Positions 1-64,000 of a DNA stretch of 64,000 bases are shown here, one piece after another. The position numbers were made by a program, and so were the translations under genes. The notes beneath the pieces were generated by a model. The model ran no database searches, was not told the origin of the DNA, and worked only from the letters and a program-made list of their open reading frames with translations. The DNA is from an uncultured Prevotellaceae bacterium (GTDB lineage: Bacteria; Bacteroidota; Bacteroidia; Bacteroidales; Bacteroidaceae). The number at the start of each line of letters is the position of its first letter. The stretch's first letter is position 1. The DNA lies in contig CAMHNI010000012.1 of assembly GCA_946186505.1 (NCBI GenBank), positions 1 through 64,000 of the forward strand, written 5' to 3'.

Positions 1-2713
1 CCTTGTCCTTGTTGTGGACCTTGCCCTCGGTGACGAGACCACCGGCCACGGTGCCCACCTTCGAAATCTTGAACACCTGCTTGACCTCAATCTCACCGGT
101 GACAATCTCCTTCTTCACCTTGTCGAGCATGCCCTGCATGGTAGATTTCACCTCGTCGATGGCATCGTAGATGATACTGTAGGTGTTGATTTCCACACCC
201 TCGCGCTCGGCCAGACGGCGGGCGTCGGCAGAGGGACGTACCTGGAAGCCGACGATGATGGCATCCGAGGCGGAGGCCAGCATGACGTCGTTCTCGCTGA
301 TCTGGCCCACGGCCTTGGCGATGACGTTGACCTGCACCTTCTCGGTAGAGAGCTTGATGAACGAGTCGCTGAGAGCCTCGATAGAACCGTCGGTATCACC
401 CTTGACGATGATGTTCAGTTCGTGGAACTCACCCAGGGCGATGCGGTGGCTGATGTCGTCGAGACCTAAGGTCTTCGTTGTGCGCAGGCTCTGCTCACGC
501 TGCAGCTGGGTACGCTTGTTGGTGATTTCGCGAGCCTCCTGCTCGGTCTCCATAATGTGGAACGAGTCGCCTGCGGTGGGAGCACCGTTCAGACCCAGGA
601 TGATAGCGGGCTCGGCAGGGCCAGCCTCCTCAATGCGCTGGTTACGCTCGTTGAACATGGCCTTGATGCGGCCGTAGCTCGTACCGGCGACGACAATGTC
701 GCCCTGCTTCAGCGTACCGTTCGAGACGAGCACCGTTGAGACGTAGCCGCGTCCCTTGTCGAGCGAAGACTCGATGATGGAGCCCGTGGCCTTGCGGTTG
801 GGGTTGGCCTTCAGGTCGAGCATCTCGGCTTCGAGCAGCACCTTTTCAAGCAGCTCATCGACACCGATGCCCTTCTTGGCCGAGATTTCCTGGCACTGGT
901 ACTTACCGCCCCAGTCTTCGACCAAGAGGTTCATGTTGGCCAGGTCCTCGCGTATCTTGTCGGGATTGGCTCCCGGCTTGTCTATCTTGTTGATGGCAAA
1001 CACCATCGGCACGTTGGCAGCCTGCGCGTGGGCGATGGCCTCCTTCGTGGTAGGCATCACCGAGTCGTCGGCGGCAACGATGATGATGGCAATATCCGTC
1101 ACCTGGGCACCACGGGCACGCATGGCGGTGAATGCCTCGTGACCCGGCGTGTCGAGGAACGTTATCTGGCGGCCATCGGGCAGCTCGACGTTGTAGGCGC
1201 CAATGTGCTGGGTGATGCCGCCGGCCTCACCGGCAATGACGTTGGTCTTGCGGATATAGTCGAGCAGCGAGGTCTTACCGTGGTCCACATGACCCATGAC
1301 CGTCACAATCGGGGCACGGCTGACGAGGTCGTTCTCATCGTCGTCCTCCTCGGTAATAGCGTTCTGCACTTCGGCACTGACGTACTCGGTGGTGAAGCCG
1401 AACTCGTCGGCCACGATATTGATGGTCTCAGCGTCGAGGCGCTGGTTGATGGACACCATGATGCCGATGGACATGCACGTGCCGATGACCTGGTTCACGC
1501 CGACGTTCATCATCGTGGCCAGCTCAGAGACGGTCACGAACTCCGTCAGCTTCAGCACTTTCGACTGTGCTGCCTCGGCAGCCATCTCCTCGCTGATGCG
1601 CTCCTGAACGGCGTCGCGCTTCTCGCGGCGGTACTTGGCGCCCTTCTTGTTTTGGTTCTTCGTGGTCAGACGGGCCAGCGTCTCCTTGACCTGGCGTGCC
1701 ACGTCCTCCTCGTTCACCTCCAACGGCTTCTGCTGGCGGTTCTTGTTCTTCTTGTTCTTGCCACCGCCCTGCTGCTGTTGCTGCTGCTGGTTGCCTTCGC
1801 CGCCCTTGTTCTTGTTCTTCTTGTTCTTGTTGTTCTGGCTGTCGTTCTTGGCCTCGGCCTCGATATCGACGCGTTCCTTGCCAATGCGCACGCGCTTCTT
1901 CTTCTCGCTGCGCTGCTGGGCCAGCTTCTCCTCGCGCTCTTTCTTCTTCTCCTCCTTCGACTTTTTCTTCGGGCGGGTGCTCTGGTTCAGGGCATCAAGG
2001 TCAATCTTGCCCACCACGTTTAGGTTGGGCATGGCTTTCTGTTCGGTTTTCAGTTTGAAAACCTTCGGGGCGGCGGGCTGCTGTGCTTCAGGCTTTTGCT
2101 CCTTCGCAGGGGTCTCGGACTCATTTTCTTTGTCCTCAATCACATCTTCCGGCTCCGGTTCCGTATCAGCTACAGGCTTGGCAGGTTCCTCTATGGACTC
2201 ATCTTCGGGCTTTTCAGACTTTGTTGTCTCGACAACGGGAGTAATGGGAGCAACAGGAGCTGCCTCCGGCTTCTCTTCCTTCACAACCACGTTATCCACA
2301 TCTTTTTCCTTCTCTTTTGCCTCCGGGCTTACGGCAGCAGCCTCTGGTTGTGGAGTCTCTTTCTTTGGAGCAGGGGTGGAGGGAGAAACAGGGGCAGGAC
2401 GCTTGTTCAGACTGTCCAAGTCAATTTTCCCGATTGGCTTGAATTGCTGGCGCACTTCAACCTTCGGGGCTTCTTCCTCTTTTTTCTTCTCCTTCTCCTT
2501 TTTCTTTGGGAAAATCATTTCGGCTTGTTTCTTGATGGCCTTGTCACCTTTGAACTCCTTCACCAGCGCTTCATACTGCTCATCGCTGATCTTGGTATTC
2601 GGGGTGGCATCGTCCTTCACCTCGCCGACACTTTTCTTGTTCCGTAGGAAATCAACTGCCGTTTGAAGTCCTATGTTCAGTTCTGACAATACTTTATTTA
2701 ATCTTACTCCCAT
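1..2713 (-). CDS. infB: Translation initiation factor IF-2 (3' end outside window)
   Basis: IF-2 is the GTPase that places initiator tRNA on the 30S subunit and promotes subunit joining. The visible 904 codons start at an ATG (2711-2713) reading [15 protein letters not shown], typical of the Bacteroidetes IF2 N-terminal domain. A long Lys/Glu/Pro-rich linker follows (about 2500-1700), then the G domain with P-loop GHVDHGKTS (near 1265-1300). The reading frame stays open to base 1, so the C-terminal tRNA-binding domain is cut by the window edge. It follows nusA after 37 bp, as the third gene of rimP-nusA-infB. The linker's low-complexity codons (CTT/TTC runs on the plus strand) create long but meaningless plus-strand open frames. 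Confidence 0.97.
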
Positions 2714-2750
2714 CTATTTATTCTCGATTAACGGATTTGCGATTTACAAT

Positions 2751-4010
2751 TTATTCGAATTCTGCCTTCAGAATGTTCAGCACATCATCAACGGTCTCCT
2801 CCTCCAGGTCAGCCTTCTCAATGAGCATCTCGCGTGGAGCATTGAGCACGGCCTTGGCTGTGTCGAGGCCGATGGCCTTGATGGAGTCGATAATCCACTG
2901 GTCGATCTCATCGGAGAACTCGTCCAGATAGATGTCCTCGTCCTCGGTTCCTTCGCTGACGACGCGGAAGACGTCGATGGTGTGTTCGGTCAGCATGGAG
3001 GCCAGTTTGATGTTCATACCGCCCTTACCAATGGCCAGACTGACTTCTTCGGGCTGCAGATATACTTCAGCCTTGTGATTTTCTTCGTCCAATGTAATGC
3101 TCGATACCTTGGCAGGACTCAGGGCACGCTGGATGAACAGCTGTGTGTTGGACGAGAAGTTGATGACGTCAATGTTCTCGCCGCCCAGCTCTCGGACAAT
3201 GCCATGAACGCGGCTACCCTTAACGCCGACGCAGGCTCCTACTGGGTCGATGCGCTCGTCATAGCTCTCGACGGCCACCTTGGCACGCTCGCCCGGCATG
3301 CGTGCTACACGTTTGATGGTAATCAGACCGTCGTTGATTTCGGGTACTTCGGCCTCAAGCAGTCGCTCTAAGAACACGGGGCTGGTGCGTGACAGAATGA
3401 TACGCGGGTTGTTGTTCTCGTTCTGTACTTCCTTGACGATGGCGCGCACTGTCTCGCCCTTGTGATAGTTGTCGGCGGGAATCTGCTCCGACTTCGGCAG
3501 GTGCAACTCGTTGCCCTCGTCATCCATCAGCAGCACCTCACGCTTCCACATCTGATAGACTTCGCCGCTGACGATGGTGTTCACCTTGTCCTTGTATTTC
3601 TGGTACAGCGAGTCGTGTTCCAGTTCCAGGATTTTCGAGGCCAGCGTCTGGCGCAGGTTCAGGATGGCACGGCGACCAAATTTCTGGAAGTCCACCTCCT
3701 CTGACACCTCTTCGCCCACCTCATAGTCAGGCTCAATCTTCTGGGCCTCGCTCAGGGCAATCTCCTTGTTCTCGTCCTTTACCTCACCGTCTTCGACAAC
3801 GATGCGGTTGCGGTGGATTTCGAAGTCGCCCTTGTCGGGGTTCACAATCACGTCGAAGTTCTCGTCCGAGCCGAACATCTTGGCGATGACGTTGCGGAAA
3901 CTCTCTTCGAGCACGCTTACCAAGGTCGTGCGATCGATGTTCTTCGTCTCTTTGAATTCCTGAAAGGTCTCAATCATTGATGGACCTTTCGCATCTTTTC
4001 TTGTTGCCAT
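2751..4010 (-). CDS. nusA: Transcription termination/antitermination protein NusA
   Basis: NusA binds RNA polymerase and nascent RNA and modulates pausing, termination and antitermination. The 419-residue protein has the N-terminal polymerase-binding domain (from SMIETFQEFKETKNIDR, about 1-125), an S1 domain (about 135-200) and tandem KH domains (about 200-350, with GxKGSR and the IGKGGMNIKLAS loop). It stops soon after an acidic tail and lacks the C-terminal acidic repeats of the longer E. coli protein, which is usual outside gammaproteobacteria. An internal ATG at MIETFQEF could be the true start, since the first 11 residues look weakly conserved. It lies between rimP and infB, the classical arrangement. 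Confidence 0.97.
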   Translation of the reverse strand: MATRKDAKGPSMIETFQEFKETKNIDRTTLVSVLEESFRNVIAKMFGSDENFDVIVNPDKGDFEIHRNRIVVEDGEVKDENKEIALSEAQKIEPDYEVGEEVSEEVDFQKFGRRAILNLRQTLASKILELEHDSLYQKYKDKVNTIVSGEVYQMWKREVLLMDDEGNELHLPKSEQIPADNYHKGETVRAIVKEVQNENNNPRIILSRTSPVFLERLLEAEVPEINDGLITIKRVARMPGERAKVAVESYDERIDPVGACVGVKGSRVHGIVRELGGENIDVINFSSNTQLFIQRALSPAKVSSITLDEENHKAEVYLQPEEVSLAIGKGGMNIKLASMLTEHTIDVFRVVSEGTEDEDIYLDEFSDEIDQWIIDSIKAIGLDTAKAVLNAPREMLIEKADLEEETVDDVLNILKAEFE

Positions 4011-4051
4011 TATTTTATTTTTTGTTTTTGTTTTCGTTTTCGTTGACGTTA

Positions 4052-4519
4052 TTATTTGAAGGCTAAAAGGTACTTGACAGATTTTACCTCGTCCATAGAG
4101 AACTGCTTGTCAACATCAACCATGACGGGGCGCTTCTTACCTTCTACCGTCTGCTTTTCCTGGATGGTGATGGTGAAGAGACGACCTTCAACAGCTTTCA
4201 GGATGCCTTTTTGCTTCTGACCGTCTTGCTGCAGTACCTCTACTTCGTCTCCGATATGGTTGCGGTACTGCTGTTCCACCTTGAAGGGCTGTCCAATACC
4301 GGCACTACCGACTTCCAGTTCGTAGTCGCCCAGCTCATCGCCGAGTTTGTCTTGCAGGAATCGGCTCAGTTCGGCACAGTCTTCAATCCACACACCGTCA
4401 GCGTGGTCGATTTCGATGACGATACGGTCGTCGGCACCGAAAATGATGTCTACCAGAAAGTAGTCGCCATTCTGCAACCACTCCTCCACCAATGTCTTTA
4501 TAACTTCTCTGTTTATCAT
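4052..4519 (-). CDS. rimP: Ribosome maturation factor RimP
   Basis: RimP assists 30S ribosomal subunit maturation. The 155-residue length, the central signature (GADDRIVIEIDHADG, then DCAELSRFLQDKL and the YELEVGSAGIGQPF block) and the position upstream of nusA identify it. It is the first gene of the rimP-nusA-infB operon. The start codon is about 60 nt from the transcription start predicted from the promoter at 4586-4617. Confidence 0.96.
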   Translation of the reverse strand: MINREVIKTLVEEWLQNGDYFLVDIIFGADDRIVIEIDHADGVWIEDCAELSRFLQDKLGDELGDYELEVGSAGIGQPFKVEQQYRNHIGDEVEVLQQDGQKQKGILKAVEGRLFTITIQEKQTVEGKKRPVMVDVDKQFSMDEVKSVKYLLAFK

Positions 4520-4585
4520 TTAAATAGTGTGTATTATAATGCAAATGAGAGGCCCGATGGGGTCTCTCATTCCACTGAACGGGTG

Positions 4586-4617
4586 CAAAGGTACGACTTT
4601 TTTTGCAAACCGCCAAA
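4586..4617 (-). promoter_or_regulatory. Primary sigma promoter for rimP-nusA-infB
   Basis: On the minus strand, TTTG (4614-4617) is followed after 20 bp by TACCTTTG (4586-4593), matching the Bacteroidetes consensus TTTG-N19/20-TAnnTTTG. It sits between the stop of the S41 protease gene and rimP, so the translation-factor operon has its own promoter although it shares direction with the secretion operon. Confidence 0.75.
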
Positions 4618-4632
4618 CTTTATGCCGTTTTT

Positions 4633-6306
4633 TTATGGCATCAGCAGCTTTTTGTATTCTTCTGGTGACTGTAGCAGTCGAGCGGCTTCGTGGAGCTGTT
4701 TGTCATACTTCAGCCCTGCCTCGATGGCACCTTCCTGGAAGTAGTAGGCGGCGATGATGTCTAATTCGAGCATCTGACGCAGAATGTCCTGATGCTTGTC
4801 CATGTCGGTGGCAACGTCGTGGCGGAGCTTGCTCTCTAACACTTCAAAAGCTTCGCGGGCCTGTTCGTAGTAACCCTCGGCCTTGGCCGTCTTCACAAGT
4901 TCTTTCAGTTGTTTCTCACTGACAGGGTCGTATGTGAAACCACTTTTGATAACGTGCTGTTTGAAATCTTCGAAGTCTTCATCTGACAGGTGGAACTCAC
5001 TTGGCGAGGCAATCGTGGGGTGTTTGGTGATATAATCGACCACCCAGTCGAACATGACCTCGGTGGAATCCTGACCTGAGGCAGACAGGTAATAGGCGAT
5101 GTTGGGTATCGTGTCATTCCTGAGTTCCACATCGGGTTTGATGCCGCCGCCGTCACGTACCTTTCGGCCTGCGGTTGTATAGAACACGTGGGTCAGCGAG
5201 TCAGGCATCCGTTCAAGGTAGCCACCTGAACCATTCCGTTTGTAGTTGATGGCCTGAATACAGCGGCCACTGGGAATGTAGTATTTTGAGGTGGTGACTT
5301 TCAGGTTCGTGTTATAGGGCATGTCCAATGGAATCTGCACCAATCCTTTGCCGTATGTGCGTGTACCTAATATTATGGCACGATCCAGGTCTTGCAGGGC
5401 ACCGCTTGTAATCTCACTGGCTGATGCTGTTTCACCGTTAACCAGCACGACTATTGGCATAACTGTGTCAACAGGCTCCAGACGAGTTCTATAGGTGTGG
5501 TTGGCCTGTTTGATCTTTCCACGGTTTTCAACGATGGTCTTGCCTCTCTCCACCCATAAGTTGACGATGTCAACGGCCTCAAGCTCGGAGCCGCCGCCAT
5601 TGTTGCGCAGGTCGAACACGAGTGCCGTTGCTCCCTGTTTCTTCAGGTCGATGAAGGCTCGTCGAACCTCTTTGGCACACCCTTCGGTGAACTGGTTGAG
5701 GTTGATGTAACCAATCTTTGTGTCACCCTCCTCTTTCAGTAACCCATAATACGGCAACTCAGGCAACTTGATGGTGCGCCGGGTAATCTTAAAGACCATT
5801 TTCTTCCCAGTGGAGGGTCGTAGAACTTTTACTGCGATATTGGTGCCGGCGTCGCCCCTGAGATGGCTGCTCACATAGCTCACGTCCTTGTCGGTCATTG
5901 TTGAGTCGTTGATGCTGAGGATGATGTCACCCTTTTTCAGACCAGCTTCGGCGGCGGGCATATTCTCGTAAGGCTCGTCGATAACCACCCGTTTGAGTTT
6001 TTGGTGGTAGCGGATGAGTGCGCCGATGCCGGCATACTTGCCGGTAAGCATCATTTTCAGGTTCTTTGTCTCGCTCTCAGGATAATACTCCGTGTAAGGG
6101 TCGAGTGAGCGGAGCATGGCCTTGATGCCAGTGCCTATCACCTCGTTAGGGTTGAGTGTGTCCACAAATAGTAAGTCAAGATTCTTGTACACCTGATTGA
6201 AGATGTCCAAATTCTTTGCTACGTCGAGGTTGTGGTTCTTCTGTGAGTTGCCGACCAGCGGCATGAACAACAGTAGGATTATGAATGTGATTTGTTGCTT
6301 TTTCAT
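4633..6306 (-). CDS. S41 family C-terminal processing protease with PDZ domain
   Basis: Secreted or periplasmic serine protease of the CtpA/Tsp type. From the chosen ATG at 6304-6306 the protein is 557 residues and begins with a signal peptide (MKKQQITFIILLLFMPLVG). A PDZ domain follows (about 88-165), then the S41 catalytic core with FDLRNNGGG, the nucleophile segment GETASASE and the general-base Lys in TYGKG. A longer frame to 6381 would overlap the upstream phosphatase gene and bury the signal peptide, so it was not used. It is the last gene of the long secretion operon, 23 bp after the PP2C gene. It could mature secreted or envelope components of that locus, but family members also have general envelope roles. 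Confidence 0.93.
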   Translation of the reverse strand: MKKQQITFIILLLFMPLVGNSQKNHNLDVAKNLDIFNQVYKNLDLLFVDTLNPNEVIGTGIKAMLRSLDPYTEYYPESETKNLKMMLTGKYAGIGALIRYHQKLKRVVIDEPYENMPAAEAGLKKGDIILSINDSTMTDKDVSYVSSHLRGDAGTNIAVKVLRPSTGKKMVFKITRRTIKLPELPYYGLLKEEGDTKIGYINLNQFTEGCAKEVRRAFIDLKKQGATALVFDLRNNGGGSELEAVDIVNLWVERGKTIVENRGKIKQANHTYRTRLEPVDTVMPIVVLVNGETASASEITSGALQDLDRAIILGTRTYGKGLVQIPLDMPYNTNLKVTTSKYYIPSGRCIQAINYKRNGSGGYLERMPDSLTHVFYTTAGRKVRDGGGIKPDVELRNDTIPNIAYYLSASGQDSTEVMFDWVVDYITKHPTIASPSEFHLSDEDFEDFKQHVIKSGFTYDPVSEKQLKELVKTAKAEGYYEQAREAFEVLESKLRHDVATDMDKHQDILRQMLELDIIAAYYFQEGAIEAGLKYDKQLHEAARLLQSPEEYKKLLMP

Positions 6307-6329
6307 TTCCAGAATAAACTGAATGACGG

Positions 6330-7214
6330 TCATTGGAACTTTAGGAGATTCTTGATTCGGATCATGAACTTTTGCCCCCAAGAAAGAATCGCCGGTTTGT
6401 CCTGTGTGTCACCGATAAGTGAGGCGAGGGCTATGCATATGTTATCGTATCCTCCTGCATCCAATGCCAGTTTCAACAGCTGGTCCCGGCATGCTTCAAT
6501 GTCAGTGTAATGTGAGGAGAGTACGTTTTCAATAGCCTTGTTGGGACAATAGCCGCTGAGGCCGTCACTGCACAGCAGGAGAAGGTCGTTGGGGGTCAGG
6601 GGTTGTGAGACGACCTCCGGAGTAGAGTCTGGTATCTCGTCGCCCAGACCTCTTGTGATGATGTTACTATCGGGGTGGGCGAAAGACTCTTCTTCAGTAA
6701 TTTCTCCTTTGTCAATGAGTTCCTGCACATAGGAATGGTCTTTGGTGAGTGGCTTCAGTCCTTTGACAGGATGATAGAGGTAGCACCTACTGTCTCCACA
6801 CCAGGCAATATGGGCAGTGTCGTTGATTACCCAGCAGATGACGATAGTGGTGCCCATGCCGGCGGTGCTGGGATCCTCCCACATCCTTTTGGCAATGGCC
6901 TCATCGGCCTTCTTGACTGCTTTCTGAAGCAGCTCGTCAATTAGTCCGTTCTTGATGCAATTGTTGACGGTTTCTTTTGTGAAGGTGTCCTTGACAGTCT
7001 GTGTCGCTATGGCTGAGGCTACCTCTCCTGCATTGGCACCTCCCATGCCGTCGGCAACGATAGCGATGGAACCGTATTCGCTGACAGGGACGTAGGATGA
7101 CGTGAGGTTCTTGTCCCATTCCTGTTTGCCGAGGTCTGGGCAGATGATGAATGCATCCTCATTGTTCTCACGATCCTTGCCGACATCGGTAATAGCAGCT
7201 ATTTTTATTTTCAT
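6330..7214 (-). CDS. PP2C-family Ser/Thr protein phosphatase
   Basis: Metal-dependent phosphatase that removes phosphate from Ser/Thr residues. Motifs are visible: TDVGKDRENNEDAF near the N-terminus (metal-binding Asp), VADGMGGANAGEVAS (second metal-binding motif), GDSRCYL, and the C-terminal LCSDGLSG and YDNICIAL. At 294 residues it is a single catalytic domain without a signal peptide, therefore cytoplasmic. It is in the same operon as two membrane Ser/Thr kinases and an FHA-like protein, so it is the natural antagonist of those kinases. This resembles the kinase/phosphatase/FHA triad (PpkA/PppA/Fha) of proteobacterial T6SS, though relatedness of the triads is only inferred. Confidence 0.95.
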   Translation of the reverse strand: MKIKIAAITDVGKDRENNEDAFIICPDLGKQEWDKNLTSSYVPVSEYGSIAIVADGMGGANAGEVASAIATQTVKDTFTKETVNNCIKNGLIDELLQKAVKKADEAIAKRMWEDPSTAGMGTTIVICWVINDTAHIAWCGDSRCYLYHPVKGLKPLTKDHSYVQELIDKGEITEEESFAHPDSNIITRGLGDEIPDSTPEVVSQPLTPNDLLLLCSDGLSGYCPNKAIENVLSSHYTDIEACRDQLLKLALDAGGYDNICIALASLIGDTQDKPAILSWGQKFMIRIKNLLKFQ

Positions 7215-7245
7215 ATTCTTGCGAAAAGGTTGTTGAGCGATTATA

Positions 7246-9033
7246 TTATATGTCCAAATGTGGGGTTGGAGTAGAAACAGGAACCACCGGCTTGGGTTTC
7301 TTCTTGATGACTATATTTTCTTTTTTGGCCGGTTTGGTGCTTGTTTTTGGTGCAGGCTTGGCGTATGTCACATCGAACTGGAAAGAAGCCGGAGGACATC
7401 CCTGTTCCTTGACTTGGATGACGATGTTGTTCGTCCCCTCGCTGATATTCCAGACTTTGCACTTATAGCGAGTTTCTGAAAGCTTTTCCAAATCCCATAG
7501 CAGGGCATCGGACTGAAGGCTGGCGGTTATGGGATATACAGCCTCATCAGGATACCTGTCAGCTTGGATGTTGAAAACAAAGGTCAGGACTCCCTGGTCG
7601 ATAGAGATGTCGGATTCGTTGACATCCACGTTAAAGTACTTATGGTGCCATGCTTTGATTTTGACAGGAATCTCCGGAGATACCAACCTGTCGTAGAGGA
7701 TAGATACGGGATAGGTGATTTGATTCCTTGAATCGCCATACATCTCGTCAGGCAGTGTCTGTGGGATGTTCAGCACACACTTGTACTGAAGATAGTTGCC
7801 GAATTCTGTGTCTTTTTTCTCGCAGGAGGGCAAGTCAATGTCACATCCTGATTCCGGATCGACCTCTATTCTGCTGTGATTTGCCGATATCATTTTGGGC
7901 AGGTCAACACGGATGGTTGTTTCAAACTTCTGGTGTCTGAAGTTGACAGGGTTGTCTTTATTGATACTGACACGTAATTCCTCATCAGGGTAAATTTTGA
8001 GCACGCCACATTTACCATTCAGCTTTACAAAGGCTTTGTCTTCGTAACAGGTCATCACCTTGTCAAACTGAGGCGGCAGCATTTCTTGATCCTCCCAGTA
8101 GATACCGTATGCTCCATCCTCTTCCAGTATTTTCAGCGGGGAAGAAAAAGTACGTGTCGGCTTCTCTTTTTTCTTATAGACGTATTCCCCGTCCGAGTTT
8201 TTGATGGAGAGGGGTACGAGAAAAGCATCAAACCGAACCTCAACGATGTCCGTTTTTCCGCATTTGGCATATAACACCGAGATAGAGTCGTTCTCCTTCA
8301 GCAAAAAGGAAGACAAATCTTGTTCAATCTTGGCCTGTTTCTTGAGGTCGGCTTCCGACTTGTTGGCCATAACGGGAGACAGGTTCATGTCCTTGATGTT
8401 GAAGGAAAAGACCTTGCCTTTGGAAATTATGAAGGCAATGCCCTCATCGTTCACTGAAGAAATGAAGTCGATATCGTCATCCTCAATCGATTTCCCGTTA
8501 AAGGAGAACGGCACCTGTTCGTAGTTTGTGTTGAGCAGGAGGTAATAAGGGTTTTTGTTTTTCAAGAGATTTTTATAGGTAAAGCAAGATGCGTAGCCGT
8601 TAGAGAACGGGTAGGCTTTGGTGTATTTCCCTTCGGCAATCTTGCCTTTGGTATCGACAAAGCGGAAGTAATAGCCTTCCTGTACCAGCAGCTGGCCATC
8701 GGAAAAGTAAGGATAACCGTGTGCAACGTTGCAGTTGGTCAGTGAAATGAACCTGCCTCTTACATCAAATAGTCCTGCAATCTGTCCGCTTCCCCGTGTT
8801 GTTGAAACGGCCATGCCGTCAACAAACGGGAAAATCTGGTTTCTTGTACTTGCAATGCGTCGTCCTGTCAACGACCACAGTGCCTTGGTGTCGGCTGAGT
8901 CTGTAACAATCAGGTCAGCACCAACAGCCATGTGAACGCTGTTGTATGCGGGAGGAATAAGCCATTTTGCCACTTGGCCATGCATGACGCTTACGGTCAT
9001 GGAGGCCATTAGAATCATTATAATCTTCTTCAT
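7246..9033 (-). CDS. Secreted WG-repeat-like protein of unknown function
   Basis: The 595-residue product starts with a signal peptide (MKKIIMILMASMTVSVMHGQ). Residues about 40-330 show repeats resembling WG repeats (for example GLFDVRGRFISL, FRFVDTKGKIAEGKY, GVLKIYPDEELR), a beta-rich module found in Bacteroidetes envelope proteins. The second half is beta-rich and looks like tandem Ig-type domains. The tail is Lys/Pro/Thr-rich (KKKPKPVVPVSTPTP). No enzyme motif was seen. It lies 28 bp after a membrane kinase gene and 31 bp before the PP2C gene; a periplasmic sensor or scaffold role for the kinases is possible but unproven. Confidence 0.7.
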   Translation of the reverse strand: MKKIIMILMASMTVSVMHGQVAKWLIPPAYNSVHMAVGADLIVTDSADTKALWSLTGRRIASTRNQIFPFVDGMAVSTTRGSGQIAGLFDVRGRFISLTNCNVAHGYPYFSDGQLLVQEGYYFRFVDTKGKIAEGKYTKAYPFSNGYASCFTYKNLLKNKNPYYLLLNTNYEQVPFSFNGKSIEDDDIDFISSVNDEGIAFIISKGKVFSFNIKDMNLSPVMANKSEADLKKQAKIEQDLSSFLLKENDSISVLYAKCGKTDIVEVRFDAFLVPLSIKNSDGEYVYKKKEKPTRTFSSPLKILEEDGAYGIYWEDQEMLPPQFDKVMTCYEDKAFVKLNGKCGVLKIYPDEELRVSINKDNPVNFRHQKFETTIRVDLPKMISANHSRIEVDPESGCDIDLPSCEKKDTEFGNYLQYKCVLNIPQTLPDEMYGDSRNQITYPVSILYDRLVSPEIPVKIKAWHHKYFNVDVNESDISIDQGVLTFVFNIQADRYPDEAVYPITASLQSDALLWDLEKLSETRYKCKVWNISEGTNNIVIQVKEQGCPPASFQFDVTYAKPAPKTSTKPAKKENIVIKKKPKPVVPVSTPTPHLDI

Positions 9034-9061
9034 TGTTTGAAATAGGTTTTTCGGTTGATAA

Positions 9062-10540
9062 TTATTGGAAAGAAGCCAGTCCCTTCTCTATTCTCTCCAG
9101 GAGGACATCGTCGCCGGCCTTGATGGCCCATTCCTTGGAACGGAGAAGGAATTTCTTCCCCTTTTCATAGTTTGGCTTATAGATATTGTTGGGCATGACA
9201 AAATAGCAGGCTAACCGGTATGTCGCATTTGCGTTGATATCGGCATAGCTGGAGTCGTTCAATTCCATGATGCGAGTAAAGAGTGCAACTGCCTTGTTGC
9301 TGGGACGGTCGGATTTCGGCATATAAAGGTCATCAATCTCAATACCTAAGAGTTTTTTTCTGTTGACGGAGGCAGAGTCAGAATACCAGCCATAGGTAAA
9401 GGCCATCTGGTAGATGGCTGGGATGTAGTTGGCGTTGCTCAGGCTGTCCATTAACTGCATGCCGGTTTGGAGGGAGTCAACATTGTCGCAATCCATCTGT
9501 TTGAGTGCTATCTGATACAAGTCCTCAACAGGTATATTCGGCGCTTCTTCCACTTCGCCGGTAGTGCCGCCGAGGAAGAAGGCGAGAGCACCAACGATGA
9601 TCATGCCCAAGAGGGATAGTGTGATGTATAGTGGTTTCTTTGACTTGACAGGAAACTGCTTCATGCGGGCGGCAACGGCCAGTTGCTGTGCCGTGGGACG
9701 GTCATTGGGATCGGGAGCCAGACAGGCGTGGATGAGCCGCTGGATGTCGGCAGATATTCCTGGTGCTTCAGGCATGGGGACTTTTTTCTCAACCTGTGCA
9801 TAGCCTCCCTCTTCACCGAAGGGGACATTGCCTGTAAGCAACTCGTGAAGTGTCGCGCCGAAAGCCCAGATGTCACTCTGTGGGATGGGCTCTATATCTT
9901 CCTGGAAGCGCTCAGGAGCCATATAAGCCAGCGTTCCGCTGTTCTCGTCGTCAAAGTAGAAACCGTGCTTGCCACCCTTTTTGCTGCTGATGCCGAAGTC
10001 GGTGATGGCATAGTTGTAAATGTCGTCTATCAGCACGTTACCCGGTTTGATGTCTTGATGGACAATGGGTGGAGTGCAGGCGTGCAGGTAGGCCAGGCCG
10101 GAAGCCACGTCCTCAATGTACTTCCAGATGTCGCAGTCTTTCTTCAGCTTGCCTATGAGCTTTTCGGAGGAGCCTTGACGGCAGTAGGGAAGAACGAGAT
10201 AGGGAATTTCCTCGAAGATGGAGTAGTTGGTGGGATGCAGCAGGTTGGTATGGTTGCAGTTGAACACAATCATGTACTCATCGCGGAAACGTTGCTCGCC
10301 TTCGATGTCGAGAGCATTCTTGGGCCGGTATATCTTGATGGCGACAATCAGACCCAATTCCTCAATCTGATCATCAGGCAGGTTCGGGGCTTCGTCTAAG
10401 CGTGAGCGGTCTTTTACGGTGTTGGCATCCAGTGCCAGCCACACGTCAGCCGTGCCACCGTCTGTACTTAACGGGCGCAATAGCTTGTAGTGGTTGTCAA
10501 ACAACTCACCAGTTTTTGCAAAATCTTCAATGTTTATCAT
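9062..10540 (-). CDS. Membrane Ser/Thr protein kinase (Hanks type) with periplasmic tail
   Basis: The cytoplasmic kinase domain covers about residues 16-290: VAIKIY contains the ATP-positioning Lys69, the catalytic loop is HQDIKPGN (Asp163, Asn168) and the Mg-binding motif is DFG (Asp181). The usual HRD Arg is Gln. A transmembrane segment lies at about 303-324, followed by a roughly 165-residue extracytoplasmic domain with Sel1/TPR-like helices. The paralogue at 11657-13075 has the same architecture and near-identical kinase core but a different extracytoplasmic domain, suggesting different ligands. Downstream of T6SS baseplate genes and near PP2C and FHA-like genes, it is likely part of phospho-regulation of the secretion system or of its ubiquitin-like module. 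Confidence 0.93.
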   Translation of the reverse strand: MINIEDFAKTGELFDNHYKLLRPLSTDGGTADVWLALDANTVKDRSRLDEAPNLPDDQIEELGLIVAIKIYRPKNALDIEGEQRFRDEYMIVFNCNHTNLLHPTNYSIFEEIPYLVLPYCRQGSSEKLIGKLKKDCDIWKYIEDVASGLAYLHACTPPIVHQDIKPGNVLIDDIYNYAITDFGISSKKGGKHGFYFDDENSGTLAYMAPERFQEDIEPIPQSDIWAFGATLHELLTGNVPFGEEGGYAQVEKKVPMPEAPGISADIQRLIHACLAPDPNDRPTAQQLAVAARMKQFPVKSKKPLYITLSLLGMIIVGALAFFLGGTTGEVEEAPNIPVEDLYQIALKQMDCDNVDSLQTGMQLMDSLSNANYIPAIYQMAFTYGWYSDSASVNRKKLLGIEIDDLYMPKSDRPSNKAVALFTRIMELNDSSYADINANATYRLACYFVMPNNIYKPNYEKGKKFLLRSKEWAIKAGDDVLLERIEKGLASFQ

Positions 10541-10554
10541 GTTTTACGTTGTTT

Positions 10555-11646
10555 TTATTTTCGTTTTTGCTTGATTTCTATGACAATGTTGCTGCCTTCT
10601 ATCGGGAGTCTTGTGAAGCGTTCGTTGCCGGGGTTCGGCAAAACCTCAATGACGATTTCATTGGGGTCGCAAGGTATCAGCTTGGGGCTGCCTCCAAACA
10701 ACTTGGCTCTCAATTTGGAAAAGAATGTGTCTTTTTTGAACTTTTGTAATGACTGCTGACACCAGTTGACGTTTCTTGGTATGATAACTTTCGTGGTGTT
10801 TGGCAGATTGATAATTTTGCGTTCTCCGTCTGCTCCAATTGTAAAAGACATCATTTTGGGGTTCTGGGGATAATAGGGATCATCCTCTTCTATGTCGTTC
10901 CCGAACTGAATGACATCAAAATAGTCCAGCATGTTTGTACCCTTCAGCCAGATCCTTGCGGTTCTTTTCTTTTCGGTCTCATTGGCTAAACATGTGATGT
11001 TGATGTAGCTGATTTTCCCGTCCTCGCTGAGGGCACGCTCTGCACGAATCCATTTCGTCTTACTTGTATTCTCTATTTTGTCTATGTTCCAATTCCCATC
11101 AAATGGTATGGGCTTCTGCAGGGTTTCCTCCTCGTCCCATTCTATAGCCTCTACTTTGTTGTCCAAGCTAAAAATGGTTGTAATTTTTTCACCTGCGTTG
11201 AAAGAGAAATGAGATGATATATCTTTTAAGTTAATAATAGATTCACAGTCGTCAATGTTCTTTAGGCACCGTTTGATGTTTGACTTGCTCTTATCTTCAT
11301 TCATCGATTTTTCGAAAAGAGCGATAGCTCCTCTGTAATCCTTGGCTTTCTTGGCTCTTAGACCCTTGTCAAAGGTTGTTAGTGGAGTCGGTTTCGGCTT
11401 TGGGCGCGGATTCTTGATGAGGTTCTCGCACTCCCTGATTTTTCTATCGCATTTTGCGATGTTTCCAGGGCTTTTGTCCATTATTTTGGAGAGTTGGAAA
11501 CACTGGATAGCATCCTTGTAATTTTCAACACTCATTTTCCTTATTCCCTGTTTGTAGCTCTCGTCACCGTTTTGTTGGGCGTGCATACAAGAGGGAACAA
11601 ACAATAAAAGTAATACAAAATAGAATAGGTACAAACTTTTCTTCAT
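10555..11646 (-). CDS. Secreted TPR plus BACON-like protein
   Basis: The 363-residue product starts with a signal peptide that may be a lipoprotein signal (FVPSC near residue 19). Two TPR-like units follow (GIRKMSVENYKDAIQCFQ and GLRAKKAKDYRGAIALFEK), then a BACON-like beta-sandwich (about 150-245; SKTKWIRAERALSEDGKIS and a KRTARIWLKG strand) and a further beta domain with many Pro. BACON modules are Bacteroidetes-specific Ig-like domains usually outside the cytoplasm. It is sandwiched between the two kinase genes (spacers of 10 and 14 bp), so it may interact with their periplasmic domains. No catalytic motif was seen. Confidence 0.65.
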   Translation of the reverse strand: MKKSLYLFYFVLLLLFVPSCMHAQQNGDESYKQGIRKMSVENYKDAIQCFQLSKIMDKSPGNIAKCDRKIRECENLIKNPRPKPKPTPLTTFDKGLRAKKAKDYRGAIALFEKSMNEDKSKSNIKRCLKNIDDCESIINLKDISSHFSFNAGEKITTIFSLDNKVEAIEWDEEETLQKPIPFDGNWNIDKIENTSKTKWIRAERALSEDGKISYINITCLANETEKKRTARIWLKGTNMLDYFDVIQFGNDIEEDDPYYPQNPKMMSFTIGADGERKIINLPNTTKVIIPRNVNWCQQSLQKFKKDTFFSKLRAKLFGGSPKLIPCDPNEIVIEVLPNPGNERFTRLPIEGSNIVIEIKQKRK

Positions 11647-11656
11647 ATTTTGTTTT

Positions 11657-13075
11657 CTATATTTTGTTCTTGATCCGATTTAGTTGCCTTGTCAGTTTTT
11701 CTGCGCGATTTCTGGCTTCCTCAGCTTTTGGCATACCTATCGGACCAACTTGTTGGAATTGGTTGGCCTGGTTCTCCAAACTGTCTTTCCAACGCTCGGA
11801 CATGGCAACGGCAGAATCTCTTCGCTGATTCATCTCGTTGACAAGTTTCTCAGACACATTGTTTAGGTGGCTGTCGTATAAGGTGTCAATCTGTTGAAGA
11901 ATAGCGATATACATCTCCTCTCCCAGGCACCCGTCGATCTTGTTGGACTCCTTGGTATCGTAAGCATCATATTTGTGGTTGTTGAGGTACTCATCCATCC
12001 GGAGGATTTGCTTGTCAATGTTCTTCAATATCGTTTTGACGATAGGGTCGTCATTGATTTCCGAATCATCCCCGTATTCTTCTGTAGTAGCATCCGGGCT
12101 GTTGAATACAAACGAGAGACAGGCAATCACAAGGAGCATTGCTGCGGCTATAGAGACGGCGGGAATAAAGGATTTTTCTGATAGAAACCTCTTTTTCTGG
12201 GCGGCCTCAATAAGCTGGCGGGCTGTCGGGCGTTTATGGGGATTTTTGTTCAGACAGGCACAGATGAGTTTCTGGATATTCACAGAAACGCTGTCTTTCG
12301 GGAATTTGATGCGTACCTTTCCGTCCGGCTGTGACTTTCCTCCATATTCTCCATAAGGGACTGTGCCTGTAATGATTTCATACAGGGTGGCACCAAATGC
12401 CCAGATGTCGCTTTGTGGTATTGGCTCATTATCTTCTTCAAAGCGTTCTGGAGCCATGTAGGCCAGAGTTCCGCTGTTCTCCTCGTCGTAGTAGCTTTCC
12501 TGTACGCCGCCTCTCTGCGCACTGATGCCGAAGTCGGTGATGGAATAATGGAGCGTGTCATCGAGCAGGATGTTGGCAGGCTTGATGTCCTGATGGATGA
12601 TTGGGGGAGTGAAGTGGTGGAGATAATCCAATCCTGATGCAACATCTTCAATATAGCTCCATAGTGTATCGTTATCCTTGTAGTTGCCTATCAGTTGTTC
12701 AGATGATCCTCTTTTGCAATAGGGGAGCACCAAGTATGGAATATCCTTGAATATGGAGAAATGGGTAGGGTGTATCAGGTTAGTGTGATGACAATTGTAC
12801 ACTATCATATATTCATCCCGGAACCGTTGCTCACCTTCTATGTCAAGCGCATTCTGGGGGCGATAGATTTTAATTGCTACAACTAACCCGATTCTCTCAT
12901 ATTCCCAATCCCGCAGATGCTTGATTGCAGAAAGCCTGCCCACATCTTTCACGGTGTTCGTGTCTAAGGCAAGCCAGACATCTGCAGTAGCTCCATCTAC
13001 GCTTAATGGGCGAATGAGATAATAATGACCATCAAATAGTTCGCCGTTTTTGGCGAAATTGACAATGTCAAACAT
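11657..13075 (-). CDS. Second membrane Ser/Thr protein kinase
   Basis: 472 residues with the same plan as the kinase at 9062-10540: kinase domain with VAIKIY, catalytic loop HQDIKPAN (again Gln instead of the HRD Arg), DFG and SGTLAYMAPERF activation-segment end; transmembrane helix at about 304-326; and an extracytoplasmic helical tail rich in charged residues, ending in a coiled-coil-like segment. The two kinases look like a tandem duplication with the BACON-type gene between them. The tail differs completely from that of its paralogue, so the two probably sense different signals. It begins 5 bp after the muramidase gene, implying coupled expression. Confidence 0.93.
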   Translation of the reverse strand: MFDIVNFAKNGELFDGHYYLIRPLSVDGATADVWLALDTNTVKDVGRLSAIKHLRDWEYERIGLVVAIKIYRPQNALDIEGEQRFRDEYMIVYNCHHTNLIHPTHFSIFKDIPYLVLPYCKRGSSEQLIGNYKDNDTLWSYIEDVASGLDYLHHFTPPIIHQDIKPANILLDDTLHYSITDFGISAQRGGVQESYYDEENSGTLAYMAPERFEEDNEPIPQSDIWAFGATLYEIITGTVPYGEYGGKSQPDGKVRIKFPKDSVSVNIQKLICACLNKNPHKRPTARQLIEAAQKKRFLSEKSFIPAVSIAAAMLLVIACLSFVFNSPDATTEEYGDDSEINDDPIVKTILKNIDKQILRMDEYLNNHKYDAYDTKESNKIDGCLGEEMYIAILQQIDTLYDSHLNNVSEKLVNEMNQRRDSAVAMSERWKDSLENQANQFQQVGPIGMPKAEEARNRAEKLTRQLNRIKNKI

Positions 13076-13080
13076 TATGC

Positions 13081-14241
13081 TTATTTAAGCTTTATCCTTT
13101 CTCCTTCGGTCAGTGTTGAAAACAAGTCCTTGTCGTTCATTTTTGCAAGGTTGGAAAGCCTGATACCGAATTGCTGCGATATGTTATAGAGTGTATCGCC
13201 AACTTTTGCCCGATAAAAGTCTTGGGCGCCAGTATATTTCTTCTTTTTCTTATCCAAGTAAATGATGTCGCCTTCGTTTACATTTGCCTCTGAGGCAATC
13301 TCGTTGAATTCCAGCAGATCCTGTTTGGAGATGTCGTATTTCATGGCAATGGACGAGAGTGTCATGCCAGGGTAGAGTATGGTGCAGCGTACATCGTTGA
13401 TATCTACTACCCAGCGTTTGATGGCATTACTGACGGTCTGTTCTTCTTCGGATTGCTCGTCTTCGTCTTGCTGGCAGGAGGCGTCGAATGTCGGTTTCCT
13501 GCCATTAGAGGCAGTGTGGGTGATGATGACTGTCTTACCGGCACGCAGTTTCACGCCGCCATTGATGGCATAGAGCCGATAGGAGTCAATGAAACCGATG
13601 AGTGCCGAGGCATAGTTCGTGGCTGTGGCATAGCCTGCCTTTTGCAGACCGATGGCCCAGCCGCGGTAGTCATAGACACTCTTCGAGAACAGACTGCGGT
13701 AGCGCCCGTTGTTTTTCAGGAACAGTGAATGGTCCCGGAACGATTCGGCAGCATTGCTATAGACGCGGAAACGGCTTTTCTGAGGTTCGTCATCCCATGC
13801 ATGGTAAACGGCTCCGTTCCAGCCGCCCATAGCCTTGATGCCAAAGTGGTTGTTGGAGTTGCGGGTCAGTCCGCTACGTCCTGCTCCAGATTCCAGAATG
13901 CCCTGTGCCAGTGTGATGCTGGCCGGAATGCCGAACTGCTTCTCTTGGTCAAGTGCAATCTGCTTGTACTGATTGATGTAGTTCTGAATATCGGACGAGG
14001 ATTGTGCGTGTGCAGTGGACACAACTATTGAGAGCAACAAAAACAGCCGGCCGATATGCTTGATGAAGTCAATCTTGATTTTTGGTAATTCCGGAATGTC
14101 TGGAATGAAATCTTTTCGTATCTCAGGTTTTAGTTTCCCTGCCATAATCTTCTTGCCTCGAATAATGGGACCATCCTTAAATTCGCTGCCAACCTTTTTG
14201 ATAAAGGTATTTCGAAGTTGAGTGGATTCAAAAACATCCAT
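13081..14241 (-). CDS. GH73-type peptidoglycan hydrolase with two LysM domains
   Basis: Predicted N-acetylglucosaminidase cutting peptidoglycan glycan strands. A cytoplasmic, Lys-rich N-terminal stretch of about 62 residues precedes a hydrophobic segment (about 63-80, FLLLSIVVSTAHAQ). The glucosaminidase domain follows (about 85-230, with AQGILESGAGRSGL carrying the catalytic Glu, then NNHFGIKAM). Two LysM peptidoglycan-binding domains are at about 283-340 and 343-386. The long N-terminal extension is unusual and could keep the enzyme anchored or tie it to a cytoplasmic partner. It lies 4 bp after tssF, so a role opening the cell wall for the secretion apparatus is the simplest idea; an effector role is an alternative. 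Confidence 0.88.
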   Translation of the reverse strand: MDVFESTQLRNTFIKKVGSEFKDGPIIRGKKIMAGKLKPEIRKDFIPDIPELPKIKIDFIKHIGRLFLLLSIVVSTAHAQSSSDIQNYINQYKQIALDQEKQFGIPASITLAQGILESGAGRSGLTRNSNNHFGIKAMGGWNGAVYHAWDDEPQKSRFRVYSNAAESFRDHSLFLKNNGRYRSLFSKSVYDYRGWAIGLQKAGYATATNYASALIGFIDSYRLYAINGGVKLRAGKTVIITHTASNGRKPTFDASCQQDEDEQSEEEQTVSNAIKRWVVDINDVRCTILYPGMTLSSIAMKYDISKQDLLEFNEIASEANVNEGDIIYLDKKKKKYTGAQDFYRAKVGDTLYNISQQFGIRLSNLAKMNDKDLFSTLTEGERIKLK

Positions 14242-14245
14242 ATCC

Positions 14246-16036
14246 TTATTCCTCTAAGTTCTTTAATGTAACTATGACAGGCATCGCAATGCAGGAACGA
14301 TTATGAATGCGCTGCTCAATCAGATGGTCGTAGGAAATGGAGCGGGCATGCTCATAGTTCTTGCGGTCACGGAACTCAATGTCAATGTACAATCCACGTT
14401 TCAGTGACGGTCCGCCGCCAGCTCCCTGGACAGACATCTTGATATAGATACGTCGGAACTCATCCTTCCCGAACTCTGCCAGCAGGTCTTTGCGCAGATA
14501 GGCGTCAATGTCCATGCGGGTGTAAAGACGGTCGTTGGTCAGGGCATAATAGCGCAGTTGTTCGTAGCGGTCGTCAACGCTGGCTTTGTCGGCACCTCCC
14601 ATTCCAGAGACAACAATCTCCACCTTCTGATCCAGTGCCGGATGCTTCCGGTTATCCATGATGGCTCCTGCGTAAGGCGCATTACCGATTTTCCCCATGG
14701 TTGTAATAAACGAAACCTTGACGGATGTGGTGGGAGGATACTGGTTCATGTTTTTCATGACGTAAGTGCCACTGTCAAACTTGAATTTCTGGTTTTGCAC
14801 ACCCACGCTCTTGCCCAGTCTGTTGATGGACTCGCGCAACTGTCGGAGTATCTCGCCGTCCTTAATGCCGTTATACTCAATGAAAGCATAGTAATCATCG
14901 ATGAAACGGTTGTACAGATGGCGGACATCGCGGTATAAGTCACCATTGTCGTAGCATTTCGCCTCGAAGTCGCGGACAAGTATCTCGTCGTTCTTCATGT
15001 TGAAGCCCTGCTTATGAGAAGCAGTACTCGTCTCCAGAATATGGAGGAAGTAGCTACCGTCTTGTTTTTGCAACTTGGCAATCGGCTGTGTCTGCGTCAG
15101 CGTGAGGGAACAGACGTCAATGTTGGTTACAGGCAAGATGTTGAGGGTTACCTTACAATCATCAGGCACTACGTAGCCTTCGGGGAAAACGAGGCGCAGC
15201 CAGAGGGTGCTGGACTGGAAGCAGTCGAGCACTTCGCTTTCAAGCCATTGCTGGAACTCGCGTGGGTAAGCCTTGGGCTTGAAAGTGTCACGGTCTTGCA
15301 TCTCATCAGTGATGTAAATGAGAGCAGCATCTCCCATATTTAATAGGTTCTCTTTCCAGTTCTCGACAAACGAGAAGAACTCGCCTGAAGACTGCTGGGC
15401 ATCAAAAGGCTCCACCATTTCGATATTTTCCATTTCTCGCATGGTTGAGAAGTCTATTTCCTGACTGTCAATACCGGCATAGATGTGTTCGGGTGTAATG
15501 CCGTTAGTACCGGTAACAAGCAGGGAGAGTCCGCAAAGGCAATCCACCTCTGTTGCTGTTTTGATGCCTACCCACAGTTGGTTGGTTCCGCTCATATTGA
15601 TCTTGATGGTCTTGCCGTCTTCGTACAGATAGTGATGGTTGAGCAGGTAAAGTCCGGAGTGAGGGATCAGGGCTGTATTAAAGATAGGTATATACGTGAG
15701 GGGTTGCTTTAACCCCTCGTGTTTGTAGGCAAATGTAGCCTCAGATCCCACACTGACCAATCCGCTGTCGCCACGGGCTTTCAGTAGAGGGTGCAACAGA
15801 CAGATAGCTGGCATGGCATCAACCTGCTGGCGAGGTATGAAGTCTGTACAGAAGCGTTCAACGAGCCTCTTTCCCATGTCATCGACGTAGTCCAGCACCT
15901 TCTGCACCTCACCGACCATGGCAACAAGCATCATCTTGGCGATGGGGTCCATCTCATGAAAATTGATGGGCTCTGCCGACAACTGCTGCAATACCTCTAC
16001 CGCCTCTTTGATTCTTTTCTCTAATTCTATGTCCAT
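14246..16036 (-). CDS. tssF: T6SS baseplate protein TssF
   Basis: TssF forms the wedge of the T6SS baseplate with TssE, TssG and TssK. The 596-residue length fits the family, as do the N-terminal helical region (FCTDFIPRQQVDAMPA, matching the FxPR...PA signature) and the long beta-rich body with TNQLWVGIKT. The order tssG-tssK-tssE-tssF with spacers of 8-10 bp or 4-bp overlaps supports the call. Sequence divergence from proteobacterial TssF is large, as expected for the Bacteroidetes subtype. Confidence 0.85.
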   Translation of the reverse strand: MDIELEKRIKEAVEVLQQLSAEPINFHEMDPIAKMMLVAMVGEVQKVLDYVDDMGKRLVERFCTDFIPRQQVDAMPAICLLHPLLKARGDSGLVSVGSEATFAYKHEGLKQPLTYIPIFNTALIPHSGLYLLNHHYLYEDGKTIKINMSGTNQLWVGIKTATEVDCLCGLSLLVTGTNGITPEHIYAGIDSQEIDFSTMREMENIEMVEPFDAQQSSGEFFSFVENWKENLLNMGDAALIYITDEMQDRDTFKPKAYPREFQQWLESEVLDCFQSSTLWLRLVFPEGYVVPDDCKVTLNILPVTNIDVCSLTLTQTQPIAKLQKQDGSYFLHILETSTASHKQGFNMKNDEILVRDFEAKCYDNGDLYRDVRHLYNRFIDDYYAFIEYNGIKDGEILRQLRESINRLGKSVGVQNQKFKFDSGTYVMKNMNQYPPTTSVKVSFITTMGKIGNAPYAGAIMDNRKHPALDQKVEIVVSGMGGADKASVDDRYEQLRYYALTNDRLYTRMDIDAYLRKDLLAEFGKDEFRRIYIKMSVQGAGGGPSLKRGLYIDIEFRDRKNYEHARSISYDHLIEQRIHNRSCIAMPVIVTLKNLEE

Positions 16037-16046
16037 AGCAGTCTTT

Positions 16047-16541
16047 TTATCTGAAACGTTTCACGGTGGGTTCAACCAGGAACACCACATTCTTTCTGTA
16101 TGGCTGGAGCGTTCCCAGCCCGTCGTCGAGTTGCCCTTCCACGACAACGTTCACCTCGTATTTGGATGCTGTCTTCTTCCTGCGCAGAGGCCGGTCAACG
16201 GCAGTGCTTAAGACAATGGATACTGCAACATTTTTCAGCATAGGCTCGTAGGTGGCCAGACTGTTGCGAATGCTGTCCTCGCATTCCTTCTTGGTAACCT
16301 CGTTCTGCAATCCCTTCGCAACCCGCCCTAACTGGCTGTTGTTGAACTCACGGTAATGCACATTGGAGAATTCATGGTTCCAGTATTCGAAGCCAAAGTC
16401 AGGATCGGCAGCGAAACTGCCCCGTGGCGTAAACACAACAAGTTCCACCAGGTTGTCAAGCATTCTGATGTGGTCGTTGATGTCGCGGAGGATGGATGCT
16501 CCCGAATTCTGAAATACGAGAGGTGTACTGATGAAACTCAT
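16047..16541 (-). CDS. tssE: T6SS baseplate protein TssE (gp25-like)
   Basis: 164-residue GPW/gp25-family protein that connects the T6SS baseplate to the sheath. The typical N-terminal helix (GASILRDINDHIRMLDNLVELVVFTPRG) is followed by ADPDFGFEYW, the gp25 region containing the loop that initiates sheath polymerisation. A conserved basic segment (DRPLRRKKTASKYEV) lies further on. It overlaps the upstream tssK by 4 bp (ATGA), so the two are translationally coupled. Confidence 0.9.
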   Translation of the reverse strand: MSFISTPLVFQNSGASILRDINDHIRMLDNLVELVVFTPRGSFAADPDFGFEYWNHEFSNVHYREFNNSQLGRVAKGLQNEVTKKECEDSIRNSLATYEPMLKNVAVSIVLSTAVDRPLRRKKTASKYEVNVVVEGQLDDGLGTLQPYRKNVVFLVEPTVKRFR

Positions 16542-17515
16542 ATCTTCTTACCGTCCCAAAATCTGCGAGTGTCAACCTTTGGCTTTGGTGGCTCAACCTT
16601 CTGAGGCTCGGGAGCCTGTACCTGTAAGAGGCTGAACTTATCTATTTTCTCGCTAATTGAATAGCAGATGCCAAGTCCCTGTTTGATACGCAGATAAGCT
16701 ATTTTATAGTTGTATGGTGCATGTACATGGTTACGGAAAGTTTCGGCATCTTCCAATGCCAGTGCTTCGTCCATGTCGCAAGCTAAGGTAAAAGCGGCGA
16801 CAACCTGCTGGACGCATGACTGCAGGCGCATCGGTGTCATCTCTTCATGTTCGGTATTAGCCGTGATCAACATCTGCTGTACAACGGGCCAGTAGATGCT
16901 GATGGCTTTCTGTGCGCCGCCGTTTGCCTGTTGGCGTGTCTTCTCGTTGATGCTTCTCAGCAGGTCGATAAACTGCGCGTGGAGTTCTTCGAACTTGGGG
17001 TGCGATGAGAGGTACAGGCATGGTGGGACGAAACTCGTGTTGTCCTCACGCCAGCCGTTGTCGTTGACAATCCGTCCTATCGGCATCGCATTGTCGGGCA
17101 GTGCAACGTTCGGGGCAATGAGTGAGAAGACAAAAACGGGTGTCTTGTAGCCCTCGTCGTTTTCTTGCCATGCGTCAGGTTTTAAGGCAATGGCCAGAAT
17201 ATATTCCTTGACATCGTCCTGATGTGGTATTTGTACACGTGTATCAAACGAATTGGTGAATTTTGTGTCAAACTCCGTGTCGATGATTTGTCCGCCACGG
17301 GTGATGGCCAGACATGACAAGGCTTCGACATCGACAAACCCTTTGTTGACGCTGAGTGACAAGTGGAACGGTCGTGCTGAGGGGAAAAGGCCGAAACGTC
17401 CGGCAGCTGCCAAAGTCATAGCCTGGCTGATGGTTTCGTCGGCATAGCGGTCAGCCGTCTTCAGCACCTCGTCTGTCAGGCGCATTCCTTTTTTCCAGTT
17501 TATTCTTTTAAGCAT
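16538..17515 (-). CDS. tssK: T6SS baseplate protein TssK
   Basis: TssK links the baseplate to the membrane complex. This 325-residue version is shorter than proteobacterial TssK (about 440) and resembles the Bacteroidetes form, starting MLKRINWKKGMRLTDEVL and carrying a beta-sandwich shoulder region (LSCLAITRGGQIID) and PPCLYLSS before a helical C-terminal half. The end is Pro/Lys-rich. Assignment rests on the INWKKG start, overall pattern and its place between tssG and tssE. Confidence 0.82.
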   Translation of the reverse strand: MLKRINWKKGMRLTDEVLKTADRYADETISQAMTLAAAGRFGLFPSARPFHLSLSVNKGFVDVEALSCLAITRGGQIIDTEFDTKFTNSFDTRVQIPHQDDVKEYILAIALKPDAWQENDEGYKTPVFVFSLIAPNVALPDNAMPIGRIVNDNGWREDNTSFVPPCLYLSSHPKFEELHAQFIDLLRSINEKTRQQANGGAQKAISIYWPVVQQMLITANTEHEEMTPMRLQSCVQQVVAAFTLACDMDEALALEDAETFRNHVHAPYNYKIAYLRIKQGLGICYSISEKIDKFSLLQVQAPEPQKVEPPKPKVDTRRFWDGKKI

Positions 17516-17523
17516 AGTAGTAC

Positions 17524-18408
17524 TTATATATTTGCATTATAATTCAGGTAGTTTCTATTCATGTCATCACCAAGCCGTAAAGGAGGCTCGTCATGACAGA
17601 TGTTGAAGTGCAGTTCCTCTTCGACAGAGAGGAAAAAGTCTTTGACAAACACACGCAGTTCTTCAATCTCGTCGATGAATTTCAATAATCCTCCGTTACA
17701 GGCTTCGTCAGACCAGTAGTGGATGTCATAGACTGTTACCAGGTCGTCAAACGTGTTGCCGACATAACCGTCGCCTAAATCCATGTCAAGTTGGTTCTGG
17801 TAGCGGGACTCCTCGTCCGTGAAACTGATCGTTTCATGGCTGATTTCGATGCTCATTCCTTCTTCCATGAACAGCTTGCGTAGCAGTAGCGTCAGCAGCG
17901 TCTTGTTGCCACGGATTACCTTGCACTGGGGTAGGAAGGGAATTAGCTGGCAGATGAAACGGTTGTTGCGTTGCTGTTCAGTAAGACTGTCACCGATAAT
18001 CTGCTGCATGATGATGTCTTCTTCGGCAAACACTTCAGTGCGTTTTCTCACTTGGGTACGCAGCCAGATGAGCAGAATGTCGATAGGCGCAAAGAATCGG
18101 TAAGCATCCTCAATTTCCTCTTTCTGCTCTTCCAACTGCTGTGCAAAGCGCTCTTTCTCTTCGTACTTGGGCAGGTTGTCGAAGCGGTCAATGGGATGGA
18201 ACATATACTCGGGCAACGAGTTGTAGATGCTGTTCCGGCCAACGGTGAGCAGGATGCTGTCATCTGTCAGTGAGCTCATCTCAATGACATCCTTGTAAGT
18301 GTTGCGTTTGTGCAACCCCCGTAAAGCCACCTTGCAGGAGGCTTTCGGCAGGTAGTCAATGAGCAGTTCGGCGTTGATGTCGCCTGGTAGTAATTGCGGA
18401 GGAATCAT
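17524..18408 (-). CDS. tssG: T6SS baseplate protein TssG
   Basis: 294-residue protein with features of Bacteroidetes TssG: an N-terminal segment (PPQLLPGDINAELLIDYLPKA), a YMFHPIDRFDNLP motif, a long central helix with FFAPIDILLIWLRTQV, and a LIPFLPQCKVIRGN block resembling the gp53-like TssG core. It pairs with TssF in the baseplate wedge. It begins 10 bp after the E1-like gene, so the ubiquitin-like module and baseplate genes are one transcriptional unit. Confidence 0.8.
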   Translation of the reverse strand: MIPPQLLPGDINAELLIDYLPKASCKVALRGLHKRNTYKDVIEMSSLTDDSILLTVGRNSIYNSLPEYMFHPIDRFDNLPKYEEKERFAQQLEEQKEEIEDAYRFFAPIDILLIWLRTQVRKRTEVFAEEDIIMQQIIGDSLTEQQRNNRFICQLIPFLPQCKVIRGNKTLLTLLLRKLFMEEGMSIEISHETISFTDEESRYQNQLDMDLGDGYVGNTFDDLVTVYDIHYWSDEACNGGLLKFIDEIEELRVFVKDFFLSVEEELHFNICHDEPPLRLGDDMNRNYLNYNANI

Positions 18409-18418
18409 AGTTCAGTGA

Positions 18419-19618
18419 TTACTCATATAGTGCAGCATCGCCCGTCAGTTCCAGATGGAACACTCCCTTGTCTGTGGACACCTCTATCACGTCGAATGGG
18501 GGTATGCCAATTTGCTGAAGCGTCAGGTCCTGATAGGGGAAACGATCATCGATATTCTCATAGAAGTTCTTGTGGATGAGTGTACGGTAACTCAGCTGCC
18601 GTATCTCCTTGTTGTCCTTGATATAGGCATCTAGTTTTGATTCGGGAATCATCACGTCGAATTCCTTTTCCGGGCGGTCGGATATAATTTTGTCGATGAA
18701 TTTGTTGTTGCGCATGTTGATTTCAACAAACTCAGCCTCATATCTTGACTTCAGCCACTCCAGGACAGTGCCTACCGTCTGGCTTGCGGACAGTTCCATA
18801 CACTCCGTCACATCATCCCACTGCTCATGGGCCGGACAGGTGTTCTTCCATGAGGCAAAACGGTAGGTGTTTGTAGTGCAGGTCATGCCCTCGTAACGTA
18901 GCATCTTGCCTTGCAACGTCTTGAATGGTGGCTGTTCTTCAGGAGACAGGTGTATGATCTTCATGGCTTCCTGCACCTGCATGGCACCGATGATGGATGC
19001 ACTGATTGGTGTTGTTGCCACCCGACCTGCCTCGCCTTGGTTGCGTACCACGTCGGCACATCCGGTACGGAGCATGATATGGTTGAATTCCTCACGTGAC
19101 AATCCACATTCATAGCAGCTTAAACCTGGGGTGTAAACCTTGACGGCTCCTGTCAGATTCTCAATGCTACCGTCAATCCAGCTCTTGCCGGCTCGCATAC
19201 TCAGACGATTCAGCTGATAACGTGCTATACGGCTGTCAAGGCATCCGATGACCACATCAACTTTACGGTACAATCCGAATCCCACTTCAGAAAACAGGTT
19301 CCCCACAATGGGCGTCACTTTAATCTGAGGATTGATTTCCATGGCTCGTTTAGCCACGATATCAGCCTTGAAGGCATGGTTGTAAGCATCCTCCTCGCGG
19401 AACAGCACGGAACGGGTCAGGTTCGACAGCTCTATGCGGTCGAAGTCGGCTACATAGATGTGCCCGACTCCAAAGAGTGCCAGATTCTTGACCACTTCAT
19501 TTCCTAAGGCACCTGCTCCAGCCACTAAGACATGAGCATTCTTTACTTTGTCCTTCTTGAACCAGGAGAGGAGCGTAAAGACGCCCTCTCCCCATTCATA
19601 TTGCTGTTTGTTTTCCAT
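18419..19618 (-). CDS. ThiF/MoeB-type E1-like Ubl-activating enzyme
   Basis: Predicted to adenylate the C-terminal glycine of the Ubl at 26922-27260 and carry it as a thioester. The Rossmann fold has GAGALG (34-39), the acidic VADFD (56-60), ELSNLTRSVLF (the E1 signature with Asn66 and Arg69) and GCLDSRIARY (Asp128). A Cys pair at 168/171 plus CPAH (Cys261, His264) could form the structural zinc site. Cys187, in the crossover loop just before the final adenylation-domain helix, is the best candidate catalytic Cys. About 130 C-terminal residues (from about 270) are beta-rich and may be an E2/Ubl-binding domain. At 399 residues it is longer than MoeB (about 250). Spacers to neighbours are 10-11 bp. 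It is not a thiamine or molybdopterin locus. Confidence 0.9.
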   Translation of the reverse strand: MENKQQYEWGEGVFTLLSWFKKDKVKNAHVLVAGAGALGNEVVKNLALFGVGHIYVADFDRIELSNLTRSVLFREEDAYNHAFKADIVAKRAMEINPQIKVTPIVGNLFSEVGFGLYRKVDVVIGCLDSRIARYQLNRLSMRAGKSWIDGSIENLTGAVKVYTPGLSCYECGLSREEFNHIMLRTGCADVVRNQGEAGRVATTPISASIIGAMQVQEAMKIIHLSPEEQPPFKTLQGKMLRYEGMTCTTNTYRFASWKNTCPAHEQWDDVTECMELSASQTVGTVLEWLKSRYEAEFVEINMRNNKFIDKIISDRPEKEFDVMIPESKLDAYIKDNKEIRQLSYRTLIHKNFYENIDDRFPYQDLTLQQIGIPPFDVIEVSTDKGVFHLELTGDAALYE

Positions 19619-19629
19619 ATCCCAATAGT

Positions 19630-22035
19630 TTAAGCCTCTACATATTCAAACACGGTATCGCCGACCTTGAATGTGTCGTTGTTGGAAAGGATGATAGGCT
19701 TGTTGACAGGCAAATCTGTCCTGACATTATAGATGACGTTGGCAGCTAAAGGTTTCAGCATGGGCAACGACTTCGCATGGTCGATGTACAGCTGTACATG
19801 CTGCTTGGCTACTTTGTTGCTCTTCTCCCAGTTCATCTGAATCTCACATTCTCCCGTCATACCGATATGTACAATATTGCCACCGCCGGTGGCGTTCATC
19901 CATTTGTGGATAGGTATCTTCTGACCGGCCTTCACGCCGTTCTTGATGACCAGGAAGTACTTCTCTGCCAACATTCTCACGGTCACGAGTGAAGCTCCCA
20001 GACCACCACCGTAAATGACGAAGTCGAGCAACATGTTAAGCCATCCGGCACTGGTACTGACAGCGGCTCCGAGATAGAGCACGAAGAAACCGATGATGGC
20101 AGAGCAGAGACCGCCGAGAAGGGCACTCTTTAGGGGGATAGATGACTTGATGGTCAGGCTCAGAGCCGTACATACCGAGAACAGAATGTAGGCTGGCAAT
20201 GAGCAGTACCAGGGAATATAGGTTGTTCCTACTACAGACAGGAGCAAGCAGAAGATGATACCGCCCACCGCGAAGGCCAGCATACCGACAAGCCCTGATA
20301 GGAGTGACAAACCAATAATCTTCAAGTAAATCTTGAAGTCTTTCTTACGGTATTCATCGTTATAGCGGAAAGCAAACGACAGGAAGAAACCCAACAGCAG
20401 ACCTACTGTAAGGAAGGCCGACACCTTGCCAGCGCAATCGCTCATCAGGTTGCCCATCTGCTCCTTGTTGTAGAAGAACGTGTTCGCAATGGCTGAGCCG
20501 ATGGTGGGGAACAGTCCACGCCCTGTGATCTCGAAAATAATCCAGCTGACCAAACCAGCCACGATACCGGATATCGTCTGGTAGCTGTCACGCATTGATG
20601 ACTTGGTGAAAAGCTCTTTCCAATCCACATAATCCTGTATGCCGTCCTTGCAGTTCTGGCCGTATTCTACACATTTGTAGCCGTTCTGCTGCCAGCATCC
20701 GACGTGAATGATATGCTTGCATTTCGTCACCACCTTCTGGCCGGGCAGTATGTCCTGCCGACAATAGGTGCAGATGCGGCGCTGCACATTCTCCTCGGGA
20801 ACATAGTTCTGATAGTATTTCGAGGCGAAGCGCTTGGAGTTGATGAAAGGTATCAGAACTTTTGAAATCAGGAAGAATAACAGGAATGTCAATAATGCAA
20901 TGAGGAGAGCGACAACCAGCTTAACTGCAGCACTTCCTGCACTTTCTTCCTTGATGGGCCACGGGGTTTCTGCTGTGCCGATGGAATAGTCGCATTCACC
21001 AGCCTCCTTACCCTTCCACTCAGCAGTATAGGTAACCTTGCCCGTATATGCTTTGTCGTCGGTGGCCTTGTAAATGAAAGCAAAGTCGTACATGGCATCC
21101 TTCACAGCCTGCTGGAAGTTGCTGAGCACATTGCTCAGGTCTGCCGAGGGCTTGTAGGCTCCCTGCCGGTCGGCAAGCACCTTGCCAGTGGAATCGCGGG
21201 GGGCTGATACTCCCTGAAGCGTCAGTTCCACGTTCTCGTCCATACCGTCACCGGTGTAATAGAACGCGAATACCTTTGGAACCATGTTTTCTGCATTAGA
21301 CTGATAGTCTGTCACTTCAACGAACGATATGGTTTCATCGCTGGCACGCTGGTTGCCGTCTATGAATACAAAGAGAATGTTCTTGTCCTTGGCTTTCATG
21401 GATCGGCGGGCAATGAGTTCATTCTTGGTGTAGCCAGTCTTGGCAATGACCGATCCCTCCAACTCTGCGGGCTTGGTGCTGAACTCTGCCAGTTTCGAGT
21501 AAAGTGCGCCATAGAAGTACTTGTTCTCAGAATGATCCTTGAACTTTGGCTCAAAGTCGGGCAAGTTTTTCTTAGTTACTAACTGGCTGGACGTTACCTC
21601 GTCGCCAAAGAATGACAGATATACACAACTGTCGGGAGCACTCTCCACAAGCTGGCTGAAGGCCTCGAAGATCTGGCCTTTGCCACTTTCTGGAATGCTG
21701 AGGTCAACCAGCACCGAGAAGGTGAAATCACCAGGTATGCGCTGACCTGAACTGAGGGATACAATCTGACTGCGGTCTGAGGCAATCATCGTTCCTTCCT
21801 CGTTGATGACGAGGTACTTCTCCAGGTCGCTCACTGTGATGTCAGCACTTGAGTTCCCTTCACTGTCAAGAACTTTCAGGAAAAGCGTAATGCTGTCCTT
21901 GCCAAGTCCGTACTCGTATTTCTTGTCACAGAACTGAATCCGTGAAACATCTTGTGCGCAAACATGCAATGCCAATGCAAGCATGGCGCAAACTGTCCAT
22001 ATTCTTTGCATCATTATCTGCTTCTTTTTGTCCAT
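19630..22035 (-). CDS. vWA-like / RING-H2-like / multi-TM / FHA-like membrane protein, candidate E3
   Basis: 801 residues. Signal peptide (about 1-27); extracytoplasmic vWA-like domain (about 104-330; VDLSIPES replaces a full DxSxS site); TM helix 370-392; a cytoplasmic metal-binding cluster with Cys422, Cys425, Cys439, His441, His444, Cys447, Cys455 and Cys462. That is the C3H2C3 order of RING-H2 fingers, except that six rather than two residues separate the last pair. Six or seven hydrophobic segments follow (about 485-690), then a C-terminal FHA-like domain (about 703-801: IVHIG, AKQHVQL, FKVGDTVFEY). It overlaps the upstream JAMM gene by 22 bp; a second ATG overlaps the JAMM stop (TAATG), so the start could be M8. 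Membrane-anchored E3 ligase and phospho-reader is inferred; a T6SS membrane-complex subunit is an alternative or additional role. Confidence 0.8.
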   Translation of the reverse strand: MDKKKQIMMQRIWTVCAMLALALHVCAQDVSRIQFCDKKYEYGLGKDSITLFLKVLDSEGNSSADITVSDLEKYLVINEEGTMIASDRSQIVSLSSGQRIPGDFTFSVLVDLSIPESGKGQIFEAFSQLVESAPDSCVYLSFFGDEVTSSQLVTKKNLPDFEPKFKDHSENKYFYGALYSKLAEFSTKPAELEGSVIAKTGYTKNELIARRSMKAKDKNILFVFIDGNQRASDETISFVEVTDYQSNAENMVPKVFAFYYTGDGMDENVELTLQGVSAPRDSTGKVLADRQGAYKPSADLSNVLSNFQQAVKDAMYDFAFIYKATDDKAYTGKVTYTAEWKGKEAGECDYSIGTAETPWPIKEESAGSAAVKLVVALLIALLTFLLFFLISKVLIPFINSKRFASKYYQNYVPEENVQRRICTYCRQDILPGQKVVTKCKHIIHVGCWQQNGYKCVEYGQNCKDGIQDYVDWKELFTKSSMRDSYQTISGIVAGLVSWIIFEITGRGLFPTIGSAIANTFFYNKEQMGNLMSDCAGKVSAFLTVGLLLGFFLSFAFRYNDEYRKKDFKIYLKIIGLSLLSGLVGMLAFAVGGIIFCLLLSVVGTTYIPWYCSLPAYILFSVCTALSLTIKSSIPLKSALLGGLCSAIIGFFVLYLGAAVSTSAGWLNMLLDFVIYGGGLGASLVTVRMLAEKYFLVIKNGVKAGQKIPIHKWMNATGGGNIVHIGMTGECEIQMNWEKSNKVAKQHVQLYIDHAKSLPMLKPLAANVIYNVRTDLPVNKPIILSNNDTFKVGDTVFEYVEA

Positions 22036-23819
22036 TGTTTTAATTCTTCCAGTTTTTGTTCTCCATAATATTTGATGTCCGTACTCAGGTCACCAGCAAT
22101 CACGGGGATTGATGTCAACAGACCGTCAGCCGGTGTGTAAACCAGAACGAACTTGATCTCCTCCAGCCTGTCGGCTACATATTTCCGAATACTGGGTATG
22201 CTACGGTGCTGGGCAACTACGAAGTAGCCTATCAGTGGGTTTGTGGCTTGAGCCTCGTTGTCCACTAACTGTTCGGCGAGATATTCGGTCTTTTGTCCTT
22301 GCTTGTGGGTTGTTCCGTGTATCATGCCGCCCACGCCGTTGCTACGCTCAGTCAGTGCCATGCAGATGTCCACTACCATGTTGCTGCTCAGTTCAATACC
22401 ATAGCAGTCATTGTCGTGTGTCTCTGCTTGTGCAAGTGTGTTGAAGTAGTCTTCGCTGTTGAAAGAGACGTTCCCGTTGTCACTTTCAGATTCGTCCTTG
22501 CTTTCTTTGTTTCCCTTACTCTCCTCGTTTTCCTTGCTGTTTAATGCCCATTGGTACCATTCTGCCAGGGAGTAGAGCTTCTTTAGGTCGTTCTTCGTGT
22601 TGATGGTTGTGTCGCGGTGGAACGTGAACACTCCGAGCTGCATGCCAGGTGTCAAGGTGTCAACGACGATGGCCGTGAGGAAATTGGGGTGGGTGGGATG
22701 CTTGAGCTGCATCTGCACGCTGCTGTCCGAATTGCTGAAGAAGATGCCTAATCCTGGGTGTGAGTGAATCCAGCACGTCAAGTCATACTGCAGATTTTTC
22801 TCGCGGCGTAGTTTCCTTAGTTCCTCCAGTACTTTCAGTTTGATCTTGCCGCCAAAGTTCAGTTCGTATTCCTCAAACTGTGCGTCATCACCAGGAAGTA
22901 CAATCTGCTCAAGTGAGACATAATACTCGTTGTTCTCCTCATCGTGAACCCAGCGTCCCAAGACCATGCAACCGTATTCTCGGGCCTGGTCGGGTGCATC
23001 CTGGTCGTGGACATACATATTGTAGATCTCCTCAATGCACGTGTTCTTAATGTACATACGCCGTACGGCTGATTCGTAGCAGAAGTCAACAACGTCAATC
23101 TTCATGTAGTTCGGATTGTCGATGACATCTTCCAAGCTCTGCTTTTTCAGAATGGTGGCGGTCTTGCGACGTACTACTATGCCGCTCTCTGGATTGTTGC
23201 TGCTGTGAGGATCGCGCAGGTGTACGGGTGTGCTCTCTTTTTTCTTCCCCGATTTGGAAATAGCAATGATCAGCAGGACAATTAGGAGTACACCGACAAC
23301 AATGCCGAGAATCAGTAAGGTCTGGTTGTCCAGATCGATAATAGGCTTCTCGGTCTTTGCATTCATTTCCCTTTCAAGCCGGTTCAAGCTCTGTTCGCAT
23401 GGACCTAACTTGTCGTTCAAGATAGCCTGCATCTTGTCCATGCACTTGTCACGGTCCTCAAATTCCAGTTTGGAATACCGGTCCAAGAAATCTTCTATCA
23501 GCATGCTTGACTTGCCTTGATAGCGTTCTACGGAGTCCTTCTGGTTGACAATGAAAAAACGCAGGTTGTTTGCGTTGATGTATGCCTCTTTATCCGCAGT
23601 GCTCTTGAGACAATTGATGTGATTTTCTAACTCACTTTGGAGCGACTCTACTGCCGATTTCTTCAAATATGGTATTTCCTCAATATAGGCAGCGAAAGAA
23701 TTGACGACATCTTCCGTCTTGAGAGGATCTGCCTTCCGAGGCCCTTTAATTGCCAGTACCTGTATGCCCGAGAAGAGCAATACGGCTAATAGTATTAATA
23801 ATGATTTTAGTTTTTTCAT
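22014..23819 (-). CDS. Membrane-anchored JAMM/MPN+ peptidase (candidate Ubl-processing enzyme)
   Basis: 601 residues: signal peptide (1-23), extracytoplasmic helical domain (about 30-160, with Cys70, Cys126 and Cys141), TM helix (167-188), then a cytoplasmic JAMM metalloprotease domain (about 245-420). All zinc and catalytic ligands are present: Glu281 in REYGCMVLG, the HSHP motif (His352, His354), Ser362 and Asp365. JAMM enzymes cut after Gly-Gly in ubiquitin-like proteins. Expected jobs are trimming the three-residue tail of the Ubl at 26922-27260 and removing it from targets. The C-terminal 170 residues (from about 435) resemble a second, catalytically incomplete MPN-like fold; this is tentative. 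It follows the coiled-coil protein gene by 7 bp. Confidence 0.9.
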   Translation of the reverse strand: MKKLKSLLILLAVLLFSGIQVLAIKGPRKADPLKTEDVVNSFAAYIEEIPYLKKSAVESLQSELENHINCLKSTADKEAYINANNLRFFIVNQKDSVERYQGKSSMLIEDFLDRYSKLEFEDRDKCMDKMQAILNDKLGPCEQSLNRLEREMNAKTEKPIIDLDNQTLLILGIVVGVLLIVLLIIAISKSGKKKESTPVHLRDPHSSNNPESGIVVRRKTATILKKQSLEDVIDNPNYMKIDVVDFCYESAVRRMYIKNTCIEEIYNMYVHDQDAPDQAREYGCMVLGRWVHDEENNEYYVSLEQIVLPGDDAQFEEYELNFGGKIKLKVLEELRKLRREKNLQYDLTCWIHSHPGLGIFFSNSDSSVQMQLKHPTHPNFLTAIVVDTLTPGMQLGVFTFHRDTTINTKNDLKKLYSLAEWYQWALNSKENEESKGNKESKDESESDNGNVSFNSEDYFNTLAQAETHDNDCYGIELSSNMVVDICMALTERSNGVGGMIHGTTHKQGQKTEYLAEQLVDNEAQATNPLIGYFVVAQHRSIPSIRKYVADRLEEIKFVLVYTPADGLLTSIPVIAGDLSTDIKYYGEQKLEELKQWTKRSR

Positions 23820-23826
23820 TTGCGTG

Positions 23827-25167
23827 TCATATTGAAACGTTGTTGTTTGGCGATTGCCCTGGTTTGCGCCACCTCTTGTATTTCGCGGGTATTTGGTCGT
23901 TCAGGGATGGCTTCTTAGGTTGGGGCTTGGGCGCTTCCTGAGTCTCAGGCTTTTTTTTCATTTGCTGGAGGCGCTGCTTGGCAGCTTCGCCTTCCTTGCT
24001 GAGTGTGCGCCGGGTCTTCTGCGCAATCTGTTGCTCTACTTGATGTTGAGCTTGCTGCATACCAGGCACATTGCCGAATGGGTTTGCTGCGCCAACACCA
24101 CCGCCGGCCATTTTCGAGATGTCCTCCATCATTTTCCGTTGGGCTTTCTGTAGCTGGGTGTTCTTGATGGTCTGGAATACCTGTTTGCCGCCCAAGAAGA
24201 GCAGAGCCAATCCACCAATGCCGCCTACAAGCCACATCATCTCTTTCTTGTCCTTGGCAGCCTGTAGGGCTGACATGGCCGAAAGAGAGTCTGTACGGGC
24301 TTGGGCAGCCTGGTTGGCCTGAGCCTGGGCATTGGCAGCAGCCTGCTGGTTGGCCTCGGCCTGTGTCTCCAGTTCCTGCTTCTTGTTTTCGTAGGCCTCA
24401 AGCGTCGCAGTGATTTGCTGGCTGATGTCAGGGTCGGTGATTTTGAAGCGAAGTTCGCGAAGCATCGACACCTCATGGGTCAAATCTTCTGAGAGTGGCA
24501 ATTTGGTGGCTTTGTCCAGCATAGATCTGATGGTGCTGATACGGATGGATGCCTCGTCAACAGGAGCAATGCCTTCGTCCACCAACTCTTCGGATGTGAT
24601 GGTTGTCTCACCTCCTGGCAGATTGTCAGAACCGTTCCCTGCAGCCATGCCGCCGCTACGGGACTTGTTAGGCTTTACTTCCAATTGTAGCATGCCACAC
24701 TGGCCGAATACCTTGTAATGGCGCTTCTTCTCGTAATGTGCCAAATAGAGTGGTATGGACAAGTTGGCCTCTTCGCCTGGCTTTACGGTGAACTGTAGGA
24801 CCGGGCTGTCCTGCAATAGGAAAAAACCGTCCGATGATGGTGTGTAAGTCACATTCGACGGAATCATAAAGGCATTTGTCCCCTGACCGTCGAAATTGAT
24901 GTCCCTATAGTTGCCTGTCCGGTCAAAGATGACAACTGCTATCTCATCGAGCTTCTTGTATTTCTCTTTTGTGCGTGCGCCCAGCTTTTTCAAGACCGTA
25001 TTGAACTTAACGGTTACCTGTCCGCCGTTTTGAGTCAAGCTGTAATCCACGATGACTCTGTCGCCGCCGGATGAGTAAAGCGTGTCTTTTACTTCTTTTG
25101 AAAAGACGCTGATACACCCCGTTAGGCAAAGGGCCAGGCAACATAGTTTTCGTCGCATGCTTGTCAT
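23827..25167 (-). CDS. Membrane protein with periplasmic beta domain and coiled coil
   Basis: 446 residues. N-terminal signal with LTGC (a possible lipobox at Cys18), a beta-rich extracytoplasmic domain (about 25-165), an Ala/Gln-rich coiled coil (about 250-305), a TM helix (310-328) and a cytoplasmic, basic, Pro/Gln-rich tail of about 115 residues. The beta domain resembles the N-terminal half of the neighbouring 25164-26213 product: both show PLYLAHYEKK/PIYIAKYKGK-type strands after a Lys-rich core, suggesting duplication. ATGA overlap with that gene indicates translational coupling. I do not recognise the family; it may be a membrane-complex subunit of this T6SS. Confidence 0.65.
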   Translation of the reverse strand: MTSMRRKLCCLALCLTGCISVFSKEVKDTLYSSGGDRVIVDYSLTQNGGQVTVKFNTVLKKLGARTKEKYKKLDEIAVVIFDRTGNYRDINFDGQGTNAFMIPSNVTYTPSSDGFFLLQDSPVLQFTVKPGEEANLSIPLYLAHYEKKRHYKVFGQCGMLQLEVKPNKSRSGGMAAGNGSDNLPGGETTITSEELVDEGIAPVDEASIRISTIRSMLDKATKLPLSEDLTHEVSMLRELRFKITDPDISQQITATLEAYENKKQELETQAEANQQAAANAQAQANQAAQARTDSLSAMSALQAAKDKKEMMWLVGGIGGLALLFLGGKQVFQTIKNTQLQKAQRKMMEDISKMAGGGVGAANPFGNVPGMQQAQHQVEQQIAQKTRRTLSKEGEAAKQRLQQMKKKPETQEAPKPQPKKPSLNDQIPAKYKRWRKPGQSPNNNVSI

Positions 25168-26213
25168 AGGTTCTTGATGCGGTTGTAGCGTTCTATGATC
25201 TTGTTCTTGTAGTCACCGCCCTTTTTCCATGCTGCAGCATGCTTACTACAACTGGCATCGGTGCAACACTGATAAAGCGCATTCACCTGACTAATGACAC
25301 TGGCCTTGGCTTCCTGTCGGTTGCTGCTGCTATAGATTTTCTTGTAGCAGTCATCCAACTTGTGGTAAATTTGCTGAAGTGATAGTGCACAATAGCTGCA
25401 TGTGTGACCTGAACGATCTTTATGCCTGCCACAGTCGCCTTCACGGAAACTCACGTTGTCAAGCTTTTCCTTCAACGCATTAAAGCGCTTATAGCCTGCA
25501 TCTCCTGCTGACCAACCATGGGCGGCAATGATGCCATCGACTTTCTCCTTCAGTGCGTTGACCTTGCTCTCGTAGGACTCCTTTTGCTTACTGAGCGATG
25601 GCTTGTGTTTAGGATTCGTGCAGAAAATCTTCCCTGACAATTCCTTCTCCAGTTTCTCTACTTCACCGCTGACGGAGAGAAACTCCTTGCTGGGTTTCAG
25701 TGAAGCCTCGATGTCAAGTTCTATCACTTGCTTTTCGAGCAGGATGAGTTTTTTCTTTCCCTTGTATTTGGCAATGTAGATAGGCATGATGCATTTGGTG
25801 ACCTGGTCGTTGTTAACCGTAACGGCGGGTATCCTTAGCTTGTCCGACGGCTTGAAAAGCATCACCTGGTTCAACTTGTTGTTGTATGGGTCGATGATTC
25901 GCTTGTTCTTGGTACCGCCGAACTTCTTGTCAAACCGTATGGAGGTTGGCATTTTTTTAATGCTTTTTTCCGAATAGGCCTGATCGAACAGAATCAGTAC
26001 GTTCGATTCGTCCAGGTTTTCCAGTTCGATGTTCACCGAGGCTGCATCATCACTGTTAGCATCGTTCAGGGTGGCAAAGATGTTGCAGTACCCTAAGCTG
26101 ATAGTCTCCTGGGTGTGGTCTCCACTCAGACTCACTTTCTTTTGCTCGTCGGCTTGTGCGGAGAGTATTGTCAAACAAAGGCCAAAGGCCAGAAATAAAA
26201 ATTTTCTCATCAT
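25164..26213 (-). CDS. Secreted Cys-rich protein of unknown function
   Basis: 349 residues with a signal peptide (about 1-21, ending AQA). The first half is a beta domain related to that of the next gene. The second half is helical and Cys/His-rich (FCTNPKHK, DCGRHKDRSGHTCSYC, QCCTDASCSKH), pointing to disulfides in the periplasm or to a metal site. No TM helix besides the signal. It lies 21 bp after the E2-like gene and overlaps the downstream gene by 4 bp (ATGA). A structural part of the envelope complex is plausible; not recognised. Confidence 0.65.
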   Translation of the reverse strand: MMRKFLFLAFGLCLTILSAQADEQKKVSLSGDHTQETISLGYCNIFATLNDANSDDAASVNIELENLDESNVLILFDQAYSEKSIKKMPTSIRFDKKFGGTKNKRIIDPYNNKLNQVMLFKPSDKLRIPAVTVNNDQVTKCIMPIYIAKYKGKKKLILLEKQVIELDIEASLKPSKEFLSVSGEVEKLEKELSGKIFCTNPKHKPSLSKQKESYESKVNALKEKVDGIIAAHGWSAGDAGYKRFNALKEKLDNVSFREGDCGRHKDRSGHTCSYCALSLQQIYHKLDDCYKKIYSSSNRQEAKASVISQVNALYQCCTDASCSKHAAAWKKGGDYKNKIIERYNRIKNL

Positions 26214-26234
26214 GGTCTTTTTCTCCTTAATTGA

Positions 26235-26900
26235 TTATAATGTTATTGTAATCTTCTTCTTGGTATTGCCCTCTTCCACGTTGGTAGATGGGGTGGGGGG
26301 GGCAGGCTTTGCTTCAGGCTCAGGATTGTCTTGAGCGAACTTTATCCAGCCGTTAGGCTCACCCTCTTCGCGCACCCATTCGGCCACACCCTGGTCTTCT
26401 GGATAGGGGTAGGTGTTTTGGGCATGGTACATCTGATACTTCAGGTAGCGTTCCACACGCAGTACCAAGTCCTTGATACTGGCCAGTACGCCCATCTCCT
26501 TGATGGTCAGACATACGTGCCCCTTGAAGCTGCCGCTACTGCGGATGTTCGGGTGCCAGATGTCGGTGAGGAAGGTGAATACAGGATTGCCATCGGCAGA
26601 CGGGTAGTTGTTGGGCAGCACCACACTCATCTTGTGCAGGTAGCCGAAGATGGGCTTACGTGGTGCCGGCGTGTCTTCCACGCCTACGATAGACTTGCAT
26701 CTATACCATATCTCGAACTCTGTGGGCAGTCCCATGGCATTTTTTCGCCGAATGATATACGACAGTGAGGGCTTGAATGGATTGGGACTGTTCGCCTTGC
26801 GCTTGCTACACACGGTATCCAGTTCCTTCCATTCCTGGAACAGACGGGCATCACGGCCTTTGAGTTCCTTCAGGTTGAAGTTGTTTATTGCTGGATTCAT
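26235..26900 (-). CDS. E2-like ubiquitin-conjugating enzyme (UBC fold)
   Basis: Predicted to accept the Ubl from the E1-like protein as a thioester and transfer it to target lysines. From the chosen ATG (26898-26900; 221 residues) the UBC fold is readable: beta strand GYLHKMSVVLPNNYP (the YPxxxP-like turn), FTFLTDIWHPNI with the canonical HPN triad (116-118), and GHVCLTI with catalytic Cys130, then helices LVLRVERYLKYQ. The C-terminal 45 residues are Pro/Glu/Lys-rich and disordered-looking. A GTG six codons upstream is in frame but lies inside an AAGTGAAA-type repeat. The gene follows the Ubl by 21 bp. Confidence 0.92.
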   Translation of the reverse strand: MNPAINNFNLKELKGRDARLFQEWKELDTVCSKRKANSPNPFKPSLSYIIRRKNAMGLPTEFEIWYRCKSIVGVEDTPAPRKPIFGYLHKMSVVLPNNYPSADGNPVFTFLTDIWHPNIRSSGSFKGHVCLTIKEMGVLASIKDLVLRVERYLKYQMYHAQNTYPYPEDQGVAEWVREEGEPNGWIKFAQDNPEPEAKPAPPTPSTNVEEGNTKKKITITL

Positions 26901-26933
26901 AACTTTTTCACTTTTCACTTTTTACTTTTTACT
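26901..26933 (-). repeat. AGTGAAAA/AGTAAAA tandem repeat spanning Ubl stop and E2 leader
   Basis: On the minus strand, 33 bp consist of AGTAAAA and AGTGAAAA-type units ending just before the E2 ATG. The first units encode the last three residues (Ser-Lys-Lys) and stop of the Ubl, directly after its Gly-Gly. Similar repeats lie upstream of tssC (35694-35733) and vgrG (31755-31796). The position just before start codons suggests an A-rich translation-enhancing leader; slippage could change the Ubl tail. Confidence 0.7.
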
Positions 26934-27260
26934 TCCTCCCGCGATGGGAACAGAAATAAGATGCAGGTGGTCCAGCGGTTGGATGTCGTAGTCGATGAGG
27001 GCCATCTCGCGACCGTTCTCGTCCTCAAACTCCAGGATGACAGGCTCCTCATCGTCTTCCATCAGTTTGCCCAACAGGTACTGGATGGGGTTGCCGCCGT
27101 TGTCCATCTTGGGCAGTTCAAACACCTGGACAATACTGTTAATCTGGTCACGTATTGTCTTGTTCGGATCGGTGACCTTCACCTCGATTTCGTCATACGA
27201 TGTACCGTCGATGGTCAGCATGACGATAAACTCTTCCTGGTAAAATTCCTGGTCTGTCAT
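26922..27260 (-). CDS. Ubiquitin-like protein with Gly-Gly plus SKK tail
   Basis: 112 residues, cytoplasmic. Predicted beta-grasp fold: strand FIVMLTIDGTSY, strand EIEVKVTDPNKTI, helix RDQINSIVQVFELP, and a last segment LIDYDIQPLDHLHLISV. The last segment matches ubiquitin's LSDYNIQ...STLHLVL spacing, down to the DY-x-IQ and LHL motifs, and leads to a Gly-Gly at 108-109. Three extra residues (SKK) must be cut before activation; a JAMM peptidase is encoded four genes further on. A YukD-like Ubl is the other possible family, but the Gly-Gly end and the E1/E2/JAMM neighbours favour a conjugated Ubl. It lies between the PAAR-like tip gene (18 bp) and the E2 gene. Confidence 0.9.
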   Translation of the reverse strand: MTDQEFYQEEFIVMLTIDGTSYDEIEVKVTDPNKTIRDQINSIVQVFELPKMDNGGNPIQYLLGKLMEDDEEPVILEFEDENGREMALIDYDIQPLDHLHLISVPIAGGSKK

Positions 27261-27278
27261 AATTGCAATAATTGGTTT

Positions 27279-29609
27279 TTATTTGTTATTGTTATTGTTG
27301 TCGTCTGCGGTTAACTGGGCTATAGCGTCATTGTCTAACGTGTATTTGCGCTTCTCGGGATCATTTATTAAATCCACCAAATCAGGATTGTCATCGATAA
27401 TTGCGTGAGTCATTAAATCTTGACTTATTATACCTTTGCTAATTCCTGTGGCTTCATGGGTAACGACACTGTCAATCATGTCTAATCCATGAGAAACTTT
27501 GTTGTTTGACACTATTGCCAAGTCATTTTGGATTGAGTTTATAATATCATTTCTTTCACCAAGAACTTTTTTTGCATTTTGTATGATTTCATCTTCTTGG
27601 CTGATGATACCAGATGACTTGGAAACAGCTTTTTCATAGTCGTTCATGGCACTAATTACTTTTCCATTAGCATCAGTAAGCTTGTTACGTACTGGCTCAA
27701 TTCTCTTGTTAATGTCTTTCGCAACTTGTGCCGCATCTGTAACACCGTCATCTGCTAATTTTAGAGCATTTTTGGCTTCCGTCCATGCATTTTCGGCTTT
27801 CGTTAGTTTCCCCGATACTTCGAGCCATTCTGATTGAGATATTTCACCGTTCAAGTATTGTTTTAGAGCAGCTCCATTTTCTGCGCGTGCTTTTTCTAAG
27901 GCTCCTTCGGCTTCAATGAATGCCTCCTTTGCAGATTTTTGATTACGCAAGCTTGCAGTAAGGCTCTCCATGGCAGTGGCTCTTTCTTTTTGAAGCCCGT
28001 CCATAATATCTACAATTCCGTCTCTTTCTTTTATTGCCTTACTTAATTCCGTGCTCTTATTTGTGACATTCCCTTTGGCTCTTCCAAGGGCTTCAACTTT
28101 TGCAAGATTTGTATCTAATTCAGTTCCTTTAGATGTTAAGTTGTTTAATTTCTGACCCAAATTGGAACTGCTGCCTTTAGCAGTAGAATTCTTAATAGCG
28201 TTAAGCAGTCCGTCATCCGTTCCTTGGAGGAGCGATTGGAATTCGGCAGGTGTTTTCGCTTCTGCTATCTTTATTACTTCGTTTCTCCTTTTAGCTATTT
28301 GCTCTGTGACAGCAATGGCATCGTCACCTCTTGCGATATTTCTTATGCCGCTGGCTGTACCCCAAGCTCCAAGTCCTGCCATAGCGAAAGACATGATAGC
28401 TTCCATTTTCTTACCTTCCGACAAGTAAATGCCGCCATCAACACCAGTGAGAAGGGCTGAAGTGCCATCGGCTCCAACACCAACTTTTTGAGCAATATTC
28501 GCTACCTGTGCTAACTTAGCAGCTTTTGCAGCGTTTACGGCTTCAGCCGCTTTTGCAAATTTTGCCACCGAACCGGCAATTGAGGCCACTCCGCCTAATC
28601 CGAAGGTGGCAACCTTGATGGCATTATGTACATTCTCCTTCCAATTGCCGCAGTCAAATGTCACTGGAGCCGCATTGTTATTCTGCCCGTTGTCAATAAA
28701 CGAAATAATGCCTAAGCCCCAACAGACACAAACAGATTTTTGCGTGACGACAGGAACAGGTGATTGGTATCCGACGATCTGAGTTGGAAGCCAAGGCGTT
28801 GGAGCAATAGAGGCTGTACACGGCGAAGGTGTCCAGACGAATTTCTGGGCAATAGCGGAAGCCGTAATAGTCATTGACAACGTTAGTGGGTTGGCCAGAT
28901 TCCAACACGCCCCGAAACCTTCCATGTTTGCACCTGCAAGCACGTCAGCAGGTATGATTACCCGGTTCTTAAAAGGACCGATGAGTGTACGTTTGGGGGC
29001 AACTACATGTAGTTTCGCGAAAGCAGATCCCCAGGCGCACTGAATGATGGCATTCTCTGTACATATTGGGTCATCGCATATGCAATGTGGGTTCGTTTTG
29101 GTGGCAAATATTACGGGGTCGATTTCACTGAATGCCTTTTCAGCTTCTTCTTTGCCTTCATTGGGATCGATGTTCCCAGTAAACGCATCCCATCTTCTTG
29201 ATTCCTTTTCTTTCTCCTTAGTGGTTTCGTGTGTGACGGCTGCAATCGCACCTCCAACACCTCCTACTACGGTTCCTCCGACAGCACCAATCACCGCACC
29301 TCCAGCTGTTCCTACTGCCGTTCCCAACCCTGGGACGACTACCGTTCCTGCGGTGCCACCAGCAACAGCTACAGTAGCAGCGCCAGTGGTAGCGCCTACA
29401 ACAGCACCGCCAGCCATTCCTATTCCGACTCTGTTTAGCGTAGGATCATAGTTGTCATTGGAGTAGCTCCAACTTTCAGTTACTAAATTACCTACGCTTT
29501 TAACATCATCCCAAAAAGAAGTTTCCTTTTTGTCGGATGATGAATCTTTAGCCGGAGGGGTGTTGTTGCTGTTCTTGCTTTTTATTTTGTCGTCTGTTGT
29601 ATCTGCCAT
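27279..29609 (-). CDS. PAAR-like (DUF4280) T6SS tip protein with long C-terminal extension
   Basis: 776 residues. A hydrophilic N-terminus is followed by a Gly/Ala/Val-rich hydrophobic stretch (about 62-125) like the membrane-insertion segments of many T6SS effectors. The DUF4280/PAAR-like domain (about 186-309) has the Cys-rich pattern CAWGSAFAKL, GFGACWNLANP, PCTASIAPTPWLP and CVCWGLGI, and sharpens the VgrG spike. The last 440 residues are helical: a short Ala-rich hydrophobic part (about 340-430), then long coiled coils (about 500-720). I recognise no toxin motif. No small cytoplasmic or lipoprotein immunity candidate follows; the Ubl gene comes next. Cargo carrier or effector is the likely role. 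Confidence 0.82.
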   Translation of the reverse strand: MADTTDDKIKSKNSNNTPPAKDSSSDKKETSFWDDVKSVGNLVTESWSYSNDNYDPTLNRVGIGMAGGAVVGATTGAATVAVAGGTAGTVVVPGLGTAVGTAGGAVIGAVGGTVVGGVGGAIAAVTHETTKEKEKESRRWDAFTGNIDPNEGKEEAEKAFSEIDPVIFATKTNPHCICDDPICTENAIIQCAWGSAFAKLHVVAPKRTLIGPFKNRVIIPADVLAGANMEGFGACWNLANPLTLSMTITASAIAQKFVWTPSPCTASIAPTPWLPTQIVGYQSPVPVVTQKSVCVCWGLGIISFIDNGQNNNAAPVTFDCGNWKENVHNAIKVATFGLGGVASIAGSVAKFAKAAEAVNAAKAAKLAQVANIAQKVGVGADGTSALLTGVDGGIYLSEGKKMEAIMSFAMAGLGAWGTASGIRNIARGDDAIAVTEQIAKRRNEVIKIAEAKTPAEFQSLLQGTDDGLLNAIKNSTAKGSSSNLGQKLNNLTSKGTELDTNLAKVEALGRAKGNVTNKSTELSKAIKERDGIVDIMDGLQKERATAMESLTASLRNQKSAKEAFIEAEGALEKARAENGAALKQYLNGEISQSEWLEVSGKLTKAENAWTEAKNALKLADDGVTDAAQVAKDINKRIEPVRNKLTDANGKVISAMNDYEKAVSKSSGIISQEDEIIQNAKKVLGERNDIINSIQNDLAIVSNNKVSHGLDMIDSVVTHEATGISKGIISQDLMTHAIIDDNPDLVDLINDPEKRKYTLDNDAIAQLTADDNNNNNK

Positions 29610-29631
29610 TATTTCAGATATTGTCCGGAGA

Positions 29632-31734
29632 CTAATTCATAAGAATAAATTGTGCTTCCAAGAACATTGTTGCATTGCTTTTGAAAGTTGCTGCTGCCGT
29701 AGATTGTATGAGTGCTTCTGCCTTTCCTGAGATTTCCAGAGTACCTTCAAAGAGGGATATCTCACCACCGGGATTTTCCAGATGGTACGATGTCGTAATC
29801 TTGTCTTCTTTTACAGGTGCTTTTATTTCCCATTGTGCCCTTACTTCTTCTTTACGGTTGTTTGAAATGGTGTTAATTAAACCATTAGAAATATTTGTAT
29901 TGAATAGTGGCACGGTTGTTGCCTTCGGTTCTTCCTTACAAACAGCATCCTCGTATGATGACATGATGGGTTCTGGCGGCTCGACGACTACCGAATCAAC
30001 AGTCATATCGAACGTTTTGCCAACGTTTACAGTCATGTCGCGCCCGACGTTGATTTTCATATCCTGCCCGGCGGTTAGAGTGATGTCTTTGTCTGCAGAA
30101 ACCTCAACGTTGCCTTTTGATTGTATCTTTACGAGCTTGTTGTCAGAGGATAGCGTTATGGTGTAGTTGTTCTTTTTGTTGTCGTATATACGTATGTACC
30201 CGCCTTTCCCCTTATCGTGAAACTCGATGGTATGACCACAGCGGGTACGTATGGCTTTCACTTCATTGTCGCCAGGTAACCATTTCTGGTCAGGTGCGTC
30301 AACACCATTGAAGAAAGACCCCCTGACATAAGGTCGTTCGGCATTGCCAGTCTCGAAGTCAACGAGCACCTCCTCTCCGATTTCCGGAATGAAGCTGAAA
30401 CCTTTATCACCGCCACTGTAAGGCTGTGCAATACGCAGCCAGGGCGTGAACATATTATAGTCCTGTTGCAACTGCCAGCTGAACTGCACACGGATGCGTC
30501 CCAAGTGGTCGGGGTCTTCATTGTCGATGACCATAGCCCTTGAGGGTGGACACTGTGGATAGACCTCCTGGTTGCGGTAGGGAGGATAGTCGCATGCTGC
30601 TGGTATGCCTTGAAAAGTGTTGCAATACACTTCGTCGCAGGTGAACTGGTGTATTAGAGTGGTGATGAGAATCTCGTCCTGGGGCACCTCGCTTTTATCG
30701 TTTGAGCTACTGCTGGTGATGTAGTTGTCTTTGATAACCAGTTTGCTGCCAATTTTTAGCGTCGAGCAGTAGGTGCGTCCTTCGTAGATGAGCATGTTGG
30801 CACGCTCGCCGCGTGCTTGTGTTTTCGACGCAATATTGAGCACGGTGTCGCGGCTATCGACCGTTGCATAGCCACCGGAGTGCAGATTCTGCCAGGTCTC
30901 TTTGGTATATACCTCGTTGGAAGCGTCGAAAACGCTGTCGTTCAGCGTGTTCATCGGCTTCTGCATTTCCTCTTTGCCCTCTTTGACAGTCGAGTCGTTG
31001 GCGTTGTATGAGTTGGCTACTAGTTTGAAGGGGACGTGCTGCAAATCCATTCTTACGCTGTAGGTAGGCACGTCTTGGCTTGGGTATTTCAGTGTGGTGG
31101 TGTCAGGCTCGCCAAGTTGGCCGAAGTGCCACACCGTGCCGTCGTGGAAGAACCACTCACCGTAACGCCTTGCCAGTCTCTGCAGGAACTCATAGTTGTT
31201 CTCGTTGTATTGTACGGTATAGGGGATGGCATCCTCATAGCGTGGATTAACAGAAGCCTGCAACTGCCCGATGCTGGTGATGACATCGAAGACGATGTCC
31301 TGTAGTGTCATATCCTCAAACGATTTGCAGCTGGGGTTGTCCTTCAACAGCGCATCCCAACTGTAAGCCTCTACCTGAACCAGGTACTGACTTTCTGAGC
31401 GGCTGGCCGATGCACTGACAATGACTCCGTCAAATTCGATGTCGGCCACTTTGCCGTCAGCTATGTACTTGGCAATCTCCAGCTCCATGGAGTCGGTCTG
31501 GAGTGTGACGGTGACGTGTTTCCCGATGATGGAACTACAGACCGAGAACTGCGGCTCGCTGATGTCCTCCACGGGGTCCTTGCACATGGTGAACGTCAGT
31601 TTGTTCGGTTCCAATAGTCGCTGTTCCAAGGTAAAATTGTCGAGGTTGTACTGGGCACCGCCTATTTCTATCTTGAACTTGTTTGACAGGGCATCATCTA
31701 TGCCTACCGATATGCTTTTGACTGATATTGACAT
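29632..31734 (-). CDS. tssI: T6SS spike protein VgrG
   Basis: 700-residue trimeric spike. The N-terminal gp27-like part (1 to about 380) includes LEQRLLEPNKLTFT and the YNENNYEFLQRLARRYGEWF segment. A gp5-like OB fold follows (about 405-480; DPDHLGRIRVQF, PWLRIAQPYSG, EIGEEVLVDFETGN, PYVRGS), then the beta-helix needle with repeated valine strands (VEVSADKDITLTAGQDMKI). The C-terminal 100 residues beyond the needle are non-repetitive and hydrophobic near the end; they may bind the PAAR-like protein encoded 22 bp downstream. Confidence 0.96.
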   Translation of the reverse strand: MSISVKSISVGIDDALSNKFKIEIGGAQYNLDNFTLEQRLLEPNKLTFTMCKDPVEDISEPQFSVCSSIIGKHVTVTLQTDSMELEIAKYIADGKVADIEFDGVIVSASASRSESQYLVQVEAYSWDALLKDNPSCKSFEDMTLQDIVFDVITSIGQLQASVNPRYEDAIPYTVQYNENNYEFLQRLARRYGEWFFHDGTVWHFGQLGEPDTTTLKYPSQDVPTYSVRMDLQHVPFKLVANSYNANDSTVKEGKEEMQKPMNTLNDSVFDASNEVYTKETWQNLHSGGYATVDSRDTVLNIASKTQARGERANMLIYEGRTYCSTLKIGSKLVIKDNYITSSSSNDKSEVPQDEILITTLIHQFTCDEVYCNTFQGIPAACDYPPYRNQEVYPQCPPSRAMVIDNEDPDHLGRIRVQFSWQLQQDYNMFTPWLRIAQPYSGGDKGFSFIPEIGEEVLVDFETGNAERPYVRGSFFNGVDAPDQKWLPGDNEVKAIRTRCGHTIEFHDKGKGGYIRIYDNKKNNYTITLSSDNKLVKIQSKGNVEVSADKDITLTAGQDMKINVGRDMTVNVGKTFDMTVDSVVVEPPEPIMSSYEDAVCKEEPKATTVPLFNTNISNGLINTISNNRKEEVRAQWEIKAPVKEDKITTSYHLENPGGEISLFEGTLEISGKAEALIQSTAAATFKSNATMFLEAQFILMN

Positions 31735-31754
31735 ACTTCAATAAATCGTTATCA

Positions 31755-31796
31755 CTCTTCCTTCACTGTTCACTATTCACTTCTTCACTGTTCATT
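31755..31796 (-). repeat. GTGAACAGTGAA-type leader repeat upstream of vgrG
   Basis: On the minus strand, four imperfect units of the form AGTGAA(C/T)A lie within the 75-bp spacer between the Hcp-fusion gene and vgrG. They resemble the repeats before tssC and the E2 gene. The rest of the spacer has no recognisable promoter. Confidence 0.5.
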
Positions 31797-31809
31797 AGCG
31801 AAGCGCCTC

Positions 31810-33741
31810 TCAGCTCCATTCATTGTTGAATTCAGCAATGTCGTTGGTGCCGACCTGTATGATTTCTGCTGCGATTGTGACTTGAGTGTACATCAGCTTG
31901 CTGTCGCTGTCGTTGAAATAGTCCTGAAGCTTCACACAGTAGGCGTTTTCGAACGAGACGGTCTTGTACCTGCGCTTGTTGTTGCTGGAATAAACCACGA
32001 ACTTGAAGAAGCCGGACTCCACCTCGGTTTTGTTGAACATCCACTTGTAGAAGAATACGTTGTCGTCACTCAGTGACGGCGTGGTGAAGGTGATGTTGCC
32101 GCCACGGGTGCGTGACGAGGGCTTGCCAGTGCTGTCGCAGGCCTGTACGAATTCATAGTTGCACTCTACAACAGCGTACTTTTGGCCACCGACTTTGACG
32201 TAACCGTAGAAGCCGAACTCTTCCTCTTCTTCGGCGGCACCTGCGGCAGGTGGCGCAGCTATGTTTTGGATAGCCTCCGCCGGACCTCTGGTCAGGTTCT
32301 CGACACCCTCCTTTGTGACATCTTTGAAGTTGCTTATTTCTTTTGCGACATCCTTTTGGCCGCCGCCAAACAGGTTGCCGAAGACACCCTTGACCTTGTT
32401 CATGGCATTAGCCGCAATGTTCTTCAACTTGTCCTTGGCATTGTTGGCTATTGTCTTCAACTGGCCTAAAGCTTTGTCCTTGACGTTGTTAAGCAGTTCC
32501 TTACCTTTCTCCTTTGCAGCGTCAATAAACTTGCTAACCTTGTCCTTGCCGATTTCAAGGGCCTTTTCTCCAAGTTCCTTAACCTGATTCTTGGCTTCGT
32601 TTTTGAGGTTGCCTATGTCGTTTTTGAAGGTGTCTGCCAGTTTGTCTAACGATTCCTTGGCAGCATCGCCTAACTCTTTGCCGGCTTCCTTGAGCAGTTC
32701 CTTGCCGTCATCTTTCAATTCGTTGAGAGCCTCCTTGCTCTCGCTCACGGCGTAGTCGAGGGTTTCCTTGCCGGCTTTCTTTAAGTCATCGGCTGTATCC
32801 TTGGCTACATCCTTGACATCGCTCAAGGTGTCTTTTGCAACGTTCTCAAGGTCATTGAGTGCCTGTTTCGATTTCTTCTCAAGGTCGTCGAGTTTGTCTT
32901 TGACGGTGTTCTTGGCTTCGTCTAATTTATTATTGACTTCATCCTTAAGTTCACCAGCCTTTGCTTTGGCCTCATTGATGACACTGTCAATTTTCTTCTC
33001 CGCTTCATTGGCAGCCGCATCGATAGCTTGGTTTGCTTCCGCTGCTATCTCATTCTTCTTTGCCTCCAGGTCCGAGGCAATCTGCTTGCCTTGTTCCCTT
33101 GCTGCTTGACAAGCTTGGTCGAATTGCTTGTCTGCTTCTGCAAATGTGTCCTCTGCCTTCGACTTCGCGTCAGAAACCAATGTGTCAACCTGCTGTTGGG
33201 CGTTCGCAACGGCATTGTTGACCACCTGTTCCGCTCCGGGTGCAGCGTTCTTGGCTACATCCTCTACACCGGAAACAACGTCGCCCACTTTTGACTTGAT
33301 GCCGTCAATGGCGCCGCCAGCCTTCGACTGGGCTGCCTTCGCGGCATCACCGGCTGCATTTTCCAAGGAGCCGGCTATTTCTTTGGCTTTTGATTCTACT
33401 AATGATCCAGCGGCACCGAAGTTGGATTTCGCATTGGATACAGCCTCCCCCATGGAGGCCTTGGCTTCAGCCATCACTTGGTCAAGCTTTCCTCGTGTCT
33501 CTGCCAGTAACTTTTGTGTCGGCAGGTCAACGTTTTGCTTGGTGACATCAGCGACATTCTTCAGGTCTTTTGTCATTGAACCCAAATCAGGGGCTTTCAT
33601 GTCTTTTGTCACTGAACCCAAGTCAGGGGCTTTCATGTCTTTTGTCACTGATCCCAAGTCAGGAGCTTTCATGTCTTTGGTTATTGAATCCATGCCAGGG
33701 GCTGCGTCGTTGACGATGGAGTCGAACTCTGGGAACTTCAT
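31810..33741 (-). CDS. Hcp (TssD) with a 508-residue helical repeat extension
   Basis: Residues 509-643 form a TssD/Hcp domain of exactly the length of the stand-alone Hcp encoded next door (135 residues), with the same landmarks: STGKPSSRTRGGNITF, a WMFN segment and a long beta pattern ending EFNNEWS. Before it lie 508 residues of Lys/Ala/Glu-rich amphipathic helix resembling LEA or apolipoprotein repeats (EAKNTVKDKLDDLEKK-type units), and at the very N-terminus four 12-residue repeats (DMKAPDLGSVTK, about 17-62). Evolved Hcps usually carry C-terminal toxins; an N-terminal extension of this kind is unusual. It may line the tube, regulate length or carry cargo. A lysine-rich surface makes it a possible Ubl target, which is speculation. 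Confidence 0.85.
   Translation of the reverse strand: MKFPEFDSIVNDAAPGMDSITKDMKAPDLGSVTKDMKAPDLGSVTKDMKAPDLGSMTKDLKNVADVTKQNVDLPTQKLLAETRGKLDQVMAEAKASMGEAVSNAKSNFGAAGSLVESKAKEIAGSLENAAGDAAKAAQSKAGGAIDGIKSKVGDVVSGVEDVAKNAAPGAEQVVNNAVANAQQQVDTLVSDAKSKAEDTFAEADKQFDQACQAAREQGKQIASDLEAKKNEIAAEANQAIDAAANEAEKKIDSVINEAKAKAGELKDEVNNKLDEAKNTVKDKLDDLEKKSKQALNDLENVAKDTLSDVKDVAKDTADDLKKAGKETLDYAVSESKEALNELKDDGKELLKEAGKELGDAAKESLDKLADTFKNDIGNLKNEAKNQVKELGEKALEIGKDKVSKFIDAAKEKGKELLNNVKDKALGQLKTIANNAKDKLKNIAANAMNKVKGVFGNLFGGGQKDVAKEISNFKDVTKEGVENLTRGPAEAIQNIAAPPAAGAAEEEEEFGFYGYVKVGGQKYAVVECNYEFVQACDSTGKPSSRTRGGNITFTTPSLSDDNVFFYKWMFNKTEVESGFFKFVVYSSNNKRRYKTVSFENAYCVKLQDYFNDSDSKLMYTQVTIAAEIIQVGTNDIAEFNNEWS
33565..33708 (-). 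repeat. Four 36-bp tandem repeats in the Hcp-fusion gene
   Basis: Units begin at 33565, 33601, 33637 and 33673 (period 36 bp, first three nearly identical, fourth degenerate). They encode 12-residue units near the N-terminus of the Hcp-fusion protein. Unit number could vary by recombination without changing the frame. It is not a CRISPR array: the repeats are contiguous and coding. Confidence 0.92.
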
Positions 33742-33834
33742 AGGTTATATATTAATAAGGTATAAGGACGGGAAAACATAGTAGGAGTTTCCGGCTCAGT
33801 TTTTGTGCCGGAAACTCCAGAGAGGTGCGGGCGA

Positions 33835-34242
33835 TTAGTTGTCAATCGTCCAACGGTTGTTGTGACGTGCGTTGCCGATGGAAATCTCCTTGGCCGAGAT
33901 GCAGAACTCCTCGAACTGCTGGACCTCGTTCTTGTTGTCATACGTCTCAGCGTATTCTACCATGTAGCCCTCCTTGAAGTCGAGGTGCTTCATCTCGCCA
34001 CCCTGACGGTTTGGCCATGAGATGGTGCCGCTTTTCGACATGTATGTGTCGCACATCCACTCGAGCAAATCGGTGTTGCCGTCATCGTTTGACTTTACCT
34101 TGAAGTAGATCTTTCCACCACGTGTGGTGCCAGTGGGCTGACCTTCAACGTCAGTCTGCTGGTTCAGTTCGTAACGAACATACATAATCTCGCGCTCAGC
34201 GATGCCGTCGGCATTGAGCGTAACAACTCTTTGTGCTGCCAT
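33835..34242 (-). CDS. tssD: T6SS tube protein TssD/Hcp
   Basis: 135-residue tube subunit. Hallmarks of Bacteroidetes TssD are visible: REIMYVRYELNQQTDVEGQP, TTRGGKIYFKV, LLEWMCDTYM, a TISWPNRQG segment and the end HNNRWTIDN. It assembles hexameric rings stacked inside the TssB/C sheath. It is placed 49 bp after tssC and 93 bp before the extended Hcp gene, so both forms are transcribed together. Confidence 0.95.
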   Translation of the reverse strand: MAAQRVVTLNADGIAEREIMYVRYELNQQTDVEGQPTGTTRGGKIYFKVKSNDDGNTDLLEWMCDTYMSKSGTISWPNRQGGEMKHLDFKEGYMVEYAETYDNKNEVQQFEEFCISAKEISIGNARHNNRWTIDN

Positions 34243-34291
34243 AATTTTGATTTTTTTAGGGGTTAATAATAATTGTTAATTATAAAAAGGT

Positions 34292-35674
34292 TTATTGTAC
34301 GTTCTGATCCCACTCCACGCCGGCTGTGCCGTTGTGACCGGTCAGTTCGATGAAGAAGTTCTTTGCTGCGAAGAAGGGCTTCAGTTCCACCTCGATCTTG
34401 ATGTCCTTCGTCTTCGGATCCTGATTGATGCTCTTCAGGTTGTAGTTCTCGATGAGCTTGCCGGGACCTTTGTAGTCGCTCAAGAAGTCGTGAACGGCCT
34501 GCATTAGCTCTGCCTTCACGCTGGAGTTCCAGTTGATGAACGCCTCGTCGTTGAAGAAGTTCTGGAACACCTTGCCGATCCAGTCGAAAGTGCGGACGAT
34601 GGGGTATTCCTGCAGACCGAGCGTAGCGCCGTTGTAGAGAGAACGGTTCGAGAAGGCCATGGTGCGACCTTCTTCCTCGACCATTGGGATGACACCTTGG
34701 TCAATGAGTGCTGCAATCTCTGACTTGCGCAAATCCAGGCGAGACCCCTTGACATTGCTCAGCGTACCGTACTTCTTACCGGCGCAGCCCTGTGCGATGA
34801 CGGTCTCATCGGTATTGGTCATACGGCCTGCCAGAGCTGCAGAACCGGGGATGTAGAGGTCATCGTCCTCGTCAGCCAGTTCTGACTTCTTGCGGCCCAA
34901 CAGGTAGTTACAGGTCATGACCACGTTGGCCATCTTTGCTTCCTGTCCCATCATGTTAGCATCGTCAAGTTCTTCCTTCAGCATTTCGAAGTTCATCGAG
35001 TCCTTGAAGTCGGTGAGCATGATGACCTTGTTGCGATAGGCTGTGTCGGCCCACATGCGGATGGTGTTGGCATCGCCTAAGTAGCCTGGTACGATGAGCA
35101 GAGAGTAGTTGTTCTTCAGACTCAGACGGTCGTAGAAGCGCTCCAGCTCGTCACGGATGGCTTTGGTATCATCAGAATCATGATATTCCAGTTCCTCCTT
35201 GTTGACGTTCATCAGCGTCAGACAGTCAATCTTTCCCTGTCCGGCATTGGCGAAGAACGAGTCAAGTGAGCGGTATGTCACCTCTAATTTCTTAATCTCA
35301 TCATGTATGCTGAACAGGTTGTTCTTCAAGTTGGTCTCTGCCTTGTCGCGCTTGGCAGTACACTGCTCGATAATCTGCATGGGGTCGGTGCCGCCGGCTT
35401 CCAGGATGTTGACCCAGAGTTCCAACTCGTTCTTCAGTTTCTTACGACTGTCCTTATAGGCCGTGTCAGAGAGGAATATGTTCTTAACGGCCTTGCGGCG
35501 CGGATCCATGTTTTCCACGCCCTTGATGAGACCTTTCACCATCTGAAAGCCGCCAAATTTGTTGAGGCCGTCCAGACTCTGCTGCAACAGCGCCGCAGGG
35601 TTCTCCACTTTTTCTCTCTCACGGAGTTCTACCGGCTGGGCTTGTTCTTCTTTTTTCAGTTCTTCAGCTGCCAT
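34292..35674 (-). CDS. tssC: T6SS sheath large subunit TssC
   Basis: 460-residue contractile sheath protein. The N-terminal segment binds TssB (LLQQSLDGLNKFGGFQMV); the body has the conserved AGQGKIDCLTLMNVNKEELEYHD, LLIVPGYLGDANTIRMWADTAY and SRLDLRKSEIAALIDQGV blocks; the end is EWDQNVQ. The start ATG (35672-35674) is preceded by an A-rich AAGTGAAA repeat leader. Confidence 0.96.
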   Translation of the reverse strand: MAAEELKKEEQAQPVELREREKVENPAALLQQSLDGLNKFGGFQMVKGLIKGVENMDPRRKAVKNIFLSDTAYKDSRKKLKNELELWVNILEAGGTDPMQIIEQCTAKRDKAETNLKNNLFSIHDEIKKLEVTYRSLDSFFANAGQGKIDCLTLMNVNKEELEYHDSDDTKAIRDELERFYDRLSLKNNYSLLIVPGYLGDANTIRMWADTAYRNKVIMLTDFKDSMNFEMLKEELDDANMMGQEAKMANVVMTCNYLLGRKKSELADEDDDLYIPGSAALAGRMTNTDETVIAQGCAGKKYGTLSNVKGSRLDLRKSEIAALIDQGVIPMVEEEGRTMAFSNRSLYNGATLGLQEYPIVRTFDWIGKVFQNFFNDEAFINWNSSVKAELMQAVHDFLSDYKGPGKLIENYNLKSINQDPKTKDIKIEVELKPFFAAKNFFIELTGHNGTAGVEWDQNVQ

Positions 35675-35693
35675 AGTTTTTTGTCATTTTTAG

Positions 35694-35733
35694 TTTTTCA
35701 CTTTTCACTTTTCACTTTTCACTTCTCACTTCT
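35694..35733 (-). repeat. AAGTGAAA tandem repeat upstream of tssC
   Basis: Reading the minus strand, about four consecutive copies of an 8-bp AAGTGAAA unit (plus degenerate units) fill the 63-bp spacer between tssB and tssC. Comparable tracts precede the E2 and vgrG genes. They may serve as A-rich ribosome-loading leaders; Bacteroidetes often lack strong Shine-Dalgarno motifs. Confidence 0.7.
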
Positions 35734-35737
35734 TCTG

Positions 35738-36193
35738 TTACTCAGCCTCTTCAAGCTCGGCCAGTAGCGACTTGAGTGCATTCTTCAAGTTGCCACGGGC
35801 AGCCTCGTCCTTGAGGGCATTGCGCAGGGATTTGTTCTTCTCCAACTGGCGGATGACCGAGTTGTAGGCATCTACCTTGTCCTTGGCGGCACCCATCAGT
35901 TCACTCTGCTCGATGAGATTCTCGTCCTCGAAATCCTTGAGCGACTTGAAGTCGAAGTCCTCGTAAACAGCGCCTCCTTCTTCGTTCTCGAGAGCGATAC
36001 CCTTCTTGCTGGGCTGGAAGTGCTCAAAGACATCTTTCATGCTTTTTGCCTTGAAGCCTTCGCGCTCGTCGTCGCTCTGTGGGGCTTCGTCGGTAAACTG
36101 GTCGGCATACAGGGCACGGTTCTGCGGGAACTCGATGATACCGTCCTGTGCTTCTACGTCAAGCACCTTACTAATAACAGTTTTTCTTGCCAT
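35738..36193 (-). CDS. tssB: T6SS sheath small subunit TssB
   Basis: 151-residue protein that interlocks with TssC in the contractile sheath. Features: SMKDVFEHFQPSKKGIALENEEGG, DFDFKSLKDFEDENL and a C-terminal helix KNALKSLLAELEEAE. Placed directly before tssC and after the ClpV gene (45 bp), the usual order in Bacteroidetes systems. Confidence 0.95.
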   Translation of the reverse strand: MARKTVISKVLDVEAQDGIIEFPQNRALYADQFTDEAPQSDDEREGFKAKSMKDVFEHFQPSKKGIALENEEGGAVYEDFDFKSLKDFEDENLIEQSELMGAAKDKVDAYNSVIRQLEKNKSLRNALKDEAARGNLKNALKSLLAELEEAE

Positions 36194-36238
36194 TGTTGTT
36201 GGTTTTATTGGTTAATAAATAAATATGTTTTTTCTTGT

Positions 36239-38611
36239 TTACTCCTCGGTCTTCTCCTGATTCTTGTCAGTCCCGGGCTGTGGAGTCGGAGCCTTCTTTG
36301 GTGCTGGTGCCTCTTGCTTGGGAGCCTCTTCGCTCTCAGGCTGTCCGTCGTCAATGTCCCATTGTATCTGCTTGTTCTCCTCGTCGTATTTCATCGTGAC
36401 AGTGTCGCCAGGTACGATGTCGCCGGCAATGATGAGCTTCGACAACGGTCGGCGAATCTCCTTTCGGATAATGCCTAAAATGGGACGTGCACCATAATGG
36501 GCATTGAAGCCTACGCTGGTCACATATTTGCGTGCCGATTCGTCTATCTCGAGCTTGATGTTCTGCTCGTTCAAGGTCTTCAGCAGGTTCTTGATGTGTA
36601 TGTCGAAGATGCGGTTGATCATCTCCGGCGTAATCGGTGAGAAGGGCACGATTTCAGTCAGACGGGCCAGGAACTCAGGACGGAAGTTGCCCTGCATGAC
36701 CTCAAGCAACTGGTCGTGAGTGGGTACGTGACCTTCGCCAAACGATTTGAAGATGTACTCCGAACCAATGTTTGAAGTGAAGATGATGAGCGAGTTAGAG
36801 AAGTCGCCCACGCGGCCCAAGCGGTCGTGCAGCTTGCCCTCGTCGAGAATCTGCAGGAACAGGTCGAACACCGATTTGTGAGCCTTCTCAATCTCGTCAA
36901 ACAGCACAACGCTGTAGGGGTGCTGACGAATCTGGTTGACTAGCAGACCACCTTCCTCGTAACCGACATATCCCGGAGGCGCACCGTAGAGCAGTGCCAC
37001 GGAGTGCTCTTCTTTGTACTCCGACATGTCGAAGCGCAGCATGGCCGTCTCGTCATCGAAGAGGAAGTTGGCCAGCGACTTGGCCAGCTCAGTTTTACCA
37101 GTACCCGTCGGGCCGAGAAAGAAGAATGAACCCATCGGCTGTCCCTTCTTGTTGAGTCCTGAACGGCTCTCGAAGATGGCATCGAGGATACTCTTGATGG
37201 CGTGGTTCTGGCCGACGACACGCTGGTGTAGTATCTGCTCGGCGTTGCCCAGCTTCTCACGCTCCTCGCTCTGTATGTTACCCATAGGTATGCCAGTCAT
37301 CTTTGCGACAACGTCGCGGACGGCTTCCTTCTTGAGAGTGTTCTGGGACTCCTGAGGCTCCTGGGATTCCTGGGCGAGGGCGGCCATCTCGTTGGCAATC
37401 TTTGCCGAGGCCATGGCACGGTCGAGCAGGTCGAGTGCCGATGACGGCAGACGGCGGTCGGGCATGTAGCGCTTGGCCAGACGTACAATCTCTGCTGGCA
37501 CCTCGTCGTCGATGGCCATCTTGTGGAACTCCTCGTAGCCTTGGCGTTTGGCCTGGATGATGGCCACAGCCTGCTCCTCGTTAGGCTCCTCGACGGTAAT
37601 CTTTTCGAAGAACGAAGTCAGTTCCTTGTCCTTTTCAATATCCTTTGTATAGCCGTCAACAGTCGATGTGATGACCACCTGCAGTTGGTTCTTCGACAAC
37701 AGACGCTTCAGTCCGGGAAGAATGCCGTTGAGTGTTGACTGCTTGTCCTCTACGCGGTGGAAGTTCTCGATGACCAGCAGCGGCTGAGCCTGGTTTGCCA
37801 GATTCTCTGTTACCTGCTTGAAGCGGTCTTCAATCTCGCCCTTGTAGCTGACACCCTGACTCAAGGTTATCAGGTCCAGCTCGAACGGCTGTAGAGCCTG
37901 TAGCGATGCCGGCACCTTGCCGTCGCGTACCCGCTGCAGAATGCCGTAGATAAGACTGCTCTTGCCGACGCCTGTCTCACCTACTATCAGCAAGTTGGCA
38001 CGGTCCTTGCGTGCCAAAACTTCCGTGATAGAGAGTATCTCGCTGTCAAAGCCGATGACGGGAGCTTCGGGCAGTTCGCCCAGCATATCGACGCAGTAGT
38101 CGTCGGTGGGTGTTGCAGCTCCCGATACTTTGCTGCTTGTGGGAGTTGAGGATGTGGCAGCTTTGGCGGGTGCTCCCGACTGCAGCTGCTTTAAGATTTT
38201 GTCGGCCTGTAGCGGCAGTGTCTTCAGCTGTTCGTATGAGAAGCCGATGCCCGGTGATACGAGCGATGCCAACAGACAGGGTGCGGTAATCTCTGCCAGT
38301 CCGCACTTTTCGCTGATGTCCTTAGCCTCCTTGATGACTTGTTCTGTGTCATGCGACAGCTCAATGCCTTTCATGCCGTAGGGCGACTTGTCGCACTGCT
38401 TCATGCGCATGTCGGCCCAGTCCACCAGATAGTAGTAATCCTCGTCCAGTGTGTCCTCGATGTAGTTCACAAGACCTGCGCTCTTGTGCAGCAGGGCACG
38501 GAGCAGATGGGCAGGCTCAATTTTCGGCGACTTGTTGTCGTTCGCAAATGACTGGGCTATGTGTAGCACGTCAAATGGTAGGTTTTCTAATAGCTTGGAG
38601 TACTTATCCAT
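36239..38611 (-). CDS. tssH: T6SS sheath-recycling ATPase ClpV/TssH
   Basis: 790-residue AAA+ disaggregase with an N-terminal Clp repeat domain (about 1-155), two ATPase modules (Walker A GETGVGKS and GPTGTGKT; Walker B VLFDEIEKAH in the second) and a ClpB-type C-terminal domain. It lacks a full-length M-domain coiled coil, which distinguishes it from ClpB and fits TssH. A Lys/Pro/Glu-rich tail (about 745-790) is extra. It is the second gene of the operon, 36 bp after the NusG-like gene, and disassembles contracted TssB/C sheaths. Confidence 0.94.
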   Translation of the reverse strand: MDKYSKLLENLPFDVLHIAQSFANDNKSPKIEPAHLLRALLHKSAGLVNYIEDTLDEDYYYLVDWADMRMKQCDKSPYGMKGIELSHDTEQVIKEAKDISEKCGLAEITAPCLLASLVSPGIGFSYEQLKTLPLQADKILKQLQSGAPAKAATSSTPTSSKVSGAATPTDDYCVDMLGELPEAPVIGFDSEILSITEVLARKDRANLLIVGETGVGKSSLIYGILQRVRDGKVPASLQALQPFELDLITLSQGVSYKGEIEDRFKQVTENLANQAQPLLVIENFHRVEDKQSTLNGILPGLKRLLSKNQLQVVITSTVDGYTKDIEKDKELTSFFEKITVEEPNEEQAVAIIQAKRQGYEEFHKMAIDDEVPAEIVRLAKRYMPDRRLPSSALDLLDRAMASAKIANEMAALAQESQEPQESQNTLKKEAVRDVVAKMTGIPMGNIQSEEREKLGNAEQILHQRVVGQNHAIKSILDAIFESRSGLNKKGQPMGSFFFLGPTGTGKTELAKSLANFLFDDETAMLRFDMSEYKEEHSVALLYGAPPGYVGYEEGGLLVNQIRQHPYSVVLFDEIEKAHKSVFDLFLQILDEGKLHDRLGRVGDFSNSLIIFTSNIGSEYIFKSFGEGHVPTHDQLLEVMQGNFRPEFLARLTEIVPFSPITPEMINRIFDIHIKNLLKTLNEQNIKLEIDESARKYVTSVGFNAHYGARPILGIIRKEIRRPLSKLIIAGDIVPGDTVTMKYDEENKQIQWDIDDGQPESEEAPKQEAPAPKKAPTPQPGTDKNQEKTEE

Positions 38612-38647
38612 AATATTAAGTTATTGGTTGTGGTTTTTTTCTTCTTA

Positions 38648-39196
38648 TTAAATAGCTTGCAGGCTTTTCTGCGGCACGTAGGTGATGGCTACGGCAGCTA
38701 CGCCGTCAATCTGTACGACAACATATTTGTTGTTTTTGATGCGTTTGATCACTCCTTCCACGCCGGCGAAGTATCCGTCAACGACCCTTACACGTTTTCC
38801 GGGCTGGGCCATGAAACTGCCGTACTTTAGGTATTTTACTTGGTCATCTCCGACGCTGGCCACCCGCATGAAGTTTTCCATCTGCCTGTCGGGCACGCGG
38901 ATAATCTGCTGGCTTTTGCCGTCCTCTGACGGTTTCATCATGTATCGCAGTGGTGTCAGCTCCCGGTTTGTCATCTTCATGTCGGTCAGTTTCTCCTGTG
39001 TTGTACGTATGAAGATCAGGTTGTGTATAGCTGGTACCAAAGCAATCTTGCCGTTGTCGCCATTTCCTGTTACTTCGTAGTGCATGGGAACGAAATTCTC
39101 AATGCCCAGTTCGTCGAGGCAGGCTTTTATCTTCAGCTCCCGTTGGTAGGTGACCCGCATGGGGAACCATTCTGTTGTCGCAGCCGTTTCTGTCAA
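38648..39196 (-). CDS. NusG/UpxY-family specialised transcription antiterminator
   Basis: 182-residue NusG paralogue: NGN domain at the N-terminus (WFPMRVTYQRELKIKACLDELGIENFVPMHYE) and a KOW domain near the end (GKRVRVVDGYFAGVEGVIKRI). Such paralogues (UpxY, RfaH, LoaP) travel with RNA polymerase and prevent termination in long operons. It heads the 26-gene secretion operon. The start is a TTG at 39194-39196: a TAG stop lies two codons upstream in frame and the first ATG would cut into the NGN domain, so an unusual start codon is likely and may keep its level low. Confidence 0.9.
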   Translation of the reverse strand: MTETAATTEWFPMRVTYQRELKIKACLDELGIENFVPMHYEVTGNGDNGKIALVPAIHNLIFIRTTQEKLTDMKMTNRELTPLRYMMKPSEDGKSQQIIRVPDRQMENFMRVASVGDDQVKYLKYGSFMAQPGKRVRVVDGYFAGVEGVIKRIKNNKYVVVQIDGVAAVAITYVPQKSLQAI

Positions 39197-39357
39197 TTGC
39201 TATAGTTTGTCGCCAGACACAAAACAAGGGGGTCACCGCATTTTTGCATGCGGAGCCAACAGACGGATTATCCGCTGTTTACGTCCCTTCATCTTTTGCA
39301 CTGACATCCAGTAACACCAATGAATAGCTTGATAGTTTTGCCTTATAAGGCACTATT
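39197..39357 (-). promoter_or_regulatory. Structured 5' leader of the secretion operon
   Basis: About 160 nt separate the predicted transcription start from the NusG-like TTG. On the minus strand the leader holds a 12-bp palindrome GCCTTATAAGGC (39340-39351), a 9-bp stem with one bulged base (39258-39279, 3-nt loop) and a 6-bp CCGCAT/ATGCGG hairpin (39236-39253) followed by a T-rich stretch. They could be recruitment or attenuation signals for the antiterminator encoded just downstream. Confidence 0.5.
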
Positions 39358-39363
39358 TAGGTG

Positions 39364-39394
39364 CAAAGATAGCTAAAAAAAACGAATAACCAAA
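39364..39394 (-). promoter_or_regulatory. Primary sigma promoter of the secretion operon
   Basis: Minus-strand TTTG (39391-39394), exactly 19 bp, then TATCTTTG (39364-39371): a perfect match to the Bacteroidetes consensus. Predicted start near 39357. I saw no comparable match in the short spacers further down the operon, so this may drive most or all of it. Confidence 0.85.
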
Positions 39395-39435
39395 TATTCT
39401 GTTCTAAAAATCTACAAAAAAAGTACTTTCTTCGC

Positions 39436-39466
39436 TTTCGACTTTCAGATTATTTCCGTATCTTTG
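39436..39466 (+). promoter_or_regulatory. Promoter for argF'
   Basis: TTTC (39436-39439; one mismatch to TTTG), 19 bp, TATCTTTG (39459-39466). It is divergent from the secretion operon promoter, with -33 elements about 41 bp apart. The argF' ATG is about 30 nt from the predicted start. Confidence 0.75.
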
Positions 39467-39503
39467 CACGCGCATAACAAGTAAGTGTAAATAAAGTAAT
39501 AGT

Positions 39504-40466
39504 ATGAAGACATTTTTGAACGTCGGCGACATCGGACCGTTGGAAAAGGCTCTGGCCGAAGCACAGGAGATTAAGAACAACCGTTTCAAGTATCAGCATT
39601 TGGGTAAGAACAAAACCCTAATGATGATTTTTTTCAATAATTCACTGCGTACACGTCTCTCAACACAGAAGGCGGCGATGAACTTGGGCATGAACGTCAT
39701 TGTGCTTGACGTGAATGCCGGGGCTTGGAAGTTAGAGACCGAGCGCGGTGTCATTATGGACGGCGACAAGTCGGAGCATCTTCTGGAGGCCATCCCTGTT
39801 ATGGGCTGCTACTGCGACATTATCGGCGTGCGGTCGTTTGCAGGACTCACCGACCGTGAGTATGACTACGCCGAGACGGTGGTCAACCAGTTCATCAAGT
39901 ACAGCGGACGTCCCGTCTTCGCTATGGAGACCGCTACGGTTCACCCGTTGCAGGCTTTTGCCGACCTTATTACTATTGAGGAATATAAGAAGGTGAGTCG
40001 TCCGAAGGTGGTGCTGACGTGGGCACCTCATTGCCGAGCATTGCCCCAGGCCGTCCCCAACTCGTTTGCGCAGTGGATGAATGCTGCCGACGTCGATTTC
40101 GTCATCACGCACCCCCAGGGCTATGAACTTGACCTGAAGTTTGTGGGTGATGCCCGTGTGGAGTATGACCAGCGCAAGGCTTTCGAAGGTGCTGACTTTA
40201 TCTATGCCAAGAACTGGTCGAACCCTGGAGTTACCAATCCTGAAGATTATGGTAAGATTACCAGCAAGGATATGTCGTGGACGGTGGACGAGAAGCACAT
40301 GTCGTGGACGAATGACGGCAAGTTTATGCATTGTCTGCCCGTTCGTCGAGGTCTCATCGTGACCGACGATGTCATAGAAAGTCCCAACAGCATTGTCATT
40401 CCGGAGGCAGCCAACCGTGAGATTTCCTGCTCGGTGGTGCTGAAGCGGATGCTGGAGTCTCTGTGA
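39504..40466 (+). CDS. argF': N-succinyl/acetyl-ornithine carbamoyltransferase (Bacteroidetes argF')
   Basis: Arginine biosynthesis: transfers the carbamoyl group to N-succinyl- (or N-acetyl-) ornithine. 320 residues closely resembling the Bacteroides fragilis enzyme as I recall it: carbamoyl-phosphate loop NNSLRTRLSTQKAA, GVIMDGDK loop, HPLQAFADL, FMHCLPVRR and the end PEAANREISCSVVLKR. Residue 90, reported to set acyl-group specificity (Pro in B. fragilis, Glu at the matching position in acetyl-specific enzymes), is Ser here. A small residue favours succinylornithine, but this is inference. The gene has its own promoter and ends 82 bp before porE. Confidence 0.93.
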   Translation: MKTFLNVGDIGPLEKALAEAQEIKNNRFKYQHLGKNKTLMMIFFNNSLRTRLSTQKAAMNLGMNVIVLDVNAGAWKLETERGVIMDGDKSEHLLEAIPVMGCYCDIIGVRSFAGLTDREYDYAETVVNQFIKYSGRPVFAMETATVHPLQAFADLITIEEYKKVSRPKVVLTWAPHCRALPQAVPNSFAQWMNAADVDFVITHPQGYELDLKFVGDARVEYDQRKAFEGADFIYAKNWSNPGVTNPEDYGKITSKDMSWTVDEKHMSWTNDGKFMHCLPVRRGLIVTDDVIESPNSIVIPEAANREISCSVVLKRMLESL

Positions 40467-40548
40467 CACTCTTGCAGGATAGTTTAAAAATTTCGTTCGA
40501 AGTCTGTTTGCGTGCAATAATCAGCCTTTGGCTGCGTTATATATTAGT

Positions 40549-42579
40549 ATGCACAGGCTTTACACCACCTTCTATGCAGTTATGGCAGCCGTGCTCCTCA
40601 TGGGGTGCGGTGCCGATTCTGCTGTGAAAAAAGGTGACAAGTTCTATGCCCTTGGCGAGTATTACGATGCCGCCGTTCAATACAAGAAAGCATACGCTCA
40701 GACCCCGGCAAAAGACCGCAAACTCCGTGGACAGCGGGCTATGAAGATGGCCGACTGCTACCGCCGCATCAACAATACGCAGCGGGCCGTGGCGGCCTAC
40801 AACAATGCCGTTCGTTTCAAACAGCAGGACTCGCTGACGCAGTTCTTCCTCGGCCAGTTGCTGATGAAAAGCGGTGACTACCGTGGTGCCGGGAAGGCGT
40901 TCCAGGTGGCTGTCGATAGTCTGCGTTATACGGACAGTCCTTACCTACAACTGGCAAAGGAGGGCGTTGAGGCAGCCAGGATGGCGCCGGAGTGGAAGAG
41001 CGAAGGCTCGAAATATACGGTGAAGCGCGAGGATTTGTTTAACTCCCGTCGTTCTGACTATTCACCCATGCTGGCTGGTGATGATAACGACCAGCTATAC
41101 TTCAGTTCCACCCGCAATCAGGCGCAGGGTGACGAACTGAGCGGTATTACAGGTACGAAAAATGCGGACATCTTTTTCTCGCAGAAGGATGACAAAGGCA
41201 AATGGGGTAAGCCCCAGACCATCGACTCCGAACTGAACACGTCGTTCGACGAAGGTGCCTGCTCGTTCTCGCCCGACGGCAAGACGATGTACTTGACGCA
41301 GTGTAAGACTGACCCTGAGTATCCCCGTTATGCTGTCATCTGCAAGTCACAGCGTTCCGATGCTTCCTGGGCGAAAGCCACAGAGGTGACCGTCACGAAG
41401 GACACACTCTCGACCTTTGCCCATCCTGCCGTGTCGCCCGACGGTCAGTGGCTCTATTTCGTGAGCGACATGCCTGGTGGTATGGGTGGTTACGACATCT
41501 GGCGTGTTGAATTGCTGCAGAATGGAGTAGGGGCTGTCGAGAACGTCGGCGAGCCTGTCAATACGGTTGGTAATGAGATGTTCCCCACCTTCCGCCCCAA
41601 CGGCGATCTCTATTTCTCTTCTGACGGCCATCCAGGACTAGGCGGGCTGGACATTTTCATTGCAAAACCGACCGAAAGTGGCACGTATCTCTTAGAGCAT
41701 CCTGGCTATCCGCTGAACTCACAGGGCGATGATTTCGGTATGACCTTCGAAGGGCTGCACAACCGTGGGTTCTTCTCGTCAAACCGTGGCGATGCCAGGG
41801 GCTGGGATCACATTTTCTCTTTCGAGAAGTCCGAGGTGCTGGTCACGGTCAAGGGCTGGGTATATGAGATGGATGGTTACGAGTTGCCTGCCGGGCAGGT
41901 TTATATGGTGGGCAACGACGGCACCAACGTCAGACTGAATGTTAAGGGCGACGGCTCGTTTACTCAGGAAATACAGACGGGTGTCGATTACGTGCTGCTG
42001 GGCACCTGCAACGGCTACCTGAACCACAAGGAAGAGCTGCGTGTAGATACGGCCACAGTGTCAAAGGAATATGTGTTGCAGTTCCCCTTGGCAAACATCT
42101 CGGCTCCGGTGCTGATAGAGAATATCTTTTACGATTTTGACAAGGCCACGCTGCGCCCTGAGTCGGCTACGGCACTTAATGAACTGGTCAAACTGCTGAA
42201 CGAGAACCCGAACGTGACCATCGAGCTGTCGGCGCATACCGACTATAAAGGCTCCGATCAGTATAACGAACGCCTTTCGCAGCGACGCGCCGAGAGCGTG
42301 GTAAACTACCTCATAGAGCACGGCATTGCTGCCGACCGTCTCACACCTAAGGGCTATGGCGAAGGTAAGCCGAAAACCGTCAAGCGGAAGGTGGCAGCGA
42401 AATACCCGTTCTTGAAGGAAGGTGATGTCCTGACTGAGGCGTTTGTCACCGCTTTGAAAGATGAGGAACAGCAGGAACAGTGCAACCAGCTGAACCGCCG
42501 TACGGAGTTCACTGTGCTGCGTACGACCTATGGAATGTTTGACGAAGAAGGAAAACTTAAAAACCAGCCGACGCCTTAG
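40549..42579 (+). CDS. porE: PorE-like T9SS-associated lipoprotein (TPR, PD40, OmpA)
   Basis: Lipoprotein (LLMGC lipobox, Cys near residue 19) of 676 residues from the chosen ATG; an upstream TTG would lengthen the signal unnaturally. Domain order is TPR (about 25-140), WD40/PD40 beta propeller (about 165-440; FSPDGKTMYLTQ, VSPDGQWLYFVSD, LGGLDIFIAK), a carboxypeptidase-regulatory-like beta domain (about 445-530) and a C-terminal OmpA peptidoglycan-binding domain (about 545-670; FYDFDKATLRPES, ERLSQRRAESV, NRRTEF). This is the architecture of PorE, which tethers the type IX secretion machinery to peptidoglycan. Its stop overlaps the convergent downstream gene by 4 bp. Confidence 0.88.
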   Translation: MHRLYTTFYAVMAAVLLMGCGADSAVKKGDKFYALGEYYDAAVQYKKAYAQTPAKDRKLRGQRAMKMADCYRRINNTQRAVAAYNNAVRFKQQDSLTQFFLGQLLMKSGDYRGAGKAFQVAVDSLRYTDSPYLQLAKEGVEAARMAPEWKSEGSKYTVKREDLFNSRRSDYSPMLAGDDNDQLYFSSTRNQAQGDELSGITGTKNADIFFSQKDDKGKWGKPQTIDSELNTSFDEGACSFSPDGKTMYLTQCKTDPEYPRYAVICKSQRSDASWAKATEVTVTKDTLSTFAHPAVSPDGQWLYFVSDMPGGMGGYDIWRVELLQNGVGAVENVGEPVNTVGNEMFPTFRPNGDLYFSSDGHPGLGGLDIFIAKPTESGTYLLEHPGYPLNSQGDDFGMTFEGLHNRGFFSSNRGDARGWDHIFSFEKSEVLVTVKGWVYEMDGYELPAGQVYMVGNDGTNVRLNVKGDGSFTQEIQTGVDYVLLGTCNGYLNHKEELRVDTATVSKEYVLQFPLANISAPVLIENIFYDFDKATLRPESATALNELVKLLNENPNVTIELSAHTDYKGSDQYNERLSQRRAESVVNYLIEHGIAADRLTPKGYGEGKPKTVKRKVAAKYPFLKEGDVLTEAFVTALKDEEQQEQCNQLNRRTEFTVLRTTYGMFDEEGKLKNQPTP

Positions 42580-42917
42580 TCAAACACATACCGCAAACCG
42601 CGCTTGCCTGAAAAGAGAAGCTCGCTGGCAATCACGATGCCTACGGTAGCCACTGAAACCATGAATAGCAGCACCTGCTGCTGCGTAGGCAGGTTGTTCG
42701 ACAGTGTCTGCAGTGCAAAGCCCACGGTTTCCCAGCCTCGCATCAGTACAAACAGCACGATGGCCGCCACGATGCAGAATGCCGTCCACAGACGGCTCAG
42801 TTTCTTAGTGTCACGCTTCGGCAACTGTTGCGTCACCCGTTTCGTGAAGCCGTCGTCAGGCACCTGCATTTCCTTCATGGGTTGGAACAGCTGTTCCAGA
42901 AGTTCGTTATCTGTCAT
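42576..42917 (-). CDS. Two-TM protein following ECF sigma factor, candidate anti-sigma
   Basis: 113 residues: cytoplasmic N-terminus (about 1-40, with DDGFTKRVTQQLPKR as in small Bacteroides DUF5056 proteins) and two TM helices (about 43-62 and 80-103). It overlaps the sigma-factor gene by 11 bp, implying coupling. Position and topology suggest a membrane anti-sigma partner, but no zinc-binding anti-sigma motif is present. Confidence 0.7.
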   Translation of the reverse strand: MTDNELLEQLFQPMKEMQVPDDGFTKRVTQQLPKRDTKKLSRLWTAFCIVAAIVLFVLMRGWETVGFALQTLSNNLPTQQQVLLFMVSVATVGIVIASELLFSGKRGLRYVFD

Positions 42918-43464
42918 ATCCGTTCTGTCTTAAGTAGTTAGCTAATTTCTCCTTGCCGCGCTTCAGGTGCGATTTCACCGTACCTGTCGGCATGTCCGTG
43001 ATTTTGGCAATCTCATCGATGGCATAGCCGTCGATGAGCTGTAGGGTTATACACGTCCGCTCCTCGTCACGCAGCAGGGAGAGGGCGCGGTAGATGTCTA
43101 TTTGCAGTGTCGTGCTTTGGCGTTGAGGGACCGCATCCATCAGACCTTGTATCCGCTCGTTTGTCTGTGCTTCCAAGCTCTTGCCCCCCTTTTCAGAACG
43201 CTTGTAGTCGTACCACACGTTATAGGCTATTCGTGTCAGCCAGGTTAGGAAAGATGAGGTGCCACGGTACTGGCCGATATGGGTGTACGCTTTCAGAAAC
43301 GTGTCCTGGGCCAGGTCGTCGCTCAGGGCCTCGTCACCTGATGTCTGGCTCAGGAAAAAGCGGCGCACTGGCGACTGGTACTGTCGCACCAGTTGGTCAA
43401 AGGCACGCTTGTTGCCCATCACCGCTACCTGTGTTGCAAGAGCTATGTCGTTAAGCCGTCCCAT
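42907..43464 (-). CDS. ECF (RpoE-like) sigma factor
   Basis: 185-residue sigma-70-family factor with region 2 (FDQLVRQYQSPVRRFFLSQTSG, DDLAQDTFLKAYTHIGQYRG, SFLTWLTRIAYN) and region 4 (LRDEERTCITLQLIDGYAIDEIAKITDMPTGTVKSHLKRGKEKL, a helix-turn-helix). It recruits RNA polymerase to stress or envelope promoters. It sits third in a four-gene operon behind a DUF6249-like membrane protein and a PspC-domain protein; a possible self-recognised promoter is at 44341-44366. Confidence 0.95.
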   Translation of the reverse strand: MGRLNDIALATQVAVMGNKRAFDQLVRQYQSPVRRFFLSQTSGDEALSDDLAQDTFLKAYTHIGQYRGTSSFLTWLTRIAYNVWYDYKRSEKGGKSLEAQTNERIQGLMDAVPQRQSTTLQIDIYRALSLLRDEERTCITLQLIDGYAIDEIAKITDMPTGTVKSHLKRGKEKLANYLRQNGYDR

Positions 43465-43490
43465 GCGTGCCGCTCCTCATTCCACTGTTC

Positions 43491-43676
43491 TCACCGCTTT
43501 TCCGGCATCACTATCCACAGCACGATGTAGAGCAGCACACCGCTGAAAGCCGTGAAGATGGTCAGAAAGGCGTAGGCCACACGGACCAGTACGGGGTCGA
43601 AGTCAAAGTATTCGGCAAGTCCGGCACATACACCGGCTAGGACTTTGTCATTAGAGCGCATCAGTTTCTTTTCCAT
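43491..43676 (-). CDS. PspC-domain membrane protein
   Basis: 61 residues from ATG at 43674-43676 (a start three codons upstream is also possible). The PspC signature is clear: LMRSNDKVLAGVCAGLAEYF, then a hydrophobic region ending LLYIVLWIVMPEKR. PspC proteins sense envelope stress. Together with the downstream ECF sigma gene this points to an envelope-stress operon. Confidence 0.9.
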   Translation of the reverse strand: MEKKLMRSNDKVLAGVCAGLAEYFDFDPVLVRVAYAFLTIFTAFSGVLLYIVLWIVMPEKR

Positions 43677-43699
43677 AATGTGCAATTATTTATGTGTTT

Positions 43700-44305
43700 T
43701 TATTGTTTGTTGTTTGTTTTCACAATAGCCAGCTTGCCCAGTCCGATCACCGTCACCAAGATGCCGATGCCGATGCCTAACGTGCTACCTACATAGCCGA
43801 AGAAGGCCAGCAAGCCGACGCCGAGGAATGTCTGGCGGATGCCTTTCTGGCGCAGCTCGTCATCGCTGTCGCGGTGCTCGTCCAACAGCTGGTCTGGTAT
43901 GGGCTGTCCGTTCTGCATGGCCATCTGTGCCAACTTCATTTTCTGCTTCCTGCTCTTATAAATAAAGAAGAACAGCACGGCGAGGATGACTACTGGGGCT
44001 ATGACGAAGATAATCACCAGAATGGCCAGCACGAAGGCCATGCCCTTCATCCCCTCGATGCCGATGTTGCCAAAGATGTCGTTGGCGATAGAGTTTCCAG
44101 TGGCCGAGTAGCCCCCTATCCGGTGATGACGACTGACTACTGTCGAATCTGCCACATCAGTGGTGTCGCTGAATGCCTCCACAGAATCCTGCATGGTCGT
44201 GTCCACCAGTTCGTGCCCGTCCTTCGGAGACTGTCCTTGTGCCATGACTGTCTGTCCCGTTCCAAGCGTGAGCAGCATGGCGATTGCAATAATGTGATTC
44301 TTCAT
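43700..44305 (-). CDS. DUF6249-like membrane protein
   Basis: 201 residues with a signal peptide (MKNHIIAIAMLLTLGTGQTVMAQ), a Ser/Thr/Asp-rich extracytoplasmic stretch, a TM helix (about 90-113), a cytoplasmic KSRKQKMKLAQMAMQNGQPIPDQLL segment and a C-terminal Gly-rich hydrophobic hairpin (about 160-193). This is the pattern of small Bacteroidetes proteins found with PspC/ECF sigma genes. First gene of the operon; function unknown. Confidence 0.75.
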   Translation of the reverse strand: MKNHIIAIAMLLTLGTGQTVMAQGQSPKDGHELVDTTMQDSVEAFSDTTDVADSTVVSRHHRIGGYSATGNSIANDIFGNIGIEGMKGMAFVLAILVIIFVIAPVVILAVLFFFIYKSRKQKMKLAQMAMQNGQPIPDQLLDEHRDSDDELRQKGIRQTFLGVGLLAFFGYVGSTLGIGIGILVTVIGLGKLAIVKTNNKQ

Positions 44306-44340
44306 TTTCTGTCCTTTTTACTCGTTTCTTTTGTCTGTTT

Positions 44341-44366
44341 GACGTGACAGATGCCACAAAAGTTGC
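44341..44366 (-). promoter_or_regulatory. Candidate ECF-sigma promoter of the PspC/sigma operon
   Basis: Minus strand GCAAC (44362-44366), 17 bp, CGTC (44341-44344), like AAC/CGTC-type ECF promoters, 36 bp before the first gene of the operon that encodes an ECF sigma factor. No TTTG/TAnnTTTG pair was found here, which supports autoregulation. Confidence 0.45.
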
Positions 44367-44399
44367 AAACTTTGAGAAAAAATGCAATTTGGTGATAAG

Positions 44400-44424
44400 G
44401 GAGTTCTCCGCTGCGGAGAACTCC
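44400..44424 (-). terminator. Hairpin downstream of the first GH51 gene
   Basis: A 10-bp perfect stem GGAGTTCTCC/GGAGAACTCC with a 5-nt loop begins about 40 nt after the GH51 stop on the minus strand. There is no immediate T run, so it may be a terminator or an mRNA-end stabiliser. Confidence 0.5.
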
Positions 44425-44465
44425 TTGAAGTTAGGTGATTGCGAAACTAAAAAACTTTATTTGTC

Positions 44466-46058
44466 TTACCTGATGCTCAGCACAATGATTGACTTGGCGG
44501 GCACCTGGATGGTGAGCGTGTTTTTCTTCAGCTTGGCATTCTTGAAGGGCTGGGGCGACACGACCGCCGGGTGCTGGAAATCGTTGAAGTCATCGACTTT
44601 CTTCGAAGTGAGGATCTCGCCGCTGACGCTCTTTGCCTGATAGCCGTCGAGACTGAAGTTGGTGGTCTGGTCCTTGTCGAGACTGACATTGGTGATAGCC
44701 AGCACCAGGCTGCCGTCAGTGGTCTTAGCGGCAGAAGCCGAGAGCATGGGGCAGGGGCGGTAGCCGGCATCCTTGGAATCCTCTTTCTGCTTGAAGTAGG
44801 CCTTGCTCACCTGGATGGTCTCAGTGGGCAGGTCAACAGGCAGGTAGGTGGCTTCCTGGAACGGTGTGTACATCTTAAAAACATGGTAGGTCGGCGTGAG
44901 CACCATGTGTCCTGTGCCCTCCTGGTCGGTCAAGATCATCGACTGCAGCACGTTCACAATCTGTGCGATGTTTGCCATCTTTACACGGTCGGTATATTTG
45001 TGGAACACGTTCAGTGACAGCGCAGCCACGAAGGCATCGCGCAGGGCGTTTTGCTGATACAGGTGGCCGCTGACAGTGCCGGGCTCCTCGTCCCACCAGG
45101 TGCCCCACTCATCGACGAGCAGGCCGACTTTGCCATCGGGGTCTTTCTCGTCCATGATGGCCTTGTGCTTCTTGATGACCTCCTCAATCTCCAGGCATTT
45201 GCCCAGAGCCCAATAATACTGGTCGTTGTCGAACTTCGTGGCCGAACCCTTCGGTCCGTCCCAGCCTGAGCAGGTATAATAATGTAGGGAAACACCCTGC
45301 ATGCGGTTGCCAATCTTGTCCATCAGCACCTCCGTCCACTTATAGTCATAGTCCGAGGCACCACTGCCGATGCGGTAGAGCTTGTTGCCGGTATAGTCGC
45401 GCAGGTAGGTGTTGAACTTACGGAACTCGTCAGAGTAGTATTCTGGTGTCATGTTACCACCGCAGCCCCAGGCCTCGTTGCCGATGCCGAAATACTTCAC
45501 ATGCCAAGCCTTTTCACGACCGTTCTGACGACGCAGACGGGCCATTGGTGTATCGCCGTCGCTGGTCATATACTCCACCCACTGGGCCATCTCCTTCACC
45601 GTGCCTGAACCGACATTTCCGCTGATGTAAGGTTCGCAGTCCAACATCTCGCAGAGGTTCAGGAACTCATGCGTACCGAAGGAGTTGTCCTCGATAGTGC
45701 CGCCCCAGTTGTTGTTGCGCAGTGACGGACGCTGGTCCTTCGGGCCGATGCCGTCCATCCAGTGGTAGTCATCGGCAAAACAGCCGCCCGGCCAGCGTAG
45801 CACGGGCACCTTCAGTGCCTTCAGTGCCTCGAACACATCCTTGCGGTAGCCCTTGATGTTGGGAATCTTGGAGTCCTCGCCCACCCAGAGTCCGCCGTAG
45901 ATGCAGGTGCCGAGGTGTTCAGAGAACTGTCCGTAGATCTCACGGTTAATCTTGGCTCCCGCCTGGTCAGCGTGAACCGTTGCCTTGACGCTCTCGCCTG
46001 CTGAGGCGGCAGCGGTAATGGCCAGTGTGAAGGCCGTAGTCAGAATTGTTTTTTTCAT
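44466..46058 (-). CDS. Secreted GH51 alpha-L-arabinofuranosidase
   Basis: Removes terminal arabinofuranose from arabinoxylan or arabinan. 530 residues with a signal peptide (ending AAASA). GH51 hallmarks: [31 protein letters not shown], acid/base Glu195 in [11 protein letters not shown] and nucleophile Glu317 in [12 protein letters not shown]-terminal beta domain from about 430 ends with [13 protein letters not shown]. Length is standard for the catalytic plus beta-sandwich arrangement. It has its own promoter, divergent from the giant gene at 46294. Confidence 0.95.
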
Positions 46059-46088
46059 TGTCTTAGGGTGTTATTGCATACTTCGGCG

Positions 46089-46119
46089 CAAAGTTACGAA
46101 AAAACGAGGAAAATGCAAA
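46089..46119 (-). promoter_or_regulatory. Promoter of the first GH51 gene
   Basis: Minus strand TTTG (46116-46119), 19 bp, TAACTTTG (46089-46096), consensus Bacteroidetes promoter about 30 bp upstream of the GH51 ATG. Confidence 0.8.
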
Positions 46120-46211
46120 AGGAAAACTCGTTTTTCTTTTGCTATTCCGAGTACTCCATCCTTAAATCCGTCCATAAATTCCGCTGTTGTAAAACTTTTC
46201 ATGTTAAAATG

Positions 46212-46242
46212 TTTGTTGTTTCAAAAAAATAACGTATATTTG
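46212..46242 (+). promoter_or_regulatory. Promoter of the giant surface-protein gene
   Basis: TTTG (46212-46215), 19 bp, TATATTTG (46235-46242): consensus promoter, about 45 nt from predicted start to the ATG at 46294. Confidence 0.82.
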
Positions 46243-46293
46243 CACGCGAAACCTGAAATTAAGTGTAATTACTATTAACTAATTATTATTTAT

Positions 46294-49200
46294 ATGAGAA
46301 AATTTAGACTTTTAATGGTTTTCCTCTCATTATTGGGGGGAGTGATTTCTGTTAAAGCGCAGACAGATGTCACGGCAACGTACCTAAAAAATGCGGATTT
46401 TGCCTCAGGTGAACCTATTGATAATGGTGTGTGTACCTATGGCGCTGACATGGATGGTAATCATACAACGTATCATGGCCCTCAAGCCATTCCCGAGTGG
46501 ACTAATGCAAGTGTTGGTTATGAAGCAAATGGTTATGCCAATTGTGCACTTGCAAGTGGCGTGTTTGCTTATGGTGGAACTCCTTGGCTTGCTGGTTCTG
46601 GAAATGTTGCACCTGCTACCGGCCCCGATGGCAATGCCGGTCAGGCAGCAGGTCTTTGCGCAGTATGGAGTGCAAGCATTCAATACACTCAAGCTGTAGA
46701 ACTCCCTGCAGGTAGTTACACGATAAGGTTCAAGGTGTACAATACCACAACAGGTAACGGAAATAGTTCCGGTGTAATCAATGCAGACCTTTTTGGCTTT
46801 GTGGAAAACGGTGGGACAACTCACTATGCCCCGAACAACACATTTGCCATTGGACAGTGGTCAACCGTTGCGGTAAGCTTTACTTTAAAGGAGAAAACTG
46901 CCGGTAAGATTTCGATGGGTTATGCTGCTGCCAATGCTGGCAGTGGCGCAATGCCTCACCTGTTCGTTGACAACGTGCAGATCCTGATGAACTCAAAAGT
47001 TAAAGACTGTACCGATATGGTGAATGCCACAGGATGGGTAGGTGTTAATGATGGTTATCATGGTGGTGCAATCAATACTGCACGACAATATGGCGACAAG
47101 AGCGTAGGCCGTCACATGTACCAGACTGTCGCCGGATTGGATAAAGGTACGTATGAATTGGCTCTCTATTGTATCTCCCAGAAGGAATGGAATGGTACTC
47201 TTGCAAAGGATGCAGGCGATGTAGCCTATGTGTTTGCTGACAATGGCAAATACGAACTCAAGGAATGGGTTAACGCACGTGCACGTGCTGGCTATCCAGG
47301 TGACGAAAACTTAGGAATTTACACCATCAGTGGTGTAGAGGTGACAGAAGACGGAACTTTGACGATTGGTATGGGTCTCAACAAGGCTGACTTGGCCGAA
47401 TGGCACCATATACAGATTAAGTCACTTGTCCGCACGAACATTGACCTCTCTGACTTAGTTCAGGGATATTTGTCTGCTCTCTCTACAGCTAAGGAAATCG
47501 CTGCAAAGACAGACAAGATGGCAACTGCCAGCAGACAAAATGTAATAGACGCTATTGATACGTACGATGAGGGAAAAGTTGATAAAGGAGATGCTGATGC
47601 TTTGGAGACAGCAATTGAATCACTGGAAGAAGCCGTTAAAAAGGCAAACATTTCCCTCGCCAGCTATGCCACCATCGCCAATGGCTCAATTCCCAATGAC
47701 AAAATTGATGGCTGGGTATGCGAAAACAAAAATGAATTTCGTGTCAACACTTGGTCAACAGAAAGTGGTCCTAACTTAGATGGGGCAACACGAGGCCTCT
47801 ATGATGGAACAGGAATGGTAGTTCCGTTCATCGAGAACTGGGTAGCTCAAGGTAGTTACCTCGGTGCGGGCAAAGTGTATTACAAACTTGAGGGTCTGGA
47901 ACCAGGTGAGACGTTTTATGCACAGGCCCTCGTTCGTTCTTACAACGAGAAGGACAGCAATGCACCCAATGGTCCCAACTTCTTTATTAATGACGTGACG
48001 ACAAGCCTCTCTGCCGCCGGTATAACATTCCCCTATAACAGCATGTCGGGTATCTTTGCAACATTAGGTAATACCGCTACAATTGGCTCAGATGGTACTT
48101 TGAAACTTGGCGTTGATATTGCCAATGACCGTAACTACAACTGGGTAGCCTTCAAGGACGTGCGCATCATGACCATTCCTGATGCTATTGCCTATCTGGT
48201 CAATGAGGCTGAGGCACTGAGTGACAGACTGTACTCATCTGATGCAAAGGCCATCTTGAAGAGTGCGATTGACGCCAACCAAAGCGGAACGGACGAAGTC
48301 GCTATTAAAAATCTTCGGGAAGCTATGGGTAGGGCTGTCATTGCCAATCGCGTCACCTTCACAGGCTCATACTATGTGCAGAACGCCGAATCAGGCAAGT
48401 ATATGGCTGCTGGCCATGACTGGGGTACTCGCGGTATCGTGAACGTGACTGGCCTCGACCTGACCCTCGCTGCTAACAACACAACTCGCACCGTGACCTT
48501 CGACTCACAGGTTTCAAACGGCGGAGACAGCCATTTCTTTGGCAGCAACCTTTACATGGATAGTGGAGCATTCGGCTGGATTATCGAACAGATGGGTGAA
48601 GACACCTACAGCATCAGTAACGGTGGTCAGTATGTGGGAGTCGATGCTGATGACAATCTCGTTATGACTAACACCCCCGTGGCTTGGAAATTCCGCACTT
48701 TCAATGACCGTATTGCAGACTTGGCCGAGGCTTCCGGGAACAATGGCGTGGATGCTACTTTCTTGCTGAAGGATCCCAATTTCGGGCGTAATGACCTGCG
48801 TGTCAGTGCGTGGACGCAGACGGGTGTCAAGAACCTCAGTGGCGGTAATAACGTCAACAACTGTGCAGAGTCTTACCACTCAGCATTTAACATCAGCCAG
48901 ACTGTTAAGGGTGCCCCCACTGGTATCTACCAGCTGAAAGCACAGGGCTTCTACAGTCCAGCTGAAGGCACAAACGAGGATGCACCATTATTATATATTA
49001 ACGATGAGAGTGTGCTCCTTCTTAAAAAGACTGGCAGCGAAGGATCTATGGAGGCTGTGTCTGAGTCGTTCAGCAATGGTCTCTATGATGAGAAGAGTGT
49101 TGATTGCAAAGTGACAGGTGATATTACGGTCGGAATCAGGGGTACAGCCACCCAGCAGTGGGTCATCTTCGACAACTTCCGTCTGACCTACTACGGTCCG

Positions 49201-52200
49201 ATTCCTGCTGACGAGTCGTTGATGGAGCCTGTACTTGCCACGGCTAACAAGCTGGCTGCCGATGACAACAAGACAGAGGGCAAGGAGGATCTGAATAAGG
49301 CCATCACAGCCGCAAGTGCAGCCTATTTCAACAGTAATTCATACACCTATGACGACTTTAAGGCAGAGGTTGACAAGCTTCAGGCTGCTATCGATGTGTT
49401 CAGAAAGCTTTACAACGTTGCCTTTAACGGTGAATATTATATCCAGAACGCCACCTCAGGCAAGTATATGGCTGCCGGTCATGACTGGGGTACACGTGGT
49501 ATTGTGAATGAGATGGGCCTCAACCTGACTCTCGCTGCTGATAAGAATACCAATAAGGTAAGCTTTGACTCACAGGTTTCCAACGGCGGAAACAGTCACT
49601 TCCTGAACGAAGGCCTCTACATGGACGGCGCTGCCGACCAGTGGTACGTTGAGAAGATGGGCGAAGACACGTATAGCATCAGTAACAACAACGGCCCACA
49701 GTATATTGGTGTGGATGGCGATGACAACCTGGTGCTGGTGGGATCGCCCGTGGCATGGAAGTTTGTCAAGGCTGCAGACGTTCTCGCAGCCCGTATGGCA
49801 ACAATGGACGCTGCTACACCCGACAACGGCGTTGACGTGACGTTCCTGCTGAAGAACCCGAATTTCAACCGCAACGACCAGCGTGTCAGCGGTTGGGCTG
49901 TTAGCGAAGACTGCACGAACAAGAATCTCAATGGTGGTAACAACGTGAACAACTGTGCTGAGTCTTATCACTCAACATTTACCATCAGCCAGACGCTCAA
50001 CAATGTTCCTGACGGCGTTTACGGCATGAAGGCCCAGGGCTTCTTCCGTCAGGATGGAACCAATGCGGAAGCTAAGCCTGTATTCTTCATCAACGACGCA
50101 ACTCAGGCCATAGCTCTGAGGAGCGGCAGTGAGAATAGTATGTCTGAGGCCTCCGAGTCATTCACTGCAGGCAAGTACGACATGACTAACGACATCAAGT
50201 GTACGGTGAGCAACGGTACATTGACGGTCGGTGTCAAGGGAACAGCCGCCAGCCAGTGGGTCATCTTCGACAACTTCCGTCTGACCTACTACGGACCTGA
50301 CAAGAGTAAGCTGGGTGACCTCCTTGCCACTGCCAAGGAACTGGCTGCCGACGTCAACAAGCCTGAGGGCAAAGAGGCATTGAATACTGCCATCGCATCG
50401 GCCCAGACTGTCTATGACAGCAGCGAGGCTCCGAGCCTTAGCGTATTCGAAGGCGAGGTCAAGAATCTTGAGGATGCCATTGAGGCGTTCAAGAAGACCA
50501 ACCGCACACCGTTCACAGGTGTATATTATGTGCAGAACGCCACCTCAGGCATGTATATGTCTGCCGGCCACAACTGGGGCACACGCGGTATCGTTGACGA
50601 GACAGGTCTCGACCTGACCCTCAAGGCAGACTCCAAGACCAACGAGGTGACCTTCGAGTCACAGGTGTTCAACGGCCAGGACAAGCACTTCCTGAACGAT
50701 GGTCTCTTTATGGACGGTGCTACATTTAACTGGAGTATCGGCAAGATGAGTGGTGACACTTACAACATCAGCGACGGCAAGAAGTTTATCGGCGTGGACA
50801 AGGACAACAACCTGACGCTGGTTGACTCGCCCGTGGCTTGGAAGTTTGTCACTGTGGCCGACCGTAAGGCATCGCTCGATGAGGCTACAGCCGACGATCC
50901 TGTAGATGCTACCTTCCTGCTGAAGGGCAGCAACTTCGGTCGTAACGACCAGCGCGTAAAGACATGGGAGCAGACGGGTGTCAAAAATCTCAGTGGTGGT
51001 AATGACGTCAACAACTGTGCAGAGTCCTTCCACTCACCCTTCACCCTGAGCCAGACGCTTAGCGAGATGCCAATCGGCATCTACGAACTGAAAGTGCAGG
51101 GATTCTATCGTCAGGACGGCGATGTGTCGGAGGATGCTCCTGTATTCTTCATGAACAGCGAGACGCAGCCCGTCTCTCTGAGGACGGGTACTGAAAACGA
51201 CATGAAGGCTGTTTCCGAAGCGTTCACCGCAGGCTTGTACGACATGGAAGAGCCTATCACATGCACAGTAACAGACGGTACGATCAAGGTCGGTATCAAG
51301 GGGACAGCCGAGAACCAGTGGGTCATCTTCGACAACTTCCGTCTGTTATTCTACGGACTGGCCGAGGAAGATATTACTGAACCGCCAGTGGCACATAAGG
51401 ATCTTGTCTATACTGGCGAGCCTCAGGTACTCATCACTGCAGGTAGTCACGAGGTGGGTCAGGTGCAGTACTCGACCGACAAGGAGAACTGGTCAACGGA
51501 GTTGCCTACAGCTACCAGTGCCGGCACCCACAGCGTATGGTATCGCGTGGTGGACGAGAACGGCATGCCTTTGCTCTCTGTGAAGAGAATCAATGTCAGA
51601 ATTGCACCTGCCAGCGTTCCCAAGCTCTTCGACGTGAAGATTGCTGAAACGGAGTACACTTACGACGGTACAGCCAAGGAACCCGAAGTCACTGTGACAG
51701 GTGGCATTGGAAAACTGACGGAAGGTACGGACTACGTCATATCCTATGAAGACAATACGCATGCAGGTACTGCCAAGGCCGTCGTTACCGGTCAGGGCAA
51801 CTACGGTGGCATGATCGCCCTGCCGTTCAACATTGCCAAGCTGCAGCTGACATCGTTTGTACTGACAGACACACTGCTGGTATTTAACGAGAAGGAACAG
51901 GTTGTCGGTGCTGACAGCGTTATGGCTGGTGAGATGATGGTTCCGGCCGATGCCTACACCCTCAGCGGCAACGCCCAGGCTGCAGTGGGCATCTATACCG
52001 TGACCCTCACGGCCAACGACGACTCTAACTTCGATGGCGAACTTACCGCAGAGTTTGAAATCATAGGCAGTCCTATCGATGTCTGCGACATGACGCTCGA
52101 GACCTATCAGTTCATCTACAACGGTAAGGAGAACAAGCCCGGCATCATTGCGATGCTCGGTGACGTACAGCTGACTGAGGGTGTTGACTACACAATAAGC

Positions 52201-52935
52201 TTTGCGGACAACATCAACGCCGGTACTGCCACGGCCATCATCCATGGTATAGGTAACTACTCCGGCACAAAGGAGGCACAGTTCACCATTACACAGGGAC
52301 AGGGAAGCCTTGACATGCTGAACAAGGAAGTCAGCGTAGAGTATGGCGGTACACCAATCACTGTGAAGCCCATCGTGCTCCTTGGCGACGGTACCATCCG
52401 CTATACATCGAGCAACGAGGCTGTGGCCAGTGTGAACTACTACACAGGTGAGATTACCATCAACAGCGTCGGTCAGACGACTATCACTATCAAGATGAGC
52501 AGTACGTCTAACGCCACCGCTGCCTCTACAAGCTATGTCCTGACAGTGACACCAGCTGACGCATCGTTGGTTAACATGGTGAGACTGGGTGTGGGTTACG
52601 GTATGCCGTCATTCCAGGTTTCGACCTACCGTGAGACACTGGTTGAGGGCAAGGACTACACGCTGAGCTTCAGAGATCCTCAGGGCCACGCAGTAACGGA
52701 GACCGAGATACTGGCAGCACCCGGAGCATACGTCGCAGTGGCAACCCTGAAGGGTAACTTCGAAGGTACCTGCGAGTTGGAGTTCACGGTGTTAGAAATG
52801 CCGACAGGTATTGGTACTGTTAACGGTGACGGCAGCGACGGTCCTGTCCGCTACGACATGCAAGGACGCCGTGTTCAGAAGAGCCATCGTGGAATGGTCA
52901 TCGAGAACGGTAAGAAACGCTACATCAAGAAATAA
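46294..52935 (+). CDS. Giant secreted repeat protein with sorting-type C-terminus
   Basis: 2213 residues; signal peptide (about 1-22, ending VKAQ). Carbohydrate-binding-like beta domains (about 24-390; TATYLKNADF is shared with the start of the 1228-residue protein at 59366) are followed by a helical FIVAR-like spacer (about 390-450) and another beta domain. Three long repeats begin at residues 689, 1044 and 1407, each with a YYVQNAxSGKYMxAGHxWGTRG module, a beta-sandwich ending NQWVIFDNFRL and a helical spacer. From about 1690, Ig/MBG-like domains (YDGTAKEPEVTV, YNGKENKPGI) lead to a C-terminal tail DMQGRRVQ...NGKKRYIKK of the type seen on Bacteroidetes sorted proteins. Probably a surface adhesin or glycan binder; no catalytic motif seen. 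Confidence 0.85.
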   Translation: MRKFRLLMVFLSLLGGVISVKAQTDVTATYLKNADFASGEPIDNGVCTYGADMDGNHTTYHGPQAIPEWTNASVGYEANGYANCALASGVFAYGGTPWLAGSGNVAPATGPDGNAGQAAGLCAVWSASIQYTQAVELPAGSYTIRFKVYNTTTGNGNSSGVINADLFGFVENGGTTHYAPNNTFAIGQWSTVAVSFTLKEKTAGKISMGYAAANAGSGAMPHLFVDNVQILMNSKVKDCTDMVNATGWVGVNDGYHGGAINTARQYGDKSVGRHMYQTVAGLDKGTYELALYCISQKEWNGTLAKDAGDVAYVFADNGKYELKEWVNARARAGYPGDENLGIYTISGVEVTEDGTLTIGMGLNKADLAEWHHIQIKSLVRTNIDLSDLVQGYLSALSTAKEIAAKTDKMATASRQNVIDAIDTYDEGKVDKGDADALETAIESLEEAVKKANISLASYATIANGSIPNDKIDGWVCENKNEFRVNTWSTESGPNLDGATRGLYDGTGMVVPFIENWVAQGSYLGAGKVYYKLEGLEPGETFYAQALVRSYNEKDSNAPNGPNFFINDVTTSLSAAGITFPYNSMSGIFATLGNTATIGSDGTLKLGVDIANDRNYNWVAFKDVRIMTIPDAIAYLVNEAEALSDRLYSSDAKAILKSAIDANQSGTDEVAIKNLREAMGRAVIANRVTFTGSYYVQNAESGKYMAAGHDWGTRGIVNVTGLDLTLAANNTTRTVTFDSQVSNGGDSHFFGSNLYMDSGAFGWIIEQMGEDTYSISNGGQYVGVDADDNLVMTNTPVAWKFRTFNDRIADLAEASGNNGVDATFLLKDPNFGRNDLRVSAWTQTGVKNLSGGNNVNNCAESYHSAFNISQTVKGAPTGIYQLKAQGFYSPAEGTNEDAPLLYINDESVLLLKKTGSEGSMEAVSESFSNGLYDEKSVDCKVTGDITVGIRGTATQQWVIFDNFRLTYYGPIPADESLMEPVLATANKLAADDNKTEGKEDLNKAITAASAAYFNSNSYTYDDFKAEVDKLQAAIDVFRKLYNVAFNGEYYIQNATSGKYMAAGHDWGTRGIVNEMGLNLTLAADKNTNKVSFDSQVSNGGNSHFLNEGLYMDGAADQWYVEKMGEDTYSISNNNGPQYIGVDGDDNLVLVGSPVAWKFVKAADVLAARMATMDAATPDNGVDVTFLLKNPNFNRNDQRVSGWAVSEDCTNKNLNGGNNVNNCAESYHSTFTISQTLNNVPDGVYGMKAQGFFRQDGTNAEAKPVFFINDATQAIALRSGSENSMSEASESFTAGKYDMTNDIKCTVSNGTLTVGVKGTAASQWVIFDNFRLTYYGPDKSKLGDLLATAKELAADVNKPEGKEALNTAIASAQTVYDSSEAPSLSVFEGEVKNLEDAIEAFKKTNRTPFTGVYYVQNATSGMYMSAGHNWGTRGIVDETGLDLTLKADSKTNEVTFESQVFNGQDKHFLNDGLFMDGATFNWSIGKMSGDTYNISDGKKFIGVDKDNNLTLVDSPVAWKFVTVADRKASLDEATADDPVDATFLLKGSNFGRNDQRVKTWEQTGVKNLSGGNDVNNCAESFHSPFTLSQTLSEMPIGIYELKVQGFYRQDGDVSEDAPVFFMNSETQPVSLRTGTENDMKAVSEAFTAGLYDMEEPITCTVTDGTIKVGIKGTAENQWVIFDNFRLLFYGLAEEDITEPPVAHKDLVYTGEPQVLITAGSHEVGQVQYSTDKENWSTELPTATSAGTHSVWYRVVDENGMPLLSVKRINVRIAPASVPKLFDVKIAETEYTYDGTAKEPEVTVTGGIGKLTEGTDYVISYEDNTHAGTAKAVVTGQGNYGGMIALPFNIAKLQLTSFVLTDTLLVFNEKEQVVGADSVMAGEMMVPADAYTLSGNAQAAVGIYTVTLTANDDSNFDGELTAEFEIIGSPIDVCDMTLETYQFIYNGKENKPGIIAMLGDVQLTEGVDYTISFADNINAGTATAIIHGIGNYSGTKEAQFTITQGQGSLDMLNKEVSVEYGGTPITVKPIVLLGDGTIRYTSSNEAVASVNYYTGEITINSVGQTTITIKMSSTSNATAASTSYVLTVTPADASLVNMVRLGVGYGMPSFQVSTYRETLVEGKDYTLSFRDPQGHAVTETEILAAPGAYVAVATLKGNFEGTCELEFTVLEMPTGIGTVNGDGSDGPVRYDMQGRRVQKSHRGMVIENGKKRYIKK
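48358..51353 (+). repeat. Three tandem ~1.07-kb coding repeats
   Basis: In-frame repeats start at 48358, 49423 and 50512 (periods 1065 and 1089 bp); the third lacks the trailing helical spacer and ends near 51353. Conserved landmarks per unit are AGHxWGTRGIV, NxxNNCAESxHSxF and WVIFDNFRL. DNA identity looks high enough for recombination, so copy number may vary between strains. Confidence 0.88.
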
Positions 52936-52953
52936 TTAAGTTCCTCACATTTC

Positions 52954-52987
52954 AAAGGCGGCAAACCGAAGAGGTTTGCCGCCTTTT
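52954..52987 (+). terminator. Rho-independent terminator after the giant gene
   Basis: A perfect 14-bp stem AAAGGCGGCAAACC (52954-52967) pairs with 52973-52986 around a 5-nt loop and ends in TTTT, 18 nt after the stop codon at 52935. It also lies just before the TlpA-like gene and may insulate it. Confidence 0.88.
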
Positions 52988-53002
52988 CGACCTCCAAACA
53001 TT

Positions 53003-54073
53003 ATGAACAAACATTTTTTATCAGCCATGATACTGACACTGGTCAGTATGACGGTAGCAGCACAAGCTCAAAATAATTATACCATTAGCGGCGACCTGTC
53101 AGTAATGACCAGTAAGATTGCCATCCCCGTGAAGGCCGACACGGTGTATATCCTGAATGACTCCACGATGATTACGCCCGCAGGACAGCAACAGGAGAAA
53201 TACGCTGTGAGGGACGGAAAGTTCGAAATTAGCGGCAGTGTCAGCCGACCCATTTATTCGAACCTCATGGTACAGTTGGAGATAGACTATCAGGGACAAA
53301 AGCGTAAGACGATGCAGCCCGTTCCTTTTATTCTCGAACCCGGCAATATCGTGCTGGATAGTGACTGGGTGCTGTTAAAGGGGACACCGCTCAACGATGC
53401 AAGCATTGCAATGTGTGAAAAGCTGAATAAGCTGGCTGAGGCTAATGAGAACGAAAAGCTGAAACAGGAAGCCACCAGCTTCGTGAAGTTGCATGCAGCC
53501 GACCCAGCCTCCATCTTCGTCATTATGCAGGCGACTAATTTCATGAACGCAAAGGACATTCTGAAATTGCTGGAACTGTGCAGCGAGGACATGCAGCATA
53601 CCAACACCAACCTCGCCTTGATAAGGGATCGTCTGTTCAAGGAAGCCAATTCGCCTCAGCAGGGCGACAAGTTCACGGACTTCGCCGTGGAGTATGAGGG
53701 CAAGACCACCCGCTTCAGTGACTACGTGGGCAAAGGGCAATATGTGCTCGTAGATTTCTGGGCCTCATGGTGCGGCCCTTGCCGTGGTGAGATTCCCAAC
53801 CTCATCGCTGCCTTTAATAAATATAAGGAAAAGGGACTTCTGGTGCTCGGCGTTGCTGCATGGGACAAGCCCGAGGACACGAAGAAGGCCATCGCTGAAG
53901 AGCAGATTCCCTATCCGCAGATCATCAACTCGCAGCGCATAGCTACCGATGCCTACGGCATCAGCGGTATCCCTGAAATCATCCTTTTCGCTCCCGACGG
54001 CACCATCCTGGCCCGAGGACTGCGTGGTGCGAACATCGAAAAGAAACTCGCAGAAGTTCTTGGCGAAAAATAA
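53003..54073 (+). CDS. TlpA/ResA-like periplasmic thioredoxin-fold protein
   Basis: 356 residues from the ATG at 53003 (signal peptide MNKHFLSAMILTLVSMTVAAQA; a longer frame starts inside the terminator and was rejected). An N-terminal DUF4369-like beta domain (about 22-130) and helical linker precede a thioredoxin/AhpC-TSA domain (about 215-356) with redox motif WASWCGPCRGE and the cis-Pro region GISGIPEIILFAPDG. It likely reduces or isomerises disulfides in the periplasm. No own consensus promoter was seen in the short gap. Confidence 0.92.
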   Translation: MNKHFLSAMILTLVSMTVAAQAQNNYTISGDLSVMTSKIAIPVKADTVYILNDSTMITPAGQQQEKYAVRDGKFEISGSVSRPIYSNLMVQLEIDYQGQKRKTMQPVPFILEPGNIVLDSDWVLLKGTPLNDASIAMCEKLNKLAEANENEKLKQEATSFVKLHAADPASIFVIMQATNFMNAKDILKLLELCSEDMQHTNTNLALIRDRLFKEANSPQQGDKFTDFAVEYEGKTTRFSDYVGKGQYVLVDFWASWCGPCRGEIPNLIAAFNKYKEKGLLVLGVAAWDKPEDTKKAIAEEQIPYPQIINSQRIATDAYGISGIPEIILFAPDGTILARGLRGANIEKKLAEVLGEK

Positions 54074-54096
54074 CGACCTGGGGCATACTCTTCTGA

Positions 54097-54320
54097 AACA
54101 CGGCCCTGTGTTTAGATCAGCAAGGCGTGGCAACCCTGACCGATGATGACCGTGAGGCACTGAATAAGTATATCGTCATGCACGAGCAGCTGGAAATTGA
54201 CGTCAGTCAATGGCTGTCCTTGATTCCGTTGGCTGCGACCGCATCCTGCGTGACATCTATCTGGCACGTCAGTTCTATCAGTCCATCAACGAGGAAAGTT
54301 CAACTAAAACCATTTATTAA
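54097..54320 (+). pseudogene. Frameshifted coding remnant, family unknown
   Basis: Two adjacent open stretches read as one protein if the frame shifts near 54206-54212: first ATLTDDDREALNKYIVMHEQ followed by LEIDVSQ, then AVLDSVGCDRILRDIYLARQ followed by FYQSINEESSTK ending at TAA (54318-54320). Amino-acid composition of both halves is protein-like, no ribosome-binding site is evident, and no family was recognised. Probably a decayed gene; a sequencing error is the alternative. Confidence 0.4.
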
Positions 54321-54387
54321 CCAATGCAACCATTCGCTTAAAATCCTCATCTAAGAAGAGAAAGGGATTGAAATAAACAGCAAAGTG

Positions 54388-54418
54388 TTTGGCAGTTTGG
54401 AGGATTATTATATTTTTG
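54388..54418 (+). promoter_or_regulatory. Orphan consensus promoter in a 680-bp gap
   Basis: TTTG (54388-54391), 19 bp, TATTTTTG (54411-54418), a perfect consensus match, with the next start codon 335 bp away at 54753. It may produce a long leader or a separate small RNA. Confidence 0.6.
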
Positions 54419-54424
54419 TATCGC

Positions 54425-54630
54425 ACTAAAGGTGTTACCAACGGTCTGCACTCAGATAGAAAACCTTAACCGAAATCTTTTCCACGTCGTCCACGTTTTA
54501 GGTCAATCTCGTCGATTCTGATGTTTGACCATGATAATCTTTCATAGTGACAAAGCCCCTTGTGGCGATTGCAGATGATTGCACTGTCCTATGCAGTGCC
54601 CCGAAAAGGTCGATAAATAAGGGCTTTTTC
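54425..54630 (+). ncRNA. Possible small RNA or long 5' leader
   Basis: Downstream of the orphan promoter, about 205 nt contain no credible open frame. Two nested pairings close the 3' end: AAAGCCCCTT (54552-54561) with AAGGGCTTT (54619-54627; one bulge), and GCACTG/CAGTGC (54581-54599) inside it, followed by TTTTTC. This reads like a structured RNA with an intrinsic terminator. Only sequence logic supports it. Confidence 0.35.
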
Positions 54631-54683
54631 AAAAACAAATAACAAATGAGACAAATAGAAAAGCACTATCCAATAAACTGTAG

Positions 54684-54691
54684 TACCTTTG
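54684..54691 (+). promoter_or_regulatory. Possible -7 element for the 54753 gene
   Basis: TACCTTTG fits the -7 consensus, about 60 bp upstream of the ATG, but no TTTG lies 19-20 bp further up. Could be an activator-dependent promoter. Confidence 0.4.
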
Positions 54692-54752
54692 CGCCCGATT
54701 ATTTTTTAGCGTAAATCACTATTAATTCAAATAATTATTAAACAACAAAAAA

Positions 54753-56417
54753 ATGAAAAAAGTATTACTATCATGCATGATGCTCCTCGGTTTGGGTGTT
54801 AGCGTTTTTGCGGATGAAATGAAACAGTATGTACCTGGCGAGTCGTTCACAAAAGTCTCAGATCTTAAGGAGAACGTTTTTGCGATGGTTCTAGGTGACA
54901 AAGCTCTTTATGTAAAAGATGCTCAAAACCTTGGTTTTGATGATTTTTCAAAGGCTTTTTCATCTACGAACGCAGCAGTGTATTTCAAACTTATTGCAAT
55001 GCCAGCTGATGCTGGTGACGCTCTTAAGGATTATTTCTTGATTCGAACATATACTTTTAATGGAGATGAGTATCACACATGGGGGGATGCTAACAACGGT
55101 TTCCTAAATTCACAACCAGCTACAGGTTGGTGTAGTTTTGTCATTTCTGCAGGTGCTAATGGCCATACATATGGACAAGATATTGACAATGGCGCTGTTT
55201 GGGATGTACAATATGTTGAGGGGAAAGGCTTTACACTCAAGAATGTTGGAACAGGACTCTATCTAAACAATGCAGGCACTGCAAATAATGACTCTCCTGC
55301 CTACTGGAATTTTTGCACATTAGCAGAAGAGTCTGTTGAGAATCCTATTGAACCGGGAACTTACGATGCAACAGATGCCAATACGTCTTTCTTTGCTGAT
55401 TTCAAGACTATCTCGGAAGATGCAACATGGGACGCTGAGGCTAAAGTTTTTACCAAAACCTGTGGTTGGCAGTGGGATGATGAAGGAGCAGATTTCTCAC
55501 AATATCGTTATCTCGTAATAACAACTAGCAATAGTCGAGATCAGGCAGGTGACGGTAAAATGTCCATTAAAGACAATAGTGGTAATGTAGTTAGTGGAGA
55601 TGACTACGGCGAGGATTTCCAAAACATGTGGTTCTCAACATGGAATCATCTCTTCTGCTGCAAGATTGATCTTGAGAAGCTTCGTGCAGAGAAAATGTTT
55701 GATTTACACCACGTCAAGGAACTTACCATTGATGGAGGTTCTCATTTCGGAATGGGAGTTGCCTATGCCACAAATACAGAACCAGTTGTTCGCAATCGTT
55801 GGGGACAAAATGACGAAGGCTCTTTCCGTTTGAAGGATATTGATCCGGATAAGTTTGGTACCATTTGTCTGCCCTATCAGGCTGCTGTAGCTTGTGCTCA
55901 GGTTTACGAAATAGCAAGCGCTTCTGATTATGGAATTACACTTGTAGAATTAAATGGTCTAATGGAAGCAGGCAAACCCTATATTTACAAAAAGAATCCT
56001 AATGAGGTCGTATCATGGGTTGACAATGGTAATACAAATTATACAGCAAATACTATTTATTTCTATCAGGCTTCTGCCGCCACTGCAGAATCTCCCGTCG
56101 CAAACAATGGTTTGGTAGGTACGTTCGAGGCTACTACTGCTCCCGAGGGTTCTCTCGTGCTGAGCAACAACAGCCTTTACACTGTTAACTCTGATGTTAC
56201 AATCGGCGCCAACAAGGCATGGATTGATCCCACTGCTGTTACCAGCACCTCCAGAGGTACCGTGTTCCTGAGCTTCGGCGAGGTCACAGGCATCAAGGCT
56301 GCCAACGTTGTTGAGACACTGAACGACAGCAAGGTCTTCGACCTGCAGGGTCGCGAAGTAGCCCAGCCCAAGAAGGGCGTATATCTTGTCAGCGGCAAGA
56401 AGGTTGTTATCAAATAA
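54753..56417 (+). CDS. Secreted protein with sorting-type C-terminus, function unknown
   Basis: 554 residues with signal peptide (MKKVLLSCMMLLGLGVSVFA). The first 190 residues form a beta-trefoil-like region (YHTWGDANNGFLNSQPATGW, GLYLNNAGTAN); a jelly-roll-like domain follows (about 200-350), and the C-terminal part from about 360 contains GTICLPYQAAVA, a module frequent in Prevotella secreted proteins. It ends in the sorting-type tail KVFDLQGREV...GKKVVIK. Codon use is more A/T-rich in the first two thirds than in the last 300 bp, which suggests a mosaic gene with a newer 5' part. It is followed 42 bp later by a 53-residue gene. Confidence 0.8.
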   Translation: MKKVLLSCMMLLGLGVSVFADEMKQYVPGESFTKVSDLKENVFAMVLGDKALYVKDAQNLGFDDFSKAFSSTNAAVYFKLIAMPADAGDALKDYFLIRTYTFNGDEYHTWGDANNGFLNSQPATGWCSFVISAGANGHTYGQDIDNGAVWDVQYVEGKGFTLKNVGTGLYLNNAGTANNDSPAYWNFCTLAEESVENPIEPGTYDATDANTSFFADFKTISEDATWDAEAKVFTKTCGWQWDDEGADFSQYRYLVITTSNSRDQAGDGKMSIKDNSGNVVSGDDYGEDFQNMWFSTWNHLFCCKIDLEKLRAEKMFDLHHVKELTIDGGSHFGMGVAYATNTEPVVRNRWGQNDEGSFRLKDIDPDKFGTICLPYQAAVACAQVYEIASASDYGITLVELNGLMEAGKPYIYKKNPNEVVSWVDNGNTNYTANTIYFYQASAATAESPVANNGLVGTFEATTAPEGSLVLSNNSLYTVNSDVTIGANKAWIDPTAVTSTSRGTVFLSFGEVTGIKAANVVETLNDSKVFDLQGREVAQPKKGVYLVSGKKVVIK

Positions 56418-56459
56418 TTCACAGAAGTATAAACAATAAAATTAAGGTATAAAAGAATT

Positions 56460-56621
56460 ATGAAAAAGACATATATTGTGCCGCAGGTTGAAGAGCTCAT
56501 CATCGCTGAGAACGAGATGATTTGCACCTCTATCGCAATTGAAGGTACCACAAGTGAAAATAGCATCACAAGTGGTGACAGCCGTCTGATTTTCGAGGAC
56601 GATGATTTCCTTGATGACTAA
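56460..56621 (+). CDS. 53-residue protein, paralogue of the one at 63068
   Basis: ATG AAA AAG start, MKKTYIVPQVEELIIAENEM then an acidic, Ser/Thr-rich tail ending EDDDFLDD. No signal peptide or TM helix. A paralogue at 63068-63256 shares the KTYxxPxVE start and an acidic, Gly/Ser-rich end, and likewise directly follows a large sorted secreted protein. A terminator begins 22 nt after the stop, so it is co-transcribed with the 54753 gene. Such short peptides with a conserved N-terminal half and variable tail resemble leader-plus-core precursors, but no modification genes are near. Function unknown. Confidence 0.75.
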   Translation: MKKTYIVPQVEELIIAENEMICTSIAIEGTTSENSITSGDSRLIFEDDDFLDD

Positions 56622-56642
56622 ACAGCGTTAGGCTGAATATCA

Positions 56643-56680
56643 AAAGGGGATGCACCTACACAAAATGGTGCATCCCCTTT
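56643..56680 (+). terminator. Rho-independent terminator after the 53-residue gene
   Basis: Perfect 14-bp stem AAAGGGGATGCACC (56643-56656) with its complement 56667-56680, 10-nt loop, followed by CTTTTG. Confidence 0.85.
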
Positions 56681-56747
56681 CTTTTGTTCAGTATCCACGA
56701 AGTGCGTAGTGCCGGTAATATAGCGACAGCTGCCGTTATACAATTTC

Positions 56748-56806
56748 CTCCACCCCCTGGAGCATCTTGCTCCAGGGGGTGGAGGGAAACGCTCCAGGGG
56801 GTGGAG
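56748..56806. repeat. Palindromic 16-bp repeat cluster (three copies)
   Basis: GCTCCAGGGGGTGGAG occurs inverted at 56748-56763, direct at 56769-56784 (together a 16-bp perfect hairpin with a 5-nt loop) and direct again at 56791-56806. Each unit is itself an interrupted palindrome (CTCCA-5-TGGAG). It looks like a REP/BIME-type intergenic element. Confidence 0.8.
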
Positions 56807-56910
56807 CAAACGGTAACTCGCCGCTTTAGCTGAAATAAGTCGTTCGTTTTCGAATTACAAGTGTTGCCGATGCTGCTGTCCGCAGCGGTTTGTCAACAAT
56901 TTCTACTTAC

Positions 56911-57173
56911 ATTACCTACATTCTACTTACATTGCACAGACAGTTGATAGTCAATGAGTTAAAGCCTAATGTAAGCAATGTAAGTAAAAAATAAACTTTT
57001 AATTTATACTTAATTACAGACCGAACTGATGGCTAAGGAATCTTGGAATGCTACGCGCCAGCTCAGTCATCAGACTGGGTGTTGATGTAAGTTTGGAAAG
57101 AAATTATCATAATTATCATAATCTCAGCTACGTATTTGTATATTCAATAGTTGGATGATTATGGTAATTATGG
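56911..57173. repeat. Intergenic inverted-repeat cluster between 56622 and 57222
   Basis: In a 600-bp gap with no credible gene, a TACTTACATTGC segment near 56918-56937 is complementary to GCAATGTAAGTA near 56973-56988. Further on, ATTATCATAATTATCATAAT (about 57103-57122) is nearly complementary to ATTATGGTAATTATGGTAAT (about 57158-57177), allowing G-T pairs. A(T)-rich spacers lie between. The purpose is unclear; a miniature element or structured RNA is possible. Confidence 0.55.
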
Positions 57174-57222
57174 TAATTTCCTTCCTTTGAAGTGGATAAA
57201 TGATCTATTACTCTTACTATCC

Positions 57223-59229
57223 TTACAGCTGGTATTCCAGCATGACCATGGTGTATGGAGCCAGGTCGAGGGTGAAGTTCTTCTTGGCTTTCAGCGTTTC
57301 GGTCTGCGGGGCGATGGGCTGCTGGTCGTAGTTGTTCTCTGCATCGGGAGCACCTGTGAGTACGGTCTTCGTGACGTTCTTCTTCAGACCGAAGCGGCTC
57401 AGGTTGATGTTGGCCTTCTTGGCATCGGCACCGGCATTGACGAGCTTCACGTAGAGGCGGCGGGTTTTGGCGTTGAGGACAACTGACTGGCCGTAATGGA
57501 CGTTCTCCTGGGGCTGCTGCACACCAGCAGCATCACCTTCAAAGCTGACACAGTCGCCGTAGTAGTACTGGCCGGCAGACTGTCCGAACATCTGCTGAAC
57601 ATAGTAGCTGCAGGTCAGGAATGGACGCTCGTTGTCGAAATAGATGAGGTCGGGGTTCCAGTTAGTGGCGTTCTTGCGGGCAAAGAGCGGCGCATAGCTG
57701 GTCATGCAGACAATGTCACCGTTGCGCTCGACATGGAGCAGGTAGAGACCTTCGGCCAGGGCGTCTATGAGTTTCTTGTCCTTGGAGGCATACTCGCCGA
57801 GATAGACCTTTGTCTTGCGGTCGCGGGGGTACTTGTCATACTGGCGGCTGCTGAGGAAATACTTGTTGGGTTCGTAGTAGTGCTCGTCGATGATGGGCAT
57901 ACCCACTTCCTCAGCCAGCTTCCAGCCGTTCTCCAGGTCGGGGTTGCCGGGGTGTGAACCAGGACCGGCGGTACCTACGATGACGATATTGGGATATTTC
58001 TTCGTCACCTTATTATATATATACTTGAAACGCTCGGCAAACTCAGGCGTGATCTTCTCTTCGTTGCCCAAGCCTAAGTACTTCAGACCGAAGGGCTTCG
58101 GGTGGCCGGCATCGGCACGCATCTTGGCCCACTTCGAAGTGGCGGGGTCACCGTTGGCCCACTCGATAAGGTCGAGCGCCTCGTTGGCCCACTCGTCCAT
58201 CTCAGACATCGGCACCACGTCCTGTGCCTGTGTCTTCATGCCCCAGCCGCCGTTGGTGCCCTGACAGCTGACGCCGCAGGGAAGGATGGGCAGGGGCTGC
58301 ATTCCGAGGTCCTCGCAGAACTGGAAGTACTCATAGTAGCCCAGTCCCATTGACTGGTGGTAGCCCCATGTGTTCTTCAACGAGCGGCGCTGCTCCTTAG
58401 GACCGATGGTGGTCTTCCAGCGGTAAGTATTCCAGAAACCGTCACCACCGCCGTGTACTACACATCCGCCGGGGAAACGCATAAACCGTGGATGCAGGTC
58501 AGCCAATGCCTGAGCCAAATCCTTGCGCAGGCCGTGTCCTTTATACGTATCCTGAGGCATCAGAGACACCTGGTCGATGTCGATGTCACCCGTATTGAGT
58601 ACAAGTATTTGGAGGATGGCGTTCTTGCAGTCTTCAGTTGCGGTCAGCTCAGCCTGATACTGTTTCCATGACGTGGCGCTGACATCGAAGGTAGCCTCTG
58701 CCAGCACCTTCGGATCCTTGCCCCAGCCCTGAGGCACACCGAGTACGACACGCACCTGCTTGGCCTGGCCGATGTTACGCAGGAAGGCCGAGAAGTCATA
58801 TTTGGCACCAGCCTTCACCGAGATACCGTCAAAGCCGCCGTTCTCAAGTCCGAAGCCTTTCCAACCCGCATAGTCATAATACTCCTTCACACGTTCAACG
58901 TGCAGTCGCATATAGGTGGGGTTGTTGGGGTGTATGCCGTCCGTCATACGTGTCTCCAAATAACCTAATGAGTGACCGGGGCGTATGGTCTTCCACGACG
59001 TGCCGGGACCCCAGCCGTCCTTCTCCGAGGGGTTGTACTCGAACGAGCCGTTCTGCAGCAGCTCGGCATAGAGTCCGCCGTCGGCACTCGACGAGATGTC
59101 CTCAAAGAAGATACCTATAAGTTCGTCACTGATAGCCTTGCCACCCTTCGGGGCGGTCATCGGTTTCTGGGCGCTGAGACCCATCGTGGCTGCCGCAAGC
59201 ACGGCAGCGAGCGTTGTTCGTTTGTTCAT
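57223..59229 (-). CDS. Secreted GH51 alpha-L-arabinofuranosidase with N-terminal beta domain
   Basis: 668 residues from ATG at 59227-59229 (signal peptide MNKRTTLAAVLAAATMGLSA; a frame 14 codons longer would precede it with non-signal sequence). A carbohydrate-binding-like beta sandwich lies at about 55-230. The GH51 barrel follows: RFMRFPGGCVVHG, acid/base Glu390 in LGLGNEE, nucleophile Glu479 in VYLGEYAS, and a C-terminal beta domain ending LAPYTMVMLEYQL. It belongs to a different, longer GH51 subtype than the enzyme at 44466-46058, suggesting complementary action on arabinose side chains. Confidence 0.94.
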   Translation of the reverse strand: MNKRTTLAAVLAAATMGLSAQKPMTAPKGGKAISDELIGIFFEDISSSADGGLYAELLQNGSFEYNPSEKDGWGPGTSWKTIRPGHSLGYLETRMTDGIHPNNPTYMRLHVERVKEYYDYAGWKGFGLENGGFDGISVKAGAKYDFSAFLRNIGQAKQVRVVLGVPQGWGKDPKVLAEATFDVSATSWKQYQAELTATEDCKNAILQILVLNTGDIDIDQVSLMPQDTYKGHGLRKDLAQALADLHPRFMRFPGGCVVHGGGDGFWNTYRWKTTIGPKEQRRSLKNTWGYHQSMGLGYYEYFQFCEDLGMQPLPILPCGVSCQGTNGGWGMKTQAQDVVPMSEMDEWANEALDLIEWANGDPATSKWAKMRADAGHPKPFGLKYLGLGNEEKITPEFAERFKYIYNKVTKKYPNIVIVGTAGPGSHPGNPDLENGWKLAEEVGMPIIDEHYYEPNKYFLSSRQYDKYPRDRKTKVYLGEYASKDKKLIDALAEGLYLLHVERNGDIVCMTSYAPLFARKNATNWNPDLIYFDNERPFLTCSYYVQQMFGQSAGQYYYGDCVSFEGDAAGVQQPQENVHYGQSVVLNAKTRRLYVKLVNAGADAKKANINLSRFGLKKNVTKTVLTGAPDAENNYDQQPIAPQTETLKAKKNFTLDLAPYTMVMLEYQL

Positions 59230-59260
59230 TGTTGATAATTCGTATTGGTAAATGTTTGCG

Positions 59261-59268
59261 CAAAGATA
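59261..59268 (-). promoter_or_regulatory. Possible -7 element of the second GH51 gene
   Basis: Minus-strand TATCTTTG 32 bp upstream of the ATG; no TTTG at the usual 19-20 bp distance, so the promoter may need an activator, as expected for a glycan-induced gene. Confidence 0.45.
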
Positions 59269-59290
59269 CAAAAATATCTGCTATATCTCC

Positions 59291-59319
59291 TTTGTTATGG
59301 ATTATTTTTCGTATCTTTG
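59291..59319 (+). promoter_or_regulatory. Promoter of the 59366 gene
   Basis: TTTG (59291-59294), 17 bp, TATCTTTG (59312-59319); the spacer is two bases shorter than usual. About 40 nt from predicted start to the ATG. Confidence 0.55.
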
Positions 59320-59365
59320 CAACGTTTTAGAAACCTTTTGAGATATAACAAGCTAAATATAACTT

Positions 59366-62300
59366 ATGACAACAAGACTACTACTAATCGGAATAGTCCT
59401 TGCTACAGCTATCGGTGCAGGAGCGGAAGACATCACAGACGTGACCTCCCAGTACATCAAGAACGCCTCGTTTGAGGGGGATAACACGGCATCCCTATCG
59501 GCAGTGAACAACAATAATGACGGCCTACGCGGCTATAACGTGTCAAATCCGCAAGATTGGATGGTGACTGGCTATAAAGATGTCAGTCTCATCGTAACCA
59601 AGGACTGTTTTACAGACAACAACTTTGGCAAGGTGACCACCCTGGACGACGGCAATCAGGCCTACTACCTGCGCATGGGCTGGAGCACGGGGGCGACCAC
59701 CATCCGCCAGACCATCAGTCCGCTGCCCAAAGGCAAGTACCGTCTGACGGCCAGCATACGCTCAGGCTACGCCAACTCTGCCACATCGACATTCGGACTG
59801 GTGGCAGGAGTCAGCAGCATGACGGTGGCTTTCACACAAGGTTCGACAAACCCTTTCACCACGCAGCCATGGACCACCTATACACTCGAATTTGAACAGG
59901 AAACCGACGGCAGCAAGACCATTGGCTTCGATGTGACGTGGCAGTCAGGTGGTTCATGCGTTATGTTCGACAACGTGCACCTCTACCGTCTGTCCGATGA
60001 CTATGAAGTACCTGTTGACCCTACTGAGTCCGAAGTGGAAAGTCCCACTGAGGGTGTAGTGACCAGCAATTTCGTCGCCGAGTCTGAGATGAAGGGCGAC
60101 CTGCTGCAGATGCTGGCCAATTTTGCCACCTACCTGAAAAACGATTTCCAAGACTGTGTCGCTCCTAACAGCATCGGTGAGATTTGCGGCTGCTTCAAAG
60201 GCGAGAACACCATGGCCAACGATGAGCGAGGTGTGCGCCCCAATGCCGACCTGAGCATGATCTGCGCCTTCCTCGTGAAATATGGTAAGGACAAGGTGAC
60301 TCTGCCAGCAGGCGTGACATGGAGTGACTTGGAGACAATGGCCATGAAGAGCCTCGTCTTTGCCTATTCCACCCACAAGGCCAACAAGCTGAAAGTATGC
60401 GCAGGCAATACCTACTGGGGCAGCGTTTCCGATGCCGACCACGTCTGGGAGAGCTCGCTCTGGGCCATGTCCGTAGCTTACTCGGCTTTCTTCCAGTGGG
60501 ACAAACTCTCGGATGCGCAGAAAGGCTATATCTATCAGCTGCTGAAAGCCGAGTGCAACTATGAGCTGGAACGTTCAATTCCCACAGGCTTCAGCGGCGA
60601 CACCAAGTCAGAGGAGAACGGATGGGAAGTTGACATACTGGCCGCCACACTTGGCCTGTTCCCCAACGCCCCGTTGGCCCCACGGTGGTTCCAGCGGCTG
60701 CGCGAATTTGCCATCAACAGCTACTCACAGAAAGACGATGCCACGGATGGCACCGTCATTGACCCTGACTACGACACGAAGACGGTGAAAGACCTGTACA
60801 AAGGCAAGAACCTATACGATGACTATACGCTACAGAACCACAACTACTTTCACACCTCCTACCAGAATGTGGTCATCCAGGAGCTTGGCGAGGCCGCCTT
60901 GGCCTTAAAACTATTCCAGCAGGGACTCAACGGCGAGGAAAAATGGAAGACCAACGCCCTGATGCATAATAACGACAAGGTGATGGAGGAGGTGCTCTAC
61001 TGGCTGGCACTGGCCGACGGAGAGTTAGCCATGCCCAACGGCAATGACTGGAGCCTGTTCCTCTACGACCAGATCACCTCTTACTCTACCAACGCCTGCT
61101 TCCTGCGCGACCCGAAGGCACTGTTATTAGAGAACCTGGCCTACAAGATGATCAAGGCACGCCAGACGACCACCAACGACGGTACGTGGCTGCTGCGTGC
61201 CGACGTCGGTGCCCGCCGCATGGGCGTTGAGGCCCACCGTGTCATGATGACTTGGCTCATGCACGAGGTGCTTTCTACTGCCGACCTGACAGCTCCAACA
61301 TGGGACGAGTTCAACTCCGAATACTCGGCTGCGAAGGTTTTCACTTCACAAAACATCGTCCGTGCCGCCACCGACAGCCGTTTCACCTGCTTCTCGTGGA
61401 GTACAGGTCTGAAGAGCTACACGGGCTACATAGCAGCCAACAGCGTCGATAAGAACAAGATTGTCGTGCCCTTCCGTGCCAACAACACGGGCAACTTCCT
61501 CGGCTGGTATGAGGTCAGCGGCAAGGGAACCAATGCCACACCCGTGGTCAGCGGTTATTACCAGCTCAACGGCAACGCCTACACCATGAATGGTGAGCTG
61601 AACACCAACGATGCCACGCTGAACAACCGCTTCGCCCTTTACTCGACTCCAGGCAATGCCGTAATATATATAGATGATGTACGCGCGAAACAGGCAGCCA
61701 CCATCTCTGCCGAGAAGGGCGGACTGATGGCCATCAGTGTCGATGAACTGACCAAGACCAAACGAACGCTCTACACTGCCGACGGCCACAAGCAACTGGA
61801 CGGTGCCACCTTAACTCGGATGAACGGTCCGTGGGTAAACATTGACAATGCCCTCGGCATAGTCAACTTGGACAGCGACAAACAGATAGCCTTTGGCGAA
61901 AAGGCCAACAACAACTCCATCATGACGGCCAAGCTCTACACTTCGTACAATGGTGACAGCCGCCAAGTGTCATCGGGAGCCGTAGTAGATCGCCGCGCCA
62001 TCATCTATTACTCAAACGTCGATGCAGAGGCAACAGCCCAGCTGGCAACGCTTTCCACCCAACTCGTAACTCCAGACGGATGGAACGGTGCCATCGCCTT
62101 CGACCCCGACCAGACGGGCTACCTGTTACTTGCCAACTTTAACGGCAGTTCCATGACATGCCAGCTCAGCGACATCACCACCGAGAAGGGCGCCCCGGTG
62201 TTTGCCGTCAACACTACCATCAGCAACAGCAGTTCGTCGGCCACCTTCACGGCCAACAAGAACCGCTCTGTAGCCAACGTCATCTATTTCTTCATCAAGG

Positions 62301-63052
62301 GAACCGGTGTTGAAGCCATCCAGGATGCTGAAGACCCGGCTATCGTCACTCTGACCAATCTCATTAAAGGTCTGAATCCTATCACCATCTATGCCGGCGA
62401 CGACCAGCGGGAAATCACGCTCAGCAACCATCAGGTGAAAGTACATTTCGTAAACGGACAGATACAGGTGGAGACTGTCATCGACCGCAAGCTGTCCTGC
62501 AGCCATTGGAACACGCTCTGTCTCCCTTTTTCGCTGACAGGGGAGCAGCTGCGCATCGGTTTTGGCACTGATGTCGTCCTGAAGCAGTACTCCTCTGTAA
62601 GCGGCAATACCATGAGTTTTACCGATGCTACGGATGTGGTGGCTGGCAAGCCCTATCTCATCAAGCCAGCCAGCGACGTGGTAAGCCCGACGTTCAACGA
62701 TGCAGAAGTCACCGCTACGGAGGGAAGCAGCGATGGCAATGACAGTTTTAAGTTCGTGGGACTGCTGTCTGCGAAAGACTACGCTGACTTAGCGGCGAAC
62801 CCCGCCTACTTGGCTACTGACGGCAGTATCAAGAAACTGGGTGCCGGCGGTGCATTGCCCGCACTTTCTGCGTATTTCAGCATTGTCAATCCTGATGGTG
62901 CCCGAATCCTTATTGACGGTGTGCCCACAGCCATCGAGGCAATAGACGGCGGCAGCAAGGCGACGACATTCTACAATCTGAAAGGCCAGCAGACGAAACC
63001 AGCTAAAACCGGTGTCTATGTTGGCGTAGGCAAGAAAATCATGGTAAAATAG
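59366..63052 (+). CDS. Large secreted protein: CBM-like domain, helical toroid-like core, sorting-type C-terminus
   Basis: 1228 residues; signal peptide (ending GAGA). An N-terminal carbohydrate-binding-like jelly roll (about 22-210; DVTSQYIKNASFEGDN, GSCVMFDNVHLYRL) is similar to the start of the giant protein. The 235-650 region is helical with many Trp/Tyr/His/Asn (DHVWESSLWAMS, NHNYFHTSYQNVV, ADVGARRMGVEAHRVMM), reading like an (alpha/alpha) toroid of glycan lyases or heparinase-like enzymes. Beta-sandwich domains follow (about 660-950), as in that enzyme class. The tail is a GxLxAxKDY-type domain and KGQQTKP...GKKIMVK. Lyase or hydrolase is inferred; substrate unknown. Confidence 0.8.
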   Translation: MTTRLLLIGIVLATAIGAGAEDITDVTSQYIKNASFEGDNTASLSAVNNNNDGLRGYNVSNPQDWMVTGYKDVSLIVTKDCFTDNNFGKVTTLDDGNQAYYLRMGWSTGATTIRQTISPLPKGKYRLTASIRSGYANSATSTFGLVAGVSSMTVAFTQGSTNPFTTQPWTTYTLEFEQETDGSKTIGFDVTWQSGGSCVMFDNVHLYRLSDDYEVPVDPTESEVESPTEGVVTSNFVAESEMKGDLLQMLANFATYLKNDFQDCVAPNSIGEICGCFKGENTMANDERGVRPNADLSMICAFLVKYGKDKVTLPAGVTWSDLETMAMKSLVFAYSTHKANKLKVCAGNTYWGSVSDADHVWESSLWAMSVAYSAFFQWDKLSDAQKGYIYQLLKAECNYELERSIPTGFSGDTKSEENGWEVDILAATLGLFPNAPLAPRWFQRLREFAINSYSQKDDATDGTVIDPDYDTKTVKDLYKGKNLYDDYTLQNHNYFHTSYQNVVIQELGEAALALKLFQQGLNGEEKWKTNALMHNNDKVMEEVLYWLALADGELAMPNGNDWSLFLYDQITSYSTNACFLRDPKALLLENLAYKMIKARQTTTNDGTWLLRADVGARRMGVEAHRVMMTWLMHEVLSTADLTAPTWDEFNSEYSAAKVFTSQNIVRAATDSRFTCFSWSTGLKSYTGYIAANSVDKNKIVVPFRANNTGNFLGWYEVSGKGTNATPVVSGYYQLNGNAYTMNGELNTNDATLNNRFALYSTPGNAVIYIDDVRAKQAATISAEKGGLMAISVDELTKTKRTLYTADGHKQLDGATLTRMNGPWVNIDNALGIVNLDSDKQIAFGEKANNNSIMTAKLYTSYNGDSRQVSSGAVVDRRAIIYYSNVDAEATAQLATLSTQLVTPDGWNGAIAFDPDQTGYLLLANFNGSSMTCQLSDITTEKGAPVFAVNTTISNSSSSATFTANKNRSVANVIYFFIKGTGVEAIQDAEDPAIVTLTNLIKGLNPITIYAGDDQREITLSNHQVKVHFVNGQIQVETVIDRKLSCSHWNTLCLPFSLTGEQLRIGFGTDVVLKQYSSVSGNTMSFTDATDVVAGKPYLIKPASDVVSPTFNDAEVTATEGSSDGNDSFKFVGLLSAKDYADLAANPAYLATDGSIKKLGAGGALPALSAYFSIVNPDGARILIDGVPTAIEAIDGGSKATTFYNLKGQQTKPAKTGVYVGVGKKIMVK

Positions 63053-63067
63053 CAAACAGCCTGCACA

Positions 63068-63256
63068 ATGGAAAGAAAAACATATACTACTCCCGAAGTC
63101 GAAATAGCAGAAGGCCTGTTGGAACATGTGCTACTTTCAGGCTCCAACCGCATTGACGGTGACCTGACAGAGATAGATTTCAATCCCGGAACGATGATTC
63201 CCGGTAGCGGCGATGATGCCGCGTCAAGAATAACAGAACGGTGGGGGCTTGAGTAG
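63068..63256 (+). CDS. 62-residue protein, paralogue of the one at 56460
   Basis: MERKTYTTPEVEIAEGLLEH start, then a Ser/Gly/Asp-rich tail. It begins 15 bp after the 59366 stop, so is co-transcribed. Its last codons and TAG (63254-63256) lie inside the terminator hairpin, so the stop sits in the loop and stem. No signal peptide. It shares the KTYxxPxVE motif with the 53-residue protein; function unknown. Confidence 0.75.
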   Translation: MERKTYTTPEVEIAEGLLEHVLLSGSNRIDGDLTEIDFNPGTMIPGSGDDAASRITERWGLE

Positions 63257-63270
63257 CCTCCACCGTTTTT
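63237..63270 (+). terminator. Rho-independent terminator of the 59366 transcript
   Basis: A 13-bp stem (63237-63249 with 63255-63267, one G-T pair), 5-nt loop and five T's (63266-63270). It also overlaps the 3' end of the 62-residue gene. Confidence 0.85.
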
Positions 63271-63275
63271 GTCTG

Positions 63276-64000
63276 TCAGAAGTCGGGACCGCCTCCGAAA
63301 CCGCCTCCGCCGCCGAAGCCTCCGCCGCGTCCGAAGCCTCCACCACCGAAGCCTCCCATGCCGCCAAACGACGGAGTCGGCTGCTTGCCGATGTCAATCA
63401 GGAGCTTGAAGAGGGCACGCCGCCGCTGCGTCCACGTCGGATAGTCATCGGCACGCAGGGTCTTCACGCTGAAGCCCGGCATCTGGGGCATACCGCTCTG
63501 CTGCATGAACTCCAGCGAGCTGGTGGTAATCACACAGGGTTTGGTCTTGCCGTCGGCCACCAGACGGTCGGCAATAGCATCGGCACCACCCAGCTTAAAC
63601 CAGCTTTCCATTGTGTCGCCCTCGCCGGGAACAAGCTGTATGAACGACGGAATAGACGGTGTCTTGGGCAACGGTGACATGTACCAGGCCTCCTGACGTT
63701 CCACGTCATAACCTGTGCGTCCGTGAGGGATGTCGCCCATCGATGCGAAGTTGAACGGCGAGCGGGGATTATCGGCAATGCTGTACTTAAAGCCTCTGTC
63801 GGGTGCCAGGTACATATTGCTGGGATCGGCAACGCGGGTACCGTCAACCACGAAGCAGTATTTGAACGTGTCGAACAGGTATTCCGTCAGGACGGCCGAC
63901 CATACGCCGGCGGTGTCCTTGGCCATAGCGATATTGTCGGGTAGCATTTCGCACTCCAGTTCCACCCGGCTGGCCTCCGGTGCCTTGAAGCGGAAGGTGA
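63276..64000 (-). CDS. Esterase-like secreted protein, shortened catalytic core (5' end outside window)
   Basis: The frame is open to 64000, so the N-terminus is missing. An E-set/CBM48-like domain (FRFKAPEASRVELEC, GVWSAVLTEYLFDTFKYCFVVDG) is followed by what reads like a trimmed esterase D fold: the segment matching the esterase loop is GEGDTMESWFKLGGADAIADRL, and the C-terminal TWTQRRRALFKLLI matches the end of the fold. The usual HG-G and GxSxG nucleophile region is absent, so it is probably not a working esterase or is an internally deleted gene. The tail is Gly/Phe-rich (FGGGGFGRGGGFGG). Neighbours suggest glycan binding. Confidence 0.75.
   Translation of the reverse strand, partial: TFRFKAPEASRVELECEMLPDNIAMAKDTAGVWSAVLTEYLFDTFKYCFVVDGTRVADPSNMYLAPDRGFKYSIADNPRSPFNFASMGDIPHGRTGYDVERQEAWYMSPLPKTPSIPSFIQLVPGEGDTMESWFKLGGADAIADRLVADGKTKPCVITTSSLEFMQQSGMPQMPGFSVKTLRADDYPTWTQRRRALFKLLIDIGKQPTPSFGGMGGFGGGGFGRGGGFGGGGGFGGGPDF

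Follow-up and report, generated by a model that had tools for sequence, protein, structure and literature searches.

Gene content of the locus

The window, that is, the whole 64,000-nucleotide stretch analyzed here, lies on a 74-kb contig (G000:C12) in the genome of a Prevotella-like gut bacterium, and the closest relatives of its E1 come from Prevotellaceae. From 38611 to 6330, the minus strand carries a single gene run of a type VI secretion system (T6SS) that encloses a seven-gene module encoding a ubiquitin-like protein (Ubl), an E2, a pair of proteins predicted to be exported, two membrane proteins (one with a JAMM domain, the other combining vWA, RING and FHA) and an E1 (all features below are on this strand unless stated otherwise). 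The module is flanked by VgrG and PAAR-like genes on one side and by TssK and TssE genes on the other, and thus the preliminary description of this DNA was correct in placing a Ubl-pathway gene set inside a T6SS operon.

The run starts with genes for a ClpV-like ATPase, TssB, TssC and two Hcp proteins, one with a long N-terminal extension (31810..38611; the Pfam matches in this interval are PF17642, 1.2e-30 and 1.3e-30, PF17541, 9.8e-130, AAA_2, 1.1e-56, and a weak one for TssB, 0.018). The extension of the Hcp encoded at 31810-33741 comprises about 500 amino acids and is repetitive and coiled-coil-like. Next come VgrG (29632..31734; PF04717, 1.8e-20; PF05954, 2.8e-19) and a PAAR-like DUF4280 protein (27279..29609; PF14107, 2.6e-9), a candidate effector carrier with a long C-terminal part that is a possible effector. 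Beyond the module lie a putative TssG (17524..18408), assigned by position only, without a family match; TssK (16538..17515; TIGR03353, 9.9e-10, below its cut-off, and PF05936, 0.0013); TssE (gp25; 16047..16541; PF04965, 1.8e-4, below cut-off); and TssF (14246..16036), homologs of which match PF05947, above the cut-off in one search and below it in another. Hence, among the T6SSiii core components, TssC, TssD and VgrG are clear in the window, TssK and TssE fall below cut-off, and TssG is positional. The remainder of the run (6330..14241) encodes, in this order, a glucosaminidase-LysM protein, a Ser/Thr kinase, a BACON protein, a second Ser/Thr kinase, a WG protein and a PP2C phosphatase, which are candidate regulators. 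The two kinases and the phosphatase (6330-13075) share the gene run with the module; of the 11 flanks that were fetched, 9 contain a related kinase and 7 contain PP2C. Outside the T6SS, the plus strand contains a 2213-aa ORF at 46294-52935.

Proteins of the ubiquitin-like module

The E1 (18419..19618) is of the ThiF type with an extra C-terminal domain (PF00899, 4.4e-47; UBA7, UBA6 and MoeB by profile search); the single ThiF match covers residues 23-262 of 399, and Cys187 was assigned as the catalytic cysteine by comparison. The E2 (26235..26918) has a UBC domain (PF00179, 2e-6, above cut-off; UBE2K-type E2 by profile, 1.2e-9), and its likely start is the ATG at 26900, with HPN at 122-124 and the catalytic Cys136 in the 227-aa numbering. 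Residues were counted in Bacteroidota relatives, namely the best 80 of the 90 relatives' loci plus extra fetched stretches (six were added for the E2), with repeats removed. In this census, the HPN motif and the catalytic cysteine of the E2, present in the window, are kept in 86 of 86 relatives, and Cys187 of the E1 together with twelve other tested residues in 75 of 75, so that both enzyme assignments of the preliminary description are upheld.

The membrane JAMM protein (22014..23819) is identified by profile search as a homolog of Rpn11 (2.5e-8) and is predicted to comprise a periplasmic part, a transmembrane segment (TM) near residue 178 and a cytosolic JAMM domain. The residues of the E..HxH..S..D pattern, E281, H352, H354, S362 and D365 in the window, are kept in all 71 complete relatives, one further relative being truncated at a contig end; the JAMM peptidase is therefore intact, as originally described. 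A second MPN domain in this protein was considered and rejected (0.7% probability). The neighboring gene (19630..22035) encodes the predicted E3, described earlier as a RING-H2-like protein, which it is, being in addition predicted to reside in the membrane and to contain vWA and FHA folds. Its predicted layout consists of a vWA domain (95-316), a TM, the RING-H2 (422-462), about six further TMs and an FHA fold at approximately 700-801. All eight RING ligands are present in 73 of the 75 relatives; they are lost in loci L087 and L088 and, as judged by eye, also in the eCIS-linked locus L126, where the JAMM, E2 and E1 motifs are intact. These losses count against the reading, developed below, that the module tags the secretion machine. 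The canonical phosphothreonine-binding FHA domain has a conserved arginine following the first glycine. Arginine occupies this position in only 3 of the 75 relatives, and the window protein has methionine; thus, although the FHA fold holds by fold prediction, a phosphothreonine-gated E3 was dropped from consideration.

The two predicted exported proteins are characterized by hydrophobic N-termini and by family alignments. The first, p349 (25164..26213), is cysteine-rich and has no Pfam match. The second, p446 (23827..25167), consists of a predicted exported N-terminal part and a basic tail, and has no significant Pfam match; a hydrophobic stretch near 312-331 is visible by eye and is not flagged by TM prediction.

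The Ubl (26922..27260, 112 aa, C-terminus PIAGGSKK) is modeled by AF2 as one beta-grasp domain, the fold expected from the preliminary description, with EccD5 and ISG15 as fold matches and the EccD Ubl among the best of them. It aligns by hhalign to homologs that match YukD, and the Ubls of deep relatives match YukD as well. The Gly-Gly followed by a tail, reported earlier, is present in the window but is not a general trait: of the Ubls in 83 other loci, 74 end in AG and five in PG, the four tailed exceptions being L077 (GR), L084 (YLVV), L085 (A) and L088 (SRIDR). Even the Ubl of L072, which is 99% identical to that of the window over the shared part, ends in IAG, so the GSKK tail beyond AG is exceptional to the window Ubl. 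Beyond these 83, the eCIS-linked Ubls end in LVPG (L126) and LVPGGK (L127). Since 79 of the 83 Ubls are encoded with glycine as the last residue, the JAMM protein is dispensable for maturation in those lineages, and its conservation where maturation is needless makes a deconjugase likelier than a maturation enzyme; in the window itself, the GSKK tail implies that processing would come first. In locus L079 (9415-10540), a tandem pair of E2 genes follows a single Ubl gene.

Linkage and co-divergence with the T6SS

One scan of genome contigs identifies 90 relatives, the best 80 of which were taken as loci. The preliminary description had proposed looking for the same gene set in other T6SS loci, and a T6SS core gene is present in 70 of these 80. 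In the closer loci that reach far enough, the order VgrG – variable cargo – Ubl – E2 – p349 – p446 – JAMM – RING – E1 – TssG – TssK recurs on one strand. Among the ten loci that contain no T6SS core gene, six are short or cut (L022, L075, L080, L082, L085, L089), and L087 has TssC elsewhere on the same contig by coordinates, leaving L051, L084 and L090. At the genome level, TssC is found in 42 of the 48 module genomes (covering 48 of the 80 loci); it is found in 16 of the 393 genomes of an even order sample. The six module genomes lacking TssC include those of L034 and L035, which yet have TssG/TssK matches beside the module, and that of L082, a short locus; the other three, L051, L084 and L090, look truly T6SS-free, which counts against tagging of the machine.

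The E1-E2-Ubl-RING-JAMM set is under strong purifying selection (Ubl dN/dS 0.009 against L072 and 0.025 against L011; TssC for comparison 0.030 and 0.025, respectively); for many other genes, dS exceeds 2 or is not computable, and their ratios are rough. Pairwise distances over the loci up to L074 correlate with those of TssC for the E1 (rho 0.87), the RING protein (0.86), the positional TssG (0.87), the JAMM protein (0.73), p349 (0.69), the Ubl (0.67), p446 (0.62) and the E2 (0.54); p values are omitted, as the pairs are interdependent. For VgrG against every module gene, rho ranges from -0.20 to 0.09, with the best-scoring VgrG taken per locus, a choice among paralogs that may add noise. Given that the module tracks TssC and not VgrG, it appears to be part of the machine rather than of the exchangeable tip.

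These data bear on the possibility that the Ubl is attached to VgrG, PAAR proteins or effectors, for loading or to keep them inactive until firing. In favor of such tagging of cargo, the Ubl gene adjoins the PAAR-like gene with VgrG close by, and the region separating the eCIS from the module in genomes G566 and G660 contains eCIS_core cargo and a PAAR gene. Against this, VgrG does not co-diverge with any module gene, the PAAR-like matches located upstream of the Ubl are not constant among loci, either in occurrence or in length, whereas the module is, and the predicted membrane anchoring of the RING and JAMM proteins better suits the base of the machine, so that we consider cargo an unlikely target. 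The preliminary description had left open whether the organism modifies its own apparatus or its cargo. Purifying selection, membership in the T6SS operon and co-divergence with the core make the apparatus the best reading; the missing co-divergence with VgrG weakens the cargo half of the proposal, although the eCIS-linked relatives nonetheless adjoin eCIS cargo genes.

Relationship to the TssN/TssO/TssR membrane complex

According to the part of PMC10781749 drawn upon here, the TssNQOPR membrane complex or part of it is present in all 443 T6SSiii studied, tssN is systematically located between tssK and tssG, and, for TssN-type systems, docking of the baseplate is a proposed role of the Ubl-like domain in TssN. 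There is no tssN between the positional tssG and tssK of the window, and the TssN/TssO/TssR profiles (PF17555, PF17561, PF17643) have no match in its genome. Among the 16 TssC genomes of the order sample, six have TssN (above cut-off), five have the E2, none has both, and five have neither (G304, G297, G315, G318, which is a fragment, and G374). TssO is found in four of four TssN genomes versus none of five module genomes, and TssR in two of four versus none of five, all three proteins being absent from the five module genomes examined. Across the 48 module genomes, TssN is detected above cut-off once, in Neolewinella, and four more matches fall below the cut-off. Thus, systems of the TssN type and systems of the module type are largely mutually exclusive.

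Two observations count against replacement of one set by the other. In Neolewinella, the only exception to mutual exclusion, TssN is encoded inside the module's own cluster, which also counts against tagging of the machine. In genome G304, a T6SS of this TssC type occurs without the module and without TssN, TssO and TssR, and therefore the module is not the sole alternative to this complex. Replacement of the TssN complex by the module is accordingly plausible but not proven. Among the proteins encoded in the T6SS of G304 (L095, L096) are a kinase-FHA fusion and an M23 peptidase.

A related explanation is that the RING protein and its exported neighbors themselves constitute the membrane complex of this T6SS, with the Ubl enzymes serving quality control of assembly rather than firing. 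It is compatible with tagging of the base and does not exclude it. The genome that has neither set (G304), the one that has both (Neolewinella) and the lack of sequence homology between the RING protein and TssN or TssR all speak against it, and we regard it as somewhat improbable. Derivation of the RING protein from TssN or TssR was rejected as sequence homology (hhalign probabilities 6.5%, 3.8% and 0.5%), a negative result that also counts against tagging of the machine in place of TssN. The PDB fold lists likewise showed no relative of TssN or TssR to the eye, which is no evidence of absence.

Relatives outside the T6SS and a second gene order

The deep relatives of the module adjoin eCIS, another contractile injector, or show no injector. 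Of the 394 genomes in an even sample of the phylum, 4 are matched by the E2 profile and 25 by TssC, and the two coincide only in the genome of the window; that just this one of the four E2 genomes has TssC counts against the module tagging the machine. In G682, the E2 has a JAB-like neighbor, and the other module genes are absent from the fetched stretch. Locus L084 adjoins genes for SrfB (1e-213) and Virul_Fac (1.8e-139), and L090 adjoins the gene of an FHA protein. In L093 and L094 (G075), the module adjoins SrfB and Virul_Fac genes, with weaker Ubl-like and JAMM-like matches further on. L051 keeps the Ubl, E2, p349, JAMM, RING and E1 genes; p446 and the T6SS core are unmatched in its 20.6-kb locus, and TssC is absent from its genome.

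Such loci could mean that the module is an autonomous envelope Ubl system, for stress or envelope signaling, that accompanies injector loci but does not act on the injectors. L051, L084 and L090 keep the module in genomes where TssC was not found, and FHA proteins or the vWA/FHA/JAMM architecture persist in non-T6SS relatives. This explanation nevertheless appears distinctly improbable in view of the recurrent gene order with the T6SS in Bacteroidales and the co-divergence with the machine; moreover, the E1 of L051 nests inside the T6SS-linked clade, which fits secondary loss of the T6SS or an assembly gap.

In G566 and G660, an E1-Ubl-E2-JAMM-RING set has as its neighbors eCIS_core cargo, a PAAR gene and the gene of an nSTAND ATPase (called by Pfam in L126 and by phmmer in L127). 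The contig of the module encodes a full eCIS in both genomes, with a sheath, four tube proteins, CIS_tube, base V, gp25, Pvc16_N and an M23 peptidase (by Pfam in G566, where three of the four tubes were scanned, and by phmmer in G660), an arrangement in line with tagging of the machine; the sheath and E1 genes are separated by about 20 kb in G566 and by about 43 kb in G660. The module and a complete eCIS share a contig in L126, L127, L129, L131, L133 and L134, with several eCIS_core cargo genes in between, one of which has a calpain-like domain. Related M23/Csd3_N2 peptidases are encoded near the module in a T6SS locus (L088:6894-8198) and in an eCIS locus (L129:12911-14347).

A second gene order occurs within the genus of the window (G018, G020, G025, G051): PAAR – E1 – TssK – TssE – TssF – Ubl – E2 – two exported genes – RING, with unnamed genes interspersed and the PAAR gene outside the fetched stretch of G025. 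The Ubls of these four genomes end in PG, and JAMM is unmatched in the fetched stretch. The lack of a JAMM match in the stretch fetched for the same-genus loci L101-L104, T6SS loci in which E1, E2, Ubl and RING follow another order, counts against tagging of the machine.

Comparison with known systems

Burroughs, Iyer and Aravind are said to have described, in 2011, bacterial operons that combine an E1 with a C-terminal domain, an E2, a RING protein, a JAB protein and a YukD-like Ubl. All five parts are found in the window, and the set probably belongs to these YukD-Ubl RING/E1/E2/JAB systems; the enzyme set may already be among those described. The mostly non-subscription literature that was searched gave no account of Ubl systems embedded in T6SS or eCIS loci, nor of the mutual exclusion with TssN.

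To our knowledge, the bacterial Ubl-conjugation systems with a tested role (CBASS and Bil) all act in phage defense, and the module could likewise be a Bil-style system that tags incoming or nascent phage tails and sits in a T6SS operon by chance. The enzyme classes are the same, contractile tails resemble the T6SS, and PADLOC E1-E2 models match the E1 (best 4.5e-14). The PADLOC matches, however, reflect only general ThiF similarity of the E1, the other six proteins being unmatched at E<=0.05; the genes are located within the T6SS gene order and co-diverge with TssC; and plasmid and phage collections contain no E2 match. Defense against phage is therefore a highly unlikely function. The lack of E2 matches in those collections also leaves mobile spread of the module without support. 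Type II CBASS (Cap2/Cap3) is not indicated, as the module and 18 flanking ORFs (6330-38611) include no Pfam match to a CD-NTase. The profile of the E1 matches Citrobacter BubCD (by PDB name), an E1-related bacterial protein, with 5e-12, weaker than UBA7 and MoeB; we know of no link of BubCD to a T6SS.

BilABCD, as presented in the part of PMC11354881 used here, resembles the module in that a Ubl, an E1, an E2 and a JAB protein are encoded in one operon. BilA contains two tandem Ubl domains, the E2 is of the CEHH type and the E1 is pseudodimeric, whereas the window has a single-domain Ubl, an HPN-type E2 and a single ThiF E1, as well as an extra RING/vWA/FHA membrane protein and the T6SS context. 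Hence, the Bil parallel drawn in the preliminary description extends to the type of chemistry but not to the two-domain Ubl, the CEHH-type E2 or the pseudodimeric E1.

With T6SSiii that contain TssNQOPR, as covered by the relevant part of PMC10781749, the window shares homologous sheath, tube, spike, TssK and TssE, but TssN, TssO and TssR are undetected and Ubl enzymes are found instead. The T7SS variants c-f, in the portion of PMC11217815 considered, show YukD-like Ubl, vWA, kinase, PPM phosphatase and FHA proteins across secretion loci, as here; that portion does not name E1, E2, RING or JAMM, the terms RING and JAB do not occur in the text, and these variants are without a contractile machine.

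Proposed function

We propose that the Ubl cascade reversibly tags a component of the membrane-facing base of the machine, likely in place of the missing TssN dock, a proposal with about an even chance of being correct. Judging by the conserved residues, the E1 would adenylate the C-terminal glycine of the Ubl and hand the Ubl over to Cys136 of the E2 by thioester relay. The RING of the multi-pass protein, acting as E3, would bring E2~Ubl to the inner membrane on its cytosolic side, with the vWA domain in the periplasm under the predicted topology. The Ubl would then be joined to a base component, possibly TssK or TssG, or to a membrane protein of the module, and the membrane JAMM protein would take the tag off and reset the site, with a possible effect on docking or firing. 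A base target at the membrane is preferred because the RING and JAMM proteins are predicted membrane proteins with cytosolic active domains, because the module co-diverges with the core but not with the tip, and because TssN, the proposed baseplate dock, is missing. Reversible tagging of the machine at the membrane, taken by itself, we hold to be evenly balanced between right and wrong. The boldest step, in which the attached Ubl is a 'detachable dock' that does the job proposed for the Ubl-like domain of TssN, is doubtful. In the wider scheme, a Ubl conjugation cycle would be a working part of bacterial contractile injectors: in Bacteroidales, a Ubl attached by a membrane RING ligase and taken off again by a membrane JAMM would stand in for the fixed TssN dock, and in another lineage the same module would serve eCIS particles. 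We put this scheme forward only tentatively and consider it improbable.

If correct, such cascades would have acquired a new use, as part of a secretion machine, and bacteria would be using protein tagging to run a weapon, the T6SS being an injector of toxins. Envelope anchoring of a T6SS without detectable TssN, TssO and TssR becomes testable, and the recurrence beside eCIS makes a general link of Ubl tagging with contractile injectors testable as well. The module is present in the named strains Xylanibacter muris PMUR, Palleniella intestinalis PINT and Barnesiella sp. An22, in which the function of a bacterial RING-JAMM cycle can be tested.
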